Shown: piece by piece, positions 1 through 58,527 of the stretch | Layout of the letters: every line of letters starts with the position of its first letter | Position numbering within the stretch: position 1 is the first letter of the stretch | NCBI GenBank assembly: GCA_902522955.1 | Contig: CABYXR010000004.1 | Coordinates: 1-58,527 of the forward strand | Source: an uncultured Pelagibacteraceae bacterium | GTDB lineage: Bacteria; Pseudomonadota; Alphaproteobacteria; Pelagibacterales; Pelagibacteraceae | Direction of reading: 5' to 3' | DNA length: 58,527 nucleotides | Position numbers and translations under genes: made by a program | Notes under the pieces: generated by a model | What the model saw: only the letters and a program-made list of their open reading frames with translations | The model's database searches: none | Told to the model about the DNA's origin: nothing

Positions 1-114
1 ACTATGAGAGGCATAAAAAAAGAAAGGGCTACTACAGTAACAAATTATTATTTAGGTGCGTTTAAAGAAGATTTAAGTTATCAAAACAGATATTTAAGAT
101 ATATTGCAAAATAA
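1..114 (+). CDS. 3' end of an unidentified gene (partial)
   Basis: An open frame enters from the left edge and stops with TAA immediately before the ATG of the next gene, leaving 37 codons. The visible tail is basic and tyrosine-rich and ends in YLRYIAK. No family is recognisable from this fragment, so no function is given. The zero-base gap to the next gene suggests co-transcription with the AcuI-like reductase. The codon use matches the neighbours, so I take it as a real C-terminus rather than a chance frame. Confidence 0.6.
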   Translation, partial: TMRGIKKERATTVTNYYLGAFKEDLSYQNRYLRYIAK

Positions 115-1116
115 ATGTCTGATAAATTCAAAGCAATTGTAATAAATAATCAAAACGATAAATTTAGTAGAGACTTAAAAGAAATTAGTAAGAGCGATCT
201 TAAAGATGGAAATGTATTTGTTAAAATAGATTATTCCAGTTTAAACTACAAAGATGCGCTAATTTTAAACGACGGTGGAAAAATTGTAAGAAAGTTTCCT
301 TTTGTTCCTGGAATAGATTTCTCAGGAAAAGTTGTTGAAAGTGAAGACTCTAAATTTAAAAAAGACGATGACATAATTTTAACAGGTTTCAGAGTTGGAG
401 AATCGTACTTTGGAGGATTTGCTCAATACGCTAAAGTTGACTCAAATTTTTTAATTAAAACTCCAAAAGAATTAGACAATCATAAAGCTATGATGATGGG
501 TACAGCTGGTTTTACAGCATTACAATGTGCTTTTGCAGTTAAAGCAAGAGAGGAACTTTTACTGGGAGAAAAGGTAAAAGATGTTTTAGTAACAGGAGCA
601 ACTGGCGGCGTAGGGAGTATTGCAGTTATGATTTTATCTAAAATGGGATACGATGTACATGCTGTAACAGGGAAAAAAGACAAAAACGAATATTTAAAAG
701 ATCTGGGTGCAAAAAATATTATTGATAGAAAAGAATTTGATGGAGAAAGCAAACTACTAGAAAAAGGAACTTGGGACGGAGTGGTAGATACGGTTGGCGG
801 TGCAAGTTTGACAAAAATTTTAGCTCAAACAAAGCCTAATGGAATTGTTGCCTCTTGTGGTAATGCTGGGGGTATAAAAATAAATACAACTGTAATGCCC
901 TTTATTATAAGAGGAGTTAAGTTATGGGGTATAGACTCTTCAGGAGCCTCAATAAAAAGAAGAGAATTTTTGTGGAATGAAGCAAGTAAATTAATAGATT
1001 TTGCTAAAATACAATCTTTTACAAAAGAACTATCATTTACTGAACTATTAGATACATATCCAAAATTATTAAAAGGCGAATATTTTGGTAGAGCTATAGT
1101 AAATCCAAATAAATAA
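115..1116 (+). CDS. acuI: AcuI/YhdH-family acryloyl-CoA reductase or quinone oxidoreductase
   Basis: Medium-chain dehydrogenase/reductase of the YhdH/AcuI branch, 333 residues, the usual length. The N-terminal catalytic domain carries the family motif SLNYKD (residues 42-47). The NADPH-binding Rossmann domain carries TGATGGVG (160-167). There are no zinc-ligand cysteines, as expected for this branch. AcuI reduces acryloyl-CoA to propionyl-CoA with NADPH, which detoxifies acrylate from DMSP or 3-hydroxypropionate metabolism. No DMSP lyase or demethylase is nearby, so the physiological substrate is inferred from the family only. It abuts the preceding gene and is followed after 17 bases by a LysR regulator on the same strand. 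Confidence 0.85.
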   Translation: MSDKFKAIVINNQNDKFSRDLKEISKSDLKDGNVFVKIDYSSLNYKDALILNDGGKIVRKFPFVPGIDFSGKVVESEDSKFKKDDDIILTGFRVGESYFGGFAQYAKVDSNFLIKTPKELDNHKAMMMGTAGFTALQCAFAVKAREELLLGEKVKDVLVTGATGGVGSIAVMILSKMGYDVHAVTGKKDKNEYLKDLGAKNIIDRKEFDGESKLLEKGTWDGVVDTVGGASLTKILAQTKPNGIVASCGNAGGIKINTTVMPFIIRGVKLWGIDSSGASIKRREFLWNEASKLIDFAKIQSFTKELSFTELLDTYPKLLKGEYFGRAIVNPNK

Positions 1117-1133
1117 ACTATAATTTAAATTAT

Positions 1134-2024
1134 ATGGATTGGGATAAATTAAAAATATTTCACACTGTTGCAGAGGCATCAAGCTTTACAAAAGCTTCCA
1201 CAATATTAAATTTAAGTCAGTCAGCTATCAGTAGGCAAATTCAATCATTAGAAAACGATTTAAAAGTGCAACTTTTTGAACGTCATGCAAGGGGCTTGGT
1301 TCTTACAGAAAATGGAGAGTATCTATTTAAATCTGCACATGAAGTGATTTCTAAATTAAAAGATGTAGAATCTAATTTAATTGGACATAAAGATAAATTA
1401 AGTGGGAAACTAACGATCACAACAGTAGTAAGTTTTGGTACTACTTGGCTGACGCCTCGTATTAAAGAGTTTATGGATCTTAATCCTGGGATAGAAGTAG
1501 AATTAATATTTGCTGACAAAGAACTCGATTTAGCTACTCGTCAAGCAGATATTGCAATTAGAATGAGAAGACCTAAACAATTGAATTTAATTCAAAAAAA
1601 ATTTGTTGATTTTAATTATCATATATATGGATCAAACGAATATTTAGAAAAAAATGGTTATCCAAAGTCTTTAAAAGATTTAGATAAGCATAAGTTTATT
1701 ACTTACGGTAAAGGAGCGCCTTCTCCAGTTTATAATCCCGATTGGGTTTTAAAAGTTGGAGCAAAAGATGGTAAAAAAAGAAAATCTTTAATGAAAGTTA
1801 ATAGTGTTTATGGATTATTATTAGCAGTGCAAAGTGGAGTTGGCTTAGCAGCTTTACCTGATTATATTGCTCATAACAAAAATGGTATTACAAAAGTTTT
1901 ACCAAATGAACCAGGCAAACCAACAGAAACACACTTTGTTTATCCTGCTTCTTTAAAAAATAACGCAAGATTAATTGCTTTTAGAAATTTTATTTTTAGT
2001 AAGGTTAATGAATGGAAATTTTAA
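1134..2024 (+). CDS. LysR-family transcriptional regulator
   Basis: 296-residue LysR-type regulator. The N-terminal winged helix-turn-helix begins at the first residue (WDKLKIFHTVAE) and contains the recognition-helix signature SQSAISRQIQ around residues 28-37. Residues about 90-290 form the periplasmic-binding-protein-like effector domain. It lies 17 bases after the acuI-like gene in the same direction, so it may be co-transcribed with it rather than divergent from its target as in the classical arrangement. It is the only DNA-binding regulator of this kind in the window. Effector and target are unknown. Its end overlaps the start of rseP by 13 bases. Confidence 0.9.
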   Translation: MDWDKLKIFHTVAEASSFTKASTILNLSQSAISRQIQSLENDLKVQLFERHARGLVLTENGEYLFKSAHEVISKLKDVESNLIGHKDKLSGKLTITTVVSFGTTWLTPRIKEFMDLNPGIEVELIFADKELDLATRQADIAIRMRRPKQLNLIQKKFVDFNYHIYGSNEYLEKNGYPKSLKDLDKHKFITYGKGAPSPVYNPDWVLKVGAKDGKKRKSLMKVNSVYGLLLAVQSGVGLAALPDYIAHNKNGITKVLPNEPGKPTETHFVYPASLKNNARLIAFRNFIFSKVNEWKF

Positions 2025-3127
2025 ATTTTTTAGTTCCTTTTATTATATTATTAACAGTTGTAGTTTTCGTTCACGAATACGGACATTATTATTTTGCAAA
2101 AAAATTTGGAGTGGGTATTACTGATTTTTCAATCGGTTTTGGTAAAGAGTTATTTGGATTTAATGATAAATCTGGAACACGATGGAAATTTTGTCTTATT
2201 CCTCTAGGAGGGTATGTAAAATTTTTTGGCGACAGAAATGTATTTAGTCAAACTGAACAAAAAGAACTTTTAGAAAAGTACAGTAAAGATGATCAGAGTA
2301 AACTTTTTGTTACAAAACCTCTGTATCAAAGGTCACTTATTGTAGCGGCTGGACCAATAGCAAATTTTATTTTAGCCATATTTATCTTTGCTTTTATATA
2401 TATGTTTGCTGGTAAAGATTTTACTCCTGCACAAATAAATGAAGTACAAAAAGATGGCCCAGCTTATACTGCTGGAATTAAAGATGGAGATTTAATTTTA
2501 AAAATAAATAATAAAAAAGTAAGTAGTTTGTTGGATGTCTCGACTTACATTAATTCTTCTTCAACAAAAGATATTAAAATTACTGTTTTACGTAACGATG
2601 CTGAAATTGATTATATAGTTTTACCAAAATTGATTGAAGCAAAAGACACTCTTGGAAACACAATCAATAAAAAAATAATAGGTATTAAAATATCTCCACC
2701 AAATAATGAATTACAAAGAGAACGCCTTGGCCCTGCTACAGCATTATTTTATGCTCTTAAAGAAACATGGTTTGTAATAACAGCATCATCAGATTTTGTG
2801 ATTTCTATGTTTAAGGGGACTGGTGATACAAAACAATTAGGCGGACCAATTAAAATTGCAAAAATTACTGGTCAAGTTGCTCAGTATGGATTTATAGCGT
2901 TTCTAAGTATCATGGCTTATATTTCGATTTCATTAGGTTTTATAAATCTCTTCCCGATACCTATGCTAGATGGAGGACACTTAATGTTTTATGCTTTTGA
3001 AAAAATTTTGGGAAGACCTTTAACTCAAAAAACCCAAGAGGGTTTTTTTCGAATCGGGCTTTTTTTATTGTTATTTTTAATGCTTTTTACCACTGTCAAT
3101 GATTTAAAAGATTTAGGCTTATTTTAA
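2012..3127 (+). CDS. rseP: RseP-type site-2 membrane metalloprotease
   Basis: Intramembrane zinc protease of family M50, 371 residues. The zinc motif HEYGH is at residues 21-25 in the first membrane segment. A PDZ domain follows in the middle (around 125-200). The second active-site motif LDGG is at 319-322, inside the conserved NLFPIPMLDGG context, and a hydrophobic C-terminal segment follows. In the family the enzyme cleaves membrane anchors of regulators such as anti-sigma factors and remnant signal peptides. The start overlaps the LysR stop by 13 bases. The usual neighbours (dxr, bamA) are not present, which is a difference from many proteobacteria. Confidence 0.92.
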   Translation: MEILNFLVPFIILLTVVVFVHEYGHYYFAKKFGVGITDFSIGFGKELFGFNDKSGTRWKFCLIPLGGYVKFFGDRNVFSQTEQKELLEKYSKDDQSKLFVTKPLYQRSLIVAAGPIANFILAIFIFAFIYMFAGKDFTPAQINEVQKDGPAYTAGIKDGDLILKINNKKVSSLLDVSTYINSSSTKDIKITVLRNDAEIDYIVLPKLIEAKDTLGNTINKKIIGIKISPPNNELQRERLGPATALFYALKETWFVITASSDFVISMFKGTGDTKQLGGPIKIAKITGQVAQYGFIAFLSIMAYISISLGFINLFPIPMLDGGHLMFYAFEKILGRPLTQKTQEGFFRIGLFLLLFLMLFTTVNDLKDLGLF

Positions 3128-3152
3128 GCCCCTTTTAGCTTATAAAAACATC

Positions 3153-3231
3153 AATAAAATCAACACTTTTTTGATATACAATATGTTGTGTTAATATTTA
3201 TGTGAAACACTAAAAAAATGTTGATTTTATT
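3153..3231. repeat. 20-bp inverted repeat in the leader of the HU gene
   Basis: Two arms, 3153-3172 and 3212-3231, are reverse complements at 19 of 20 positions, separated by 39 bases. The spacer contains a shorter pair, GTGTT (3188-3192) and AACAC (3206-3210). The right arm ends about 40 bases before the HU start codon. As RNA it could form a long stem; as DNA it could be a protein-binding site. The T-rich left arm does not look like an intrinsic terminator for rseP. Confidence 0.6.
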
Positions 3232-3273
3232 GGGAAATTGTAGAAATTCCATATTAACCATAAAGGGGCATAA

Positions 3274-3549
3274 ATGAACAAAAAACAACTAGTAGCTAAA
3301 ATATCGTCCACATTGGGTCAGAGTAAAGCTGATGCTGAAAGAACTTTTGATTCAATAACGACAATTATTCTGGATGCGTTGAAAAATGACGATACCGTTA
3401 AAATAGCTGGTTTTGGTACTTATAAAGTAGCAAAAAGAAAAGCTAGAGTAGGAAGAAATCCTCGAACAGGTGAGTCAATTCAAATAGCTGCATCTCAAAA
3501 AGTTAAGTTTTTACCAGCTAAAAGCTTAAAAGAAATGTTTAATAGATAA
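3274..3549 (+). CDS. hup: HU-family nucleoid protein
   Basis: 91-residue HU/IHF-family histone-like protein. It has the typical N-terminal helices, the KIAGFGTYKVAKRKAR strand, and the DNA-binding beta-arm with GRNPRTGESI around residues 60-70. HU dimers bend and compact DNA without strong sequence preference. The length and the absence of IHF-specific features favour HU. It is preceded by AAAGGGG about 7 bases before ATG and by an inverted repeat in its leader. A hairpin follows the stop. Confidence 0.93.
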   Translation: MNKKQLVAKISSTLGQSKADAERTFDSITTIILDALKNDDTVKIAGFGTYKVAKRKARVGRNPRTGESIQIAASQKVKFLPAKSLKEMFNR

Positions 3550-3560
3550 ACGTTATTTTT

Positions 3561-3590
3561 AGCCCTTATTCACAAAATTGAATAAGGGCT
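3561..3590. terminator. Perfect 10-bp hairpin after hup
   Basis: Arms 3561-3570 and 3581-3590 (AGCCCTTATT and AATAAGGGCT) are perfectly complementary around a 10-base loop, starting 11 bases after the hup stop. There is no T-run after the stem on either strand; a T-run precedes it. It is therefore either a weak terminator or a 3'-end stabilising hairpin. Confidence 0.5.
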
Positions 3591-3659
3591 AAACTAATTG
3601 CAAAAACTGCATAGCTATATTCTGTAGATTTCAATACTTATATATATTCAAAGCACTAT

Positions 3660-3689
3660 AAACTCCTTTTTAAATCAACAAGGGAGTTT
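3660..3689 (+). promoter_or_regulatory. Hairpin covering the amtB ribosome-binding site
   Basis: Bases 3660-3669 pair with 3680-3689 (10 pairs including one G-U) around a 10-base loop. The 3' arm contains the Shine-Dalgarno sequence AGGGAG (3681-3686), and the amtB ATG follows at 3691. When folded, the ribosome-binding site would be hidden. The four T residues after the arm also make it terminator-like. Regulation by this element is inference. Confidence 0.55.
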
Positions 3690-3690
3690 T

Positions 3691-4983
3691 ATGAAAAAAT
3701 ACATAGGATACTTTCTAGCAGGTACAGCCATTTACTTTGGCTTTGCTGGTTTAGGCTACGCTGAGACCACAGTTTCTGCAGAAGTACAATACATATTTAA
3801 CACCCTATTATTTTTAATGTCAGGTTTCTTGGTCATGTGGATGGCCGCAGGTTTCGCAATGTTAGAGTCAGGATTGGTAACATCAAAATCTGTATCAGCA
3901 ATCTGTGCAAAAAATATAGGTTTATACTCAATCGCCGGAGTAATGTTCTGGTTGGTTGGTTACAATTTAGCTTACGGTATACCGGAAGGCGGATATATAG
4001 GTTCATTCACACCATGGAGTGATAATTCAGCATTAGAGACTGGATATTCTGATGGTTCTGATTGGTTTTTCCAAATGGTGTTCTGTGCAACTACAATGTC
4101 AATCGTATCTGGTACGTTAGCTGAAAGAATTAAGATCTGGCCATTTTTCTTATTTGCCGCAATTTTAACTGGATTTATATATCCAATTTCAATGGGTTGG
4201 CAGTGGGGTGGCGGATGGTTATCAGCTGCTGGATTTTCAGACTTTGCTGGTTCAACATTAGTACATGCTGCAGGTGGTGCTGCCGCTTTAGCAGGTGCAA
4301 TAGTGCTTGGAGCAAGAACTGGAAGATTTAGTTCTAGCGGCGGAGTCAAAGCTATGACACCATTTGCTGCATCATCAATTCCATTAGCAACACTAGGAGT
4401 ATTTATACTTTGGTTAGGTTGGTTCGGTTTTAATGGCGGATCTCAGTTAGCTTCTGGTACGTTGGAAGACGTTTCATCAGTTGCAACAATTTATATCAAT
4501 ACGAACTTAGCTGCAGGTGGTGGTGTATTAGCTGCTGCAACTGTATCAAGATTAATTGGTGGTAAAACTGACGTAGTAATGATGCTAAACGGCGCGATAG
4601 CCGGTTTGGTAGGTATTACGGCAGAACCATTGACACCAAGTCCGTTAGCTGCAATCTTTATTGGGGCAATAGCTGGAGTATTAATGTACTTCTCAGTAAA
4701 ATTATTGTTTAAAATGAAAATTGACGACGTAGTTGGTGCCATCCCAGCACACTTAGTAGCTGGAGTATGGGGTACATTAGCAGTGCCATTAACAAACAGT
4801 GATGTTGCTTTTGGAGCGCAATTCCTAGGAACAATCTCAGTAGTGGTATTCGTATTCATAGTCTCGTTTATTGTTTTCCAAATTATGAAAAATACAGTTG
4901 GATTAAGAATAAGCAAGGAAGCTGAAAGACTAGGAACTGACAAAGCTGAAGTTGGTGTAATAGCTTACGGTATAAGAGACTAA
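3691..4983 (+). CDS. amtB: Ammonium transporter, AmtB family
   Basis: 430-residue Amt/Mep/Rh channel with about 11-12 membrane segments and a cleavable N-terminal signal (ending near GLGYAE), as in bacterial AmtB. Family motifs are present: AGFAMLESG in the first core helix, and the twin pore histidines within VHAAGG (near 192) and the later PAHLVAGVWG. The cytoplasmic tail after the last helix is short. It imports ammonium at the inner membrane. No glnK/PII gene is adjacent, in contrast to the common glnK-amtB pair. The strong Shine-Dalgarno sequence lies in a hairpin. Confidence 0.95.
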   Translation: MKKYIGYFLAGTAIYFGFAGLGYAETTVSAEVQYIFNTLLFLMSGFLVMWMAAGFAMLESGLVTSKSVSAICAKNIGLYSIAGVMFWLVGYNLAYGIPEGGYIGSFTPWSDNSALETGYSDGSDWFFQMVFCATTMSIVSGTLAERIKIWPFFLFAAILTGFIYPISMGWQWGGGWLSAAGFSDFAGSTLVHAAGGAAALAGAIVLGARTGRFSSSGGVKAMTPFAASSIPLATLGVFILWLGWFGFNGGSQLASGTLEDVSSVATIYINTNLAAGGGVLAAATVSRLIGGKTDVVMMLNGAIAGLVGITAEPLTPSPLAAIFIGAIAGVLMYFSVKLLFKMKIDDVVGAIPAHLVAGVWGTLAVPLTNSDVAFGAQFLGTISVVVFVFIVSFIVFQIMKNTVGLRISKEAERLGTDKAEVGVIAYGIRD

Positions 4984-5022
4984 TTAAAAACTTTCTCCCT
5001 CCCTCGTTAGTTGGGAAAACTT

Positions 5023-5054
5023 TAAGGCCTGGCGATTTATTTCTCCAGGCCTTA
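5023..5054. terminator. Terminator-like hairpin between amtB and a convergent gene
   Basis: A perfect 10-bp stem, TAAGGCCTGG (5023-5032) with CCAGGCCTTA (5045-5054), loop of 12 bases, followed by AATATTT. It sits between two convergent genes and probably serves both directions. The T-tract is weak on each strand. Confidence 0.7.
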
Positions 5055-5073
5055 AATATTTAAACACTAAAAA

Positions 5074-6096
5074 TTAACCATTATCGTCCCATAATTTTTT
5101 CCAATTAATATTAGGTGATAGCCCAAAAATCGAATTAACATTAGTACAATGAATAGCTAGTGAAGGTATTGGTGAAATACATAATTCCATTTCATAAATA
5201 TCATGTAAAGGTTTTTCAAAAGGATAATGTTCGAGTTCACACATGCTTTTTAAAATACTCCAATGTTTATCCACCATTTTTTTACTTGTTAAAAAAGTAC
5301 ATAATGTTTCATTTACTTTTCTCCAATGATAATTGCTTCCTAAAAAAATTTGAGTTGATTCAGCTTTAGAATATAAATAGGGGTAATCTGTAGGACACAA
5401 AAAGATATCATTGTTAATTTGCGACGATATCCTTTCAAAGGTTAAAACCATCTCATTCAAAGAATCTTTATTATGTATATAATCGTCTTCTACAAAATAG
5501 ATTAAATCTTCAGAGTTTTTCGCTTCAATTAAAGATTGGTGGATGTTTGCCATGTTTGACATTTGATTAGATGTAACAATTTGATTTTTTTGATTTTTTT
5601 TGGCTATGTTATCTTCAAAATTAGAGAGATCCAAATTAATCAAATCGTAGCTTCTATTAAATGATTTGAATAATTTATCTATTTTATCTAAATTTTCTTT
5701 TTTTGAATTATAATCGATTACTTTAAGTTTAATTTTTATTTTTTTAAGTTGATTTGATGAGTTTAAGGATTGAAGAATTGAGCGAATAGATCTTAAAGTG
5801 TACTCAACTTTTTCTTTCTCAAAAATCCTTTTTTTACTTTGTGTAAGCATATTTACTTCTGTGCAAGTCCTAATTATGATATCTAAAGATCTTACGGGTC
5901 TAGTTACTTTTACCTCACCAAGAGGCAAGTTAATTGATTTACTGCCAATGATATTGATATCTTCATGAAGTGTTTTGTTTAAAGTTGGAATTTCAAAGTT
6001 ATTTTGGTCAATTATTTCATAGCCAAAAAACCTACTTATCTTTACAAAAATTTTTTTTATTAAACTTTTTTTTTTATTATTTTTAATTTCTTTCAT
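5074..6096 (-). CDS. Glycosyltransferase-like protein (GT-A type), hypothetical
   Basis: 340 residues with a very basic N-terminus. The region DIIIRTCTE, a central LIYFVEDDYIH (an acidic metal-binding-like EDD motif) and a following FLCPTDYP are the kind of elements seen in GT-A-fold glycosyltransferases, where the acidic cluster binds the nucleotide-sugar metal. I do not recognise a specific family. It is convergent with amtB and separated by a short gap from the divergent rhodanese gene. It stands alone, away from the polysaccharide block at 46-58 kb. Confidence 0.6.
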   Translation of the reverse strand: MKEIKNNKKKSLIKKIFVKISRFFGYEIIDQNNFEIPTLNKTLHEDINIIGSKSINLPLGEVKVTRPVRSLDIIIRTCTEVNMLTQSKKRIFEKEKVEYTLRSIRSILQSLNSSNQLKKIKIKLKVIDYNSKKENLDKIDKLFKSFNRSYDLINLDLSNFEDNIAKKNQKNQIVTSNQMSNMANIHQSLIEAKNSEDLIYFVEDDYIHNKDSLNEMVLTFERISSQINNDIFLCPTDYPYLYSKAESTQIFLGSNYHWRKVNETLCTFLTSKKMVDKHWSILKSMCELEHYPFEKPLHDIYEMELCISPIPSLAIHCTNVNSIFGLSPNINWKKLWDDNG

Positions 6097-6129
6097 TGCT
6101 TCAAATTTAAAATCTAGTATTCTAATATC

Positions 6130-6528
6130 ATGAACATAAAGTCATCTCAAACACTTGTAGAAGAAGCAAAAAAAAGCATTAAAACTCTCACTTCCGAAGA
6201 GGCAAAGGAATTATTAGAAAATAATGAGATCAGTTTAATAGATATAAGAGATATAAGAGAACTTTGGAAAGAAGGGACAATTGAAAACTCAAAACATATT
6301 CCCAGAGGAATGTTGGAGTTTTGGTTAGATCCTAATAGCTCTTATTACGAGGCAAACAAAATCAAAGATATTAAAAAAATGGTTTTATTTTGTGCAGCGG
6401 GATTTAGGTCAGCCTTGGCGACAAAATCTTTAGTCGATATGGGATTTACAAACGTAGCTCACGTAGATGGTGGTTTTGATGCTTTAAAAAATGCTGGACT
6501 TAAAGTAATTCAAAAAGATAAAAAATAA
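6130..6528 (+). CDS. Rhodanese-like sulfurtransferase
   Basis: 132-residue single-domain rhodanese. The domain spans about residues 18-130 with the entry motif LIDIRDIRELWKEG and the active-site loop CAAGFRS, whose cysteine would carry the persulfide. No signal peptide, so cytoplasmic. It could move sulfane sulfur in tRNA thiolation (mnmA is 3 kb away) or in sulfur detoxification; the substrate cannot be read from sequence. Its stop is 1 base from the stop of the convergent isomerase gene. Confidence 0.85.
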   Translation: MNIKSSQTLVEEAKKSIKTLTSEEAKELLENNEISLIDIRDIRELWKEGTIENSKHIPRGMLEFWLDPNSSYYEANKIKDIKKMVLFCAAGFRSALATKSLVDMGFTNVAHVDGGFDALKNAGLKVIQKDKK

Positions 6529-6529
6529 T

Positions 6530-7117
6530 TCATTTATAGAATTCATTTAAAGCAAATTCTATTCTGTCTTGACCCCAAAATATTTTATTATTTACAACAA
6601 AGCTGGGAGCTCCAAAAATACCTTTATCATAAGCTTCTCCCGTCCTTTTTTTTAATAATTCTTTTATTGATGATGAAGTTGATCTTAAAAAAAAAGTTTT
6701 TGGATTTACGTTTAAATTTTTTAAAATTTTCTGCACTATATTTTCATCGTTCATATTCAATCCATCTTGCCATATTGAATTGAAAATACATTCAATATAA
6801 TAACTTTTAAAATTATCTTCCTCTGCTACGAATACTCCCCTCATCAAATTCAAACTTTTGATCGGGAAATAAGAGTTAAACTTAAAAGAGACTCGATTTT
6901 TTTCTGCTATTAATTTGCAATCTCTAATCATATGTTTTGCTTTCGCTGGTATGAATGCTGGAGCTTTAATTCCGTGTAAATTATGAAGTCCACCAAGTAA
7001 TATCGGTTTGTATCTAATCTTAATTGAATTTTTTTTTTCAATTTTTAATATTTCTTTGTGTGCAAAAAAAGAGTATGGACTTATAAAGTCAAAATAAAAG
7101 TCAAAAGATTTAATCAT
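6530..7117 (-). CDS. 2-hydroxychromene-2-carboxylate isomerase/DsbA-like (GST kappa) protein
   Basis: 195 residues. It begins with a thioredoxin-fold strand and the FDFISPYSFFA motif that marks the HCCA isomerase/kappa glutathione transferase branch of the DsbA superfamily. The active-site position is serine (SPYS) rather than a CxxC pair, so it is not a disulfide oxidase. The C-terminal GIFGAPSFVVNNKIFWGQDR is also typical. HCCA isomerase acts in naphthalene degradation, but homologues in marine genomes have no known substrate. It overlaps the upstream ABA4-like gene by 8 bases, implying coupled translation. Confidence 0.85.
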   Translation of the reverse strand: MIKSFDFYFDFISPYSFFAHKEILKIEKKNSIKIRYKPILLGGLHNLHGIKAPAFIPAKAKHMIRDCKLIAEKNRVSFKFNSYFPIKSLNLMRGVFVAEEDNFKSYYIECIFNSIWQDGLNMNDENIVQKILKNLNVNPKTFFLRSTSSSIKELLKKRTGEAYDKGIFGAPSFVVNNKIFWGQDRIEFALNEFYK

Positions 7118-7580
7118 TAAAACTGATTTTTTTTGAAAAAAATATCCTAATAAACCAATAAATTAATAATCCAATTGGACCGGTAAAATAAGTAATTAAA
7201 AGAGATATAATTACGAAAAATTTAGGAATTAAATATTTTCGAGAGTCTCTTGCGATCCAGGCTCCAACGAATAAACTTATAGCCAAAAAGTGGAGCCAAA
7301 ATATTAATAAAAAGGCTTCGTTAGAAAACATAGAATATAATTCATCTAATCCATAATAAAGTTCGAAACTTCCTAGAATATCTCCATCTAAAAAAATGTT
7401 ATACACAACAAATCCATAAGCACTTGCTAATATCAAAGGAGCAATTATAGATTGAACAAAAAATCTTGTGATAAATTGGTTAGGAAAAACTATTAACAAC
7501 AACCAAAACGGTAAGATGCCCCAATTAGCTAAAAGGTAAATATTTTCATATGTCAAAAACTCTAATAGATTATTTATCAT
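7110..7580 (-). CDS. ABA4-like (DUF4281) membrane protein
   Basis: 156 residues, about four membrane segments. It matches the ABA4-like family pattern: N-terminal LLANWGILPFWLLL, a central WARDSR-like segment (here WIARDSRK) and the conserved TGPIGLLIYWFIR at the end. The plant member ABA4 acts in neoxanthin formation; in bacteria the role is unknown. A role in carotenoid modification would be inference, as no carotenoid gene is nearby. It is the upstream partner of the isomerase gene and divergent from recX. Confidence 0.75.
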   Translation of the reverse strand: MINNLLEFLTYENIYLLANWGILPFWLLLIVFPNQFITRFFVQSIIAPLILASAYGFVVYNIFLDGDILGSFELYYGLDELYSMFSNEAFLLIFWLHFLAISLFVGAWIARDSRKYLIPKFFVIISLLITYFTGPIGLLIYWFIRIFFSKKISFND

Positions 7581-7606
7581 GAAAAATAATATAGTATATT
7601 AACGAA

Positions 7607-8167
7607 ATGAATCCCACATCAAATAAAAGAGATTTTGAAGATCTGACTACAAATTTAAAAGATTTAGCTTATTCTTATTTGGAAAAATACAGCCCTTCAA
7701 AACAACAATTAAAAATTTACTTATTGAAAAAATATTTAACAAAAATTAAGGGAACTAAATCAAAGAAGGAAGTGTCTTCAATAATTGATGAAATTTTAAA
7801 AAATCTTGAACAAAATAAAATTGTAAATGATGAATTATATTCAGACTCGAAAGCAAGAATGTTTTTACGTAGGGGTTATTCTTTAAATAAAATTCACCAA
7901 TCCTTAATAAACAAGGGAATTGAGAGCAAATACATAAAGCAAAGTATTGATAAAATTAAAGAAGATAAAATTGAACCTGATTTTGTATCGGCTTTAAAAT
8001 TGTGCAAAAGAAGAAGAATAGGACCTTTAAGACCAGAAGCTAATCGAGAGCTATATTACAAAAAAGATATGGGAATTTTGGCTAGAGGTGGATTTAGTTT
8101 TGATTTATCCAAGAGAGTTCTTGATTTAGAAACAAAAGAATTTAACAAGTTACTTAAAATTGTTTGA
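7607..8167 (+). CDS. recX: Regulatory protein RecX
   Basis: 186 residues with three-helix repeats typical of RecX: an N-terminal AYSYLEKYSPSKQQLKIYLLKK segment and a central region with ARMFLRRGYSLNKIHQSLINKG. RecX binds RecA filaments and limits their extension. recA is not adjacent here. The 3' end overlaps by 18 bases a small convergent gene on the other strand. The start is supported by the ATG just after the divergent promoter gap. Confidence 0.88.
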   Translation: MNPTSNKRDFEDLTTNLKDLAYSYLEKYSPSKQQLKIYLLKKYLTKIKGTKSKKEVSSIIDEILKNLEQNKIVNDELYSDSKARMFLRRGYSLNKIHQSLINKGIESKYIKQSIDKIKEDKIEPDFVSALKLCKRRRIGPLRPEANRELYYKKDMGILARGGFSFDLSKRVLDLETKEFNKLLKIV

Positions 8168-8293
8168 TTTTTTTCTCTTTTCATCCTTAACTAATTGATC
8201 TAGTTTTCTTTTAAGTAAATTTCGAACTATAATAAAAAATATTGCTCCAAAAAAAGTTACTGAGATTATTATAGCTAGAATTGTTTTAAGCAT
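8150..8293 (-). CDS. 47-residue single-pass membrane protein
   Basis: A short frame starting at ATG inside the last 8 bases of cysQ (ATGCTTAA overlap) and ending inside the 3' end of recX. It encodes one hydrophobic segment, roughly residues 4-23, followed by a strongly basic tail (RNLLKRKLDQL and a KDEKRKKS end). The overlap with cysQ, the membrane helix followed by positive residues and the absence of any other gene in the gap support it as real. No family recognised. It would sit in the inner membrane with the basic tail in the cytoplasm. Confidence 0.65.
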   Translation of the reverse strand: MLKTILAIIISVTFFGAIFFIIVRNLLKRKLDQLVKDEKRKKSNNFK

Positions 8294-9065
8294 TTAAATT
8301 TTTTGACCTTCTAATTAATAAACTTTGGTTTTTATAATCTTCTTTACCGTATAAAAATGATCCACCTTCAAGAGTGCTTATAATTGCTCCTGCATTTGCC
8401 GCAATAGCATGACCAGCAGCATAATCCCATTCACAAGCTCTTTCTCTAGCAGCGTAAATGTCAAAATCACCTTTAGCAATAACACAAAATTTATAAGAAC
8501 TAGCCATTTTAACCATAGAATTTACTTTGTATTCTTTTAATTTATTAAGAATTATGTCTGAAGGTTTTAAAGAGCTCGATAACGCAACTATCTTATCCTT
8601 TGGTGTATTTTTTGAACAATTTATTTTTTTAGTTTTATTATTTTCTATTAAATAACTTTCATCTGGACCAAATGAATAAAAAAGTTGTTTTTTTTTTGGA
8701 ACACCAACCAAACCTATAGTTGAAACTTTATTAATTACTAGAGCTGCATTTAAAGTAAATTCATCTTTTCCAGCAATATACTCTTTTGTTCCGTCAATTG
8801 GATCAACAAGCCAAAATATTTTTTCTTTATTTTTCACTTTTAAGTCTACTGTTTCTTCTGAAATTATTGGAATATTTGGAGTTATTTCTGAAATTTTTTT
8901 AGTTATCAAATCATTTACTTTTAAGTCTCCATTACTAACGGGAGAACCATCTTCTTTAACTTTGATTTTAAGACCCTCATTAAATAATTGAATACTCGTA
9001 TCTCCTGCTTTATTGAATGTATAAATTAAACCTTCAGCTAAATTTTTTAATTCTTGTTTATTCAT
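8286..9065 (-). CDS. cysQ: 3'(2'),5'-bisphosphate nucleotidase CysQ
   Basis: 259 residues of the inositol monophosphatase superfamily. The metal-binding motifs are in order: ISEE near residue 65, then WLVDPIDGTKEYI near 85, then WDYAAGHAIAANAGA near 215. The family hydrolyses PAP to AMP and phosphate, protecting the cell from this by-product of sulfate activation and sulfotransfer. It overlaps by 4 bases (ATGA) the upstream DUF3553 gene and by 8 bases the downstream small membrane gene, so the three form a coupled operon. The presence of a PAP phosphatase in a sulfonate-using genome is notable because no sulfate-assimilation gene is in view. Confidence 0.9.
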   Translation of the reverse strand: MNKQELKNLAEGLIYTFNKAGDTSIQLFNEGLKIKVKEDGSPVSNGDLKVNDLITKKISEITPNIPIISEETVDLKVKNKEKIFWLVDPIDGTKEYIAGKDEFTLNAALVINKVSTIGLVGVPKKKQLFYSFGPDESYLIENNKTKKINCSKNTPKDKIVALSSSLKPSDIILNKLKEYKVNSMVKMASSYKFCVIAKGDFDIYAARERACEWDYAAGHAIAANAGAIISTLEGGSFLYGKEDYKNQSLLIRRSKNLNA

Positions 9066-9232
9066 CTTTTTAATTTTTCTAGCACGACAACTTCAATGTT
9101 AATTACTTGTTTGCCAGTATTTTCAAAGTTTACTGTTACTTTATTGCCTATAATAGACTGAATTTGCCCTATCCCCCAATCATTTTTGGCAGGATTAATA
9201 ACATAATCGCCTGGTTCAAAATCAATATGCAT
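9062..9232 (-). CDS. DUF3553 family small protein
   Basis: 56 codons read on the minus strand, ending in ATGA overlap with the cysQ start. The protein carries the family pattern FEPGDYV, then DWGIGQIQS and [10 protein letters not shown], which is a small SH3/KOW-like beta fold found across alphaproteobacteria. Function is not established. Translation coupling to cysQ is likely from the overlap. It starts 40 bases from the divergent mnmA start. Confidence 0.85.
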
Positions 9233-9272
9233 TATGGAAAAAAACTTATATTTGTATTATATACTTTTAATT

Positions 9273-10400
9273 ATGAATTCTCTAGGAATTAATAAATCAA
9301 AGAAAGATACAAAAGTAGTAGTTGCGATGTCTGGGGGGGTTGACTCCTCAGTTGTAGCCGCATTAATGAAGGAAAATGGTTATGATGTAACAGGTATAAC
9401 ACTCAAATTATATGATGATGCAAAAAAATCTAATGAGGGAAGACAATGTTGTGCTGGTCAAGATATCTTAGATGCTAAAAGAGTATCTGAAAAATTAAAC
9501 ATTAATCATCAAATACTTTTCTACCAAAAAAAATTTAAAAAAGAAGTAATAGACAGTTTCATAGACAGTTATAATGCTGGTGAAACCCCAATTCCATGCG
9601 TACAATGCAATCAAACGGTAAAATTTAGAGACTTATTTAAGTATGCAAAAGATTTAAAAGCTGATGCATTGGTTACAGGACATTACGTATCTAGATTACA
9701 GCATAATGGGCACGCAAATATGTATAGAGCTAGAGATCAAAATCGGGACCAAAGTTATTTTTTATTTAATACAACACAAGAACAACTAGATTACCTAAGG
9801 TTTCCATTAGGAGAGATAAATAAATCTGAAACAAGATCCATAGCTCTTAAACTAAAACTAAACGTAGCAGATAAACCAGATAGTCAAGATATTTGTTTCG
9901 TTCCAAACGGTGATTATAGCTCTGTCATTCAGAAGTTTAAACCAGAGTCTTTTAAATCAGGAAAAATCTTTGATATAGCTGGTAAGCAGTTGGGTATCCA
10001 CGAGGGAATTATCAATTACACTATTGGTCAACGTAAAGGGATTAAGATTTCTAGTGATAAACCACTTTATGTCATTAAAATTAATTCTAAAGACAACTCT
10101 ATCGTTGTAGGAGAAAAAGAAGCTTTGATTATCCAAAAAATTATACTTAGAGAATTAAATGTTCTTGGACAAAAAAAAGATTTTGATAATTCAATCTTTA
10201 TTAAAGTAAGATCAACTGGCAAACTATTAAAGGCTAATGTAAAAATTTTAAACAAAACTGCCGAAGTTGAAATTTTAGACAAGGAAACAGGTATTTCACC
10301 AGGTCAAGCTTGCGTTTTTTATTCTAAAGATAATTTTGGGGATAAAGTTCTAGGCGGTGGTTGGATTGATAAGACTTTTAATAAAAACTTATCCACTTAA
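9273..10400 (+). CDS. mnmA: tRNA-specific 2-thiouridylase MnmA
   Basis: 375 residues from the chosen ATG. It installs sulfur at position 2 of wobble uridine in tRNA for Lys, Glu and Gln, using ATP and a persulfide relay. The PP-loop SGGVDSS lies near residues 20-26, the first catalytic cysteine in PIPCVQCNQ, the second in [11 protein letters not shown], and a beta-barrel domain completes the C-terminus. An in-frame ATG 39 bases upstream would add a poorly conserved hydrophobic stretch and run close to the divergent gene, so the internal ATG before the lysine-rich lead-in is preferred. Confidence 0.93.
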
Positions 10401-10470
10401 TTAACAGTACATCTTAAAGCACGTATTAAGTGATACTTTTATTTTCAAGTATGTGTTTTAATCTTCTTAA

Positions 10471-10640
10471 TTAAGAGGCAACTCTTAACTGGCCATTTAG
10501 GGAAAAACCGAGAGGTTCAAGCTTAAAGGGCAGAAAGGTGGACCTAGTAGCGCTAGAATAGTCCATCGGGACGGCTTGGCGGTAGCGCCTAAAACGACGA
10601 GCCAAAACTACTAAATTTCTGGGCGAAAGCCTGGAAATTT
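10471..10640 (+). ncRNA. Candidate structured RNA with several GNRA-capped hairpins
   Basis: The gap after mnmA is less AT-rich than its surroundings and folds by eye into consecutive helices. (A) 10471-10477 with 10482-10488, loop GCAA. (B) 10506-10509 with 10514-10517, loop GAGA. (C) 10537-10543 with 10561-10567 enclosing a CTAG/CTAG stem. (D) 10573-10577 with 10599-10603 enclosing GGCG/CGCC. (E) a 12-bp stem 10613-10624 with 10629-10640, loop GAAA. Three GNRA loops appear only when read as plus-strand RNA, which sets the strand. A further upstream pairing (10421-10452) may belong to it. It does not show the conserved cores of tmRNA, RNase P, 6S or SRP RNA that I could check. Function unknown. 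Confidence 0.65.
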
Positions 10641-11346
10641 AAGTGGTTCTCTTCCAAAAAAACCTAGACAGTAAATAAAAAACAATTACCCCTACAAAAT
10701 AATTCCATTCTAAAGCATGTTTAAAATGCGTGTTACCTTTAGTTACCAAAAGTGGAAGACTTAAAATAGCTACTGCAGACAATATAATAACTAAAATAAA
10801 TTTTAAAATTAAAATATTTTTATTCACAAAATTTTCGAGCTTTTTTTTTAACTTAAATAAATGATATACCAGTATACCTTGAGCGATAATTTCAAAAATT
10901 ATAAATGCTAAAAGTACAACTCTTCTAAAAAGTTTATAAACTTGAATATCAAATTTAACTCCAAGTAAAATAGAATGGATTATTAAGAAAAATGCAGATA
11001 GTATTCCGAATGTCTTGAACTTATAATTTATATTTGTAGAATTTAAATTATTAACTAAATTATTATTATTTTTCCAATAATAGAATAGAAAAATTGCTGT
11101 CAAAATCATGGAGGGTTTAAAAATAATATACTGGGGATAACCTCTTGAAGCTCTACTAATAGATAAACTCCCATCAAAATATGGAATAGTAAAATTTGAT
11201 TTACCAACTTCTGCAACTGCAAATATAGTGTTTTCCAAAAATTGATAATTCTGAGAGATTACCAAACATAAATTAATTGCTAGCAGTGGAAGTATGAAAA
11301 TCCACAAACTCAACTTTCTAATTTGAGTTATTTCTCTCATTGGCAA
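10639..11346 (-). CDS. Multi-pass membrane protein of unknown function
   Basis: 235 residues with about six hydrophobic segments, starting after a short basic lead (MREITQIRKLS). The stretch YFDGSLSISRASRGYPQY lies between the first and second segments and is the most distinctive polar region; it faintly recalls Frag1/DRAM-like membrane proteins, but I cannot assign a family. The stop lies in the last helix of the RNA candidate on the other strand. It follows the tiny basic gene by 9 bases and is probably co-transcribed with it. Confidence 0.6.
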   Translation of the reverse strand: MPMREITQIRKLSLWIFILPLLAINLCLVISQNYQFLENTIFAVAEVGKSNFTIPYFDGSLSISRASRGYPQYIIFKPSMILTAIFLFYYWKNNNNLVNNLNSTNINYKFKTFGILSAFFLIIHSILLGVKFDIQVYKLFRRVVLLAFIIFEIIAQGILVYHLFKLKKKLENFVNKNILILKFILVIILSAVAILSLPLLVTKGNTHFKHALEWNYFVGVIVFYLLSRFFWKRTT

Positions 11347-11355
11347 AGGTAATAA

Positions 11356-11439
11356 TTATTTTCTTTTATTTCTTTTTCTTGCTCTTCTTTTTTTAGAGCC
11401 AATTTTCCGTCGTCCTCTATGCTTTTTTGGGTATCCCAT
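11356..11439 (-). CDS. 27-residue highly basic protein, possibly bS22/mS38-like ribosomal protein
   Basis: A 28-codon frame with a strong ribosome-binding site (AAGGAG, 8 bases before ATG) in the 65-base-plus gap upstream of metC. Sixteen of 27 residues are lysine or arginine. The core GRRKIGSKKRRARKR resembles the tiny AURKAIP1/COX24-domain proteins, which include mycobacterial ribosomal protein bS22 and mitochondrial mS38. That match is by eye and the identity is inference. It begins with MGYPKKH, has no membrane segment, and precedes the membrane protein gene by 9 bases. Too basic and too well preceded by a Shine-Dalgarno site to be chance. Confidence 0.6.
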   Translation of the reverse strand: MGYPKKHRGRRKIGSKKRRARKRNKRK

Positions 11440-11504
11440 ATTTTTTTCTCCTTTTGTATATTTTGTTGTATAAAAGTTATGTAAACTTCAATTATACTTA
11501 TTTT

Positions 11505-12695
11505 ATGAAAAAGTCTATAAGCACATTTTTAAAACATCCTACTAAAGATAATACTAATAGATCTGCTAATCCTCCAGTTACTAGAGCTTCAACAATACTT
11601 TTTAATTCAATGCAGGAGCTTGCTCAGCATGAAAAGAGAATAAAATTGAATAAAAAGATTAGTTATTACAGCTATGGAAGATATGGAAGTACAACAACAA
11701 TAGAATTAGAAAATATCCTTAAAGAATTAGAGCAAGCATATCATGTATTTCTAACAGGAACAGGTTTTGGGGGAGTAGCATTAGCAATCATGAGTGTATG
11801 TAGACCTGGAGATGAAATTTTAGTTTCCGATAATGTTTACGGGCCCACTCGAGAAATTTCAGAAGATTTAGTAAAGGAATTTTCTATTAAAGCTATTTTT
11901 TATGACCCAGATAATTTTAATGATCTGCGAGATAAAATATCAAAGAAAACTAAAATGATATTAGTAGAAAATCCTGGAAGTAATACATTTGAATTTCAAG
12001 ATTTATCTAAAATTATAAAACTCGCCAAAAGAAAAAAAATATTGACTTTTTTAGATAATACTTGGGGAACACCATTATATTTGAAACCTTTGAAATTAGG
12101 ATTTGATATGTCATTTACATCTGCAACTAAATATTTTTCTGGTCACTCTGATGCAATGGGCGGCTCACTTGCGGTAAATAAAAATGTTTTTAAAAAAGTA
12201 ATGTTTTTTTATAAATTATCTGGCTATAGGATGTCTGCAGATGAAGCTTACTTGATAATTAGAGGATTAAGAACTTTAGATGTTAGGCTGAAAAAACATT
12301 ATGAAAATACAAAAATTGTTATAAATTTTTTAAAAAAACAAAATAAAATTAAAGAAATCCTTTACCCCTATAAACCAAATTCAAAAAGATATAAACTTTG
12401 GAAAAAATATTATTCAGGTGCCAACGGTCTATTCTCGATTGTAATTAAAAGTAAAAATAAATCGTCTGTTATTAAATTTGTTAATTCTTTAAGATTATTT
12501 GGAATAGGCTATAGTTGGGGAGGTTTTGAAAGTCTTGTACTTCTACAAAATTTAAGAAACGAGACTAAATATACCAAAAAGCGACTATATTTCAGGTTCA
12601 ATAAGGATGAACATATAGTACGACTTCATATAGGACTTGAAGATCCTAAAGATCTAATTGATGATTTAAAAAAATCTTTAAGTTATATAAGATAA
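11505..12695 (+). CDS. metC: Cystathionine beta-lyase/Cys-Met metabolism PLP enzyme
   Basis: 396 residues from the chosen ATG (MKKSISTF). Fold-type I PLP enzyme of the Cys/Met metabolism family, with the PLP lysine in TSATKYFSGHSD and the conserved YSYGRYGSTT and LDNTWGTP segments. Best guess is cystathionine beta-lyase, which yields homocysteine, ammonia and pyruvate. Gamma-synthase or gamma-lyase cannot be excluded. An earlier in-frame ATG would add 26 hydrophobic residues overlapping the tiny divergent gene and is rejected. The stop overlaps the MFS start by one base (TAATG). Confidence 0.85.
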   Translation: MKKSISTFLKHPTKDNTNRSANPPVTRASTILFNSMQELAQHEKRIKLNKKISYYSYGRYGSTTTIELENILKELEQAYHVFLTGTGFGGVALAIMSVCRPGDEILVSDNVYGPTREISEDLVKEFSIKAIFYDPDNFNDLRDKISKKTKMILVENPGSNTFEFQDLSKIIKLAKRKKILTFLDNTWGTPLYLKPLKLGFDMSFTSATKYFSGHSDAMGGSLAVNKNVFKKVMFFYKLSGYRMSADEAYLIIRGLRTLDVRLKKHYENTKIVINFLKKQNKIKEILYPYKPNSKRYKLWKKYYSGANGLFSIVIKSKNKSSVIKFVNSLRLFGIGYSWGGFESLVLLQNLRNETKYTKKRLYFRFNKDEHIVRLHIGLEDPKDLIDDLKKSLSYIR

Positions 12696-13915
12696 TGTTA
12701 AAATTTATTCCTAATAAAACAGCTCTAGTAGTTCTTACCTCTGCTTGTATTATAATTCTAATATCTATGGGTTTAAGACAGACCTTTGGATTATTTTTTG
12801 AAGCTTTTGAAAAAGGTATAGGATGTACTAGAACAGAGTTTGGTTTAGCAATCGGAATTCAAATGTTGTTTTGGGGAATTTTTGCTCCAATATTCGGTTT
12901 TTTAGCAGATAGATTTGGTGGTAACAAGGCGGTTTTTTTAGGATTTGTTATTTTTGGATTAGGTATTTACATGCTTTATGCAGGGCCTAATACAGGTATT
13001 TTTTTTCAAATTAGTCTTGGTGTTTTAGTTGGTATTGCTTTAGGAGCAACTGCCATTGGAGTTCCTGTCTCAGAGGTTGGAAAATATTTTCCAAATGAAA
13101 CAAGAACTTTAGCAACAGGATTTGTAACCTGCGCAGCTTCAGTTGGATATTTTTTATCTCCGTTATTCACTCAATATAGTTTAGGTTTTGTAGGCTGGGA
13201 ACAAACTTTAAAATATTTCATGTATTTTATTTTCTTTGGCCTTATAGCTTCTCTTTTCTTGATACCTACTAAAACTATTATTAATTCTTCTAAAGCAGAT
13301 AGAGATCAATCTTTTTCAGAGGCTATTAAAGAAGCTTTTGGACATAGAGGTTATATCTTACTTGTTTTAGGTTTTTTTGTTTGTGGATTTCAAATTACTT
13401 TAGTTGGCACTCATATTCCTGGCTATATGCAAGAAAGAGGGATGGATGGATGGTCAGCTACAATAATATTAGCCTTAATAGGTTTATTTAATATATTTGG
13501 AACTTTAGGAATAGGTTATCTTGGTACAAAATATAGAAAAAAAAATTTATTAAGTATTTTATATGCGCTAAGGGCAGTAAGCATTTGCGTATTTATTTTC
13601 TCACCTCCCTCATTATTAAATTCAATAGTTTTTGGAATTACATTCGGACTTCTTTGGTTGTCTACTGTCCCCCCTACTAATGGAATCGTGGGTCAAATAT
13701 TTGGAACAAAATATTTAAGTACACTTTTTGGGATCGTATTTCTGTGTCATCAATTTGGTGCTTTTTTGGGTGCTTATCTGGGAGGATATTTTTATGATCT
13801 TTACGGTTCCTATGATTATGCTTGGTATATAGCAATTGCATTATCTTTATTTGCCACTATTGTTCATTATCCAATTGATGAGAAACCTTTGGTTCGGGAG
13901 CTTAAGAAAATTTAA
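12695..13915 (+). CDS. Major facilitator superfamily transporter
   Basis: 406 residues with 12 predicted membrane segments. The conserved loop 2-3 motif appears as FGFLADRFGGNKAV near residues 66-79. It belongs to the family of MFS carriers close to oxalate/formate and monocarboxylate antiporters, judging from SMGLRQTFGLFFE at the start. Substrate unknown. Translation is coupled to metC through a one-base overlap, so it may export or import a sulfur amino acid or keto acid; that is inference from the operon only. Confidence 0.85.
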   Translation: MLKFIPNKTALVVLTSACIIILISMGLRQTFGLFFEAFEKGIGCTRTEFGLAIGIQMLFWGIFAPIFGFLADRFGGNKAVFLGFVIFGLGIYMLYAGPNTGIFFQISLGVLVGIALGATAIGVPVSEVGKYFPNETRTLATGFVTCAASVGYFLSPLFTQYSLGFVGWEQTLKYFMYFIFFGLIASLFLIPTKTIINSSKADRDQSFSEAIKEAFGHRGYILLVLGFFVCGFQITLVGTHIPGYMQERGMDGWSATIILALIGLFNIFGTLGIGYLGTKYRKKNLLSILYALRAVSICVFIFSPPSLLNSIVFGITFGLLWLSTVPPTNGIVGQIFGTKYLSTLFGIVFLCHQFGAFLGAYLGGYFYDLYGSYDYAWYIAIALSLFATIVHYPIDEKPLVRELKKI

Positions 13916-13927
13916 GGCCTCTGGTCC

Positions 13928-14028
13928 TGTGGATAAAACACCTTTAAGTTGTATTTTGAGTCCACCTAGGAATCAAAAGTGAATCAAAACGAGAACATTT
14001 GTTTATGAAAATGTGTCCTTGTGGATAA
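13928..14028. promoter_or_regulatory. Two perfect DnaA boxes with AT-rich flank
   Basis: TTATCCACA occurs twice on the minus strand, at 13928-13936 and 14020-14028, 92 bases apart. Between them are a 9-bp direct repeat GAATCAAAA (13970-13978, 13981-13989) and a short inverted repeat ACATTT/AAATGT. From 14029 the sequence is almost pure A/T up to the next gene. This could be a replication-origin element, a DnaA-titration site or a DnaA-controlled promoter. No dnaA, dnaN or hemE gene is adjacent. Confidence 0.55.
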
Positions 14029-14099
14029 TTGTTTTTATTGTTTAAATTGAATAATCAATTTAATAAAGTTTATTCATAACTATTAACTTAGGAGAAAAA

Positions 14100-14771
14100 A
14101 TGTTTTCAAAAGAACTAGGCGCAAAATTAGATAAGTTTCATTTACTTAAACATCCATTTTATCAAGTTTATTGGAATGAAGGAAAATTAACTCGAGAAAT
14201 TATTAAAGATTATGCTGAACAATACTATCAACATGTTAAAGCTTTCCCAAGGTATATTAGTGCTACTCATTCTATTTGTGAGGATCTTGAAAAAAGAAGA
14301 ATACTTTTAGAAAATTTACAGGATGAAGAAAATAAAGATGGTGATCATCCAAAACTATGGAAGAACTTTGCAAAAGCTTTAGGAGCTGATGAGAAGAAAA
14401 TAGAAAATGTTAAATTAGATTGGTTTACTAAAGATATGATAGATAATTTTTTCTCCCAAGCAAGAAAATCATATGCTGAAGGTTTGGCTTCATTGTATAC
14501 TTATGAAAGACAAATTCCAGAAATAGCTGAAACTAAAATTCAGGGATTAAAAAAATTCTATGGAGTAAGTTCTAAAGAGGGATTAGAATTTTTCGAGGCT
14601 CATAAATCTGCAGATGTTATCCATAGAGCAGAGTGTGAGAAACTCTTAGATGGGCTTTCCAAAGAAGAGCAAGTAAAAGCAGAAAAAGCTTCAGTTTTAA
14701 CTGCAAGATATCTTTGGAATTTTTTAAGTGGAATGACTTCTAAGCATAAGCTTGAGTCAGTTGCTGCTTAA
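14100..14771 (+). CDS. PqqC/TenA-fold diiron-type oxidase, CADD-like
   Basis: 223 residues, all-helical heme-oxygenase-like fold. The N-terminus has HPFYQVYW, and putative metal ligands follow in the CADD/HDO pattern: E76, H83, E136, H168, D172 and H175. In Chlamydia the related CADD protein makes p-aminobenzoate from its own tyrosine; other members are diiron oxidases. Here tyrosines 21 and 24 lie near the expected active site. A pABA role is inference. Preceded by AGGAG and the DnaA-box gap. Followed after 22 bases by the nucleotidyltransferase gene, so it may be part of the apr cluster transcript. Confidence 0.75.
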   Translation: MFSKELGAKLDKFHLLKHPFYQVYWNEGKLTREIIKDYAEQYYQHVKAFPRYISATHSICEDLEKRRILLENLQDEENKDGDHPKLWKNFAKALGADEKKIENVKLDWFTKDMIDNFFSQARKSYAEGLASLYTYERQIPEIAETKIQGLKKFYGVSSKEGLEFFEAHKSADVIHRAECEKLLDGLSKEEQVKAEKASVLTARYLWNFLSGMTSKHKLESVAA

Positions 14772-14793
14772 ATTTAATTACTAAGTTTAATTG

Positions 14794-15174
14794 ATGAAGA
14801 ACGATGATCATGTTTGGGACAATAAACTCCCAACTGCACAGATGCTTGGTCGATGGCAGCCATGGCACGAAGGTCACCAAAAACTTTTTGAGGAAATTCT
14901 GAAAAAAACTGGCCAAGTAAATATCATGGTTCGTGACGTTAAAGGAGTTGATGACAATCCATTTGATTTTGAAACAGTAAAAAAAAACATTCTTGAAGCT
15001 TTAAAAGATTATAGAAATAGAATTCAAGTCACTTTAGTTCCTAACATCACAAATATTTGTTACGGAAGAGGAGTAGGTTATAAAATAGAGGAATTAGTTC
15101 TTGATGAAAAAACACAACAAATTTCAGCTACTAAAATTAGAGAACAAATGAGAAAAGAGGGAAAACTTAAATAG
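14794..15174 (+). CDS. Small nucleotidyltransferase (HxGH fold), candidate APS-processing enzyme
   Basis: 126 residues from ATG (a TTG one codon earlier is possible). It is a single nucleotidyltransferase domain: GRWQPWHEGH at 19-28 contains the nucleotide-binding HxGH signature, and ISATKIR at 110-116 is the C-terminal ISxTxxR signature. Both motifs are shared by ATP sulfurylase and by cytidylyl/adenylyltransferases. It is far shorter than Sat (about 380-570 residues) and lacks the PUA-like domain. It lies just upstream of aprM-aprB-aprA, whose product APS needs a transferase to yield ATP or ADP. That role is inferred from position and motifs only. Confidence 0.75.
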   Translation: MKNDDHVWDNKLPTAQMLGRWQPWHEGHQKLFEEILKKTGQVNIMVRDVKGVDDNPFDFETVKKNILEALKDYRNRIQVTLVPNITNICYGRGVGYKIEELVLDEKTQQISATKIREQMRKEGKLK

Positions 15175-15191
15175 TTGCGAGCTATTCTCAC

Positions 15192-15220
15192 TTGACCTGC
15201 AATTGTCACCTATATAAAAT
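15192..15220 (+). promoter_or_regulatory. Sigma-70-like promoter for aprMBA
   Basis: TTGACC (15192-15197) and TAAAAT (15215-15220) are separated by 17 bases. The aprM ATG is 23 bases after the -10, with GAGGG in between as ribosome-binding site. This places the apr genes under their own promoter in addition to any read-through from upstream. Confidence 0.6.
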
Positions 15221-15243
15221 AATTATTTCGAGGGAAAATCATT

Positions 15244-16035
15244 ATGTTTAAAAATAATCCATTTGCAGACTTAGCTTTAGTTTTACCTGCTGCAGCAATG
15301 CAGTTATTTGTTATTGCAATGATACTATTAATCATAGTTAGCACTGGATTAGATATGATCCATAAAAAAAATGTAATTTATTTTTTCAGAAACGCAAAAA
15401 AAGCAAAAAAATCTGCAAAAACAGAGTTAAGTGCTGGAAAGAAAACTGCTGTAATATTAAAAACAGTAGCACATGATATTGCAACTACTTCTGAACTTGG
15501 TTTGGGTAAAAGAAGATTAGCACATGTGTTAGGCATGTATGGAACAATTTTATTTTGGATTGCTTCGGTAGCTTTAATTTTTAATTATACCGATGGCTCT
15601 ATTGCTCCCACATATGTAACTGTAACATGGCATGTTGGAGCACTTATGACTTGTCTAGGGGGATATTGGTTCTGGTTTTTTTTAAGAGTTGACGTTTCAG
15701 CGGAAGCTCATCCTTGGTATAGAATTATTACGGCAGATTTATTTGTTTTAGCATTATTGGCTTGTGCAACTTTTGGATTAGCCTGGTCATATACACAATT
15801 TTCTGATTTGGTTGGGCTTAGTTATCTATTTCTAATTTTATATATTATTTCAAATTTAATTTTGTTTGGAGGGGTTTACTGGTCTAAATTTGCTCACATG
15901 TTTTATAAACCAGGAGCAGCGATTCAAAAGAATTTAGCAGAAGCAGATGGATCTAGAGACAATTTGCCACCACCTGCTGATGCTCCTGAGCAATTTGGCC
16001 TAGGAATTAAAAGAGAACAACCTAAGCATTATTAG
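15244..16035 (+). CDS. aprM: AprM-type membrane subunit associated with APS reductase
   Basis: 263 residues with about five or six membrane segments, a basic cytoplasmic loop (FRNAKKAKKSAK) and a soluble tail. The position directly before aprB and aprA matches the membrane partner called AprM in sulfur-oxidising bacteria that lack QmoABC. In that setting it is proposed to pass electrons between AprBA and the quinone pool. Hydrophobic histidine-bearing helices (THVGALMTCLGGY-like, here WHVGALMTC) could bind heme, but this is not shown. Preceded by a clear promoter. Confidence 0.82.
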   Translation: MFKNNPFADLALVLPAAAMQLFVIAMILLIIVSTGLDMIHKKNVIYFFRNAKKAKKSAKTELSAGKKTAVILKTVAHDIATTSELGLGKRRLAHVLGMYGTILFWIASVALIFNYTDGSIAPTYVTVTWHVGALMTCLGGYWFWFFLRVDVSAEAHPWYRIITADLFVLALLACATFGLAWSYTQFSDLVGLSYLFLILYIISNLILFGGVYWSKFAHMFYKPGAAIQKNLAEADGSRDNLPPPADAPEQFGLGIKREQPKHY

Positions 16036-16075
16036 GGATTTTATGGTAAGAAACTTTAAGGAATAAAATTAAATT

Positions 16076-16546
16076 ATGTCCACTTTTGTATACATGACTA
16101 GATGTGATGGTTGCGGACACTGCGTAGATATTTGTCCATCAGACATTATGCATATAGATGAAACAATTAGACGAGCTAAAAATATTGAACCAAACTTTTG
16201 TTGGGAGTGCTATTCATGTGTTAAAGCTTGCCCCAATCACGCCATAGATGTTAGAGGTTACGCTGACTTTGCTCCTATGGGTCATAGCGTGAGAGTAAGA
16301 AGAGAAGAGGAAAAAGGAACTATTTCTTGGAAGATTAAGTTTAGGAATGGAACAGAAAAAGATTTTGTTTCGCCTATTACCACTAAACCATGGGGAAAAT
16401 TTATTCCAAAGCTAGCTGATGGCGACAAACCCAGACAGGGAGAAATGAACTCACAAGTTTTGTATTCTGAACCTGAAGGTTTAGATACAAAAAAAGACTT
16501 ACCTACAATTAATAAAGACTCATTTAAAAAAGGTGTTTATTACTAA
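16076..16546 (+). CDS. aprB: Adenylylsulfate reductase beta subunit (two 4Fe-4S clusters)
   Basis: 156 residues. Ferredoxin-like domain with cysteines at 10, 13, 16, 20 and 42, 45, 48, 52, enough for two 4Fe-4S clusters. A C-terminal tail follows that in known structures wraps around the alpha subunit. With AprA it interconverts sulfite plus AMP and adenylylsulfate; here the direction is probably sulfite oxidation. The stop overlaps the aprA start by one base (TAATG), so the subunits are translationally coupled. Confidence 0.95.
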   Translation: MSTFVYMTRCDGCGHCVDICPSDIMHIDETIRRAKNIEPNFCWECYSCVKACPNHAIDVRGYADFAPMGHSVRVRREEEKGTISWKIKFRNGTEKDFVSPITTKPWGKFIPKLADGDKPRQGEMNSQVLYSEPEGLDTKKDLPTINKDSFKKGVYY

Positions 16547-18405
16547 TGCCTAAAAATAAAACAGTTCATGAAAGTTGTGATGTTCTAGTTGTTGGAGGCG
16601 GAATGGCTGGTACAGGCGCCACGTTTGAAGCACGACATTGGGGAAGAGATTTAAAAATCATTTGTGTTGAAAAAGCAAATATAGATAGAAGTGGTGCAGT
16701 CGCTCAGGGACTTTACGCTATTAACTGTTACATGGGCATGAGGTGGAATGAAAATCAACCTGAAGATCATGTTAGATATGCAAGGAACGATTTAATGGGA
16801 CTTGTTCGTGAAGACCTAGGATATGACATGGCACGCCACGTTGACTCAACTGTTCATATGTTTGATGAATGGGGACTACCAATGATGAAGGATAAAAAGA
16901 CTGGTAGATATCAGAGAGAAGGTAAGTGGCAAATAATGATACATGGTGAAAGCTACAAACCCATCGTAGCAGAGGCTGCTAAAAAATCTGCAGATAAAAT
17001 TTATAACAGAATTATGGTTACTCATTTATTAATGGATGAAAATGAGGAAAATAGAGTAGGTGGAGCAGTAGGGTTTAATATGAGAACCGGAGATTATCAC
17101 GTATTCAAGGCCAAGACGGTTATAGTTGCTGCTGGTGGAGCATCACATATTTTCAAACCAAGATCAGTCGGAGAAGGCATGGGAAGAACTTGGTATGCCC
17201 CTTGGAGCAATGGCTCAGCTTACGCACTACCGATAGCGGTGGGTGCAAAAATGACTCAAATGGAAAATAGAATTGTACTATGTAGATTTAAAGATGGGTA
17301 TGGCCCAGTGGGTGCATATTTTTTACACTTAAAAACCTATACACAAAATGCTAACGGAGAAAATTACGAAAAGAAATGGTATGATAAAACTAAAGAATTA
17401 GTTGGAGAGTATATAGATCATCACCCAACACCAACTTGTTTGAGAAATCACGCTTTTATTCAAGAAGTAATGGCTGGCGGCGGACCAATTCATATGGTTA
17501 CAAAAGAAGCATTTCAAGACCCGCATTTAGAAACCGTTGGTTGGGAAAATTTTTTAGGAATGACTGTAGGTCAAGCTGTCGTTTGGGCATCTCAAAATAT
17601 TGATCCAAAATATACAAATCCAGAATTAACCACATCAGAACCTTACGTAATGGGATCTCATGCTACATGTTCAGGAGCCTGGGTTAGTGGGCCAGAGGAT
17701 ATTGCTCCACCTGAATACTTTTGGGGTTATAATAGAATGACTACAGTACAAGGTTTATTTGGGGCAGGAGATACCGTTGGAGGTAGTGCACATAAGTTCT
17801 CTTCAGGATCATTTACTGAAGGTAGATTAGCAGCTAAAGCTGCAGTAAAATACATAGAAGATAAAAAAGCAGAAAATTTAAAAGTTTCAGATAATCAATG
17901 TGATAATTTAAAAGAGACAATATACAAACCTCTAGAAAACTATACTGTAGGACGTAACGAAATTACTGGAGGAACAGTTTCACCAAGCTATATTTTGCCA
18001 ATTCAAGGATTGCAAAGACTACAAAAAATTATGGATGAATATGTTGGTGGTATTACTGCAAATTATATGACTAACGACAATCTTCTTAAAAAAGGTTTAG
18101 AACTTTTAGATTGGTTACAAGAAGATTTAGAAAATGTGGGTGCCGAGGATTATCATCAATTGATGAGAGCTTGGGAACTCAAACACAGAACTTTAACTTC
18201 TCAATGCGTTACAGAGCATACTTTATTTAGAGAGGAAACTCGTTGGCCAGGTTATTATTATAGAGGTGATAAATTAAAATTAGATGATGAAAACTGGCAT
18301 TGCTTAACAGTATCTAGAAGAGACACAAAAACTGGTAAATTCACAATGGAAAAAATGCCTGTATATCACATTGTAGGTGATAAAAAAGAAAAGAAAGCCT
18401 CATAA
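16546..18405 (+). CDS. aprA: Adenylylsulfate reductase alpha subunit (FAD)
   Basis: 619 residues, the usual size. Flavoprotein of the fumarate reductase/succinate dehydrogenase family with the FAD-binding VVGGGMAGTGATFEARH near residue 15, and the AprA-type segments NCYMGMRW and HATCSGAWVSGPED. Catalyses AMP-dependent oxidation of sulfite to APS in sulfur oxidisers. No sulfate-reduction genes (dsrAB, qmo) or assimilatory cysH/cysI are in view, and sulfite-releasing enzymes (Xsc, SuyAB) sit a few kb downstream, so sulfite disposal is the logical role. Confidence 0.95.
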   Translation: MPKNKTVHESCDVLVVGGGMAGTGATFEARHWGRDLKIICVEKANIDRSGAVAQGLYAINCYMGMRWNENQPEDHVRYARNDLMGLVREDLGYDMARHVDSTVHMFDEWGLPMMKDKKTGRYQREGKWQIMIHGESYKPIVAEAAKKSADKIYNRIMVTHLLMDENEENRVGGAVGFNMRTGDYHVFKAKTVIVAAGGASHIFKPRSVGEGMGRTWYAPWSNGSAYALPIAVGAKMTQMENRIVLCRFKDGYGPVGAYFLHLKTYTQNANGENYEKKWYDKTKELVGEYIDHHPTPTCLRNHAFIQEVMAGGGPIHMVTKEAFQDPHLETVGWENFLGMTVGQAVVWASQNIDPKYTNPELTTSEPYVMGSHATCSGAWVSGPEDIAPPEYFWGYNRMTTVQGLFGAGDTVGGSAHKFSSGSFTEGRLAAKAAVKYIEDKKAENLKVSDNQCDNLKETIYKPLENYTVGRNEITGGTVSPSYILPIQGLQRLQKIMDEYVGGITANYMTNDNLLKKGLELLDWLQEDLENVGAEDYHQLMRAWELKHRTLTSQCVTEHTLFREETRWPGYYYRGDKLKLDDENWHCLTVSRRDTKTGKFTMEKMPVYHIVGDKKEKKAS

Positions 18406-18415
18406 AATTCTTTAA

Positions 18416-18766
18416 ATGGACTTGATAGAAAAAAGTGATGAAGAAATCATTAAGATTGCTAGTCCTATTTGGTCAAATTTAGTAAAATCTTCAAACATTA
18501 AGGATTATGGTGGATTTACAAAAGATTTTTCCTCTCAAATGCTTTATGGCGCAAACGAAGTTGAGCTTGGAAAGCAATGGGCAAGCAACAAACTTCTTAC
18601 TAGCTTGTCTGAGAAACAAGAAGTTTTAGGCTGCATTCGAAGGGATAAATTTATTACAGTACTTTATAAACAAAAAAGTAACACTTTAACTGGTGAATTT
18701 TTAGGAAGGTTAGTCTTAGGAATGGAGGGAGATATAGTTAAAGTATTTGGAGCCACTATTTATTAA
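18416..18766 (+). CDS. 116-residue hypothetical protein downstream of aprA
   Basis: Starts 10 bases after the aprA stop and ends 36 bases before the TauE/SafE gene, so it is probably part of the apr transcript. It is soluble, without signal or membrane segment. An N-terminal helical half (DEEIIKIASPIWSNLVKSSN) is followed by a strand-rich half ending in GRLVLGMEGDIVKVFGATIY. The order resembles small alpha+beta (NTF2- or cupin-adjacent) proteins, but I recognise no family. A role in sulfite oxidation is inference from position. Confidence 0.7.
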   Translation: MDLIEKSDEEIIKIASPIWSNLVKSSNIKDYGGFTKDFSSQMLYGANEVELGKQWASNKLLTSLSEKQEVLGCIRRDKFITVLYKQKSNTLTGEFLGRLVLGMEGDIVKVFGATIY

Positions 18767-18802
18767 GATTGACAATATCTACTTTCGGGCATACTTAGAA
18801 GT

Positions 18803-19936
18803 ATGCTAGATATTTACCTACCGATAGCTCAAGTCAATGTAGATATCTTTTTATTACTTTTCTTAAGTTTAGCAGTAGGAGTTCTTTCAGGTTTATTTGG
18901 AGTGGGAGGTGGTTTTCTTATGACACCTTTTTTGATTTTTATGGGGATTCCGCCAGTTTATGCAGTTCCTAATGAAGTGAATAATATATTAGCTACATCT
19001 GTTTCTGGATCTCTTACTCATTGGTATAAAAATACTTTAGACTACAAAATGGGATTATTAATAGTTTCTGGAGGTATCGTGGGAACTATCGTAGGGATTA
19101 CAACTTTTTCTTATTTTTCAGAGATAGGAAAAATCAGTTTGATCATCTCACTTTTGTATATGTACTTATTAGCGATAGTAGGAACTTTAATGTTAATTGA
19201 AGGCATAAAAGAAAAAAGTATTAAAAAAAAGAAAATTTTAATTAAACAAAAATTACACGATCATAATTGGTTACAAGGTTTACCTTTAAGAATGCGTTTT
19301 CACAAATCAAAGTTATACGAAAGCGCCATTGTACCTATATTTTTAGGTTTGGTTGTAGGTTTTGTTGCGTCTATGATGGGTATAGGGGGAGCTTTTTTAA
19401 TGGTACCAGCAATGATTTATATAGTTGGAATGCCAATTAAACTAATACCAGGAACCTCTTTATTTGTGACAATTTTTATTAGTGCAATAGTTACAATTCT
19501 TCATGCCTTCAACTATGGTTCAATAGACTTATTTTTAGTAATTCCTTTAATTTTAGGATCAATTGTGGGTGTTCAATTAGGACAAAAATTAGGACAATTT
19601 TTAGATAGCACAGAGTTGAAATCTCTATTTGCTATGTTGTTATTGACAGTTTCTATAGCTATAGGATACGACTCCTTTTTTAGAGAGAAATCAAATATAA
19701 ATAGTGGAAACCAAGTTGCCAAAACTGATCTAAACACCATCGCAGAATTTACAGTAAACTTTTCTAATGATGTTCCATTTTTATATGGTTCATTAGCAAT
19801 CTTATTAGCAATTTCTTTAGGAGCACTCGCTGCTTTTGCAAGAAAGATTTTAAGTCCAATAATTAGAAAGTTATTAAGTGATTTCAGAAAAAAAGAAGAA
19901 CCTAAAAAAGAAGAAATTAAATTTCCAGAAAAATAA
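18803..19936 (+). CDS. tauE: TauE/SafE-family sulfite or sulfonate exporter
   Basis: 377 residues with eight or more membrane segments. Two internal repeats each carry a glycine-rich family signature: GLFGVGGGFLMTPFLIFMG near residues 32-50 and a second GIGGAFLMVPAMIY near 195. The family exports sulfite, sulfoacetate or other small anions across the inner membrane. Its place after aprBA, and near xsc and suyAB, fits export of excess sulfite or sulfate. A C-terminal lysine/glutamate-rich tail is unusual but small. It is convergent with suyB (2-base gap). Confidence 0.85.
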   Translation: MLDIYLPIAQVNVDIFLLLFLSLAVGVLSGLFGVGGGFLMTPFLIFMGIPPVYAVPNEVNNILATSVSGSLTHWYKNTLDYKMGLLIVSGGIVGTIVGITTFSYFSEIGKISLIISLLYMYLLAIVGTLMLIEGIKEKSIKKKKILIKQKLHDHNWLQGLPLRMRFHKSKLYESAIVPIFLGLVVGFVASMMGIGGAFLMVPAMIYIVGMPIKLIPGTSLFVTIFISAIVTILHAFNYGSIDLFLVIPLILGSIVGVQLGQKLGQFLDSTELKSLFAMLLLTVSIAIGYDSFFREKSNINSGNQVAKTDLNTIAEFTVNFSNDVPFLYGSLAILLAISLGALAAFARKILSPIIRKLLSDFRKKEEPKKEEIKFPEK

Positions 19937-19938
19937 GT

Positions 19939-21105
19939 TTAAGCACTTCTGTAAAGTTTAGTCATAACAAATTCTCTATGACCTAGTGCTTCTGCACAAG
20001 TTAATCTTCCGTTAGCTACTCTTAACATTGTTTTAATTAATTCATCCCCAGCTTGAGATAAATTCATCTCTCGTGAAAGAATTTTTGACACATCACAGTC
20101 CACATGTTCCTTCATTAATTTTGCTGTTAAAGGATTAGCAGTAAGTTTTACAACTGGTTCAATAGGGTTTCCTATAATATTTCCCTGTCCAGTAGGAAAT
20201 AAATGGATGTTAAATCCACCTGCAGCTTGTAATGTTACGCACTCTGCAGCTGCTGATGATGTATCCATAAAATATAAACCTTTTCCTTTTTTTGGTTCTT
20301 CAGCAGGCTCTAGCACATCTATGAATTTTAAGTTACCAATTTTTTGAAAATTTCCAAAAGCTTTTTCCTCTATTGTAGTTAATCCTCCAGCTATATTTCC
20401 AGCTGTTGGTTGACTTTCTGATAAATCATCAGTTGCCTCTTTCAATATAAAATCATTATAAGAATTCCATGTTTTCATAAATTTATTTTTTGCTTCATTA
20501 GTGGCTGCTCTAGCTGCACAAACTGTTTCTGCTCCAGTTAATTCTGAAGTTTCTCCGAAACATAAATGAACTCCAAAAGGTTCTAATTTTTCCATTAAAT
20601 TACCTACAGTAGGATTTGATGCTAGTCCTGACGTGGTATCAGACTCTCCACATTTTACTGATATCCACAGATCGCTTAGTGGACACTCTTCCCTTTGTTT
20701 TTCTGAGGCCCATTGTGAAAATTCCTGTGCTTTTTTAGAAGCTTTCATAATTGTACCAATATCCCCGGTTCTTTCTATATGAAAGCCTTCAACTGGTTTT
20801 CCAGTTTTAGCAATTTCATCTACAATTCTTTTTGTCCACTTTGGTTCAATACCTATAACAATTACTGCAGCAACATTAGGATTTTTACCTGTTCCTATCA
20901 TCGTTCTAAAATGAAGTTCTAAATCTGCACCAAATTGCAATCTTCCGTAAGAGTGGGGTAAAGCCATTGTACCTTTAATATTATTTGCAACCGCTTCAGC
21001 ACAAGCGTTTGAAATGTCATCTACAGGAAGAATTATTACGTGATTTCTTGTACCAGCTCTTCCATTTTCCCTTTTATATCCTAAAAAACTTTTTGGTATT
21101 TGCAT
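19939..21105 (-). CDS. suyB: Sulfolactate sulfo-lyase large subunit (UxaA family)
   Basis: 388 residues, altronate/galactarate dehydratase C-terminal family. Together with the small subunit encoded just upstream, it matches the two-subunit SuyAB. That enzyme cleaves (R)-3-sulfolactate to pyruvate and sulfite. Conserved segments: [15 protein letters not shown] at the start, a central [13 protein letters not shown] and a C-terminal [16 protein letters not shown]. Altronate dehydratase itself cannot be excluded from sequence alone, but the sulfonate neighbours (xsc, hpsN, apr) make SuyB much more likely. Spaced 4 bases from suyA. Confidence 0.85.
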
Positions 21106-21109
21106 AAGA

Positions 21110-21397
21110 TTACCACTTCTTGGTTTTTACATTATGTACATGAACATGGTCACCTTTTTTAATTGGTCTAACAACTTTACCAATATCATGACCATATTTT
21201 AAAATCGTATCACCTTCAGCGAGATCTCTAAGTGCAATTTTATGTCCTAAAGGCACCTCATTTGTCGAGTTAACTTTCACAGTTTTATCATTCTCCATAA
21301 TCCAGGCATTACATTCTTGGCCTTTTTTGGTAGTTTCAATTACCACAACTCCAACGTTGTCTTTTTCATCATGAATAATAAGGTCTGGCTGTGACAT
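21110..21397 (-). CDS. suyA: Sulfolactate sulfo-lyase small subunit (SAF domain)
   Basis: 95 residues, a single SAF-type domain as in the small subunits of split UxaA-family lyases: [28 protein letters not shown], and the iron/substrate histidine region [11 protein letters not shown] near the end. Pairs with the 388-residue subunit 4 bases downstream. The gene is divergent from xsc across a 71-base AT-rich gap, so both sulfite-releasing enzymes may share one regulatory region. Confidence 0.88.
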
Positions 21398-21468
21398 AAA
21401 ATATTTAATGGATATAAACTAAATTTTGATATATTTAAAGATAGTTTTAAAAAATTTTAGGAAATTCT

Positions 21469-23250
21469 ATGGCTAAAATGACAACAGAAGAGGCTTTTGT
21501 AAAAGTTTTACAAATGCACGGAATAGAACACGCTTTTGGAATAATAGGTTCAGCTTTTATGCCTATTTCAGATATTTTTCCTGATGCTGGTATCACTTTT
21601 TGGGATGTAGCTCACGAAACTAATGGCGGACTTATAGCAGATGGATATACAAGAGCGACAGGAAAAATGTCTATGGTTATAGCTCAAAATGGACCTGGTA
21701 TAACAGGTTTAGTAACTCCTATTAAAACTGCTTATTGGAATCATACTCCTTTACTTTTAGTTACACCTCAAGCAGCAAATAAAACTATGGGACAAGGTGG
21801 TTTTCAAGAAGTTGAACAAATGAACTTGTTCAAAGATATGGTTTGCTATCAAGAAGAAGTCAGAGATCCTTCTAGAATGGCAGAAGTTTTAAACCGAGTT
21901 ATAGAAAAAGCTATTAGAGGGTCGGCTCCAGCACAAATTAACGTGCCAAGAGATTATTGGACTCAAGTGATAGATATTGATTTACCCCCTATAGTAAGAT
22001 TAGAAAGACAAGCAGGTGGAGCAGAGGCAATTGACAAAGCGGCAAAATTACTTTCAGAAGCAAAATTCCCAGTTATACTTTCAGGTGCAGGCGTTGTAAT
22101 TGGAGGAGCGATAGAAGATTGTGTTAAATTAGCAGAAAAATTAGACTCACCCGTATGCTCTGGTTATCAACATAACGATAGTTTCCCGGGAAGCCATCCA
22201 TTAGCTGTTGGCCCTTTAGGATATAATGGCTCAAAAGCTGGGATGGAGTTAATTGCAAAAGCAGATGTTGTTTTAGCTTTAGGAACAAGACTTAACCCTT
22301 TTTCTACTTTACCAGGTTACGGAATAGATTATTGGCCAAAAAATGCGAAAATAATTCAAGTTGATATGAATTCAGATAGAATTGGATTAACAAAAAAAGT
22401 AACAGTAGGAATATGTGGTGATGCAAAACTTGTTACTCAACAATTAATTGCAAAACTTTCTTCTAAAGCAGGAGACGCAGATAGACAAAAAAGAAAAGAC
22501 TTAATTCACCAAACAAAATCAGCTTGGTTGCAAAAATTATCTAGTCTAGATCACGAGGAAGATGATGCAGGTACTGTTTGGAACAAAGAGGCAAGAGAGA
22601 GAGATAAGGATAGAATGTCTCCAAGACAAGCATGGAGAGCTATACAAGCCGGTATGCCAAAAGACGTTATTATTTCAAGTGATATTGGAAATAATTGTGC
22701 CATAGGTAATGCTTACCCAACTTTTGAAAAAGGTAGAAAATATTTGGCGCCAGGATTATTTGGGCCTTGCGGTTATGGTTTTCCAGCAATACTTGGAGCA
22801 AAGATTGGTTGCCCTAATACTCCTGTGATTGGATTTGCAGGAGATGGTGCATTTGGAATTAGTATGAACGAAATGAGTTCATGTGCTCGTAAAGAATGGC
22901 CTGCAATATCTATGGTTATTTTTAGAAATTATCAATGGGGTGCAGAGAAAAGAAATTCTATTTTATGGTTTGATGATAATTTTATAGGTACCGAGCTAGA
23001 TCCAGAGTTAAGCTATTCTAAAGTTGCAGATGCTTGCGGTTTAAAAGGTGTAACAGTTAAAACAATGGAAGAAACTACTAAAGCTATTAAACAATCTTGT
23101 GAAGATCAAAAGAAAGGTATCACTACATTTATTGAAGTTATTTTAAATCAAGAATTAGGTGAACCTTTTAGAAGAGATGCTATGAAAAAACCTGTTAGAG
23201 TTGCGGGGATAAAAAAATCTGATATGAAGCAACAAAAAAGCCTAATTTAA
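21469..23250 (+). CDS. xsc: Sulfoacetaldehyde acetyltransferase
   Basis: 593 residues, thiamine diphosphate enzyme of the acetolactate synthase superfamily. The N-terminal domain has the catalytic glutamate in WDVAHETNGGLIADGY, and the C-terminal ThDP motif is GDGAFGISMNE followed by FRNYQWGAEKRNS. The stretch PAQINVPRDYW is Xsc-like. The reaction is sulfoacetaldehyde plus phosphate to acetyl phosphate and sulfite. It joins the taurine (Tpa) and possible isethionate (GMC) branches, feeds Pta at 36.5 kb and supplies sulfite to AprBA. The 3' end overlaps a convergent peptidase gene by 9 bases. Confidence 0.93.
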   Translation: MAKMTTEEAFVKVLQMHGIEHAFGIIGSAFMPISDIFPDAGITFWDVAHETNGGLIADGYTRATGKMSMVIAQNGPGITGLVTPIKTAYWNHTPLLLVTPQAANKTMGQGGFQEVEQMNLFKDMVCYQEEVRDPSRMAEVLNRVIEKAIRGSAPAQINVPRDYWTQVIDIDLPPIVRLERQAGGAEAIDKAAKLLSEAKFPVILSGAGVVIGGAIEDCVKLAEKLDSPVCSGYQHNDSFPGSHPLAVGPLGYNGSKAGMELIAKADVVLALGTRLNPFSTLPGYGIDYWPKNAKIIQVDMNSDRIGLTKKVTVGICGDAKLVTQQLIAKLSSKAGDADRQKRKDLIHQTKSAWLQKLSSLDHEEDDAGTVWNKEARERDKDRMSPRQAWRAIQAGMPKDVIISSDIGNNCAIGNAYPTFEKGRKYLAPGLFGPCGYGFPAILGAKIGCPNTPVIGFAGDGAFGISMNEMSSCARKEWPAISMVIFRNYQWGAEKRNSILWFDDNFIGTELDPELSYSKVADACGLKGVTVKTMEETTKAIKQSCEDQKKGITTFIEVILNQELGEPFRRDAMKKPVRVAGIKKSDMKQQKSLI

Positions 23251-24060
23251 ATCTAGAACATTTGAAGGATCTAATCGAACGTTAAACCAATTAAGTCTTA
23301 CATCTAAGTGTGGACCAGTTGACCTTCCTGTTGATCCAACAGTACCAATAATATCCCCTTGTTTAACTTTCTGATCTTTAGATACATAAATATCTTTCAT
23401 ATGCATATATAAAGTGGAAATGCCATGACCGTGATCAAATATCAAAGTCCCACCTGTGTAAAATAAATCTGGTTCTACCATTGTTGCTGTCCCATCAAGC
23501 ATTGCTCTAATTTTTGTTCCTTCTTTTGCCGCGAAATCTACTCCATAGTGAGGCCATCTAGGTTTACCGTTTAATATTCTTTGACTACCGTAAACACCTG
23601 TTACAATTGCCTTATCTAGAGGATTAATGAATTTTTTAGTAAAAAAAGTTAAGTCACTATCAATTGATCTAGCATCTCCAATAATTTTATTTTCTCTTTT
23701 TATTCTTTCATAAACTTCTTTTGGTGGAGTAACCTTTTTTTCAGGAAGGCCATCAATTCGTTGTATCTTATATTCTCTTTTAAAAACTTTTTTTTCATAA
23801 ACTTCTAATTTTCCATCTTTTAAAACTTGAATAACAACATCATTTTTTCTATCTCTCCCTAAACCAAATACAAAATAACCTTGATCTGAAACTTTTACAT
23901 TTTTTTTGTCGACCTTAACTATAGAATTAGGATCTGTTTTGCCGATTATAAATGAGCCTTGTTCAAATTTTCCCTTAAATTCTATTGAATAGGAATTTTG
24001 AATAGAAAAAAATAAAATTAAAATGCAAATAAAAATTTTATTGAGCAGTCCAACCACCAT
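23242..24060 (-). CDS. M23-family peptidoglycan endopeptidase-like protein
   Basis: 272 residues from ATG, with an N-terminal hydrophobic signal (LLNKIFICILILFFSIQNSYS). Periplasmic LytM domain at the C-terminal half: the first zinc ligands in HYGVD, the catalytic-type histidine in LYMHM. Instead of the usual HxH the motif reads GPHLDVRLNW, so the last zinc-ligand histidine is aspartate (codon GAT). It may be an inactive, EnvC-like activator or use aspartate as ligand. The start overlaps the SDR gene by about 23 bases; the exact start is uncertain. Confidence 0.82.
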   Translation of the reverse strand: MVVGLLNKIFICILILFFSIQNSYSIEFKGKFEQGSFIIGKTDPNSIVKVDKKNVKVSDQGYFVFGLGRDRKNDVVIQVLKDGKLEVYEKKVFKREYKIQRIDGLPEKKVTPPKEVYERIKRENKIIGDARSIDSDLTFFTKKFINPLDKAIVTGVYGSQRILNGKPRWPHYGVDFAAKEGTKIRAMLDGTATMVEPDLFYTGGTLIFDHGHGISTLYMHMKDIYVSKDQKVKQGDIIGTVGSTGRSTGPHLDVRLNWFNVRLDPSNVLDLN

Positions 24061-24802
24061 CAACCACCAAAGATGTTCCAGTTATCATAGCAGAGCTATC
24101 TGCCGCTAGAAATGCCACTGCTGTGGCAACATCACTTTCGTCTGCTACTTTTCCAAGAGGAATATTTCTTATTGTGTCTTTCTTAAATTTTGTGTTTTTA
24201 AAAAAATTCTTGACCATAGGTGTTAACACAAATGTAGGACAAACAGTATTCACTCTAATATTATCTTTAGCTAAATCTAAAGCCATTCCTCTAGTTAAAC
24301 CCTCTAAACCGAATTTAGTCATATTGTATACGCTTCGAATAGGTCCACCTACCTTTCCCATTTGGGACGACATATTTATTATTGAACCGCCTACTTTTTT
24401 TCTATTTTTTAATAATAGCATTTTTTTTGTACATATTTGAGCAATATTAAAACAAGCTTTAAGATTAAGATTCACAATATAATCCATGTCAGATTTTTTA
24501 ACTTTTGTGAAATGCTCTGGCCGATTACTTCCTGCGTTATTTACTAAAACATCGAGTCTTGATAAACTGTTAACAATTGAATTGAATTTTGAAGTATTTG
24601 TTACATCACAAACAAATGATTTACTAGACCCTTTGGTTCTTTTAATTATTTTAGCAACTTTGTCTAAATCGCTTTTTGTTCTACTGAGAATAATTACTTT
24701 AGCTCCAGCTTGCGCTAAAGCAATTGAACAGGCTCTACCTATACCTTTTCCCGCCCCTGTTACTAGAGCAACTTTATTTTTTAAATTTATTTGTTTAAGC
24801 AT
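24038..24802 (-). CDS. Short-chain dehydrogenase/reductase, possible sulfonate dehydrogenase
   Basis: 254 residues, classical SDR. Cofactor motif TGAGKGIG at 15-22, LVNNAG near 86, catalytic serine in INMSSQ and YNMTK for tyrosine and lysine. Family members reduce or oxidise secondary alcohols. In the sulfonate setting a DHPS 2-dehydrogenase (HpsO-like) is possible, forming with the MDR enzyme at 31.5 kb the pair that interconverts DHPS enantiomers; this is inference. It abuts the TerC gene by one base and overlaps the peptidase gene, so the minus-strand genes are a run. Confidence 0.8.
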   Translation of the reverse strand: MLKQINLKNKVALVTGAGKGIGRACSIALAQAGAKVIILSRTKSDLDKVAKIIKRTKGSSKSFVCDVTNTSKFNSIVNSLSRLDVLVNNAGSNRPEHFTKVKKSDMDYIVNLNLKACFNIAQICTKKMLLLKNRKKVGGSIINMSSQMGKVGGPIRSVYNMTKFGLEGLTRGMALDLAKDNIRVNTVCPTFVLTPMVKNFFKNTKFKKDTIRNIPLGKVADESDVATAVAFLAADSSAMITGTSLVVDGGWTAQ

Positions 24803-25377
24803 TAAATTAAAACTTTCAAATCTGTATAAATTAAATCAACCGCAACTAGTAATATAGCAATTAACCCTACCCAAGCAATCCACTTATACTCTTTAATCCA
24901 TCTAGAAATCAAATTAGCTGCTACTGCCATCAAAAGAATAGATAAAATCAACCCAAATATTAATAAGTGATAATGGTGGCCTGCCGCTCCAGCAACTCCT
25001 AAAACATTGTCTAGACTCATAGTAAAATCAGCTAGTAGAATAGTCCAAATAGCCCTTAGTAGATTTGACTTGTCAATTTTTATATCTTTTTCTTTTGATG
25101 AAGAAACTTTAATAACATCTACGTAAAGTTTGTAAGTTACATAGAGCAATAGAATTCCTCCAATTAATCTCAAGCCAGTTATTTGTAATAAATATGCTGT
25201 CAATAATGTTAAAATTATTCTTAAAATTACTGCTCCACCTATACCCCAAAAGATTACTTTTTTTCTTTGACTTTCGGGAAATTTAGATGCAACCATACCA
25301 ATAATAATTGCATTGTCTCCAGCCAAAATAAGATCAATAAATATAATTTGTGAAAATATAATAATTTGTTCAGACAT
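24802..25377 (-). CDS. TerC-family membrane protein
   Basis: 191 residues, about seven membrane segments. The family's acidic intramembrane motif appears as IDLILAGDNAIIIGM near the start, and a second copy as MSLDNVLGVAG in the middle. TerC/YjbE proteins are implicated in metal-ion homeostasis, mainly manganese efflux. Short at 191 residues, as in YjbE. It sits 2 bases from the GMC oxidoreductase gene and overlaps the SDR gene by one base. Confidence 0.85.
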   Translation of the reverse strand: MSEQIIIFSQIIFIDLILAGDNAIIIGMVASKFPESQRKKVIFWGIGGAVILRIILTLLTAYLLQITGLRLIGGILLLYVTYKLYVDVIKVSSSKEKDIKIDKSNLLRAIWTILLADFTMSLDNVLGVAGAAGHHYHLLIFGLILSILLMAVAANLISRWIKEYKWIAWVGLIAILLVAVDLIYTDLKVLI

Positions 25378-25379
25378 TT

Positions 25380-26987
25380 TTATTGACTCAATATCATGTC
25401 GGATGCCTTTTCAGCAATCATTATAGTGGGAGCATTAGTATTACCTGAGGTAATATTTGGCATAACCGAAGCATCTATCACTCTTAAATTTTCTAATCCT
25501 TTTACTTTTAATTTTTCATCAACAACCGCATCATCCCCTTGTCCCATCTTACAAGTTCCCACTGGATGAAATATTGTTTGAGTGTGTTCACTACCTGCTT
25601 GAACTAATTCTTCATCATCAGTTATGTGTATGCCAGGCCTGTATTCTTCTGGCTGATATTTTTTGAATGTTTCAGTTTCAAGCATTATTTTTCTAACTAT
25701 TTTTAAACTTTTTGCTGCCACGTCTCTATCATCTTGAGTAGACAAGTAATTCATTTTAATTTTTGGATTATTTCTACTATCATTACTTGTTATATTTATC
25801 TCCCCTCTACTTGTAGGCCTAATATTTGCTATAGTTGGTGTTATTCCATCAAAGTCATGCATTTTTGTAGCTCCTAAAATATCGGTGCTAATTGGTTGAA
25901 CGTGGAATTGTAAATTTGGGGTAGCTCTAGATGGATCACTTTTTAAAAAACCGCATACCTGGCTAGCACCCATAGTCATCGGTCCACTTTGATTAAAAAT
26001 ATATTCAAGACCAATTAATAAGTTTCCTAATAAACTATTAATTTTGCCGTTGAGAGATTTTAAGTTTTTGACTTTGTAAACAGGTCTAAACATTAAGTGA
26101 TCTTGAAGATTTTTCCCTACGCCTTTTAGTTCATTAACAATTTTTATGCCATATTGTTGAATTTTTTGACTATCACCTATTCCTGATACCTGCAAAATAT
26201 GAGGTGATCCAATGGATCCTGCTGAAAGCAAAATTTCCTTGTTGCCTTTTACAGTTTCTAACTTTCCATTATAATAAAAACTTACACTTATAGCTTTTCT
26301 TCCTTCAAAATTAATTTTTTGTACATGAGCGTTTACAATAATTTTAAGATTAGACCTTTTCTTTACAGGATTTAAATAACCTGTTGCAGCACTACAACGT
26401 AATTTTAATAACTTTTGACGACTTGTTGTAAATTGGAAATATCCAACTCCATAATTATCTCCAGTGTTAAAATCATTTGTTTTGGGAATACCATACTCTT
26501 CCGCAGCATTTTGAAATTCTTCTAACATTTTTAAACTAATTTTTTTATTTGTTACTGTTATAGGACCATCATCATTATGAAATTCACTTTTACCTAATTC
26601 ATTGTTTTCTGATTTTAAAAAGTACGGAAGAACATCTTCCCAACCCCAACCAGAATTTCCTTGTTGCCTCCAATTATCATAGTCGTTACTTTGACCTCTA
26701 ATCCACAATAAACCATTTATAGATGAACTTCCCCCAAGTGTTTTTCCTCTTGGATAACGTATAGATCTATTTGCCATAGTTTGATCTTTTTCTGTTCGGA
26801 AACACCAATCTACTTTTGGATTATGCATTGTTTTATAATAGCCAACAGGAATATGTATCCAGGGATATGAATCTTTACTGCCAGCTTCTAATAGTAAAAC
26901 TTTATGCTTTCCGTTTGCAGTTAAACGATTGGCTAAAACACATCCAGCTGATCCTGCTCCTATTATGATATAATCAAAATTTTCCAT
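25380..26987 (-). CDS. GMC oxidoreductase (choline dehydrogenase-like), possible isethionate dehydrogenase
   Basis: 535 residues. FAD motif GAGSAG at 10-15, GMC signature PRGKTLGGSSSINGLLWIRG near 80, and active-site histidine in HPVGTCKMGQG near the end. The family oxidises primary alcohols. Choline dehydrogenase is the textbook member, but the isethionate dehydrogenase IseJ of other bacteria is of this type. Here it is divergent from a TRAP transporter and 2 kb from xsc, favouring isethionate or another hydroxysulfonate as substrate. Glycine-betaine genes are not in view. Confidence applies to the family; the substrate is inference. Confidence 0.82.
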   Translation of the reverse strand: MENFDYIIIGAGSAGCVLANRLTANGKHKVLLLEAGSKDSYPWIHIPVGYYKTMHNPKVDWCFRTEKDQTMANRSIRYPRGKTLGGSSSINGLLWIRGQSNDYDNWRQQGNSGWGWEDVLPYFLKSENNELGKSEFHNDDGPITVTNKKISLKMLEEFQNAAEEYGIPKTNDFNTGDNYGVGYFQFTTSRQKLLKLRCSAATGYLNPVKKRSNLKIIVNAHVQKINFEGRKAISVSFYYNGKLETVKGNKEILLSAGSIGSPHILQVSGIGDSQKIQQYGIKIVNELKGVGKNLQDHLMFRPVYKVKNLKSLNGKINSLLGNLLIGLEYIFNQSGPMTMGASQVCGFLKSDPSRATPNLQFHVQPISTDILGATKMHDFDGITPTIANIRPTSRGEINITSNDSRNNPKIKMNYLSTQDDRDVAAKSLKIVRKIMLETETFKKYQPEEYRPGIHITDDEELVQAGSEHTQTIFHPVGTCKMGQGDDAVVDEKLKVKGLENLRVIDASVMPNITSGNTNAPTIMIAEKASDMILSQ

Positions 26988-27052
26988 AAGTACTTATATC
27001 TTATAGGTCCAAAACTTATAATTGCCAATGTATCAAATTCAACCTAGGGTTT

Positions 27053-27093
27053 TACCGGTAATGTTTGACTCTGATTTTCTAAAGAGGTTTAAT
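27053..27093 (+). promoter_or_regulatory. Promoter and palindrome upstream of the TRAP operon
   Basis: TTGACT (27065-27070) and TTTAAT (27088-27093) with 17-base spacing form a good sigma-70 promoter for dctP. Immediately upstream is the 8-bp palindrome TACCGGTA (27053-27060), next to AACCTAGGGTT, a likely operator between the divergent GMC and TRAP genes. The regulator is not known. Confidence 0.55.
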
Positions 27094-27125
27094 TATTTAA
27101 TTAATAATAATCAAACGGGGGAATA

Positions 27126-28220
27126 ATGAAAAAATTATTAACTGTTGTTTTAAGTTTAGCCGTATTTATTGGATTTTCAATAACTACTGCAAACGCAAAA
27201 ACATTAAAATGTCAGACCGTTCTTAACACTAAAGCTGATGAAGTGAAAATGTTAAAGGACTTTACTGACACTGTAACTGAACTTACAGATGGATCTCTAA
27301 AATTTGAGATTTTACCTGCAGGTGCTGTTGTAGGAGTAAAAGAAACTTTAGATGCAGTTGACAAGGGATTAATCGACTGCGGATTTGCTTGGACACACTA
27401 TTGGTCTGGCGATCATCCAGCAGCTATGTTATTCGGTTCACCAGTAGCTGGTGGTGGAGTTGGTATAGATAACTTAGCTTTCTTATCATGGTTCCAATAT
27501 GGTGGTGGTAAAGAATTATATGACCAGCTTTGGAAAGAAATGGGAAGAGATATAAAAGGATTTATGCTTCAACCAGTAGGCCCAGAAGCTTTAGGTTGGT
27601 TTCCAAAACCAATTAAAGATATGGCTGATTTTAGAAAATATAAATTCAGAACACCTCCAGGAATTCCTGGTCAAACATATAAAGATATCGGTATTGCATC
27701 TGTAGCAATGGGTGGTGGAGATATTCTACCAGCATTACAAGCAGGTACAATCGATGCAGCGGAGTGGTGTTGTCCAAAACCAGATTTAACATTTGGTTTC
27801 CAAAAAGTGTTAAAACACTATTACCTACAAGGTTTACACCAAGTCGTAGTAAATGCTGACTTTTATATAACTGGAAAAACTTACAAAAAAATGACTGCTC
27901 ACGAGAAAAAATCTCTTGAAGTAGCTGCAAACGCTTCATTAGCTAAATCTTTAAGCTACAGAATCTATGAAAATGGAAAAGCTTTAAGAGAATTAACTAC
28001 TAAGCATGGTGTTATCTTAGAAGATACACCTACAGACTACTTTAAAGAATATATGGCAGCAGCAAAGAAAACATTGAACAAAAACGCAGCGGAAAATAAA
28101 TTTTTTGCTAAAGTTTACAAATCAATGAAAGAATTTGCTGATATTGCTGTACCATTCTGGAGTGGTGCTCAAATGTCAAACGCTAAGCTAGGAATGGCTC
28201 ACGCGGCGACATTAAAGTAA
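27126..28220 (+). CDS. dctP: TRAP transporter substrate-binding protein (DctP family)
   Basis: 364 residues with a signal peptide (MKKLLTVVLSLAVFIGFSIT, cleavage after TANA). The DctP-type fold includes the substrate-contact region KFRTPPGIPG and a cysteine-rich WCCPKPDLTFGF. Secreted receptor of a TRAP system, encoded first with the two membrane subunits after a terminator hairpin. The hpsN gene directly follows dctM, so DHPS (HpsKLM-like) is the leading substrate, with isethionate an alternative because of the divergent GMC enzyme. Confidence 0.88.
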   Translation: MKKLLTVVLSLAVFIGFSITTANAKTLKCQTVLNTKADEVKMLKDFTDTVTELTDGSLKFEILPAGAVVGVKETLDAVDKGLIDCGFAWTHYWSGDHPAAMLFGSPVAGGGVGIDNLAFLSWFQYGGGKELYDQLWKEMGRDIKGFMLQPVGPEALGWFPKPIKDMADFRKYKFRTPPGIPGQTYKDIGIASVAMGGGDILPALQAGTIDAAEWCCPKPDLTFGFQKVLKHYYLQGLHQVVVNADFYITGKTYKKMTAHEKKSLEVAANASLAKSLSYRIYENGKALRELTTKHGVILEDTPTDYFKEYMAAAKKTLNKNAAENKFFAKVYKSMKEFADIAVPFWSGAQMSNAKLGMAHAATLK

Positions 28221-28244
28221 TAAGCAAAAAATTTTAAAATATTT

Positions 28245-28277
28245 TAGAGCGGACTTAACAGTCCGCTCTAATTTTTT
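28245..28277 (+). terminator. Terminator/attenuator between dctP and dctQ
   Basis: Perfect 11-bp stem TAGAGCGGACT (28245-28255) and AGTCCGCTCTA (28260-28270), loop TAAC, followed by T6 (28272-28277). This is a strong intrinsic terminator lying between the binding-protein gene and the permease genes. It would let excess dctP mRNA be made relative to dctQM. Confidence 0.85.
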
Positions 28278-28288
28278 AGGATAAGATT

Positions 28289-28903
28289 ATGAATGATAAG
28301 CCATCAAAGATAGATATTTCAGATGAAATGATCGCCGAAAGACGTGGCGGATCAGGTAAAATGCCGGCAGATATGCCGGTATGGATGGCAAAAACTATAA
28401 TTTCAATAGATAAATTTAGCAAACGCGTAGGTAATGTAGTTTGCTGGATCCTCATGCCGTTAATTTTTGCAATGACTTATGAAGTTATAATGCGAAAATT
28501 ATTTTTAGCTCCTACTATTTGGGCTTATGACATAAGCCGTTTTTTATATGGAGCCTTATTTATGTTAGGAGCAGGCTATGCTCTTTCCAAAGGTGTGCAC
28601 ATTAGAGCAGACTTTTTATACCGAAATTTTAAAACTAAAAATCAAGGACTTGTAGATTTTTGGTTATATATTTTATTTTATTTTCCAGGCTTACTAGTCT
28701 TCCTTTACATGACAATTGGTTATGTAGGTGAGTCAATACAAAGAGGAGAAAGAGGAATGGATACAACATGGATGCCATATATGTGGCCAATAAAAACATG
28801 TTTACTTATTGGAATTATATTTCTTTTAATCCAAGGTATTTCAGAATTATTAAAAAGTTATTGGGCAGCAAAAAAAGGTGAGTGGCCTGGAGATAGCAAA
28901 TGA
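28289..28903 (+). CDS. dctQ: TRAP transporter small membrane subunit (DctQ family)
   Basis: 204 residues with about four membrane helices and a longer soluble N-terminus (residues 1-35) than most DctQ proteins. Family-type elements: MTYEVIMRKLF, ISRFLYGALFMLGAGYALSKGVHIRADF and RGERGMDTTWMPYMWPIK. Works with DctM as the membrane part of the sodium-driven transporter. The stop overlaps dctM by 4 bases (ATGA). Confidence 0.9.
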   Translation: MNDKPSKIDISDEMIAERRGGSGKMPADMPVWMAKTIISIDKFSKRVGNVVCWILMPLIFAMTYEVIMRKLFLAPTIWAYDISRFLYGALFMLGAGYALSKGVHIRADFLYRNFKTKNQGLVDFWLYILFYFPGLLVFLYMTIGYVGESIQRGERGMDTTWMPYMWPIKTCLLIGIIFLLIQGISELLKSYWAAKKGEWPGDSK

Positions 28904-30234
28904 TTGCTGAATTGATAGATCCAGCGGTTCTAGGTTTTATTCTTGTAGGAGTAATGCTTTTTGCAATATTTGTTGGATTTCCTATTTCGTTTACATTGAT
29001 ATTTTTAGGCTTCGTGTTTGGTTATTTAGGATTTGGAAAACTTGTCTTTTATTTAATGACCTTACAGTTTTCTATGGTCATGACCGAACAAACTCTCGCC
29101 GCCGTCCCACTCTTTGTATTTATGGGAATTATGATGGAACAAGCCGGTCTTATGGAAAGATTGTTTTCAGCATTTCAATTAATGCTGGCAAGAGCTAGAG
29201 GATCACTATATTACGCTGTTTTATTTGTTTCAGTAATATTTGCAGCAGCAACAGGGATTGTAGGTGCTTCAGTAACAATTTTAGGAATTATGGCTGCTAA
29301 ATCAATGAATAGATCAGGTTATGACGTAAGGTTAGCAGCAGGAACAATTACTGCTGGCGGAACTTTAGGTATTTTAATTCCTCCAAGCATTATGCTTGTA
29401 GTAATGGGACCAATAATGGAAATACCAGTAATTGACTTATTTGCAGCAGCGATATTTCCAGGAATTCTATTAGCTTCTTTATATGCAGCTTACACAACAG
29501 TTAGATGTATGTTGAACCCAAAACTTGGTCCACCTTTACCTGTTGAAATGCGAGCAACGAGCATGACCACAGTATGGATTGAATTTTTTCTTGGTCTAGT
29601 TCCCCCAGCTGCTTTGGTATTTGCAGCACTTGGAAGTATTTTATTTGGTTTTGCTACTCCTACAGAGGCAGCTGGTTGTGGAGCTATGGGAGCTCTTCTT
29701 TTGTCATTAGCTTATAAAAAATTAACATTACCAAAACTACAAGAAGCGTTAGTAAAAACTTTAGAAATAACCGCTTTAATAATGGTTTTAGTTGCTGCTT
29801 CTAATTTTTTTGGAGCAGTATTTGCAAGATTAGGAACTCCTACATTACTTACCGAATTTTTACTTGGCTTAGAAATGAATAAATATCTTATCTTAGCAAT
29901 GATAATGGTAATGATATTTTTGTTAGGCTGGCCATTAGAGTGGGTGCCAATAGTGATGATTATTATTCCAATAATTTTACCTTTGGTTGAGGCTCTAGGT
30001 TTCAATTTAACTTGGTTTGCAATACTAGTTGCTGTCAATCTTCAAACCGCCTGGCTATCTCCACCAGTGGCGCTTTCAGCCTATTTTTTAAAAGGTGTTG
30101 TCCCTGAATGGGATTTAAAAGATATTTATTTTGGAATGATGCAATTTATGGTCTTGCAAATTATTGGATTAGTATTAATAGTATTATTTCCACAAATTGC
30201 TTTGTGGTTACCAACATTACTTTATGGCAGTTAA
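28900..30234 (+). CDS. dctM: TRAP transporter large membrane subunit (DctM family)
   Basis: 444 residues, 12 or so membrane segments. Typical DctM motifs: GFPISFTLIFLGFVFGY, LAAVPLFVFMGIMME and AGTITAGGTLGILIPPSIMLV. Forms the transport channel with DctQ. Preceded by an ATGA overlap with dctQ. It runs into hpsN with an 11-base overlap, so the transport and catabolic genes are in one operon. Confidence 0.92.
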   Translation: MIAELIDPAVLGFILVGVMLFAIFVGFPISFTLIFLGFVFGYLGFGKLVFYLMTLQFSMVMTEQTLAAVPLFVFMGIMMEQAGLMERLFSAFQLMLARARGSLYYAVLFVSVIFAAATGIVGASVTILGIMAAKSMNRSGYDVRLAAGTITAGGTLGILIPPSIMLVVMGPIMEIPVIDLFAAAIFPGILLASLYAAYTTVRCMLNPKLGPPLPVEMRATSMTTVWIEFFLGLVPPAALVFAALGSILFGFATPTEAAGCGAMGALLLSLAYKKLTLPKLQEALVKTLEITALIMVLVAASNFFGAVFARLGTPTLLTEFLLGLEMNKYLILAMIMVMIFLLGWPLEWVPIVMIIIPIILPLVEALGFNLTWFAILVAVNLQTAWLSPPVALSAYFLKGVVPEWDLKDIYFGMMQFMVLQIIGLVLIVLFPQIALWLPTLLYGS

Positions 30235-31510
30235 ATTTATAAAAAAAGCAGCTAAAACACCGGAGACGGATGATCATAAAACACAGGCCGCAGTGCAAGA
30301 TATTCTTAATGATATAGCAAAAAGAAAAGAAGAAGCTCTTAAAGAATTGAACAAAAAATTTGATAAATACGAAGGTGAAGTAATTGTCTCAAAAGAGAAG
30401 ATTGAAGAAGCAATTAAGAAAGTTGATCAAAAAACTAAAGATGATGTGAAATTTGCCCATGAAAGAATTAAAAAATTTGCTGAACATCAATTAAAAAGTA
30501 TGAACAATAATTTTGAAGTTGAATTATCAGATGGTTTATTTGCTGGTCAGAGATTAATTCCAGTTGATACTGCTGGTTGTTACATACCTGGTGGACGTTA
30601 CGCGCATATTTCTTCTGCTGTTATGGCAATCACTCCTGCAAAAGTTGCTGGAGTAAAAACTATTATTTGTGCTAGCCCTCCGAAAGATAAGAATGGAGCA
30701 AACCCTGGTATTATTTTTGCCGCAAATCATTGTGGAGCAGATGTAATTATGAATTTAGGCGGTGTTGCAGCTATAGGATCTTTGACACATGGTTGTTTTA
30801 ATAATCCACCAGTAGATTTTTTAGTTGGTGCTGGTAATCAATATGTTGCTGAAGCTAAAAGAATTGTTTATGGAAAAGTTGGAATAGATCAGTTTGCTGG
30901 TCCAACAGAAATTGCGATTATTGCAGATAAATCTGCGGATAAAGAAATTGTTGCAGTTGATTTAGTCGGTCAAATGGAACATGGATATAATTCTCCTGCA
31001 TGGTTATTCACCACAAGTAAAGAATTAGCAGATTTTACAATGAAAAGGGTGCCAGAGTTGATTAATGAATTACCTGAACTTGCTAAAGTTAACGCCACAG
31101 CAGCTTGGAAAGATTACGGAGAAGTAATTTTATGTGACAGCGATGAAGAAATGGCAGAGGTAAGCGATAAATATGCTTCAGAACATTTAGAAGTTCATGC
31201 AGATAAATTAGATTGGTGGCTTAAAAGATTAAGAAATTATGGATCACTATTTCTTGGCGAAGAAACAACAGTAGCTTATGGAGATAAGTGCTCAGGTACA
31301 AATCATATTTTACCAACTAAAGGTGGTGGTAGATACACTGGTGGATTATTTGTAGGTAAATTTATAAAAACCCTAACATTCCAAAGAATGACGAAAGAGG
31401 CAACAAAAGTAGTTGGAGCCACAGCAGCTAGACTCGGAAGAGCAGAAGGTATGGAAGCTCATGCTAGAACAGCCGATATAAGATTAAGGAAGTACGGCTT
31501 TTCTAATTAA
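30224..31510 (+). CDS. hpsN: Histidinol-dehydrogenase-family enzyme, probable sulfopropanediol 3-dehydrogenase HpsN
   Basis: 428 residues from the ATG inside the dctM end; a TTG 27 bases upstream is possible. Fold and motifs are those of histidinol dehydrogenase: CYIPGGRYAHISSAVM, DQFAGPTEIAIIAD, GQMEHGYNSPAWLFTT and the late GTNHILPT. HpsN oxidises (R)-DHPS to (R)-sulfolactate with NAD+. The family also includes true HisD, but a his gene would not be expected within a TRAP operon. The context favours HpsN. It overlaps the MDR gene by one base (TAATG). Confidence 0.85.
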   Translation: MAVKFIKKAAKTPETDDHKTQAAVQDILNDIAKRKEEALKELNKKFDKYEGEVIVSKEKIEEAIKKVDQKTKDDVKFAHERIKKFAEHQLKSMNNNFEVELSDGLFAGQRLIPVDTAGCYIPGGRYAHISSAVMAITPAKVAGVKTIICASPPKDKNGANPGIIFAANHCGADVIMNLGGVAAIGSLTHGCFNNPPVDFLVGAGNQYVAEAKRIVYGKVGIDQFAGPTEIAIIADKSADKEIVAVDLVGQMEHGYNSPAWLFTTSKELADFTMKRVPELINELPELAKVNATAAWKDYGEVILCDSDEEMAEVSDKYASEHLEVHADKLDWWLKRLRNYGSLFLGEETTVAYGDKCSGTNHILPTKGGGRYTGGLFVGKFIKTLTFQRMTKEATKVVGATAARLGRAEGMEAHARTADIRLRKYGFSN

Positions 31511-32514
31511 TGCATGCATTAGTTTATACTGGTACTAATAAAATTAATCTCAGAGAAGAAAAAGATCCAATAGCCAAACCAGGTGAGTCTATAATTAAAG
31601 TAAAAGCGTCTGGGATTTGCGGATCTGATATGCACGCTTTCCATGGTAATGATGAAAGAAGAATACCTCCTTTAATACTAGGTCATGAAGTAAGTGGAAC
31701 TAGTCTTGATGGTAAATTTAAAGATAAAGATGTTGTTGTAAATCCATTAATAAGTTGTGAAAATTGTGATTATTGTAAAAATGAGAGAGAACATCTATGC
31801 CCAGAAAGAACTATGATAGGAATGAGTACGCCAATTAAAAGAGAAGGGGGGTTAGCGGAATTAGTTTCAGTACCAGAAAAAAATATTTTTGAAGTCCCAA
31901 ATGAATTAAGTATTAAAGAGGCAGCATTAGCTGAACCTACAGCTGTAGCCTTACATGCAGTTTTATTAGCCGAACAAAATTTAAAAAAACCTCTACCCGA
32001 ATGCAAAATCTTGATTCAAGGGGCTGGTGCAATAGGTCTTTTATGCGGTTTAGTTTTAAACAAAGAAAAAAAAGCTGCCAATATTATATTGTCAGATCCA
32101 AATAAAAGAAGACTAGAAGAGTGTAGCAAATATTTAAAAGCAAATTTTGTATCTCCAGATGATAAGTCAATTAAAGAAAATAATTTTGATTTGATATTAG
32201 AGTCTGTTGGTCTTGAGGTTACACGTCATCAAGCTATAAAATCAATAGCCCCAGGGGGCACTATTTTACATATCGGACTAACACATCCATCAGGAACTTT
32301 TGATTTTAAAAAACTAACAATTCAAGAAGTGACGCTAGTTGGAACGTATTGCTATACAAATAAAGATTTTCAAAAGACTTTAGAAATTTTAAAAGAGAAA
32401 AAATTAGGGGATTTAGGTTGGATTGAGTATAGAGATCTTAAAAAAGGATCAGAGGCTTTTCTAGAAATACACAATGGGACTTGTGTTGCTCCCAAAATCA
32501 TACTTATTCCATAG
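31510..32514 (+). CDS. Zinc-dependent MDR dehydrogenase, possible DHPS 2-dehydrogenase (HpsP-like)
   Basis: 334 residues. Catalytic zinc ligands CGSDMH and LGHEVSG, structural-zinc cysteines in CENCDYCKNEREHLC, and a Rossmann motif IQGAGAIGLLCG near residue 175. Sorbitol- or threonine-dehydrogenase-like. Translation is coupled to hpsN by one base overlap. A DHPS 2-dehydrogenase (HpsP type), which together with an SDR interconverts DHPS enantiomers, is inferred from this position; other diols are possible. Confidence 0.8.
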   Translation: MHALVYTGTNKINLREEKDPIAKPGESIIKVKASGICGSDMHAFHGNDERRIPPLILGHEVSGTSLDGKFKDKDVVVNPLISCENCDYCKNEREHLCPERTMIGMSTPIKREGGLAELVSVPEKNIFEVPNELSIKEAALAEPTAVALHAVLLAEQNLKKPLPECKILIQGAGAIGLLCGLVLNKEKKAANIILSDPNKRRLEECSKYLKANFVSPDDKSIKENNFDLILESVGLEVTRHQAIKSIAPGGTILHIGLTHPSGTFDFKKLTIQEVTLVGTYCYTNKDFQKTLEILKEKKLGDLGWIEYRDLKKGSEAFLEIHNGTCVAPKIILIP

Positions 32515-32617
32515 TTCGTCTTATAGTTGTAGACAAATTGCATACCTGAAATAAAATTTTAACATAGATAATTTTAAAATATTTAAAATAAAGTCCATCA
32601 ATTAAAAAGGAGATCTT

Positions 32618-32998
32618 ATGAAAAAATTTTTTATCGCAGTATTTTTTTTAGTTTTTTCCTCAGCTTATGCGGGAGGTCATATAACTAAAAAGCAAAAAGG
32701 AGAAACTATACAATGTCTTGGACATTATAGTGCAACGGCTGTTTTACCTGCTGATACAATTGAAGTTACAGACATGGAAATGGCTTTAGCTTCAGTCAAA
32801 GTAATACGAACTTTTCTTCAAAAAGAACAAGTTAGTGACGATGAGATGAACAAAGGTATGAACGAGCATGTAGATAAAGTTTACGGGAAACCATTTGATA
32901 AAGGTATGAACGATAAATGTAATAAATTTATCTATAAACTAATCCCTGGTTCTAAAGAAGAAATTGAAAAACTATCCAGAACTATTTATGCAGGTTAA
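32618..32998 (+). CDS. Small secreted protein with two cysteines, first gene of a small-protein operon
   Basis: 126 residues with a clear signal peptide (MKKFFIAVFFLVFSSAYAGG). The mature part has a charged helical body and two cysteines, one in IQCLGHY and the second in DKCNKF, which could form a disulfide. AAGGAG is 6 bases before ATG. No family recognised. It is the first of seven closely spaced genes (through 34956) that look co-transcribed; the next ATG lies 4 bases after its stop. Confidence 0.72.
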   Translation: MKKFFIAVFFLVFSSAYAGGHITKKQKGETIQCLGHYSATAVLPADTIEVTDMEMALASVKVIRTFLQKEQVSDDEMNKGMNEHVDKVYGKPFDKGMNDKCNKFIYKLIPGSKEEIEKLSRTIYAG

Positions 32999-33001
32999 TC
33001 T

Positions 33002-33289
33002 ATGAGCGGATACGTTATAGCTAATATAGACATTAAAAATCCCGAAGCATATAAAGAATATGTTGGTAAGGTGGTACCAACTGTTCAAAAATTCGGAGGA
33101 GAATACCTTGTACGTGCTGGGGAATACAAAGTTATAGATGGTGAGTGGAAATATCCTCGTACGGTTGTAATTAAATTTCCAACTTATGAAAAAGCTTTGC
33201 AATGGTATGACTCTGAGGAATATAAACCAGTAAAACCAATTCGATTAGCAAACTCAGTTGCCAATGGAATAATAATTAAAGGAGTATAA
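33002..33289 (+). CDS. DUF1330 protein (dimeric alpha/beta barrel)
   Basis: 95 residues with the DUF1330 signature: GYVIANIDIKNPEAYKEYV, then FGGEYLVRAG, then VVIKFPTYEKALQWYDSEEYKP. The family has a ferredoxin-like fold that forms dimeric barrels related to antibiotic-biosynthesis monooxygenases. Reactions of most members are unknown. It is one of several such folds encoded in a row here; the next gene begins 2 bases after its stop. Confidence 0.88.
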   Translation: MSGYVIANIDIKNPEAYKEYVGKVVPTVQKFGGEYLVRAGEYKVIDGEWKYPRTVVIKFPTYEKALQWYDSEEYKPVKPIRLANSVANGIIIKGV

Positions 33290-33290
33290 T

Positions 33291-33581
33291 ATGATAGTAA
33301 AAATAGAAGGACCAATCGCTACTTTTGCAAAATGGAAAGCAATGGTTCAAAGCAACTCAGAAAAGATCAAAAAATATGGCATGACATTTCTTTACGCTGG
33401 AACTGAAAAAGATAATGACTCAAAAATCACTACTATTATAAGATTTGACTCAATGGATGGTCTTAAAGCTTTTAAGGCAGACGAACAGCTTCACAAAGAA
33501 AGAGCAGCAGCTGGAGTAGTCTTAGAGAAATCAGTTACAACTCCAATGGGTGAAGACCTTTTGGAACAATATAAAGGATAA
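33291..33581 (+). CDS. Small alpha/beta-barrel-like protein (DUF3764-like)
   Basis: 96 residues with a beta-alpha-beta repeat pattern: VKIEGPIATFAKWKAMV, a central MTFLYAGTEKDNDSKI and IIRFDSMDGLKAFKADE. By eye it is a ferredoxin-like fold close to DUF3764, known from marine cyanobacteria and other marine bacteria. Cytoplasmic. Function unknown. Two bases after the DUF1330 gene. Confidence 0.7.
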   Translation: MIVKIEGPIATFAKWKAMVQSNSEKIKKYGMTFLYAGTEKDNDSKITTIIRFDSMDGLKAFKADEQLHKERAAAGVVLEKSVTTPMGEDLLEQYKG

Positions 33582-33597
33582 CAAAAAGGATAAAATT

Positions 33598-33885
33598 ATG
33601 AAAAATTATATGGTAACGCATACTTTTAAGTCTGTTGAAATGAAAAAAAAATTTACTGATACAGTGGCTTCTATGAAGATGGAAGATATTGTTAAGAGTA
33701 TGAAAAGTGACAATGCTGCTTGTCAAATGACTTGGAATACGCCGGGAGATACAATGGAAATGTTTTGCTGGTGGAAAGGAAAAGATGAACAAGCAATTAT
33801 TAATCAACTAGGTCAAATGAACGATTTTTTCACTCCTCATAAGTTCGTTGAGTGTACAGATCAGGTCATGGACTATAACGCATAG
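33598..33885 (+). CDS. Small protein of unknown function
   Basis: 95 residues from ATG with AAAAGGA in front; an upstream in-frame ATG would overlap the previous gene and is disfavoured. The body KKFTDTVASMKMEDIVKSM and MTWNTPGDTMEMFCWWKGKDEQ suggests an alpha/beta sandwich with an aromatic-rich edge. No family assigned. The methionine-rich, tryptophan-rich middle is distinctive. Confidence 0.65.
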   Translation: MKNYMVTHTFKSVEMKKKFTDTVASMKMEDIVKSMKSDNAACQMTWNTPGDTMEMFCWWKGKDEQAIINQLGQMNDFFTPHKFVECTDQVMDYNA

Positions 33886-33892
33886 GATATAT

Positions 33893-34309
33893 ATGATAGA
33901 TAAATTTGGAAATGCATTTTATTTAATTATTTACTTAGCTCACTTTATAATAGTTGGTAGTTACGCTTATCAGTTAGTCTTTGATACCAAAAAATTTCTT
34001 AAAGGCAGGGGAGTAGATAAGACAGCTACTTTGATAACTAGATTTGCTGGTTCATTTATGGTTGCAATAGTTTTAATGGCAATCTATGTAGCTTTTATAA
34101 GATCGGGTGGTTTAGACGCTACTTGGGCTTTTTTTAATTTAGTTTTTATAATTAATGTTTCAATATTAGCTGTAAATTTTTATACTTTGAAAATTGATAA
34201 GACAGGTTTAACTAAAAAAACAAGAAATGATGGAATATATGCACCAATAATTCTGGTAATTATAAGTGCTTTACTTTGCTACGGTCTAGCAGATAAAATT
34301 TACGTTTAA
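33893..34309 (+). CDS. Four-helix membrane protein of unknown function
   Basis: 138 residues from the ATG inside the 8-base gap; a longer frame from an earlier ATG overlaps the preceding gene and is rejected. Four hydrophobic segments are seen, with the loop VFDTKKFLKGRGVDK between helices 1 and 2. It is the only membrane protein in the small-protein operon and may localise or energise the others. No family recognised. Confidence 0.68.
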   Translation: MIDKFGNAFYLIIYLAHFIIVGSYAYQLVFDTKKFLKGRGVDKTATLITRFAGSFMVAIVLMAIYVAFIRSGGLDATWAFFNLVFIINVSILAVNFYTLKIDKTGLTKKTRNDGIYAPIILVIISALLCYGLADKIYV

Positions 34310-34322
34310 AAAAGGAGGAGTA

Positions 34323-34616
34323 ATGCCAAAATTTATGAATATTGTTCGTTGTAAAGTAAAATCTTCTAGTAGAGACGAGTACTTGAAAATAATTGATGAA
34401 ATGCCAAAGTTCGATGGTCAGATTGCAGCAAAGTATGTTGAAACAAAACCAAACGAATTTTTTATGATTGGTGAATGGAATTCTGAAGATGATATAGCAA
34501 AAGCAAGACCAAAGATGATTGCATTTTTGGATAAAGCTAGGCATACTTTAGAAGAATTGTCTTCAGAGTTAGGGGTTACTGATCCTCATTCTGGAACAGT
34601 AATAGTAGAAAAATAA
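34323..34616 (+). CDS. ABM-like small alpha/beta-barrel protein
   Basis: 97 residues with strong AAGGAGG ribosome-binding site. Ferredoxin-like pattern: FMNIVRCKVKSSSRDEYLKI, then KYVETKPNEFFMIGEWNSEDDI, then MIAFLDKARHTLEELS. Closest by eye to antibiotic biosynthesis monooxygenase-like proteins. No cofactor motif, as in that fold generally. Function unknown. Confidence 0.7.
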   Translation: MPKFMNIVRCKVKSSSRDEYLKIIDEMPKFDGQIAAKYVETKPNEFFMIGEWNSEDDIAKARPKMIAFLDKARHTLEELSSELGVTDPHSGTVIVEK

Positions 34617-34632
34617 GAAAGGGGGGAGAGTA

Positions 34633-34956
34633 ATGGCAAAATTTATAACTCTAGGAAAGTACACTGCTAAAGGTCTAGGAGGTTTCATAAGCAATCCTTC
34701 AACAGATAGAAAAGCAGCAACTTCTGCACTAGCTGCGTCTGTTGGAGCTAAGGTCACTAGATACGCTGGTTTAAGAGGTAAGTATGATTTTATGGCTGAA
34801 ATAGAGGGTACATTTGAGCAGGCCGCAGCAGCTTCTATGGTTGCAACATCAAGTGGCGCGATATCTGACTTTACTATTTTAGAAGACATAGATCTTAATG
34901 AAGTAGCAAAGATTGCTCAAAAAATGGCTAGTAATTACAAAGAGCCTGGCAAATAA
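34633..34956 (+). CDS. GYD-domain protein
   Basis: 107 residues with AAGGGGGGAG before the ATG. GYD family signature in GLRGKYDFMAEIEGTFEQAA, after FITLGKYTAKG. Another ferredoxin-like small fold, last of the operon and followed by a terminator. Alanine- and serine-rich compared with its neighbours. Function of GYD proteins is unknown. Confidence 0.82.
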   Translation: MAKFITLGKYTAKGLGGFISNPSTDRKAATSALAASVGAKVTRYAGLRGKYDFMAEIEGTFEQAAAASMVATSSGAISDFTILEDIDLNEVAKIAQKMASNYKEPGK

Positions 34957-34980
34957 AATAACCACAATACTTTAAATTTA

Positions 34981-35031
34981 AAGGCTGTCCTAATATAAAA
35001 TAAAATTATATCGGACAGTCTTCAATTTTTT
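34981..35031 (+). terminator. Intrinsic terminator of the small-protein operon
   Basis: Outer stem 34981-34990 with 35013-35022 (10 bp, one G-U), inner stem ATATAA/TTATAT (34993-34998, 35006-35011), then a T-rich tail CAATTTTTTTA. It closes the 32.6-35.0 kb operon. Confidence 0.8.
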
Positions 35032-35070
35032 TATTCCATAATTAATATCGATGTATTAAGTATTAAAAAG

Positions 35071-35832
35071 ATGATTAATTTAATAAAAAAATACATTTCC
35101 AACAATACAGGTATTTTAATTCGATTAGACGATATAGCCGAAAATATGAATTGGTCTTTGATGAGGAAATGCGAAGATTTATTTGACAAACATAAAATTA
35201 AACCTTTGTTGGGTGTTGTGAGCAACAATCAAGATACAGAATTACTATCATACGAAAAGAATGATCAATTTTGGAGTCAAGTTAGAGCTTGGAAGAAAAA
35301 AAATTGGGAAATTGCAATGCATGGTTATACGCACATCTATGATAAGGATACTTTTAAAAAAGATTATTTCAATTATGGAGGCAAATCTGAATTTTTTGGA
35401 CATTCTTTTGACGAACAATTTTCAAGAATTCAAAAAAGTTTAATGATTTTCAAAAAAGAAAATATAGAAATCAGATCCTTTTTTGCTCCTAATCATACAT
35501 ATGACCAAAATACTTTTTCAGCATTAAAAAAAAATAATATTATAAATGTAATTGATGGCTATGGAATAATGCCTTATTCAAAAAATAATTTAAATTTTAT
35601 ACCACAACTGTTCTACAAACAAATTTTACTCCCTTTTGGTATACAATCAACTCAAATCCACCTAAATTATTGGAGTGATAATGACTTTGAAAAATTCAGA
35701 GATTTTATTGAAAAAAATAAATCTAAAATAATTTCTTTCGACCAAGCGATAAGTAAAATTAATAATAACGCATTGTATTCTTCAATTAATTTTCTTGTGG
35801 AAAAAACACTAAAATTAATACGTAAAATTTAA
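35071..35832 (+). CDS. Polysaccharide deacetylase-like (DUF2334) protein
   Basis: 253 residues of the DUF2334 branch of the carbohydrate esterase superfamily (NodB-like barrel). Metal-binding-like residues are in ILIRLDDIAE and IAMHGYTHIYD, and FFAPNHTYDQ follows. No signal peptide, so a cytoplasmic site, unlike most secreted deacetylases. Sugar substrate unknown. It overlaps by 4 bases the stop of a convergent methyltransferase gene. Confidence 0.8.
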   Translation: MINLIKKYISNNTGILIRLDDIAENMNWSLMRKCEDLFDKHKIKPLLGVVSNNQDTELLSYEKNDQFWSQVRAWKKKNWEIAMHGYTHIYDKDTFKKDYFNYGGKSEFFGHSFDEQFSRIQKSLMIFKKENIEIRSFFAPNHTYDQNTFSALKKNNIINVIDGYGIMPYSKNNLNFIPQLFYKQILLPFGIQSTQIHLNYWSDNDFEKFRDFIEKNKSKIISFDQAISKINNNALYSSINFLVEKTLKLIRKI

Positions 35833-36539
35833 TTTCGGTAAATTATACAATTTAATTTATCATAGAATTGAATATTTTTTTTGTATTTAAAATTAATTTC
35901 TTTTATACCCATTATAATATCTTTATTAGTAAATTTTAATAGACAAGAAATATATCTATTCCTCAGCATCTTTAAGTAATCCTTCTTAGATATTTTTACT
36001 TTAAATTTAAAACAATCTTGTTGGTATTTTTTAAAATTGGATTTTATTATCCTAAATAAATTTTTATCAATCTCTAAGCTTTTATTTAATTGTTCTCTCA
36101 TTTTTTTAAAAGCCGGTAACTCGTTTTTAGTAGTTATAAGTGAGAATATTAAAATTTTCCCTTTTTTTGATAGGCGTTTTTTAGCGAAATTTAATAATAT
36201 CTTTACATCTTTCTTTTTAAAAAAATGGATAGTTTGTTTAATTAAAATCAAGTCAAATAATTCCTTTGAACTTTTCAAATATTTAATGGCATCACCTTTT
36301 TTAAATAAAATATTTTTTTTAATATCTTTATTTTTAAATATATCAATACCAATAGGTCTCCTCACAAATTTGTATTGATTACTTAAATAGCTAATTATAT
36401 TTGCTCTTCCACAACCTATATCTAATATTTTAGTAGATTTATTAATCTTGATTTTAGATTTTAGATATTTGTGAAAGGAAATAATATATTCTTTCGAAGA
36501 TAACCAGGTTTCGTTATCCCAATTCCTTAAATATTTCAT
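35829..36539 (-). CDS. Class I SAM-dependent methyltransferase
   Basis: 236 residues. Motif I ILDIGCGRANIISYL near residue 40 and a following IGIDIF give the SAM site. LILIKQTIHFFKKKD is motif IV-like. Substrate unknown. It follows pta by a one-base overlap (ATTAG region) and ends the minus-strand gene run that begins at tauA. Confidence 0.82.
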   Translation of the reverse strand: MKYLRNWDNETWLSSKEYIISFHKYLKSKIKINKSTKILDIGCGRANIISYLSNQYKFVRRPIGIDIFKNKDIKKNILFKKGDAIKYLKSSKELFDLILIKQTIHFFKKKDVKILLNFAKKRLSKKGKILIFSLITTKNELPAFKKMREQLNKSLEIDKNLFRIIKSNFKKYQQDCFKFKVKISKKDYLKMLRNRYISCLLKFTNKDIIMGIKEINFKYKKNIQFYDKLNCIIYRN

Positions 36540-37447
36540 TAGAGAGCGACTATTGCTGCTGCTATAGAGGCTATTCTAGCTGGATTACTATCAGCTCTAC
36601 TTGTTATTACCACTGGCACTTTTCCTCCGACTACCACACCTGCAGCACAGGCACCCATAAAATATATCATCATCTTTACTAGTGCGTTACCTGACTCTAC
36701 ATTAGGGACTAAAAGAATATCAGTTTTACCTGCAACACTATTTTTAATCCCCTTAATTTGAGCCGCTTGTTTTGAAACAGAATTATCAAAAGCCATAGGA
36801 CCGAATACATCGGCTTCAATACCCTCTTTGTTTGCTCTATCAGTAAGATTTTTTGCTTCTATAGAACTTGGCACACTTTCAATAGTTTCTTCTGTAGCTG
36901 ATAAAATTGACACTTTAGGTCTTTTAATACCTATTCTTTTAGCAAAATCGACTGAGTTTTTTAAAATATGCATTTTGGTTTCTAGCTTTGGTAAAACATT
37001 TAAGGCACCATCAGTAATTATAAAGGGATTATCATTTTTATCTAAGGTCATATGCCAAATGTGACTTAATCTTTTTTTTCCCATTAAATTTAAATCTCTT
37101 TTTAAAACAGCTTTCATCAAAATATCAGTATGAATATGGCCTTTGACTAATATCTTTACTTTTCCCTCGCTAGCTAATTTAGCTGCAATTAAAGCAGTAT
37201 TATTTTCAACTGGTTCATGTAAAATCTCATATTTTGAGATATCCCATCCTATATCTTTAGCTATTTTTTCTATAATGGGTTTGTCACCGACAAAAATAGG
37301 ATTTACCAAACCTTCGTCCACTGCTTGTTTGGATGATTCCATTGCAAGTGTTTTTCCAGCATTAACAATAACAACATTTATTGGTCCTTTCATTTTTGCA
37401 ATTTTCAATAAATTTTCTGGACAGATAATTTCTTTTTTAGATAACAT
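36539..37447 (-). CDS. pta: Phosphate acetyl/butyryltransferase
   Basis: 302 residues of the PTA/PTB family, single-domain type. Motifs: NVVIVNAGKTLAMESSKQAV, FVGDKPIIEKIAKDIGWD and GPMAFDNSVSKQAAQIKGI. Catalyses acetyl phosphate plus CoA to acetyl-CoA. This is the step after Xsc, so carbon from taurine and isethionate enters central metabolism. It overlaps the upstream ComC-type gene by 11 bases, part of a long coupled minus-strand run below tauC. Confidence 0.88.
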   Translation of the reverse strand: MLSKKEIICPENLLKIAKMKGPINVVIVNAGKTLAMESSKQAVDEGLVNPIFVGDKPIIEKIAKDIGWDISKYEILHEPVENNTALIAAKLASEGKVKILVKGHIHTDILMKAVLKRDLNLMGKKRLSHIWHMTLDKNDNPFIITDGALNVLPKLETKMHILKNSVDFAKRIGIKRPKVSILSATEETIESVPSSIEAKNLTDRANKEGIEADVFGPMAFDNSVSKQAAQIKGIKNSVAGKTDILLVPNVESGNALVKMMIYFMGACAAGVVVGGKVPVVITSRADSNPARIASIAAAIVAL

Positions 37448-38444
37448 CTAATTTTTCTATTTCTTTTATTATTATTGAAGGAATTAATATATCTTTTTTT
37501 AAATTTTTTTTATATGTATTATTTTTTCTTTCACCAGGGTAAAGAATTTTGTCACACCCTCTAGCCTTCGGGAGGTTTTTTATAATTTTGATACTTTTTT
37601 TCATTTCTTTGTCAAAATTTTTACCTATGAAAATTTTTGGGTTTATTGTTATAAACAAATGTCCAACATTTTGAGGTCCAGAAAAATCATCAAATGGATC
37701 TTTTGTTTTTCCGCTATGACTACTTCCAGTTAAAATTCCACTTAGTATATCAACCATCCAAGCAAGCCCTGATCCTTTAAACCCTGCGATAGGGAGTTGA
37801 GTTCCTTGTAAAGCTTGTTTAGCATTTGTTGTTATTTTTCCAAACTTATTAAGAGCTACACCATAGGGAATTTTCCTCCTTAATTTATGTGCATGTCGAA
37901 TTCTTCCTCTATTTATCATTGATACCGAAGTATCTAAAATAAACGGAGTTTTACCGGCGGGAACTCCAAAACAAATAGGATTAGTTCCAAATAATGATTT
38001 TTTCGCGCCATGAGGAGCTAGAGCCGGTGGAGCATTTGTAAAACAAAATACAATTAATCTTTTTTTAACAGCTTGTTCGGCATAAAAACTTGACAGTCCA
38101 AAATGCCCACTTCTTTTTACTGCTACTAATCCAATTCCAGTTCTTTTAGCGTTTTTAATTGCTTGTTTGACCGCAATATCAGCGGAGACAAACCCAATAC
38201 TATTATCAGCATCAATATGAGAAATAGATTGGCTAATCTTTTTAATTTTTATTTTTGGTTTTGGATTTATTAATTTTTTCTGTATTCGATTGCAATACAT
38301 TTTTAATCTTGTTAAACCATGAGATTTAGCCTCAACTAGTTCAGCTTTAATTAAATAATCAGCACAAATTTTAGAGTGTTCTTTAGAGAGTTTGTGCTTT
38401 TTAAAAATTTTGATTAATTTTGATCTAAGGATATTTTGTTTCAC
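37437..38444 (-). CDS. comC: Ldh_2/ComC-family dehydrogenase, probable sulfolactate dehydrogenase
   Basis: 335 residues of the malate/L-lactate dehydrogenase (Ldh_2) family, with the conserved AKSHGLTRL near residue 55, RSGHFGLSSFYAE and LFGTNPICFGVP. ComC, which oxidises/reduces sulfolactate and sulfopyruvate, is of this family. In organisms using both sulfolactate enantiomers a second dehydrogenase (SlcC) pairs with ComC. The presence of suyAB makes this role likely. Malate, ureidoglycolate or other hydroxyacids remain possible. It starts 4 bases inside the end of the periplasmic gene. Confidence 0.78.
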   Translation of the reverse strand: MKQNILRSKLIKIFKKHKLSKEHSKICADYLIKAELVEAKSHGLTRLKMYCNRIQKKLINPKPKIKIKKISQSISHIDADNSIGFVSADIAVKQAIKNAKRTGIGLVAVKRSGHFGLSSFYAEQAVKKRLIVFCFTNAPPALAPHGAKKSLFGTNPICFGVPAGKTPFILDTSVSMINRGRIRHAHKLRRKIPYGVALNKFGKITTNAKQALQGTQLPIAGFKGSGLAWMVDILSGILTGSSHSGKTKDPFDDFSGPQNVGHLFITINPKIFIGKNFDKEMKKSIKIIKNLPKARGCDKILYPGERKNNTYKKNLKKDILIPSIIIKEIEKLDVI

Positions 38445-38875
38445 TTAATTATTTTTTTTCCTTGTTTTTCCCAATAATCAGTTCTTTGTTCAGGATTTTC
38501 CACTAAATTCTTACAAACTAAACCATATTTTTTAGCTAATGAGGAAAAGTCTTTGTTAGCAAGGTTAACAAAATTTTCCACTTTATCCTTAGTCATTTGA
38601 GCCATTACCTCAGGGTTAAGACCCATAATTTCTCCAAGGTCATAATTATATTTCAAAGCTACGTCGGCACTTTGCTCTAAACTATCAATTAATGATTTTT
38701 CCTTTCCTGCCTTTTTAAAACTTTCAGCAGCAACTTTATAAAAGCTATAACAATTAACGTAATCTTTTTGAATATTTTCCATAACATATTTTGCAATTTT
38801 TTTATCCTTAGGACTTTCATTTGCAATCAATGTAGTAGGGAAAAAAATAAAAAATATAATTATGAATTTTTTCAT
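38441..38875 (-). CDS. Small secreted protein, unknown
   Basis: 144 residues with an N-terminal signal (MKKFIIIFFIFFPTTLIANE). Mature part helical, with cysteines in VNCYSFYKV and GLVCKNL that could form a disulfide. No family recognised. Overlaps the ComC-type start by 4 bases and the racemase stop by one base, so it belongs to the same transcript. Confidence 0.7.
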   Translation of the reverse strand: MKKFIIIFFIFFPTTLIANESPKDKKIAKYVMENIQKDYVNCYSFYKVAAESFKKAGKEKSLIDSLEQSADVALKYNYDLGEIMGLNPEVMAQMTKDKVENFVNLANKDFSSLAKKYGLVCKNLVENPEQRTDYWEKQGKKIIK

Positions 38876-39564
38876 TAATACCTTTTTAATGATGCCTCAG
38901 CTAAAATTAAATTTGGGTCCATAAATATTTTTGATGCTTTTGCATTTTTAAATGATTTATACGCAAATATTGCAATTGGCAACTCTGTACAGCCCAAAAT
39001 GATTTTTTTACATTTTTTTTTAAGTAAATAGTTTACAGCAGGCTTAATAGCCTTTTCAGCCTCTTTTGTTTTACCCATTTTTACTAATCTGATAGACTTA
39101 TTTACGCTATTTATCTGCAGTTTTTTTTGAGGTGATATTAGTTCATATTTCTTATCAAAATATTTTTTATAAATTTGAGTTTTAATTGTTGTTTCCGTTG
39201 CTAACAAACCAACCCTTGAACCTCTGCTGCAATTTTTTGAAGCATTTTCATAAACAATTTTGGGCATATTAAGTATTGGAACTTTAATTATCTTTTTTAA
39301 ATCTTTGTACCAGTAATGAGCGGTATTACATGGAATAGAAATAAACTTACATTTATTTTTTTGAAGAAACTTACATCCAACAACTAATGATTTTAATACT
39401 TTTGAGTACTTTTCTAAATTTTGTTTCCTGTCTGGTATATTTGATTTATTATATAATAAAAATAACGGATAATTTTGATCTGATTTGCCTCTATTTAATT
39501 TAGCTAACTTGCTACAAAAGTCCAATCCAGCTTGAGTTCCCATTCCTCCAAGAATTCCGATCAT
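38875..39564 (-). CDS. Aspartate/glutamate racemase-family protein, possible cysteate racemase
   Basis: 229 residues of the Asp/Glu racemase superfamily. Two catalytic cysteines are present: SIPCNTAHYWY near residue 80 and GCTELPIAI near 190. The N-terminal GILGGMGTQAG is standard for aspartate racemase. L-aspartate and L-cysteate differ only in carboxylate versus sulfonate, and the gene lies between tauC and comC. A cysteate racemase is therefore conceivable, but aspartate racemase is the default family call. Confidence 0.82.
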   Translation of the reverse strand: MIGILGGMGTQAGLDFCSKLAKLNRGKSDQNYPLFLLYNKSNIPDRKQNLEKYSKVLKSLVVGCKFLQKNKCKFISIPCNTAHYWYKDLKKIIKVPILNMPKIVYENASKNCSRGSRVGLLATETTIKTQIYKKYFDKKYELISPQKKLQINSVNKSIRLVKMGKTKEAEKAIKPAVNYLLKKKCKKIILGCTELPIAIFAYKSFKNAKASKIFMDPNLILAEASLKRY

Positions 39565-39650
39565 AGGTGATTTAATAAAATAATATAAAGCTTAAGTCTA
39601 ATTATTCAACAGCAAGAATAGTTACAACTATCAATTGAAATGAAAGACCT

Positions 39651-41561
39651 TTATCCTTTTCCTCGCCAAGGAATAGTTTTATCAATGATTTTTCTAATCG
39701 TAATATCAAAAACAAGACCTAACATACCCATAATAAAAATAGTTATCCAAATCACCTCATATTGGAAATATTTTTTAGCAACATTTTCGACAAAACCTAC
39801 TCCAGTGGTTCCTGCTAAAAACTCTGCAGCTACTAAAGTTCCCCAGCACATTCCTGTAGCTACTCTGATACCTGTTAAAATTTCAGGAAGAGAATTTGGA
39901 AATATTACGTGTCTTAAAATTTGCCATTTAGACGCTCCAAGTGAATGAGCAGCATGTATTTTAGATAACTGTGTTCCCGAGGCACCCGCTCGTGCTGAAA
40001 TTATCATGATAGACAATGAAACCATAAATAATAAAAAGACTTTTCCAAGATTATCTATACCCAACACAGATATTACCAGTGGTGCCCAAGCTAAAGGAGG
40101 TACTGGTCTATAAAGTTCGATTAATGGGTCAAAAAAACCTTTCGCAAATCTATTAAGGCCCATATATAAACCTAATGGTACTCCAACTATTATTCCAGCG
40201 ACTAAGCCAAGAAAAACTCTTAAAAAAGAATCCCAAATATGTCCTGTTGGGATTGGTATTTTAAATAATTCAAAGTCTCCTGTTACGAAACTTAAAACTT
40301 TACTTTTTAAGTTTGGTTCAATCTCACCTTTTTCATTATGAACAGGATATTTTCCAGGCAGAGCATCTGCAATCCAATCAGGAAGAAGAAATCCAACTAT
40401 TTTACTCACATCCATCATCTCGTACCAAATTAATGGGATTTGTTTAAATCCAACGTTTGGGTTAAGCATTAATGCAAATTTGTTAACTGTATCAGAAGGT
40501 TTTGGAAGCCACCTACCAGATCCTTGTTCAGAACAGCTAGGTCCACTAGAAATGATTGTTCCGGATGGGAATAAAAGTATATCAACCCATCTCAAACCAC
40601 CTTGTTCTTTTTTTTGAACTTCATCGAAGTTCACTATAGATGATTGCATATCTTTTAATGTATTAGGTGGAAATATACTTGCGTATTCAATTCTTCTTGC
40701 AATTTTAAGAATATCTTTTGCAAAAGATGAAGAAATTTCTTCAGAGGGACTTAATCCAGATCTGTAATCTTTTATCTCTTTTTTCAGATTTTCAAGTGCA
40801 ACTGTATATTGTTGATTATGATTTCTTAGCTCAAAGAATTGATCGCTAATTAAATTTAATTCTACTGCAGCAGCTTGAAATTTTAATCCTCTTTTCGTTT
40901 TTGGTATAGACGGTATTTCAATAGTGTTTTCCACTGATGTACTGGATGCACTCCATGTTCCTTCCTCTTTAGAAGCTTTTATCCTTTCAATTTTTTCTTC
41001 TGGACTTTCATTTGGATAGTCTATACTTGCAAAATCCCTTGCTAAATTATTAATTTTCTCAGTTACTGTTCTAATTTGTTCTTTAGTTTCGTTATTTAAA
41101 AGTTTTTCATTAGTAAGCAAAGGAATAGTACTTTTTGTCGTAGTAACAAAATTAATTAATTTTTCTTTATCTTGGCTATTAACCTTATCGGATTTCTTTA
41201 TGTCAAAAATTGTATTATCTAAATTTTCAGTTTCAGTTTCTATAACAGACGTACTTTTTAGTTGTCGTTCATGAATTGGAAAAAGGTATTTAAGCGAAAG
41301 CAAGGATTCATTCACTTTTCCAACTTGACAAAGTTCATTAGCAGATTTTGGAAAGAAAGATTTAGCTATATCCCAAGAATAATAAAGCCAAACTAACAGC
41401 AAAAAACTGCTTCCTACAATAACCCAGTGAACTCCACCTTTCGATCTTTCAGGATTTCCAAAAACAGCATCAACTTTTTCTGTTTTTATTAATTTTCTTC
41501 CATATAAAATAGAACCTACTATAGCGAAGAAAAATAAAAATGTTAGAAATCCTGTTATCAT
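39651..41561 (-). CDS. tauC: Taurine/sulfonate ABC transporter permease with a long N-terminal extension
   Basis: 636 residues, more than twice the usual TauC length. Residues about 440-630 are the permease, with the EAA-type cytoplasmic loop at 537-555 (AAHSLGASKWQILRHV). The first 435 residues contain two hydrophobic segments (1-20, 44-62), then a long charged, helix-rich region (about 100-320) and further segments before 440. Function of the extension is unknown; it may lie in the periplasm and contact the binding protein. One base separates it from tauB. Confidence 0.9.
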   Translation of the reverse strand: MITGFLTFLFFFAIVGSILYGRKLIKTEKVDAVFGNPERSKGGVHWVIVGSSFLLLVWLYYSWDIAKSFFPKSANELCQVGKVNESLLSLKYLFPIHERQLKSTSVIETETENLDNTIFDIKKSDKVNSQDKEKLINFVTTTKSTIPLLTNEKLLNNETKEQIRTVTEKINNLARDFASIDYPNESPEEKIERIKASKEEGTWSASSTSVENTIEIPSIPKTKRGLKFQAAAVELNLISDQFFELRNHNQQYTVALENLKKEIKDYRSGLSPSEEISSSFAKDILKIARRIEYASIFPPNTLKDMQSSIVNFDEVQKKEQGGLRWVDILLFPSGTIISSGPSCSEQGSGRWLPKPSDTVNKFALMLNPNVGFKQIPLIWYEMMDVSKIVGFLLPDWIADALPGKYPVHNEKGEIEPNLKSKVLSFVTGDFELFKIPIPTGHIWDSFLRVFLGLVAGIIVGVPLGLYMGLNRFAKGFFDPLIELYRPVPPLAWAPLVISVLGIDNLGKVFLLFMVSLSIMIISARAGASGTQLSKIHAAHSLGASKWQILRHVIFPNSLPEILTGIRVATGMCWGTLVAAEFLAGTTGVGFVENVAKKYFQYEVIWITIFIMGMLGLVFDITIRKIIDKTIPWRGKG

Positions 41562-42359
41562 TTAAATTTCTTTACCCATTATTTCTTCTTCCATATCCCA
41601 AATCATTGAGAGTATTTCCTCTCTTTTAGATACGAATTCGCTGTTATTTTTGATTTCTCTTAAATCTTCTTTAAGTCCCATGGCTGCAAAAGGTAACTTA
41701 TACTCTTTATGGATCCTCCCAGGCCTGGGTGCCATTACATAAACTTTTTCTCCAAGTAACAAAGCCTCTTCAACTGAGTGAGTTATAAGTATTATTGTTT
41801 TTCCAGTTTCTTTCCAAATTTTAAGAACCAAAGATTGCATTTTTTCTCTAGTTAAAGCATCAAGTGCGCCTAACGGTTCATCCATTAATATTAAGTCGGG
41901 GTCATTAATTAAACATCTTGCTAGCGCAACTCTTTGCTGCATACCTCCAGACAATTGATATGTGGGTGTGTTTCCAAAGCCTTGCAATCCAACTATGTCT
42001 AACCATTCATCTACTTTTTTTTGAGTTTGAATTGGATCTTTATCTTTCATTCTTAATCCAAAATTTACATTTTCAGCAACCGTTAACCATTCAAACAAAG
42101 CTCCTTGTTGAAAAACCATTCCTCTATCAACACCTGGTCCATTGATTTCTTTATTATTGAGAGAAATTTTTCCAGAGGTTGGTCTTATAAATCCTGCAGT
42201 AATGTTTAATAAAGTTGTTTTTCCACAACCAGAAGGCCCAAGCACAGTAAGTAATTCTCCTTTTTTTATTGTAAAATTTAAATCTTTAAGAGCATGAACA
42301 GTTTCTCCTTTAGGAGTTTTAAAAATCATGTTTAAATTTTGGGAAATTAGGTCACTCAT
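41562..42359 (-). CDS. tauB: Taurine/sulfonate ABC transporter ATPase
   Basis: 265 residues. Walker A GPSGCGKTT at 41-49, signature LSGGMQQR at 136-143 and Walker B LILMDEP at 156-162, all of nitrate/sulfonate/taurine type (SsuB/TauB). Energises TauC. Preceded on the same strand by tauA, with an 80-base gap that holds a terminator-like hairpin. Confidence 0.93.
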   Translation of the reverse strand: MSDLISQNLNMIFKTPKGETVHALKDLNFTIKKGELLTVLGPSGCGKTTLLNITAGFIRPTSGKISLNNKEINGPGVDRGMVFQQGALFEWLTVAENVNFGLRMKDKDPIQTQKKVDEWLDIVGLQGFGNTPTYQLSGGMQQRVALARCLINDPDLILMDEPLGALDALTREKMQSLVLKIWKETGKTIILITHSVEEALLLGEKVYVMAPRPGRIHKEYKLPFAAMGLKEDLREIKNNSEFVSKREEILSMIWDMEEEIMGKEI

Positions 42360-42384
42360 AAAAGAACTATATTAGATATTTCGA

Positions 42385-42420
42385 TAAAAAAATAGGCACC
42401 AATAACAATATTGGCGCCTA
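42385..42420 (-). terminator. Terminator/attenuator between tauA and tauB
   Basis: On the minus strand, 42420-42409 pairs with 42404-42393 (12 bp including one G-U, loop of 4 bases), followed by a U7 run (42391-42385). It lies 20 bases after the tauA stop. Like the dctP-dctQ hairpin, it would favour excess binding protein over membrane components. Confidence 0.85.
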
Positions 42421-42439
42421 TAATTTTCATTCTCTAGAA

Positions 42440-43378
42440 CTACGGTAAAAACTTAGTATTTACTGTACCTCTTGGAGTGTCAAAACCTTTTAAGAATTTT
42501 GCAAGATTTCCACTCTTCATAGATTTTTTAGTTTCTTTTGGCGTTAAGAATTTAAAGCCACTTAAAGTATCATTCATGTCAGCAACTTTCATTTCGGACT
42601 CTTTTGACATAGCTTTTAAATCACTTTTACCAGCTCTAAATCTTGCATTAGCTTCGTGTGTTAATTCCACAAAAGATTTAACCATACCTGGGTTTTCTTT
42701 CATGAATTTATTTGTAACAGAAACGATATCTATACCCATGATACCACCTGCACGAGCTTCGTCTACTGATAGAAGTCTTGTTCCTACAGATGTAGCAGAT
42801 TTAATTGAATTACCACCAAACAAACATGCCATTACAACATCGCCACTAACTAAAGCAGCCGCACCTTCTTCAGGATCCATTGCAATAATGTTCATTTTTT
42901 TCCTGTCAGCTCCAACAATTTTCATACTTTCTGTGAAAACATATTCAGCCATAGTTCCTAATGGAACTGCAACTTTTTTACCTTCAAGCTCTGAAGCATT
43001 AGCTTTAGTTATTCCAGATTTTTTAGAAGTTACACAAGTTGTTCCACCCATGCCGTATTCCATAGCAACGTCTACTAAACTTATAGGCGCTTTGGCTTTA
43101 ACAGCATTTATATAAGGCATTAATCCTTGTGAGTAAGAGATGTCTATATCTCCTGCTAACATAGCATCAGTCATTGCTACACCGTTAGTAAAATTTGTCC
43201 ATTTAACTGGAACACCAAGTGCTTTTGCATATGCTTTTTTGTTCATGTCCTCAAGATTTGGAGATGGCCACTCCAAAAAGTACGCAACTCTAACTTCTTT
43301 AGCAGCTGCATTAGCCACTGAAGCGTTTAAAGAAAACGCAAATAAAATCCCAAGAACTGTGCTTATTATTTTTTTCAT
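42440..43378 (-). CDS. tauA: Taurine-binding periplasmic protein
   Basis: 312 residues with a signal peptide (24 residues ending in SVANA). SsuA/TauA-like periplasmic fold: EVRVAYFLEWPSPN near the start and ADRKKMNIIAMDPEEGAAALVSGDV in the middle. Taurine is the leading ligand because tpa and ald are divergent from it, but other sulfonates cannot be excluded. Divergent from tpa across a 182-base gap with a palindrome. Confidence 0.88.
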   Translation of the reverse strand: MKKIISTVLGILFAFSLNASVANAAAKEVRVAYFLEWPSPNLEDMNKKAYAKALGVPVKWTNFTNGVAMTDAMLAGDIDISYSQGLMPYINAVKAKAPISLVDVAMEYGMGGTTCVTSKKSGITKANASELEGKKVAVPLGTMAEYVFTESMKIVGADRKKMNIIAMDPEEGAAALVSGDVVMACLFGGNSIKSATSVGTRLLSVDEARAGGIMGIDIVSVTNKFMKENPGMVKSFVELTHEANARFRAGKSDLKAMSKESEMKVADMNDTLSGFKFLTPKETKKSMKSGNLAKFLKGFDTPRGTVNTKFLP

Positions 43379-43424
43379 AGTTCTCCCATATGGTTTGTTA
43401 ATTAGTACGATTTAAAATTAAAAA

Positions 43425-43438
43425 TTTACTTAAGTAAA
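43425..43438. promoter_or_regulatory. Perfect 14-bp palindrome between tauA and tpa
   Basis: TTTACTTAAGTAAA is a perfect palindrome 46 bases upstream of the tauA start and 122 bases upstream of tpa. It is a candidate operator controlling both divergent transcripts. No TauR-like (MocR/GntR) gene is visible in the window. Chance occurrence in AT-rich DNA cannot be ruled out without counting copies elsewhere. Confidence 0.5.
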
Positions 43439-43560
43439 TAGCAAGGTTACCTTTTTTTAAGCATACCTATTATGCAACCCCTCACATTGATTAGATAAAC
43501 TCTGTTCTTTTTAGTTTCAATCTTGGGTTGTATACGATAATTCTTGATTTAATTTAACAA

Positions 43561-44922
43561 ATGTCTACTAATTTAATTATGAGTTCCTCTAATAGAACAA
43601 ATATACCTAATTCATTAAACGAGCACTGGATGCCGTTTACAGACAATAAAAATTTTAAGAAAAATCCTAGACTAATTACTGATGCTAAGGGTGTTTACCT
43701 AACTAACCACGAAGGAAAGAAGATGATTGATGCAAGCTCTGGCTTATTTTGCAATCCTTTGGGACACGGAAGAAAAGAAATTACTGAAGCAGTTTCAAAA
43801 CAATTAGACAAATTAGACTACTGCCAACCATTTAATCAGGGTTATGGAGGCTCATTTGAATTAGCTACTAGAATAGCAAAAAAAACACCTGAAGGAATTA
43901 ATAGAATATTTTATACTATTTGTGGTTCAACAGCAGTAGAAACAGCTATAAAAATAGCAATCGCTTATCACAGAGCAAAAGGAGACTCAAAAAGATTTAG
44001 ATTTGTCGGTCGTGAAAGAGGTTATCACGGCATGAATATCGGAGCTACTACAGTAGGCGGTATGATAAATAATGTAAAAACTTTTGCTAGCGTATTAATG
44101 CCTGGTGTTCAACATATGCGTCATACTCATTTACCTGAACACAAATTTGTAAAGGGTCAACCTGAAACTGGAGTGGAGATGGCCGAAGATTTAGAGAGGA
44201 TAGCAATGAATTTCGGAGGAGAAAATATAGCTGCTTGCATCATTGAACCTATAGCTGGTTCAACAGGAACTTTAGTACCACCTAAGGGTTATTTAAAAAG
44301 AGTGAGAGATATTTGTAATAAACATGGAATTCTATTAATTTTTGATGAGGTTATTACAGGATGGGGAAGAACGGGATCAGCGTTTGCAGCTCAAGAATGG
44401 AATGTTACGCCCGACATTATGACTATGGCCAAAGCCACAACTAACGGTGTCGTACCTATGGGAGTGGTAGCAGTTAAAGAAGAAATTTATGACTCAGTTT
44501 TAGATGCATCATCAGCGCCAGAAGGAACTCCTGAACTATTTCACGGCTATACTTATTCTGGAATACCAGTAGCAGTTGCAGCAGCTTTAGCAGTTCAAGA
44601 TATTTTTGATAAAGAAGATATTTTTAAAAGAGCAAAAGAAATGTCTCCTTATTTACAAGACGGACTTCAATCGCTTAAAGATTTGAAAGAAGTGGTAAGT
44701 ATAAGAGGCTATGGAATGATGGGTGGAATTGAAATGAAAATGAAAGAAAAACCCGGAAAAGCAGGCTTTCAAACTTTTAAACATTGTTATGATGCAGGTG
44801 TTAATTTTAAAAATACAGGTGATAATTTAATTATTGCCCCTCAATTTATATGTGAGAAAAAACATATAGACGAGATAATTGAAAAACTAAGAACAGGTAT
44901 TTCAAATTACTCTAAGGCATAA
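43561..44922 (+). CDS. tpa: Taurine-pyruvate aminotransferase
   Basis: 453 residues, class III aminotransferase. PLP-lysine in IMTMAKATTNG, LIFDEVITGWGRTG before it, and GTLVPPKGYL. Reaction: taurine plus pyruvate to sulfoacetaldehyde plus alanine. Position between tauABC and ald supports taurine over related omega-amino acids. An internal ATG six codons later is a possible start. Sulfoacetaldehyde then goes to Xsc at 21.5 kb. Confidence 0.88.
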   Translation: MSTNLIMSSSNRTNIPNSLNEHWMPFTDNKNFKKNPRLITDAKGVYLTNHEGKKMIDASSGLFCNPLGHGRKEITEAVSKQLDKLDYCQPFNQGYGGSFELATRIAKKTPEGINRIFYTICGSTAVETAIKIAIAYHRAKGDSKRFRFVGRERGYHGMNIGATTVGGMINNVKTFASVLMPGVQHMRHTHLPEHKFVKGQPETGVEMAEDLERIAMNFGGENIAACIIEPIAGSTGTLVPPKGYLKRVRDICNKHGILLIFDEVITGWGRTGSAFAAQEWNVTPDIMTMAKATTNGVVPMGVVAVKEEIYDSVLDASSAPEGTPELFHGYTYSGIPVAVAAALAVQDIFDKEDIFKRAKEMSPYLQDGLQSLKDLKEVVSIRGYGMMGGIEMKMKEKPGKAGFQTFKHCYDAGVNFKNTGDNLIIAPQFICEKKHIDEIIEKLRTGISNYSKA

Positions 44923-46040
44923 TGATTATCGGAGTTCCAAAGGAGATCAAACTTCAAGAACATAGAGTCGGTTTAACTCCTGAAAGCGTTCAGGCTTTAA
45001 CCAAAAAAGGGCATGAGGTTTTGGTTCAAAGCAACGGCGGTTTTGAAGCAGGTTTTACTAATGAAGATTATAAAAACTTTGGGGCTAAAATAATTAATAA
45101 TGCTGAAGAAATTTTTAAAAATTCAGAAATAATTGTCAAAGTAAAAGAACCTCAAATGAACGAGGTAAAAATGATAAGAGAAAATCAAATTATTTATACT
45201 TACTTGCATTTAGCTGCTGCACATGAATTAACAAAAGGATTAATCAAATCTAAATCAATATGTATTGCATATGAAACTGTTACAGATGACAATGGTAGAC
45301 TTCCTTTACTAGCACCTATGAGTGCCGTAGCAGGGAGAATGTCAATTCAGGCTGGTGCACATTCGTTAGAAAAAAATCAAAAGGGAAGAGGTTTATTATT
45401 GGGAGGAGCGCCTGGAGTTGAACCTGCAAATGTAGTTATTTTAGGTGGAGGTGTTGTTGGAGAGAATGCAGCAATAATAGCCACTGGAATGAAAAGTAAA
45501 GTTTATGTGGTAGATAAATCAAAAGAAAGGTTAAAACAATTACATGAAAAGTTTGGAGATAAAATTATTCCTACCGACAGTGAAAAAACTGATTTAAGTA
45601 AATTAGTATCCGAGTGCGATCTTTTAGTAGGTGGAGTTTTGATTCCTGGAGCTGAAGCGCCTAAATTAGTAACAAAAGAAATGATTAAAAAAATGAAAAG
45701 AGGTTCTGTAGTTGTAGATGTTGCAATAGACCAAGGAGGATGTATTGAAACGAGCAAACCAACAACCCATGCAAATCCCACATTTTTAGTTAACGATGTC
45801 GTTCACTATTGTGTCGCTAACATGCCAGGTGGAGTTCCAAGAACATCAACTATGGCATTAAATAAAGCTACTTTACCTTTGTTAATAAAGTTGGCTGATC
45901 AAGGATATAAGCAAACCTTGCAAGAAAATAAGAATTATTTAGCTGGATTAAACGTTTTTAAGGGCAAAGTTACTTACAAAGGAGTAGCTGACGCTTTCAA
46001 ATTAAGCTATACCCCTCCCGAGCAAGCTTTAGTAGAATAA
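44922..46040 (+). CDS. ald: Alanine dehydrogenase
   Basis: 372 residues of the Ald family. The start MIIGVPKEIKLQEHRVGLTP, the NAD motif ILGGGVVGENAA and the MPGGVPRTST segment are all typical. It oxidises alanine to pyruvate and ammonium, returning pyruvate to Tpa. One-base overlap with the tpa stop (TAATG) makes them a coupled pair. The ammonium released links to amtB function only in a general way. Confidence 0.93.
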   Translation: MIIGVPKEIKLQEHRVGLTPESVQALTKKGHEVLVQSNGGFEAGFTNEDYKNFGAKIINNAEEIFKNSEIIVKVKEPQMNEVKMIRENQIIYTYLHLAAAHELTKGLIKSKSICIAYETVTDDNGRLPLLAPMSAVAGRMSIQAGAHSLEKNQKGRGLLLGGAPGVEPANVVILGGGVVGENAAIIATGMKSKVYVVDKSKERLKQLHEKFGDKIIPTDSEKTDLSKLVSECDLLVGGVLIPGAEAPKLVTKEMIKKMKRGSVVVDVAIDQGGCIETSKPTTHANPTFLVNDVVHYCVANMPGGVPRTSTMALNKATLPLLIKLADQGYKQTLQENKNYLAGLNVFKGKVTYKGVADAFKLSYTPPEQALVE

Positions 46041-46142
46041 CTCAAAATAAACACCCATTTTTTCAATAATAAGCTTAATAAACCCATAATGCTCAGCCAT
46101 TAAGTATTATATTAGGCATATGTATGCTGAAATAGTTGAAGT

Positions 46143-46334
46143 ATGAGCGCAGAGTACAAATTTGAAAATCATAATAATTCTCAAGAGGAGTTATCTGTTA
46201 AAAGTAAAGTTAAGCTGACTGATTTGCTTAGTAGGCTTAATGAAGAGAAAAAACAGGAAAGAAAAAGCACAATTGCTCTTTCTGTAGCTGCAATATCAGC
46301 AGTAACTGTGTTCGGAATTATACTCTCTTTATAA
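46143..46334 (+). CDS. 63-residue membrane protein
   Basis: Polar N-terminal 40 residues (with a KLTDLLSRLNEEKKQERK helix) and one C-terminal membrane segment (STIALSVAAISAVTVFGIILSL). Likely anchored with most of the chain in the cytoplasm. No family recognised. Between ald and the tRNA gene, probably with its own promoter. Confidence 0.65.
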   Translation: MSAEYKFENHNNSQEELSVKSKVKLTDLLSRLNEEKKQERKSTIALSVAAISAVTVFGIILSL

Positions 46335-46415
46335 AAAACTCTTAAATTTAAACGTTTTACAGTCCACTAAACTTAATGATTTAGTTGTGCTAATATATTA
46401 TAACTTCAATCAATT

Positions 46416-46492
46416 GGCGAGGTAGCTCAGTTGGTTAGAGCACAGGACTCATAAGCCTGGGGTCGGCGGTTCGAATCCGCCCCTCGCTACCA
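46416..46492 (+). tRNA. tRNA-Met (CAU), elongator type
   Basis: 77 bases including an encoded CCA. The D-arm (GCTC/GAGC), the anticodon loop CTCATAA with anticodon CAT, and the T-arm GGCGG TTCGAAT CCGCC are all in place. Sequence resembles elongator tRNA-Met rather than the initiator. Oddities: a G-U at the first pair and an A-G mismatch at the last anticodon-stem pair (31-39). An Ile2 (CAU, lysidine) identity is possible in principle. Confidence 0.93.
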
Positions 46493-46498
46493 AAAAAA

Positions 46499-47620
46499 AT
46501 GGAATTACAGTCAAAAAAAAAATCATTGTGGAGCACCTTCAAAAACGCTTATTTAAAAGCGCATAACTTAAAGAATTTTTGGAGCAGACTTAATAAACAA
46601 AAAATTCCAAAAGAGTTGATTAGCTCAATTGATTATTTCATTAAATCAGAGAGTTATAATTGGAGTTCTAAATTTTGGAGAAGATTAACAATTAATCATT
46701 TGGAAGTTATTTCATCAAAAAATTTTCAAAATAGCCAAGATGATTTAGGAAAAGAATATTTTACATTCACACACTTCAATGACATAATCATTAGAGAAGC
46801 TTGTCAAGCTATTGAAAAAAATACCATTAATTTAAAAACAAATCTTTTCAAAAAACAAAAAAATTTTTCATACGAGGAGTCAATTTATCACAATATTATA
46901 CTTTATATGCTTTATGAAAATATAAAAAACAAATCTGTTTTTAAAAATTTTGAAATAATAAAAAAGGTGAAAGAAAATTACGATCAAAAAAAACCTTCCT
47001 TAATTATTGATGGCAATGTAATTTCTCAAGATGATTTAAACTCTTTATTTGAATTTGAAAAAATTGATTTTCTGCTTAGCAAAATTAAAGATAAGAAAAA
47101 TACATTTCTAGAAATTGGATCCGGTTCTGGGAGAACTACCCAAGTAATTCTTGCTATTAAAAAAGATATTAAATACGTGGTTGCCGATATTCCGCCGGCG
47201 ATAAACTTTTCTTATGATAATACCAAAAAATTATTTCCAGACAAAAAAGTTGAGCTTGCCTTTCAAGCCCAGAGTCAAAACGAACTTTTAAAAATTATTT
47301 CAAAAAATGATGTAACATATATTTTTCCTCATCAAATAGAATTTTTACCTAGAAAATTTTTTGATATTTCAATTGCAATTGATTGTCTACATGAGATGGA
47401 AAAAAAAATAGTAGAAAAATACGTAAATAATTTTGAAAAAGTTTCACAGGCTTTTTATTTTAAGGTATGGGAATATGCAGGTTTACCTAATTCATTTTAT
47501 AAAACTTATTCAGTTCATAATAAAAAAGATTATTTTATAAAAAAAGAGTGGGATGAGATCTTTAAAGAGAAGTGTGTTTTTCCATCTAATTACTTTCAAA
47601 TGGGATATAAATTTAATTAA
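46499..47620 (+). CDS. Putative sugar O-methyltransferase
   Basis: 373 residues with a long N-terminal helical part and a SAM-binding C-terminal half (TFLEIGSGSGRTTQVI near 205). Matches the putative sugar O-methyltransferase family seen in O-antigen clusters, though recognised by eye only. The ATG lies 7 bases after the tRNA CCA and opens the polysaccharide block. The next gene is convergent. Confidence 0.75.
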   Translation: MELQSKKKSLWSTFKNAYLKAHNLKNFWSRLNKQKIPKELISSIDYFIKSESYNWSSKFWRRLTINHLEVISSKNFQNSQDDLGKEYFTFTHFNDIIIREACQAIEKNTINLKTNLFKKQKNFSYEESIYHNIILYMLYENIKNKSVFKNFEIIKKVKENYDQKKPSLIIDGNVISQDDLNSLFEFEKIDFLLSKIKDKKNTFLEIGSGSGRTTQVILAIKKDIKYVVADIPPAINFSYDNTKKLFPDKKVELAFQAQSQNELLKIISKNDVTYIFPHQIEFLPRKFFDISIAIDCLHEMEKKIVEKYVNNFEKVSQAFYFKVWEYAGLPNSFYKTYSVHNKKDYFIKKEWDEIFKEKCVFPSNYFQMGYKFN

Positions 47621-47627
47621 TTATTTT

Positions 47628-48752
47628 TTAAATCTTTTTTAAAATCTTTACTAACTTATTGCAAATCGAAGTTACCTCTGATTTTTTAAGTTCGGGGTAC
47701 AAAGGTAAAGAAAATATCCCTTTTGATTTTTTCTCTGAATTTCTAAGATTTTTTTTATTTTTAATCATTTGCGAATATGCCTTCATTTCGTGGATAGGGT
47801 AAGGATAAATTGATCTTGTTTGTATTTTTTCTTTAAGAAGTTGTCTTTTTATTTTTTTAGCTTCCTCGTGAAATACTGTAAATAGATGAAATACATGTTT
47901 ACATCTTAAGTTTTCTATTGGAAGAACTAAATTTGTTGAAGATAGTTTTTTAGTATAAAGTTTTGCTAAATCTCTTCTTTTTTTTATAAATTCATCTGCT
48001 TTTTTTAATTTAAATCTTAAAATTGAAGCCTGAATTTCATCAAGTCTGGAGTTTACTCCGTTTTCATTTGCATAATATTGATTTTTAAATTTATTTTTTT
48101 CTACTGTCTCAATACCGTAAAATCTTATTCTTTTTATTTGTTTATAGGCATTGAAATCGTTTGTTAAAATAAATCCTCCATCTCCATATGCACCAAGAAT
48201 TTTTGTTGGATAAAAAGAAAAACATCCAAATTTACCCATCGTACCTGAAAATTTTTTTCTATATTTTGCTCCTTGAGATTGCGCACAATCTTCAATAACT
48301 ATAATTTTATTTCTTTTTGCAATTTTGATAATTTCCTCCATTTTACACATTTGTCCATAAAGGTGTACAGGGATTACGGCCTTTGTTTTTTTTGAAATTT
48401 CTTTCTCTAATTTCTTAACATCAATTAAATAATCCTCTCCAATATCTACCAACTTCGGGACTCCGCCAGCATTAATTATTGCCGAAATAGTAGGTATTGC
48501 TGTGTTAGCTGCTGTTATTATTTCATCTCCCGGTTTTAGGTTTAATGTTTTTAATGATATTAATAAAGCATCAGTTCCACTTCCTACTGCAATACCGTAT
48601 TTTGCTTTATACTTTTTTACAAATTCTTTTTCAAAAGAATTAATTTCGTTACCAAAAAAAATGTTGCCTCTTTTTAAAGTCTTTTCTATGTTTTTAATTA
48701 TCGGTTTTTTATATTTTTTAAACTCTCTTCCGTAAGACCAAAACTTAATCAT
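47628..48752 (-). CDS. DegT/DnrJ/EryC1-family sugar aminotransferase
   Basis: 374 residues, PLP-dependent. The PLP-lysine motif is SFYPTKILGAYGDGGF, and AVGSGTDALLISLKTL and EDCAQSQGAKY are family hallmarks. Transfers an amino group to a 3- or 4-keto sugar nucleotide. With the 3,4-ketoisomerase at 51.6 kb it fits an FdtB/QdtB role, giving dTDP-3-amino-3,6-dideoxyhexose. Overlaps by 8 bases the upstream RmlD-like gene. Confidence 0.88.
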   Translation of the reverse strand: MIKFWSYGREFKKYKKPIIKNIEKTLKRGNIFFGNEINSFEKEFVKKYKAKYGIAVGSGTDALLISLKTLNLKPGDEIITAANTAIPTISAIINAGGVPKLVDIGEDYLIDVKKLEKEISKKTKAVIPVHLYGQMCKMEEIIKIAKRNKIIVIEDCAQSQGAKYRKKFSGTMGKFGCFSFYPTKILGAYGDGGFILTNDFNAYKQIKRIRFYGIETVEKNKFKNQYYANENGVNSRLDEIQASILRFKLKKADEFIKKRRDLAKLYTKKLSSTNLVLPIENLRCKHVFHLFTVFHEEAKKIKRQLLKEKIQTRSIYPYPIHEMKAYSQMIKNKKNLRNSEKKSKGIFSLPLYPELKKSEVTSICNKLVKILKKI

Positions 48753-49473
48753 TGATTAACTTTCTAAATTTGTTGATGTTCATACTAATATTCAAGGGAG
48801 CATTTTTGCCTAATATTTTTCTTGCAGAAAACTTTTTAATTTTTGGGTTATGTTTTTTTACAAAATTATAAACAGATTGAGATTTACCACCAATATTTAT
48901 TATACCTTTTTGATTTATAACCTTTAAAATTTTTGGAACTAAATCCTCGTGAAAAATAAAATTTGTTTTAAAATCATTGAAAGCACCTTTATGAACAAAG
49001 GGTTTTTCTGTTACCGAAGTTCTTAATATCAAAGAATTTTTATATAACATCACAGCACACTCACCACCAAGTTTTGACCAAGCATAATTATTAATAGGTT
49101 TTAATGGAGAAAGTTCTGAATAATTACCTTTGATACCCGGATATACATAACACGTTGATACATATATCAATTTTATTTTTAATTCGTAACACATTTTAGT
49201 TATAGTAGCTGTACCAATTATATTTTTGTCTATGCTCTGATCAATTTTTTTATTATGGATACTCATTGGCCTGGATAATCCAGCAAGGTGAATTAAATAT
49301 TTAGGTTTTATACGTGTTAAATATCGTTTTATACTATTGACTTTTAAAATATCCAGTTCTCTTCTTGAAGGAAAGTAAAATTTAAACTTCGTATCTTTTT
49401 CTTTTTCTTTAAAAATTTTACCAAATCTTCCAGTTCCCCCTGTAAAAACAATTCTATTTTTATAATTCAACAT
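48745..49473 (-). CDS. RmlD-like sugar-nucleotide reductase/epimerase
   Basis: 242 residues from the preferred internal ATG (an upstream ATG would add five). Extended SDR with VFTGGTGRFGKIF at the start and catalytic YAWSKLGGE near 130. Best regarded as dTDP-4-dehydrorhamnose reductase-like. It could supply the RfbD step missing elsewhere in the cluster. Overlaps the methyltransferase gene by 14 bases. Confidence 0.8.
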   Translation of the reverse strand: MLNYKNRIVFTGGTGRFGKIFKEKEKDTKFKFYFPSRRELDILKVNSIKRYLTRIKPKYLIHLAGLSRPMSIHNKKIDQSIDKNIIGTATITKMCYELKIKLIYVSTCYVYPGIKGNYSELSPLKPINNYAWSKLGGECAVMLYKNSLILRTSVTEKPFVHKGAFNDFKTNFIFHEDLVPKILKVINQKGIINIGGKSQSVYNFVKKHNPKIKKFSARKILGKNAPLNISMNINKFRKLIND

Positions 49474-50644
49474 GAGAAAACCATTCACCTTTAAATTCTT
49501 TTTCTTTATTTAATATTTCGTTTTTGTGATTCCAAGCAAATAAATATATACAATCTGTGGTGTTTCTGTGAAAATATTCCATATCTTTTATGGGAATGTG
49601 CATTCCTGGACTAAATTTTCCTATTTTTTCTTTTGTAGTATCACAAATAAAATCTATGTAATTACTATTAATATTGCAGTAGTTTAAAACTGTTGTGCTT
49701 TTTGACGTCGCGGCATAACCACAAATAGTCTTACCATTATTTTTTAATGATCTTATCTTCTTCAATATCTTTTCTTTTGAGATTTCGCAATTTTTTTTAA
49801 AATTTAAACAAGACTCTAATGAGTTGATCTTTCCTTTTTCTTCGAAGCTAATTATTTTTTTTATATTTTGGTCGGAGTTATTAGTATTTCTTTTAATAAT
49901 ATACCTCATTGAACCACCATGAGTATCTTGTGGTATTGCATCTATTAATTTTAAATCAAATCTTTTAAATATTTTTGATACTGATGATGCTGAAAACATA
50001 AATATATGTTCGTCATAAATTTGATCATATGAAACTTTTTCAAACATTGATCCTAGGTAGGGTTCCTCAAAAATGAAAGTTCCATCACTACTTAATAATA
50101 AACTCACAGTTTCAATTAAATTATTCAAGTCTGGGACATGACATATTACATTGGAAGCACATATAAGATCAGTTTGACCTAAATATTCTTTCAAATTAGC
50201 GACATTTTCTTTGTTAAAAAAACAATTTAATGTCGGAATTCCATTCTTTATTGACACACCTGCTACATTTTTTGAGGGCTCAAACCCAAGAATTTTATGG
50301 GATTTCACATCAAAATTTTTTAGAAATGTCCCGTCATTTGATCCAATTTCAATAACTTTAGAGTTTGTTTTAATATATTTTTTTGCAAAATCTGCATATT
50401 TTTTAAAATGTGTTTTCATATATTCTGAACTACCAGTAAAAAAAGGATAATTTTGGTTAAACATTTTTTCAGGCTTGGGATGATCGTTCAACTGAAATAA
50501 TGATAGCTCATCATTAAAACCTACTTCCATATTAAAAAAAAATTCTCCTGAAAAATTTTTTTTTTCAATAAAACCATTTGCAATTGGCATTTTACCAAAA
50601 CTCATAAAAGGCTGCATAGGTTTATTAGTAATCTTACATTTCAT
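49460..50644 (-). CDS. SAM-dependent sugar C-methyltransferase (TylCIII/NovU-like)
   Basis: 394 residues in three parts: an N-terminal domain MKCKITNKPM...MPIAN with few cysteines compared with the usual zinc-binding version, a SAM core with VIEIGSNDGTFLKNF, and a C-terminal domain with ICGYAATSKSTTVLNY. This layout is that of C-methyltransferases acting on dTDP-4-keto-6-deoxysugars. The weak cysteine motif raises doubt about the zinc site. Overlaps the preceding epimerase stop by one base. Confidence 0.82.
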   Translation of the reverse strand: MKCKITNKPMQPFMSFGKMPIANGFIEKKNFSGEFFFNMEVGFNDELSLFQLNDHPKPEKMFNQNYPFFTGSSEYMKTHFKKYADFAKKYIKTNSKVIEIGSNDGTFLKNFDVKSHKILGFEPSKNVAGVSIKNGIPTLNCFFNKENVANLKEYLGQTDLICASNVICHVPDLNNLIETVSLLLSSDGTFIFEEPYLGSMFEKVSYDQIYDEHIFMFSASSVSKIFKRFDLKLIDAIPQDTHGGSMRYIIKRNTNNSDQNIKKIISFEEKGKINSLESCLNFKKNCEISKEKILKKIRSLKNNGKTICGYAATSKSTTVLNYCNINSNYIDFICDTTKEKIGKFSPGMHIPIKDMEYFHRNTTDCIYLFAWNHKNEILNKEKEFKGEWFSHVEL

Positions 50645-51567
50645 TAATATTTTAATCCGCTCAATAATTTAATTGTATCTTTTATATCGTTTTGAATAGA
50701 TGAATTTAATTTTAATCCTAAGTTACTTAATTTTTGATTATCTACATGGTAGCTAAGCTGATTCATAATCTTAGTTTTAACAAATTTAACTGATGTTTTC
50801 TTTTTATATTTCTTAATCATCTTTATTATTTGTTTTACTGTATAATTACCACTTAGAGCATTATAAATGTCATTATTAAATACGTCTTTATCAATACAAA
50901 ATTTGAAAACTTTAAAAGCATCTTTCAAAGAGAGATATGGTCGGTATTGATTATAGGCAGTTTTGTATACAAGGATTTTTTCATTTAAAGACGCATTAAA
51001 ACAAAATTTATTAATTGCTGTGTGAAATCTAATACCCTTCGATACACCTGCTATTGTTCCAAATCTAAAAGACATAAATTTAATTTTATTCTTATTTTTT
51101 TTTAACATCTTTTCTTCTTGCAACTTAATTTCAGCATATGGAGACTGTGGTTTTAACAAACTCTCATCATCTTCATCAACAATTTTAACTTGTTTCCCAT
51201 ATACACTAGTTGAAGAAATATGAATAAGTTTTGATTTATTTTTAATACAATAATTAATAACATTTTTCATACAGGCTATATTATTTCTATACATTTCCTT
51301 TTTAATAGAAAAACTTCCTTGGGCATTAGTTAATGAGGCGCAATGAATTAAATATTCTACTTTTTTGAATTTTTTTAAAGAGGTTTTGCTTAAATCAATA
51401 TTATAAAAGCTAAATTTTTTATTTTTTTTTAAGTTAAACAATGTCGAGTGACGATGAGAGTTGAAATTGTCGATGAGTATAACTTCTTTTATTCTTTTAA
51501 TTTTTGCAACCTTTTCAATTATAAAAGAGCCAATGTGGCCACAAGCTCCGGTAACAAGTAATTTCAT
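50644..51567 (-). CDS. NAD-dependent epimerase/dehydratase
   Basis: 307 residues, extended SDR. GxxGxxG motif in VTGACGHIGSFI, then HISSTSVYG and catalytic PYAEIKLQEEK (tyrosine and lysine). Substrate probably a dTDP- or UDP-sugar. It overlaps fdtA-like gene by one base. Could be the second reductase/epimerase step in the same deoxysugar pathway. Confidence 0.82.
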   Translation of the reverse strand: MKLLVTGACGHIGSFIIEKVAKIKRIKEVILIDNFNSHRHSTLFNLKKNKKFSFYNIDLSKTSLKKFKKVEYLIHCASLTNAQGSFSIKKEMYRNNIACMKNVINYCIKNKSKLIHISSTSVYGKQVKIVDEDDESLLKPQSPYAEIKLQEEKMLKKNKNKIKFMSFRFGTIAGVSKGIRFHTAINKFCFNASLNEKILVYKTAYNQYRPYLSLKDAFKVFKFCIDKDVFNNDIYNALSGNYTVKQIIKMIKKYKKKTSVKFVKTKIMNQLSYHVDNQKLSNLGLKLNSSIQNDIKDTIKLLSGLKY

Positions 51568-51965
51568 TATTTACTTTTCTTTATTATTTTTAAAAAATCA
51601 GAATATTTCTCTATATAATCGCTAAATTGATATTCCATATCACATGCTACTAAAAGTATAGCGTTTTTAGTTAAAAATTTAATTTTGCACCAAGTTTTTG
51701 GTTTTAGCAGATAACCTTCATTTCTGTTATGATCTAAGATAATTGTCTTTTTCTCTATTTTACTAATTAATTCTATTTTTATCTTACCTAATATAGGGTA
51801 AACAAATTGCGAGCATCTTTTATGAGCGTGATCACCTCTAACAAAATTTTTTTCTCCGTTTATGATAAAAATCCTTTTAACTTTTATCGGAAAACTTTTT
51901 CTCAGGGAAAACGCAGTTAACTTACCACTTTTTTTTCTGAAAGATCTAAATTTAAATTTTTTCAT
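51567..51965 (-). CDS. fdtA: FdtA/QdtA-type dTDP-4-keto-6-deoxyglucose 3,4-ketoisomerase (cupin)
   Basis: 132 residues, single cupin domain. The motif RGDHAHKRCSQF provides the histidines, and RIFIINGEKNFVRG and YLLKPKTWCKI are family-typical (WxcM-like). Shifts the keto group from C4 to C3 of dTDP-4-keto-6-deoxyglucose. Whether the product is galacto (Fuc3N) or gluco (Qui3N) is not decidable here. Confidence 0.82.
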   Translation of the reverse strand: MKKFKFRSFRKKSGKLTAFSLRKSFPIKVKRIFIINGEKNFVRGDHAHKRCSQFVYPILGKIKIELISKIEKKTIILDHNRNEGYLLKPKTWCKIKFLTKNAILLVACDMEYQFSDYIEKYSDFLKIIKKSK

Positions 51966-51966
51966 T

Positions 51967-52770
51967 TTAAAAATTTTTATTTATATCGCAATAAACTACT
52001 GGCCATTCTAATGATTTTGTGTATTTTTTAAACCAGTAAGGTAAAAATCTTTCAGCTAAAAATGTGTACATTCTTATTTTATTATAACCTTTTAAATTAA
52101 ATCCAAATATTTTTTCACATTTTTCGAGCCATGAAAAAACTTCTGAGAAATAGTTATTTATTATTTTGGATGACTTTGTTACAAACATATTCCCTTGGTT
52201 TAAAGAGTTTTCATTTCTAACGTAATAATCAAAATCTTTTTTATCTTTTTCTGGAAGCATTTTAATTGCTTCATCCAAATAGCCATTTCCATGGAACATA
52301 TCGAATTGAAATCTTATGCTCGAATTAGCTTTAAGTATCTCTTGAAAATTTCTCATAAGTGCTAATTTTCCGTATTTCAATATTTTTGAAACTCCAGGTT
52401 TTTTTAATTTGAATGGTTCACCAATAATTGTCTCGTAATCGTTCCACTCTTCAGGCAAACTTTTCAATAATGACCTTGTCGAATGTTTATCGATTATTTT
52501 TTTCTTATCTCCCCAAAGTTCGCGGTATGAGCAAAAGCCAATCCAATCATTTTCTTTTTTATCTTTAAGCAGGTTTTTCCAATACCAGTAATAAAAAGTG
52601 TATTCACCGTAATAAGGGTTTTTTTCGCTGATATTGATCAAAGTATCATCTGTGAGCCACTCATCTGAAAAATTTTTATTTTTTAAACCCACAGGTATAT
52701 AATTATGTTTTTTCACTGCTTCTAAATATTCATTATCTAGACACATACAATAAATTTTTAAATTATGCAT
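51967..52770 (-). CDS. DUF4422-like glycosyltransferase
   Basis: 267 residues from the ATG that overlaps rfbC by 8 bases; a longer frame with 55 extra N-terminal residues runs deep into rfbC in another frame and is rejected. Segments NPYYGEYTFYYWYWKNL and WIGFCSYRELWGD match DUF4422 glycosyltransferases of O-antigen clusters. Transfers an unknown sugar. Confidence 0.78.
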   Translation of the reverse strand: MHNLKIYCMCLDNEYLEAVKKHNYIPVGLKNKNFSDEWLTDDTLINISEKNPYYGEYTFYYWYWKNLLKDKKENDWIGFCSYRELWGDKKKIIDKHSTRSLLKSLPEEWNDYETIIGEPFKLKKPGVSKILKYGKLALMRNFQEILKANSSIRFQFDMFHGNGYLDEAIKMLPEKDKKDFDYYVRNENSLNQGNMFVTKSSKIINNYFSEVFSWLEKCEKIFGFNLKGYNKIRMYTFLAERFLPYWFKKYTKSLEWPVVYCDINKNF

Positions 52771-53296
52771 ATTTTTTGATATAATCTTTAAATGAAATAT
52801 TTTTTTTATCTTTTTTTGATAGTATAGGTTTTTTGATTGGCCATTTAACTTTAATATCATTATCGTTCCAAATAATTCCAATTTCATGGCTTTTTGATCT
52901 ATAATTAGTACAATGATAGCTGATAATATTTTCATTTTTTAATCCTAAGAACCCGTGAGCAAATCCAGGGGGTATATATACAGAAACACCATTACTATCT
53001 GAAATATTTATTTTAAAATATTTTCCAAAAGTCTTTGAATTTTTTCTTAAATCTACACAAACATCCAAAATCTCACCTTTTAAAACAGTTAAATATTTAC
53101 CTTGTGAATTTTGAGTTTGCAGGTGCATACCTCTTAGAACATTTTTTTTCGATATCGATACGCATGTAAAAACAAAACTTTTATTTTTAAAGAATCTTTT
53201 TTTAAATACTTCTCTAAAACTTCCTCTTTGATCTTTATGAACCTGGGAAAAAATTATTTTTAAGTCTTTGAATTTTGTGGATTTTATTTTCATCAA
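52763..53296 (-). CDS. rfbC: dTDP-4-dehydrorhamnose 3,5-epimerase
   Basis: 177 residues, RmlC-type cupin. The segments FVFTCVSISKKNVLRGMHLQ (histidine base), GEILDVCVDLRKNSKTFGKY and YIPPGFAHGFLGL are characteristic. Gives dTDP-4-keto-L-rhamnose, or a related 5-epimer in other deoxysugar pathways. The stop overlaps the glycosyltransferase start. Confidence 0.9.
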   Translation of the reverse strand: MMKIKSTKFKDLKIIFSQVHKDQRGSFREVFKKRFFKNKSFVFTCVSISKKNVLRGMHLQTQNSQGKYLTVLKGEILDVCVDLRKNSKTFGKYFKINISDSNGVSVYIPPGFAHGFLGLKNENIISYHCTNYRSKSHEIGIIWNDNDIKVKWPIKKPILSKKDKKNISFKDYIKKYA

Positions 53297-54109
53297 TCAA
53301 GAATCATTATTTTGGTAGGAAAATGTTAAGTCTAAAAAATTTATGAACGAAAAATCATTTGAAAAATTCTTAAAATTCAAAAATTTGATTAAATTATTTT
53401 TGTTTTGTGATACAAGAGTATAATTATTATCCTTCATAAAAGTAATAAAATTATCGTACTGAAATAGATAGGCATAATTTATTATTGGGTGTATATTAAC
53501 TTGCTTTAGGACTATATCATTTTTATTTTTATTCGAGATATAGAATGGGGTATGAGATAAAATGATATTTTTTGTCTTATTTTGAAAAAACCTTTCAAGT
53601 ACCTGTTTATAGTTATTTGTATAATGTAAAGAACTACCAAAAAAAGCAAAATCTATAGGTTTTTCACCTAAAGACAAGTTTTGAGACACGGTAATATTTT
53701 TTAATCCTTTTTCCTCAATTAAACTTGAAATTACCTCATTGTAATGAGGTAGGTCATGATAAATGTACTGCCAGTTTTTTAAGTATCTATTTAGATAAAT
53801 AAAATTATCAATGTTATTAGCTCCAAAGTCAAATAAGCTAAAGTTTTTGTGGGTCTTAGAATATAAACTTAAAATTTCTAAAAGGTAAAAACAAGTTGAA
53901 AAAGGACGGTAAAACTGATCATTCTCATTTGCAATTATTTTTGATTGTAGATCTTTATCTAAATAAGTTGGGTGATTATTTTTGGGCAATGAAACTAAAT
54001 TAGTTTCAACAAAAAATATTTTAAATATTTTGAAAAGTTTTCTGGCTAATAACTTTGGTAATTTATCAAATATATTTGATTGATAAAAATTATTTAAAAT
54101 TTTATACAT
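53297..54109 (-). CDS. TIGR04325-like putative sugar methyltransferase
   Basis: 270 residues with a weak SAM motif (FSLFDFGANNIDNFIY near 92) and the later DFAFFGSSLHYTNNYKQVL. The pattern recalls the TIGR04325 methyltransferase family of polysaccharide clusters. The SAM motif is degenerate (FGAN), so activity is not certain. Adjacent to rfbC and rfbA, with 0 and 4 base gaps. Confidence 0.68.
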   Translation of the reverse strand: MYKILNNFYQSNIFDKLPKLLARKLFKIFKIFFVETNLVSLPKNNHPTYLDKDLQSKIIANENDQFYRPFSTCFYLLEILSLYSKTHKNFSLFDFGANNIDNFIYLNRYLKNWQYIYHDLPHYNEVISSLIEEKGLKNITVSQNLSLGEKPIDFAFFGSSLHYTNNYKQVLERFFQNKTKNIILSHTPFYISNKNKNDIVLKQVNIHPIINYAYLFQYDNFITFMKDNNYTLVSQNKNNLIKFLNFKNFSNDFSFINFLDLTFSYQNNDS

Positions 54110-54113
54110 TGAA

Positions 54114-54980
54114 TTATACTAATTTTTTGAGATAGCTTGAATATTCACAATTTCCATAAAACTTTATAGCTTCTTTAATATTATTGTTATTTATCCATTT
54201 ATTTTTAAATGCTATTTCTTCAATACAAGCTATTTTTAAACCCTGTCTATTTTCTATAACAGAAATATAATTTGATGCATCGTAGTAATCTTTAATATTT
54301 CCTGTATCTAACCAAGTTCCTCCTCTTCCTATAAATTCTGCTTTAAGTTTTTTTGCCCTTTTATATTTATTCAGTAAATCAACTATTTCTAATTCTTTTC
54401 GTTTTGAAGGCTTTAAGGTTTTACTGAATTTAACAACTTTATTATCAAAAAAGTATAATCCAGTTACAGCTAAATTAGAGAACTCTTTCTTTGGTTTTTC
54501 TACTATTTTAATGACCTTATTTTTTTTATTTATTGATGCAACTCCATACAAATTTGGATTTTTTACAGGATGTAAAAAAACTTTAGCACCATTTTTAATA
54601 GAAACACTTTTTTTTAGAGTTTTCGTTAAACTTTGACCATAAAAAAAATTATCACCTAGAATTAAAGCTACATTATCTTTATCGATAAATTTTTCTCCAA
54701 TTATAAATGCTTCTGGAAGACCATTTGGCTTAAGTTGTTCTTTATATTGTATCTTAATACCTAAATTATTTTTTTCAGGCAAAATTTTTTTGAATTGTGC
54801 AAGTTGTCCCTTATTTACAATTATTAAAATATTCCTTATTCCTGCGAGCATAAGTACGGAAAGGGGGTAAAAAATTAATGGCTTATCATAAAGAGGTAAT
54901 AATTGTTTATTTACAGATTTTGTCAAAGGACTCATTCTGCTTCCAGTTCCTCCTGCTAAAATTATCCCTTTTTTAATCAT
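54114..54980 (-). CDS. rfbA: Glucose-1-phosphate thymidylyltransferase
   Basis: 288 residues. Pyrophosphorylase signature GGTGSRMSPLTKSVNKQLLP near the start, ILGDNFFYG near 108 and EKPKKE near 155. Makes dTDP-glucose, first step to all dTDP-deoxysugars here. The start overlaps the rfbB stop by 4 bases. Confidence 0.93.
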   Translation of the reverse strand: MIKKGIILAGGTGSRMSPLTKSVNKQLLPLYDKPLIFYPLSVLMLAGIRNILIIVNKGQLAQFKKILPEKNNLGIKIQYKEQLKPNGLPEAFIIGEKFIDKDNVALILGDNFFYGQSLTKTLKKSVSIKNGAKVFLHPVKNPNLYGVASINKKNKVIKIVEKPKKEFSNLAVTGLYFFDNKVVKFSKTLKPSKRKELEIVDLLNKYKRAKKLKAEFIGRGGTWLDTGNIKDYYDASNYISVIENRQGLKIACIEEIAFKNKWINNNNIKEAIKFYGNCEYSSYLKKLV

Positions 54981-56002
54981 AACTTTAAACCTAATCTTTT
55001 TTTATAAATATTTTTTGATATTCCTCTCAGATAAATTTTATTATTTTTGTACCATTTTACTGTTTCAGCAAGCCCAACATCTAATTTGATTTTTGCTTTC
55101 CACTTAAATTTTTTAAAAATTTTTTTACTATTTAGTGCGTACCTAAAATCATGACCAGGTCTATCTTTCACAAATTTTATTTTCGTTTTTTTTCCTATTT
55201 TAATTTTTAGTTTTTTACAAATCTTTAGTAACTTTTCTATTAGATCAATGTTTTTTATATTTATTCCCGACCCAACATTATAACTTTCTCCAGATTTACC
55301 TTTTAAATAAAGCATGAATAAGGCTTCACAATGATCCCCCACATGTATCCATTCTCTCGTGTTATGACCTCTGGCATAAATTGGCAAAGGATTATTATTG
55401 AATATGTTTGATATCATTTTTGGTAATAACTTTTCAGGAAATTGATAAGGTCCATAATTATTACAACAGTTAGATATTACTGCATCAATATTATAAGTTC
55501 TGATATAAGACTTTACTAGATGGTCCGCACTTGCTTTAGAAGCAGAGTAGGGGGAACTTGGTTCGTAATTTGCCTTTTCATTTGATCTTTTGTTTTCTTT
55601 TATATCACCATAGACTTCATCCGTAGATATATGAATTAGTTTTGTATTAATTTTATTTTTTTTTAAATATCTGATTGACTCTAAAAGATTAAAAGTTCCC
55701 AAAATATTTGTATTTATAAAATTTTTAGGTCCATCTATTGATCTATCAACATGTGTTTCTGCTGCTAGATTAAATATTGCTTTGGGTTTAAATCTTTTAA
55801 TGATCTTAATTAGTTTGTCTTTATTGTTTAAATCAATTTTATAGAACTTATAAAATTTACTTTTTTTATCAAAGTGAGCTTTTTTATTGGATGCATAAGT
55901 TAATTTATCTATATTGATGACATAGTATTTCTTTTTTATTAAAAAATTAACTAAATTACTGCCGATAAAACCAGATCCTCCAGTAACTATGATTTTTTTC
56001 AT
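54977..56002 (-). CDS. rfbB: dTDP-glucose 4,6-dehydratase
   Basis: 341 residues. Extended SDR with GGSGFIGSNLV, HISTDEVYGD, and catalytic YSASKASADHLV. Forms dTDP-4-keto-6-deoxyglucose. First gene of the minus-strand dTDP block and divergent from a family-2 glycosyltransferase over an 81-base AT-rich gap that should contain both promoters. Confidence 0.93.
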   Translation of the reverse strand: MKKIIVTGGSGFIGSNLVNFLIKKKYYVINIDKLTYASNKKAHFDKKSKFYKFYKIDLNNKDKLIKIIKRFKPKAIFNLAAETHVDRSIDGPKNFINTNILGTFNLLESIRYLKKNKINTKLIHISTDEVYGDIKENKRSNEKANYEPSSPYSASKASADHLVKSYIRTYNIDAVISNCCNNYGPYQFPEKLLPKMISNIFNNNPLPIYARGHNTREWIHVGDHCEALFMLYLKGKSGESYNVGSGINIKNIDLIEKLLKICKKLKIKIGKKTKIKFVKDRPGHDFRYALNSKKIFKKFKWKAKIKLDVGLAETVKWYKNNKIYLRGISKNIYKKRLGLKL

Positions 56003-56083
56003 ATTATATTTTAAAAGAATATTATGCTTTAATGTTATAAATTAGTAAAATAATTATCTTATAAAATCAAATATTATTATTTT

Positions 56084-56917
56084 ATGGATATAAAAGACAT
56101 CAGTATAGTGATTACAACTTATAAAAGTGAAAAAAAACTTTACACTTGCCTTAACTCATTACCAGAATCAGTTAGAATTATAGTTGTTGAAAATTCTAAT
56201 AATGTAAACTTTAAACAAAAACTGAATATTAAATATCCAAAGATAGAATGTATTTTGACTGGTGAAAATAAAGGTTATTCCGTTGCTAATAATATTGGAT
56301 TGTCTCAGGTCACTTCAAAATACTCTCTAGTATTAAACCCAGATACTATTCTAGAAAAAAATACATTAAATAATTTTCTTAATACAGCAAAAGAATATCC
56401 AAATTTTTGGCTAATTGGCCCATCTGAATATCAGGGTACTAAATTTTCCACTATCGACAAAAAAGTTTTTGAGGTGGATAATATTAAAGGTTTTGCAATA
56501 TTTTTAAATATGGAAAAATTTGAAAAAACTTTTTTTGACGAGAATTATTTTTTATATTTTGAAGAAATAGACTTATGTAAAAGAGTAAAAATGAATAAAG
56601 GTAAAATATATTTAGATAAAAGTTTGAAGATTTATCATGAAGGAGGAAGTTCAGTAGATGAAAAATATAAAGTTGAATTGGAAAAAAATAGGAATTGGCA
56701 CTGGATGTGGTCAACTTTTTACTTTCATAAAAAATATAAAGGATTTTTTGTATCTCTTATAATTATTATTCCAAAATTAATTTCATCTTTTATAAAAACT
56801 ATTTTTTTTCAAATAATATTTAATAATCTAAAAAAAGATATTTACTTAAATAGATTAAGTGGTATTAGTAATGCAATCTTAGGAAAAAAATCTTGGCGAA
56901 GGCCAAAAATAGATTAA
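56084..56917 (+). CDS. Family 2 glycosyltransferase (rhamnosyltransferase-like)
   Basis: 277 residues. GT-A fold: SIVITTYKSEKKLYTCLNSL at the start, ENKGYSVANNIGL, and the metal motif VLNPDT near 84. A C-terminal hydrophobic stretch (KGFFVSLIIIIPKLISSFI) probably anchors it to the membrane. Similar to rhamnosyltransferases by eye; the sugar is not certain. Confidence 0.82.
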   Translation: MDIKDISIVITTYKSEKKLYTCLNSLPESVRIIVVENSNNVNFKQKLNIKYPKIECILTGENKGYSVANNIGLSQVTSKYSLVLNPDTILEKNTLNNFLNTAKEYPNFWLIGPSEYQGTKFSTIDKKVFEVDNIKGFAIFLNMEKFEKTFFDENYFLYFEEIDLCKRVKMNKGKIYLDKSLKIYHEGGSSVDEKYKVELEKNRNWHWMWSTFYFHKKYKGFFVSLIIIIPKLISSFIKTIFFQIIFNNLKKDIYLNRLSGISNAILGKKSWRRPKID

Positions 56918-56951
56918 TTTAAATTTAAGTAATGTTAATCAATTAACTAAT

Positions 56952-57836
56952 ATGGTTTTAAAAAAAAAAATTGTAATTACAGGAGGAGCTGGATTTGTAG
57001 GTACCAATTTGATCAAGTTGTTACTGGAAAAAACAAAATATCAAATAATAAGTATTGACAATTATTCATCAGGAAAAAAAACTAACCATGTTAAAAATCT
57101 GAGGGTAAATTATATTAAAGGGGAAACGGCAGATATTTTTAAGATTTTAAAAAATCCTAAAAATATAAAAACTATTTTTCACTTTGGGGAATTTGCGCGA
57201 ATTTATCAGAGTTTTTCACACATGAATGATTGCATAGTGTCTAACTCTGTAGGATCCAATGCAATTTTTAGTTATTGCTTAAAATATAAGATAAAATTAA
57301 TTTATTCTGCTACCTCAGCATCTTTGGGAAATAAAGGCAATGATAAAAATCTCTCTCCCTATGCTTTCACTAAAGCAAAAAATCTCGAACTATTAGAGAA
57401 TTTGAAGAAATGGTTTAAATTTAAATATGAAGTAATTTATTTTTATAATGTTTACGGTCCTTATCAAATTTCTAAAGGAAAAATGGCAACCGTTATAGGA
57501 ATTTTTGAAAATCACTATAAAAGAAAAATGCCTTTACCTGTAGTTAAACCAGGAACACAATCAAGAAGATTTACTCATATTTTTGATACTATTAATGTTT
57601 GTTACTATGCTTGGAAAAAAAATCTTTGTAGACACTATAGTATTTCAAATAAAAAAACTTATTCAATAAATGCAGTGGCCAAGTTGTTTAAATCGAAAAT
57701 AAAATATTTACCCAAAAGGCCTGGCGAAAGATATGCTTCGGCTTTAACAAATATAAATTTGTCTAATAAGATTTACAAAAAATTTGGCAAAATAAGTCTT
57801 AAAAATTATATTCAGAATTTTATTAATAATAATTAA
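56952..57836 (+). CDS. NAD-dependent epimerase (UDP-glucose 4-epimerase-like)
   Basis: 294 residues, extended SDR. GGAGFVGTNLI near the start, YSATSASLG, and PYAFTKAKNLEL as catalytic tyrosine and lysine. Probably acts on a nucleotide sugar in the same cluster. Ends 4 bases inside the convergent apt gene. Confidence 0.8.
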   Translation: MVLKKKIVITGGAGFVGTNLIKLLLEKTKYQIISIDNYSSGKKTNHVKNLRVNYIKGETADIFKILKNPKNIKTIFHFGEFARIYQSFSHMNDCIVSNSVGSNAIFSYCLKYKIKLIYSATSASLGNKGNDKNLSPYAFTKAKNLELLENLKKWFKFKYEVIYFYNVYGPYQISKGKMATVIGIFENHYKRKMPLPVVKPGTQSRRFTHIFDTINVCYYAWKKNLCRHYSISNKKTYSINAVAKLFKSKIKYLPKRPGERYASALTNINLSNKIYKKFGKISLKNYIQNFINNN

Positions 57837-58372
57837 TGACCTGGAAATTCTATAAGACTATGGATTTTATAACCTTTGTCTTTTAGGAGTTTACTTCCCG
57901 GTAAGTCAAATAAATTAATTACAAAAATAAAACCAGCGACCTTTCCTCCAGAAATTTCAATTAATTTGGCAGCTGCCTCAGCAGTTCCACCTGTTGCTAT
58001 AAGATCGTCAATCACAAGCACCTTGTCACCCTTACTGATAGAGTCTTTGTGAACTTCTATAGTCGCATCTCCATATTCGAGTTTAAAATCTACCGAATGT
58101 GTCTCTGCTGGAAGTTTATTTTTTTTTCTCAATAATATAAATGGTTTTTTAAGCAGATAAGAAACAGTCGAGGCAAATATAAAACCCCTTGATTCTATGG
58201 CTGAAACTTTGTCGAAATCTATATTTTTTGCTAATTCAATAATTTTATCATTAGTATATTTAAATGCTGAGGCGTCTTTTATTAAAGTAGTTATATCTCT
58301 AAAAAGAATGCCTTTTTTAGGATAGTCTGGGATTGATCTTATATGTTTTTTTAAATCCATATTTAGCTTCAA
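57833..58372 (-). CDS. apt: Adenine phosphoribosyltransferase
   Basis: 179 residues. PRPP-binding motif KVLVIDDLIATGGTAEAA near 120-137, after SIPDYPKKGILFRDITTL and ESRGFIFAS. Converts adenine to AMP. Divergent from mtnP, whose product is adenine, by a 31-base gap: the two form a purine/methionine-salvage pair. Confidence 0.94.
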   Translation of the reverse strand: MKLNMDLKKHIRSIPDYPKKGILFRDITTLIKDASAFKYTNDKIIELAKNIDFDKVSAIESRGFIFASTVSYLLKKPFILLRKKNKLPAETHSVDFKLEYGDATIEVHKDSISKGDKVLVIDDLIATGGTAEAAAKLIEISGGKVAGFIFVINLFDLPGSKLLKDKGYKIHSLIEFPGH

Positions 58373-58403
58373 GTTCTAGCAAAAAAGCTTTAATAATTAA
58401 ATA

Positions 58404-58527
58404 ATGAAAAAAAGAAAACTTGGGATAATTGGCGGAAGTGGTCTTTATAAAATGGAGGGTTTTGAAAAAACGAAATGGAAAAAAATCAGTACACCTTGGG
58501 GAAAACCTTCAGATGAGGTTTTAGTTG
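58404..58527 (+). CDS. mtnP: 5' end of S-methyl-5'-thioadenosine phosphorylase (partial)
   Basis: 41 codons, cut off by the window edge. The start KLGIIGGSGLYKMEGFE and the STPWGKPSDEV segment are diagnostic of MTA phosphorylase. It splits methylthioadenosine to adenine and methylthioribose-1-phosphate. Paired divergently with apt. Confidence 0.9.
   Translation, partial: MKKRKLGIIGGSGLYKMEGFEKTKWKKISTPWGKPSDEVLV

Follow-up and report, generated by a model that had tools for sequence, protein, structure and literature searches.

The window, a 58,527-nucleotide stretch of a Pelagibacteraceae genome, encodes a 126-residue HxGH nucleotidyltransferase (NTase) that, judging by its gene context, is probably a minimal ATP sulfurylase (sulfate adenylyltransferase) that belongs to the HxGH superfamily but to neither Sat nor CysDN, and that would convert APS and PPi to ATP and sulfate behind AprBA. 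In the proposed pathway, Xsc would free sulfite from taurine, AprBA together with AprM would oxidise sulfite and AMP to APS and deliver the electrons to the membrane. The NTase would then take APS as its substrate and cleave it with pyrophosphate in the direction of sulfate and ATP, with a gain of ATP. The genes concerned and their neighbours in the window are:

14100..14771, + strand: CADD-family protein (TENA/PqqC-like), immediately upstream of the NTase (TIGR04305, 300.2 bits; cut-off 200)
14794..15174, + strand: HxGH nucleotidyltransferase (NTase), 126 aa, proposed miniature ATP sulfurylase (open reading frame, motifs and aprA linkage)
15244..16035, + strand: aprM-like membrane protein of 263 aa that presumably passes electrons from AprBA to the membrane (position before aprB)
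16076..16546, + strand: aprB, APS reductase beta subunit (TIGR02060, 187.1 bits; cut-off 135.65)
16546..18405, + strand: aprA, APS reductase alpha subunit (TIGR02061, 1001 bits; cut-off 641.75)
18416..18766, + strand: 116-aa protein, function not assigned (beside aprA)
18803..19936, + strand: TauE/SafE family protein (sulfite exporter family; PF01925, 161.7 bits; cut-off 32.6)
21469..23250, + strand: xsc, sulfoacetaldehyde acetyltransferase, sulfite source (TIGR03457, 967 bits; cut-off 676.4)
36539..37447, - strand: phosphate acetyl/butyryltransferase-like protein, acetyl phosphate use (PRK08190, 298.9 bits; cut-off 282)
39651..43378, - strand: ABC transporter of the taurine/sulfonate type, with permease, ATPase and binding protein (closest models TauC, taurine ATPase, SsuA family)
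43561..46040, + strand: omega-aminotransferase (candidate taurine:pyruvate aminotransferase; AptA 570.8, cut-off 500) and alanine dehydrogenase (alaDH 473.4, cut-off 391.85)

The initial annotation had described a 126-residue protein with HEGH at residues 25-28 and ISATKIR at residues 110-116, lying directly upstream of aprM, and the reading frame and its translation bear this out: the NTase gene starts with ATG (with an in-frame TTG one codon before it), and its stop is followed after 69 bases by the aprM-like gene, which starts at 15244, and then by aprB and aprA. The name of the aprM-like protein rests on position; it had no Pfam or NCBIfam match over cut-off and a weak similarity to QmoC (21.2 bits, far under the cut-off). 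A passage in PMC2211403 describes aprM for lineage-I SOB. The 116-aa protein had no Pfam or NCBIfam match, and the CADD-family neighbour is probably folate-related and outside the sulfur step. All three best models of the ABC transporter scored under their cut-offs, as did the phosphate acetyltransferase models proper for the protein at 36539..37447. A search for promoters and terminators turned up fewer sites than shuffled sequences did on average.

The distribution of the NTase followed that of aprA. Among 150 genomes around that of the window (its own included), 75 carried both genes, 12 the NTase only, four aprA only and 59 neither, an association with a Fisher p of 1.8e-24, uncorrected for relatedness among genomes that are related and often incomplete. 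The NTase goes with apr and not with coenzyme or sugar genes. The two genes shared a contig in 73 of the 75 genomes and lay within 1.44 kb of each other in 72 of these, either on the same strand as in the window (42) or on opposite strands (31; family f2), and the 116-aa gene adjoins aprA in both layouts. The exceptions were read individually, locus by locus. Where aprA was found without the NTase, the contig ended inside aprA in two genomes (G120 and G132), and a HIT-domain gene lay directly before aprM in another (G072; PF01230, 67.2 bits). The 12 genomes with the NTase only comprised two in which the contig ended beside aprM or the 116-aa gene (G065 and G139), two with the order CADD-NTase-tauE and aprMBA missing (G032 and G081), five with kinase fusions (G003, G039, G045, G069 and G089), two with kinase neighbours (G015 and G073) and one divergent partial match (G034). 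The NTase and aprA lay on separate contigs in G061 and G143, and two genes separated the NTase from aprM in G063. In three genomes (L242, L243 and L060), CADD and tauE flank an intact NTase with no aprMBA in between. On a tree that took in 64 of 65 chosen NTase rows, the apr-linked label required five changes, at least three of them forced by well-supported branches; the three forced changes may represent one gain and two losses.

A broad distribution was not found: at E <= 1e-10, the NTase occurred in 12 of 385 genomes of the class (own genome included) and in two of 398 genomes of the phylum sample (own genome and G258). A kinase gene was adjacent or fused to it in all 11 NTase genomes of the class sample besides that of the window; in G440, the NTase was split over two frames.

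The absence of sat, claimed earlier for the 58 kb, holds for the whole 0.92-Mb assembly, in which PF01747 (Sat) had no match at 80.8% completeness. Of the 78 genomes of the order that carry aprA, 75 likewise yielded no Sat. PF01747 was present in eight of the 150 SAR11-centred genomes, four of them with aprA: G144, a genome outside the order with two Sats in which the NTase was not found, and G048, G061 and G118, in which Sat lay on a different contig from apr. CysD had no match in the window's own genome, and none of the 16 genomes tested gave a match over its cut-off; G329 had a strong sub-threshold one (227.9 bits). For APAT, which we take to belong to the ATP_transf family PF09830, none of the 12 genomes searched had a match over cut-off, and three weak sub-threshold matches were seen.

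Five relatives, none of which yielded an aprA match, encode the NTase as a fusion with an APS-kinase-like domain, in proteins of about 257-271 aa. PF01583 exceeded its cut-off of 21.1 in four of the five fusions (L043 fell below, at 16.6 bits) and was the best Pfam match of all four separate kinases (43.9, 43.5, 30.0 and 28.9 bits). The general P-loop model AAA_33 scored above APS_kinase in four of the five fusions, four fusions reached 20.0-21.7 bits against the NCBIfam apsK equivalog cut-off of 138.7, and the L227 kinase scored 32.7 bits against a cut-off of 127 with PRK05541. The best PDB sequence match of the kinase was an APS kinase (1.9e-11), and in Foldseek the predicted fusion matched the APS kinases of human (3.2e-7) and Arabidopsis (4.7e-7) best. 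Since a kinase also lies beside the NTase in all six f2 apr loci read (L048-L052 and L244), APS could be drained to PAPS there instead of being cleaved. Most SAR11 kinase-NTase loci, their neighbour families assigned from representatives, have genes such as those for an M24 peptidase, Rieske protein or methyltransferase on one side and a HalD-like protein, enoyl-CoA hydratase or SBP56 on the other; these loci, the commonest type included, had no recognised sulfation, assimilation or other APS-using gene among their neighbours.

The order kinase-NTase-sulfotransferase was found in two SAR11 genomes (L046 and L047), and on viral contigs 27 of the 50 upstream neighbours scanned matched Sulfotransfer_1. 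Five named phages of the phages collection carry the NTase; in neither of the two that were read did it lie directly beside an annotated sulfur gene. Four alphaproteobacterial genomes have a chelatase-cobA-cysI-cysH-kinase-NTase cluster; in the single cluster scanned in full, CobA, CysI and CysH all exceeded their cut-offs. In this siroheme-cysI-cysH cluster the NTase takes the end position, a place in which one would look for Sat or CysDN, and neither Sat nor CysD was found over cut-off in three of the four assimilation-cluster genomes read. G396 had one weak CysD match, inside its cysH gene, and one of six assimilation-family genomes (G166) also had a Sat, in a polysaccharide-like locus. APS/PAPS is common to the NTase partners (apr, cysI-cysH, sulfotransferase and kinase). 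Together, the apr linkage and the failure to find Sat in the 80.8% complete assembly support the role proposed at the outset, an ATP-sulfurylase substitute acting on APS, and the APS-kinase-like partner, the sulfotransferase neighbours and the sulfate-assimilation cluster add further context to it.

Gene context backs this idea better than the motifs do. HEGH and ISATKIR had been put forward as two signatures shared with ATP sulfurylase; we dropped them as Sat-specific marks because they are superfamily-wide and because NMN and phosphopantetheine adenylyltransferases (NMNAT and PPAT), whose models score best, are closest by profile, PDB match and fold. HxGH and IS[AGST]Tx[IL]R occurred together in none of 200,000 shuffles of the NTase protein and GRxQPxHxGH in none of a further 200,000, and the fixed letters of GRxQPxHxGH and SATxxR were invariant in all 60 alignment rows of selected relatives. 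PF01467 (21 bits, at its cut-off of 21), the motifs and a predicted NMNAT/PPAT fold (Z ~11) place the protein in the HxGH superfamily. PF01747 scored 14.9 bits, under its cut-off of 24.3, TIGR00339 (Sat) gave no match at E <= 1, and the profile match to Sat was weak (45% probability). The Sat motifs QxRNxxHxxH and GRD, taken from passages of PMC3779200 and an alignment of eight Sat-like proteins, are absent from the NTase, which has GRWQPWHEGH and YGRGVGY, the latter reading YGRDVGY in eight of 60 relatives. CysD models were absent among the profile matches, which places the NTase outside CysDN. The nearest solved relatives were NMNAT and PPAT, not Sat, and no Sat chain was among the 50 Foldseek and 50 VIA-align matches listed, which leaves room for a relation to Sat.

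The NTase could instead be an adenylyltransferase for NMN (or nicotinate mononucleotide), with the kinase-NTase fusion acting in NAD salvage as NadR does, as the best NCBIfam and PDB sequence matches are NMNATs and the top Foldseek match of the predicted structure is an archaeal NMNAT. This archaeal relative, presumably NadM of the COG1056 type, shares the fold and the GRxQPxHxGH, NPF and S-x-T-x-I-R elements. The NTase differs from it, however, in being shorter, in its sulfur context, in an invariant VPN...I.YGR.VGY block and in scores far under the curated NMNAT cut-offs (PRK01153, 27.9 against 127 bits; TIGR01527, 21.5 against 181.2 bits). In addition, NadD-like matches at E <= 1e-10 were found in the own genome and in nine of 11 others (three of the 12 over cut-off; the own candidate reached 129.7 bits against 112.45, with one stop inside the matched stretch), the kinase partner resembles APS kinases, and apr, cysI, cysH and sulfotransferase genes are among the neighbours; we therefore regard an NMNAT function as quite improbable.

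HxGH enzymes are known to release or use pyrophosphate, and this argues against an enzyme that acts on APS without energy conservation of the ATP-sulfurylase type, through APS + Pi -> ADP + sulfate or through mere APS removal that pulls sulfite detoxification. The relatives linked to kinase, cysH or sulfotransferase genes would also need APS made from ATP and sulfate, which is the PPi reaction. Such an activity seems unlikely to us, but the gene context points to APS and not to the co-substrate, and a HIT-domain gene takes the place before aprM in G072; certain HIT proteins have APS hydrolase and phosphorylase activity according to a reference title in PMC8704414, and SAR11 AprAB is thought to detoxify sulfite according to a passage in PMC8889253. 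The kinase-NTase loci devoid of a recognised APS-using gene, and the three genomes that retain the NTase but have no apr next to it, would also fit adenylylation of another small molecule for the kinase partner, unrelated to sulfate, with a regulatory or historical link to apr. That three unlike neighbourhoods (apr, cysI-cysH and sulfotransferase) share APS/PAPS, that the partner kinase is APS-kinase-like and that most assimilation-cluster genomes read (three of four) yielded no Sat or CysD over cut-off make this very unlikely.

As a minimal ATP sulfurylase, the NTase would share with Sat (PF01747, TIGR00339) its reaction, the HxxH/HxGH nucleotidyltransferase superfamily and the pairing with APS kinase that PAPS synthases show. 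In contrast to Sat, with about 350-400 aa, its 126 aa leave no room for further domains, it falls under the Pfam cut-off, and it has GRWQPWHEGH for QxRNxxHxxH and perhaps YGRGVGY for GRDHAG, a correspondence that is a guess. CysDN holds the same place in the pathway as the NTase does in the cysI-cysH cluster, but belongs to another protein family and has a GTPase subunit. PAPS synthases (PAPSS1/2; Aquifex Sat-APS kinase) resemble the fusions in joining an APS kinase and a domain that, in the fusions, is proposed to form APS in one chain; PAPSS1 has the kinase domain first, as the fusions do, whereas the second domain of these roughly 257-271-aa proteins is the 126-aa NTase. The sat operon of Allochromatium vinosum is presumably aprMBA. 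That sat lies in an operon in this organism is stated in a passage of PMC3779200.

No earlier description of this NTase was found in the literature covered, mainly abstracts and passages, with subscription journals and preprints outside its scope. It is fairly likely that the NTase represents a third minimal ATP sulfurylase class of about 115-135 aa, serving energy-conserving sulfite oxidation in SAR11, sulfate assimilation in some streamlined alphaproteobacteria and, with its APS-kinase partner, a viral PAPS synthase of ~260 aa that feeds sulfotransferases, and that at apr a HIT-domain protein which cleaves APS can take its place. Passages of a 2023 paper (PMC10356861) state that most SAR11 have no ATP sulfurylase and that sulfate excretion from taurine has not been demonstrated in cultured SAR11, which raises the questions of where APS goes and whether SAR11 gains ATP from taurine-derived sulfite. 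The NTase would fill a step that SAR11 seemed to lack and makes both questions testable with one small protein. If the assignment is true, annotation misses sulfate activation in SAR11 as well as in some alphaproteobacteria that assimilate sulfate and on many viral contigs, because Sat and CysD models do not find the NTase.

The NTase gene, which encodes an HxGH nucleotidyltransferase, was located in an assembly of 0.92 Mb (37 contigs, 80.8% complete):

14794-15174, + strand: NTase ORF, 126 aa, with HEGH at residues 25-28 and ISATKIR at residues 110-116

An aprM-like gene, aprB and aprA follow in that order, starting 69 bases past this ORF, and the closest NTase matches in public genomes, among the matches listed, were from Pelagibacteraceae. 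The window also encodes Xsc and, according to the best-matching models, a taurine/sulfonate-type ABC transporter (below cut-offs), an omega-aminotransferase, an alanine dehydrogenase and a phosphate acetyl/butyryltransferase-like protein; a plausible sulfite source is therefore encoded near NTase.

The initial annotation had read HEGH and ISATKIR as pointers to ATP sulfurylase, a reading that we abandoned because the motifs alone are uninformative on sulfate and the nearest families by sequence and fold are NMN and phosphopantetheine adenylyltransferases (NMNATs and PPATs). Pfam CTP_transf_like matched NTase at its cut-off (21 bits), Pfam ATP-sulfurylase scored 14.9 bits, below its cut-off of 24.3, and the top NCBIfam matches were NMNATs, far under cut-off. 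Among solved structures, a 60-row NTase profile found NMNATs (best 9.3e-9) and retrieved no ATP sulfurylase of the PF01747 type (Sat). Structure prediction, also proposed in that annotation and run with AlphaFold2, did yield a confident fold (pLDDT 90.5, pTM 0.83), and its best structural matches were NMNATs and PPATs rather than Sat: Foldseek placed NMNATs on top (about 3e-4), and VIA-align rated PPATs and NMNATs equally (for the best match of either family, Z about 11 and rmsd about 2.8 over 110 to 113 residues). When profiles of NTase and of eight SAR11-side Sat-like proteins were compared, the HxGH regions aligned weakly (45% probability, 79 columns). Judged from these matches and the predicted model, NTase is an HxGH nucleotidyltransferase that falls into none of the described families. 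A VPN...I.YGR.VGY block (residues 82-96) was invariant in 60/60 selected relatives, except for P83 (59/60), and lies mostly outside the region matched by the best NMNAT model (17-88); as a guess, the arginine of its YGR.VGY part might replace the GRD arginine of Sat.

The expected co-occurrence of NTase with apr across SAR11 genomes was borne out in a set of 150 genomes around that of the window, its own included. NTase was found in 87 and aprA in 79 genomes, with both in 75, NTase only in 12, aprA only in 4 and neither in 59 (Fisher p 1.8e-24, genomes being treated as independent and relatedness uncorrected). The two genes share one contig in 73 of the 75 genomes, 360 to 1432 bases apart in 72 of these and 3370 in one. 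They lie on one strand in 42 genomes, as in the window, and on opposite strands in 31, all of genome family f2; in loci of this second layout (L048-L052), a kinase gene and NTase converge on a gene for a 116-aa protein and aprA. A public locus (L071) carries kinase, NTase, CADD, aprM, aprB and aprA genes in a row. On a tree of 64 NTases (124 columns, bootstrap not settled, many forks unresolved), the apr-linked label required 5 changes, at least 3 of them forced by well-supported branches, which may represent one gain and two losses. Whichever way the changes are counted, the association was not formed once and then kept. CADD and tauE flank an intact NTase in three SAR11 loci (L242, L243 and L060) that lack aprMBA and the 116-aa gene in the interval; NTase can therefore persist after apr is lost, at least for some time.

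The CADD-family gene (window 14100-14771), presumably for an alternative p-aminobenzoate synthase, adjoins NTase in the window layout, and visual inspection of the ORFs of second-layout loci (L048-L052) revealed no such gene. The 116-aa protein is encoded beside aprA in both layouts (window 18416-18766; L048 5168-5518). Its window copy had no Pfam or NCBIfam match and its L048 copy no Pfam match, and it could belong to the Apr system as a so far unrecognised component.

We found PF01747 in 8 of the 150 genomes and in 4 of the 79 bearing aprA. One of these four, G144, lies outside the order and has two copies each of Sat and aprA, with no NTase found; in the others (G048, G061 and G118), Sat and apr are on different contigs, and Sat adjoins genes that, named by eye, resemble sulfation or polysaccharide functions. 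Of the 78 genomes in the order that bear aprA, many of them incomplete, 75 gave no PF01747 match. CysD, a subunit of the CysDN sulfate adenylyltransferase, exceeded its cut-off in none of 16 genomes tested, including five aprA-bearing SAR11-order genomes (G000, G021, G062, G078 and G091), with a sub-threshold match of 227.9 bits in G329, a genome of the class; ATP_transf exceeded its cut-off in none of 12. Two papers state that ATP sulfurylase is missing from most SAR11 (PMC10356861) and that sulfate is not a usable sulfur source for SAR11 (PMC7891661); NTase is therefore not expected to serve assimilation there.

Five relatives that yielded no aprA encode NTase as the C-terminal half of a fusion protein of 257-262 aa, a P-loop kinase making up the N-terminal half. 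Four of these five fusions passed the Pfam threshold for APS_kinase, although the general AAA_33 model scored higher in four of five, and APS_kinase was the top Pfam match (28.9 to 43.9 bits) for each of four separate kinases; NCBIfam APS-kinase cut-offs were not reached by the kinases. Against solved structures, a kinase profile found APS kinase 2yvu first (1.9e-11), and the predicted structure of one fusion (L063; pLDDT 81.9) had human PAPSS1 and Arabidopsis APS kinase as top matches. Among 80 of at least 247 public genome relatives, selected for their resemblance to SAR11 sequences rather than at random, 61 had a separate kinase, 4 a fusion, 7 apr without a kinase and 8 neither; another gene parts kinase and NTase in a few of the 61, one of which also has apr. 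The 80 viral loci analysed, out of at least 596 and selected in the same non-random way, comprised 48 with a separate kinase and 28 with a fusion; the other 4 had neither, and apr was seen in none of the 80. Two named phages, of Stenotrophomonas and Clavibacter (KU682439.2 and OR548257.1), encode a divergent fused kinase–NTase whose annotation reads just "hypothetical protein" or "kinase". SAR11-side Sat-like genes lie beside a pyruvate-kinase-like gene in L033-L036, three of these four loci also having an APS-kinase-like gene (by eye), and the fused kinase–NTase is flanked by pyruvate-kinase-like genes too, in L042 (PF00224) and L041 (by eye). This shared neighbour hints at a single sulfation module in which the APS-forming enzyme can be exchanged.

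The strongest single context evidence is a sulfate-assimilation cluster ending in the APS-kinase-like kinase and NTase. Four genomes of f25, a small alphaproteobacterial family (G475, G396, G298 and G166), carry chelatase-cobA-cysI-cysH-kinase-NTase in the same orientation throughout, the kinase gene being separated from cysH by about 280 to 300 bases. CobA (273.7 > 185), CysI (707.4 > 457) and CysH (248.2 > 154) of G475 and CysH of G166 (251.9 > 154) exceeded their cut-offs; the G475 chelatase was under its model cut-off, and the remaining genes of the other three clusters were named by eye. NTase was found in five of six f25 genomes (54 to 89% complete; G475 6% contaminated), with a stop within the matched stretch in G528, and Sat in one, G166, in a polysaccharide-like locus. 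A sulfotransferase gene directly follows NTase in L046 and L047 (PF00685, 22.4 and 29.7 bits; cut-off 22). Many viral contigs (L134-L213) carry sulfotransferase-kinase-NTase or the fused kinase–NTase. When 50 of 67 listed viral upstream neighbours were given to Pfam (E <= 0.01), Sulfotransfer_1 was found in 27 and Sulfotransfer_3 in 26, the overlap not being told apart. The viral kinase–NTase and sulfotransferase genes suggest virus-directed sulfation. The misfits include most SAR11 kinase–NTase loci (most of L065-L133), which, with neighbour families assigned from ten representatives, have M24 peptidase, Rieske or methyltransferase genes on one flank and HalD-like (oxygenase), enoyl-CoA-hydratase, CoA-binding or, sometimes, SBP56 genes on the other; we take SBP56 to be methanethiol oxidase, a sulfur enzyme and not an APS user. 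Also at odds with the proposed role are the f2 kinase beside NTase, which would allow PAPS to form at the apr locus, and the three loci that keep NTase without aprMBA.

AprBA forms APS from sulfite and AMP, and ATP sulfurylase converts APS and PPi to ATP and sulfate. In the window, which has the genes for Xsc and AprBA, sulfite would be released by Xsc and turned into APS by AprBA; NTase would then cleave APS with PPi to give ATP and sulfate, and the sulfate would leave the cell. Where a kinase, CysH or sulfotransferase is the partner, NTase would catalyse the reverse reaction, APS formation. The gene contexts fit this pair of roles; a phosphate-using or purely APS-removing NTase is a less likely alternative. 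In G072 (7% contaminated), in which NTase was not found, a HIT-domain gene lies directly before aprM, and a reference title in PMC8704414 speaks of HIT proteins hydrolysing or phosphorolysing APS, giving more weight to the view that something must cleave APS here. At this locus (L245, 4266-6907), aprM is preceded by the HIT-domain gene and by pabCAB-like genes for an aminotransferase IV, a class-I glutamine amidotransferase and a chorismate-binding enzyme, and no CADD gene was found within the stretch examined; it looks as though unrelated proteins had displaced both the CADD function and the APS step. We found no description of an enzyme like NTase in the openly licensed literature, although one may exist elsewhere. 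Should it prove active, NTase would be a third kind of ATP sulfurylase besides Sat and CysDN.
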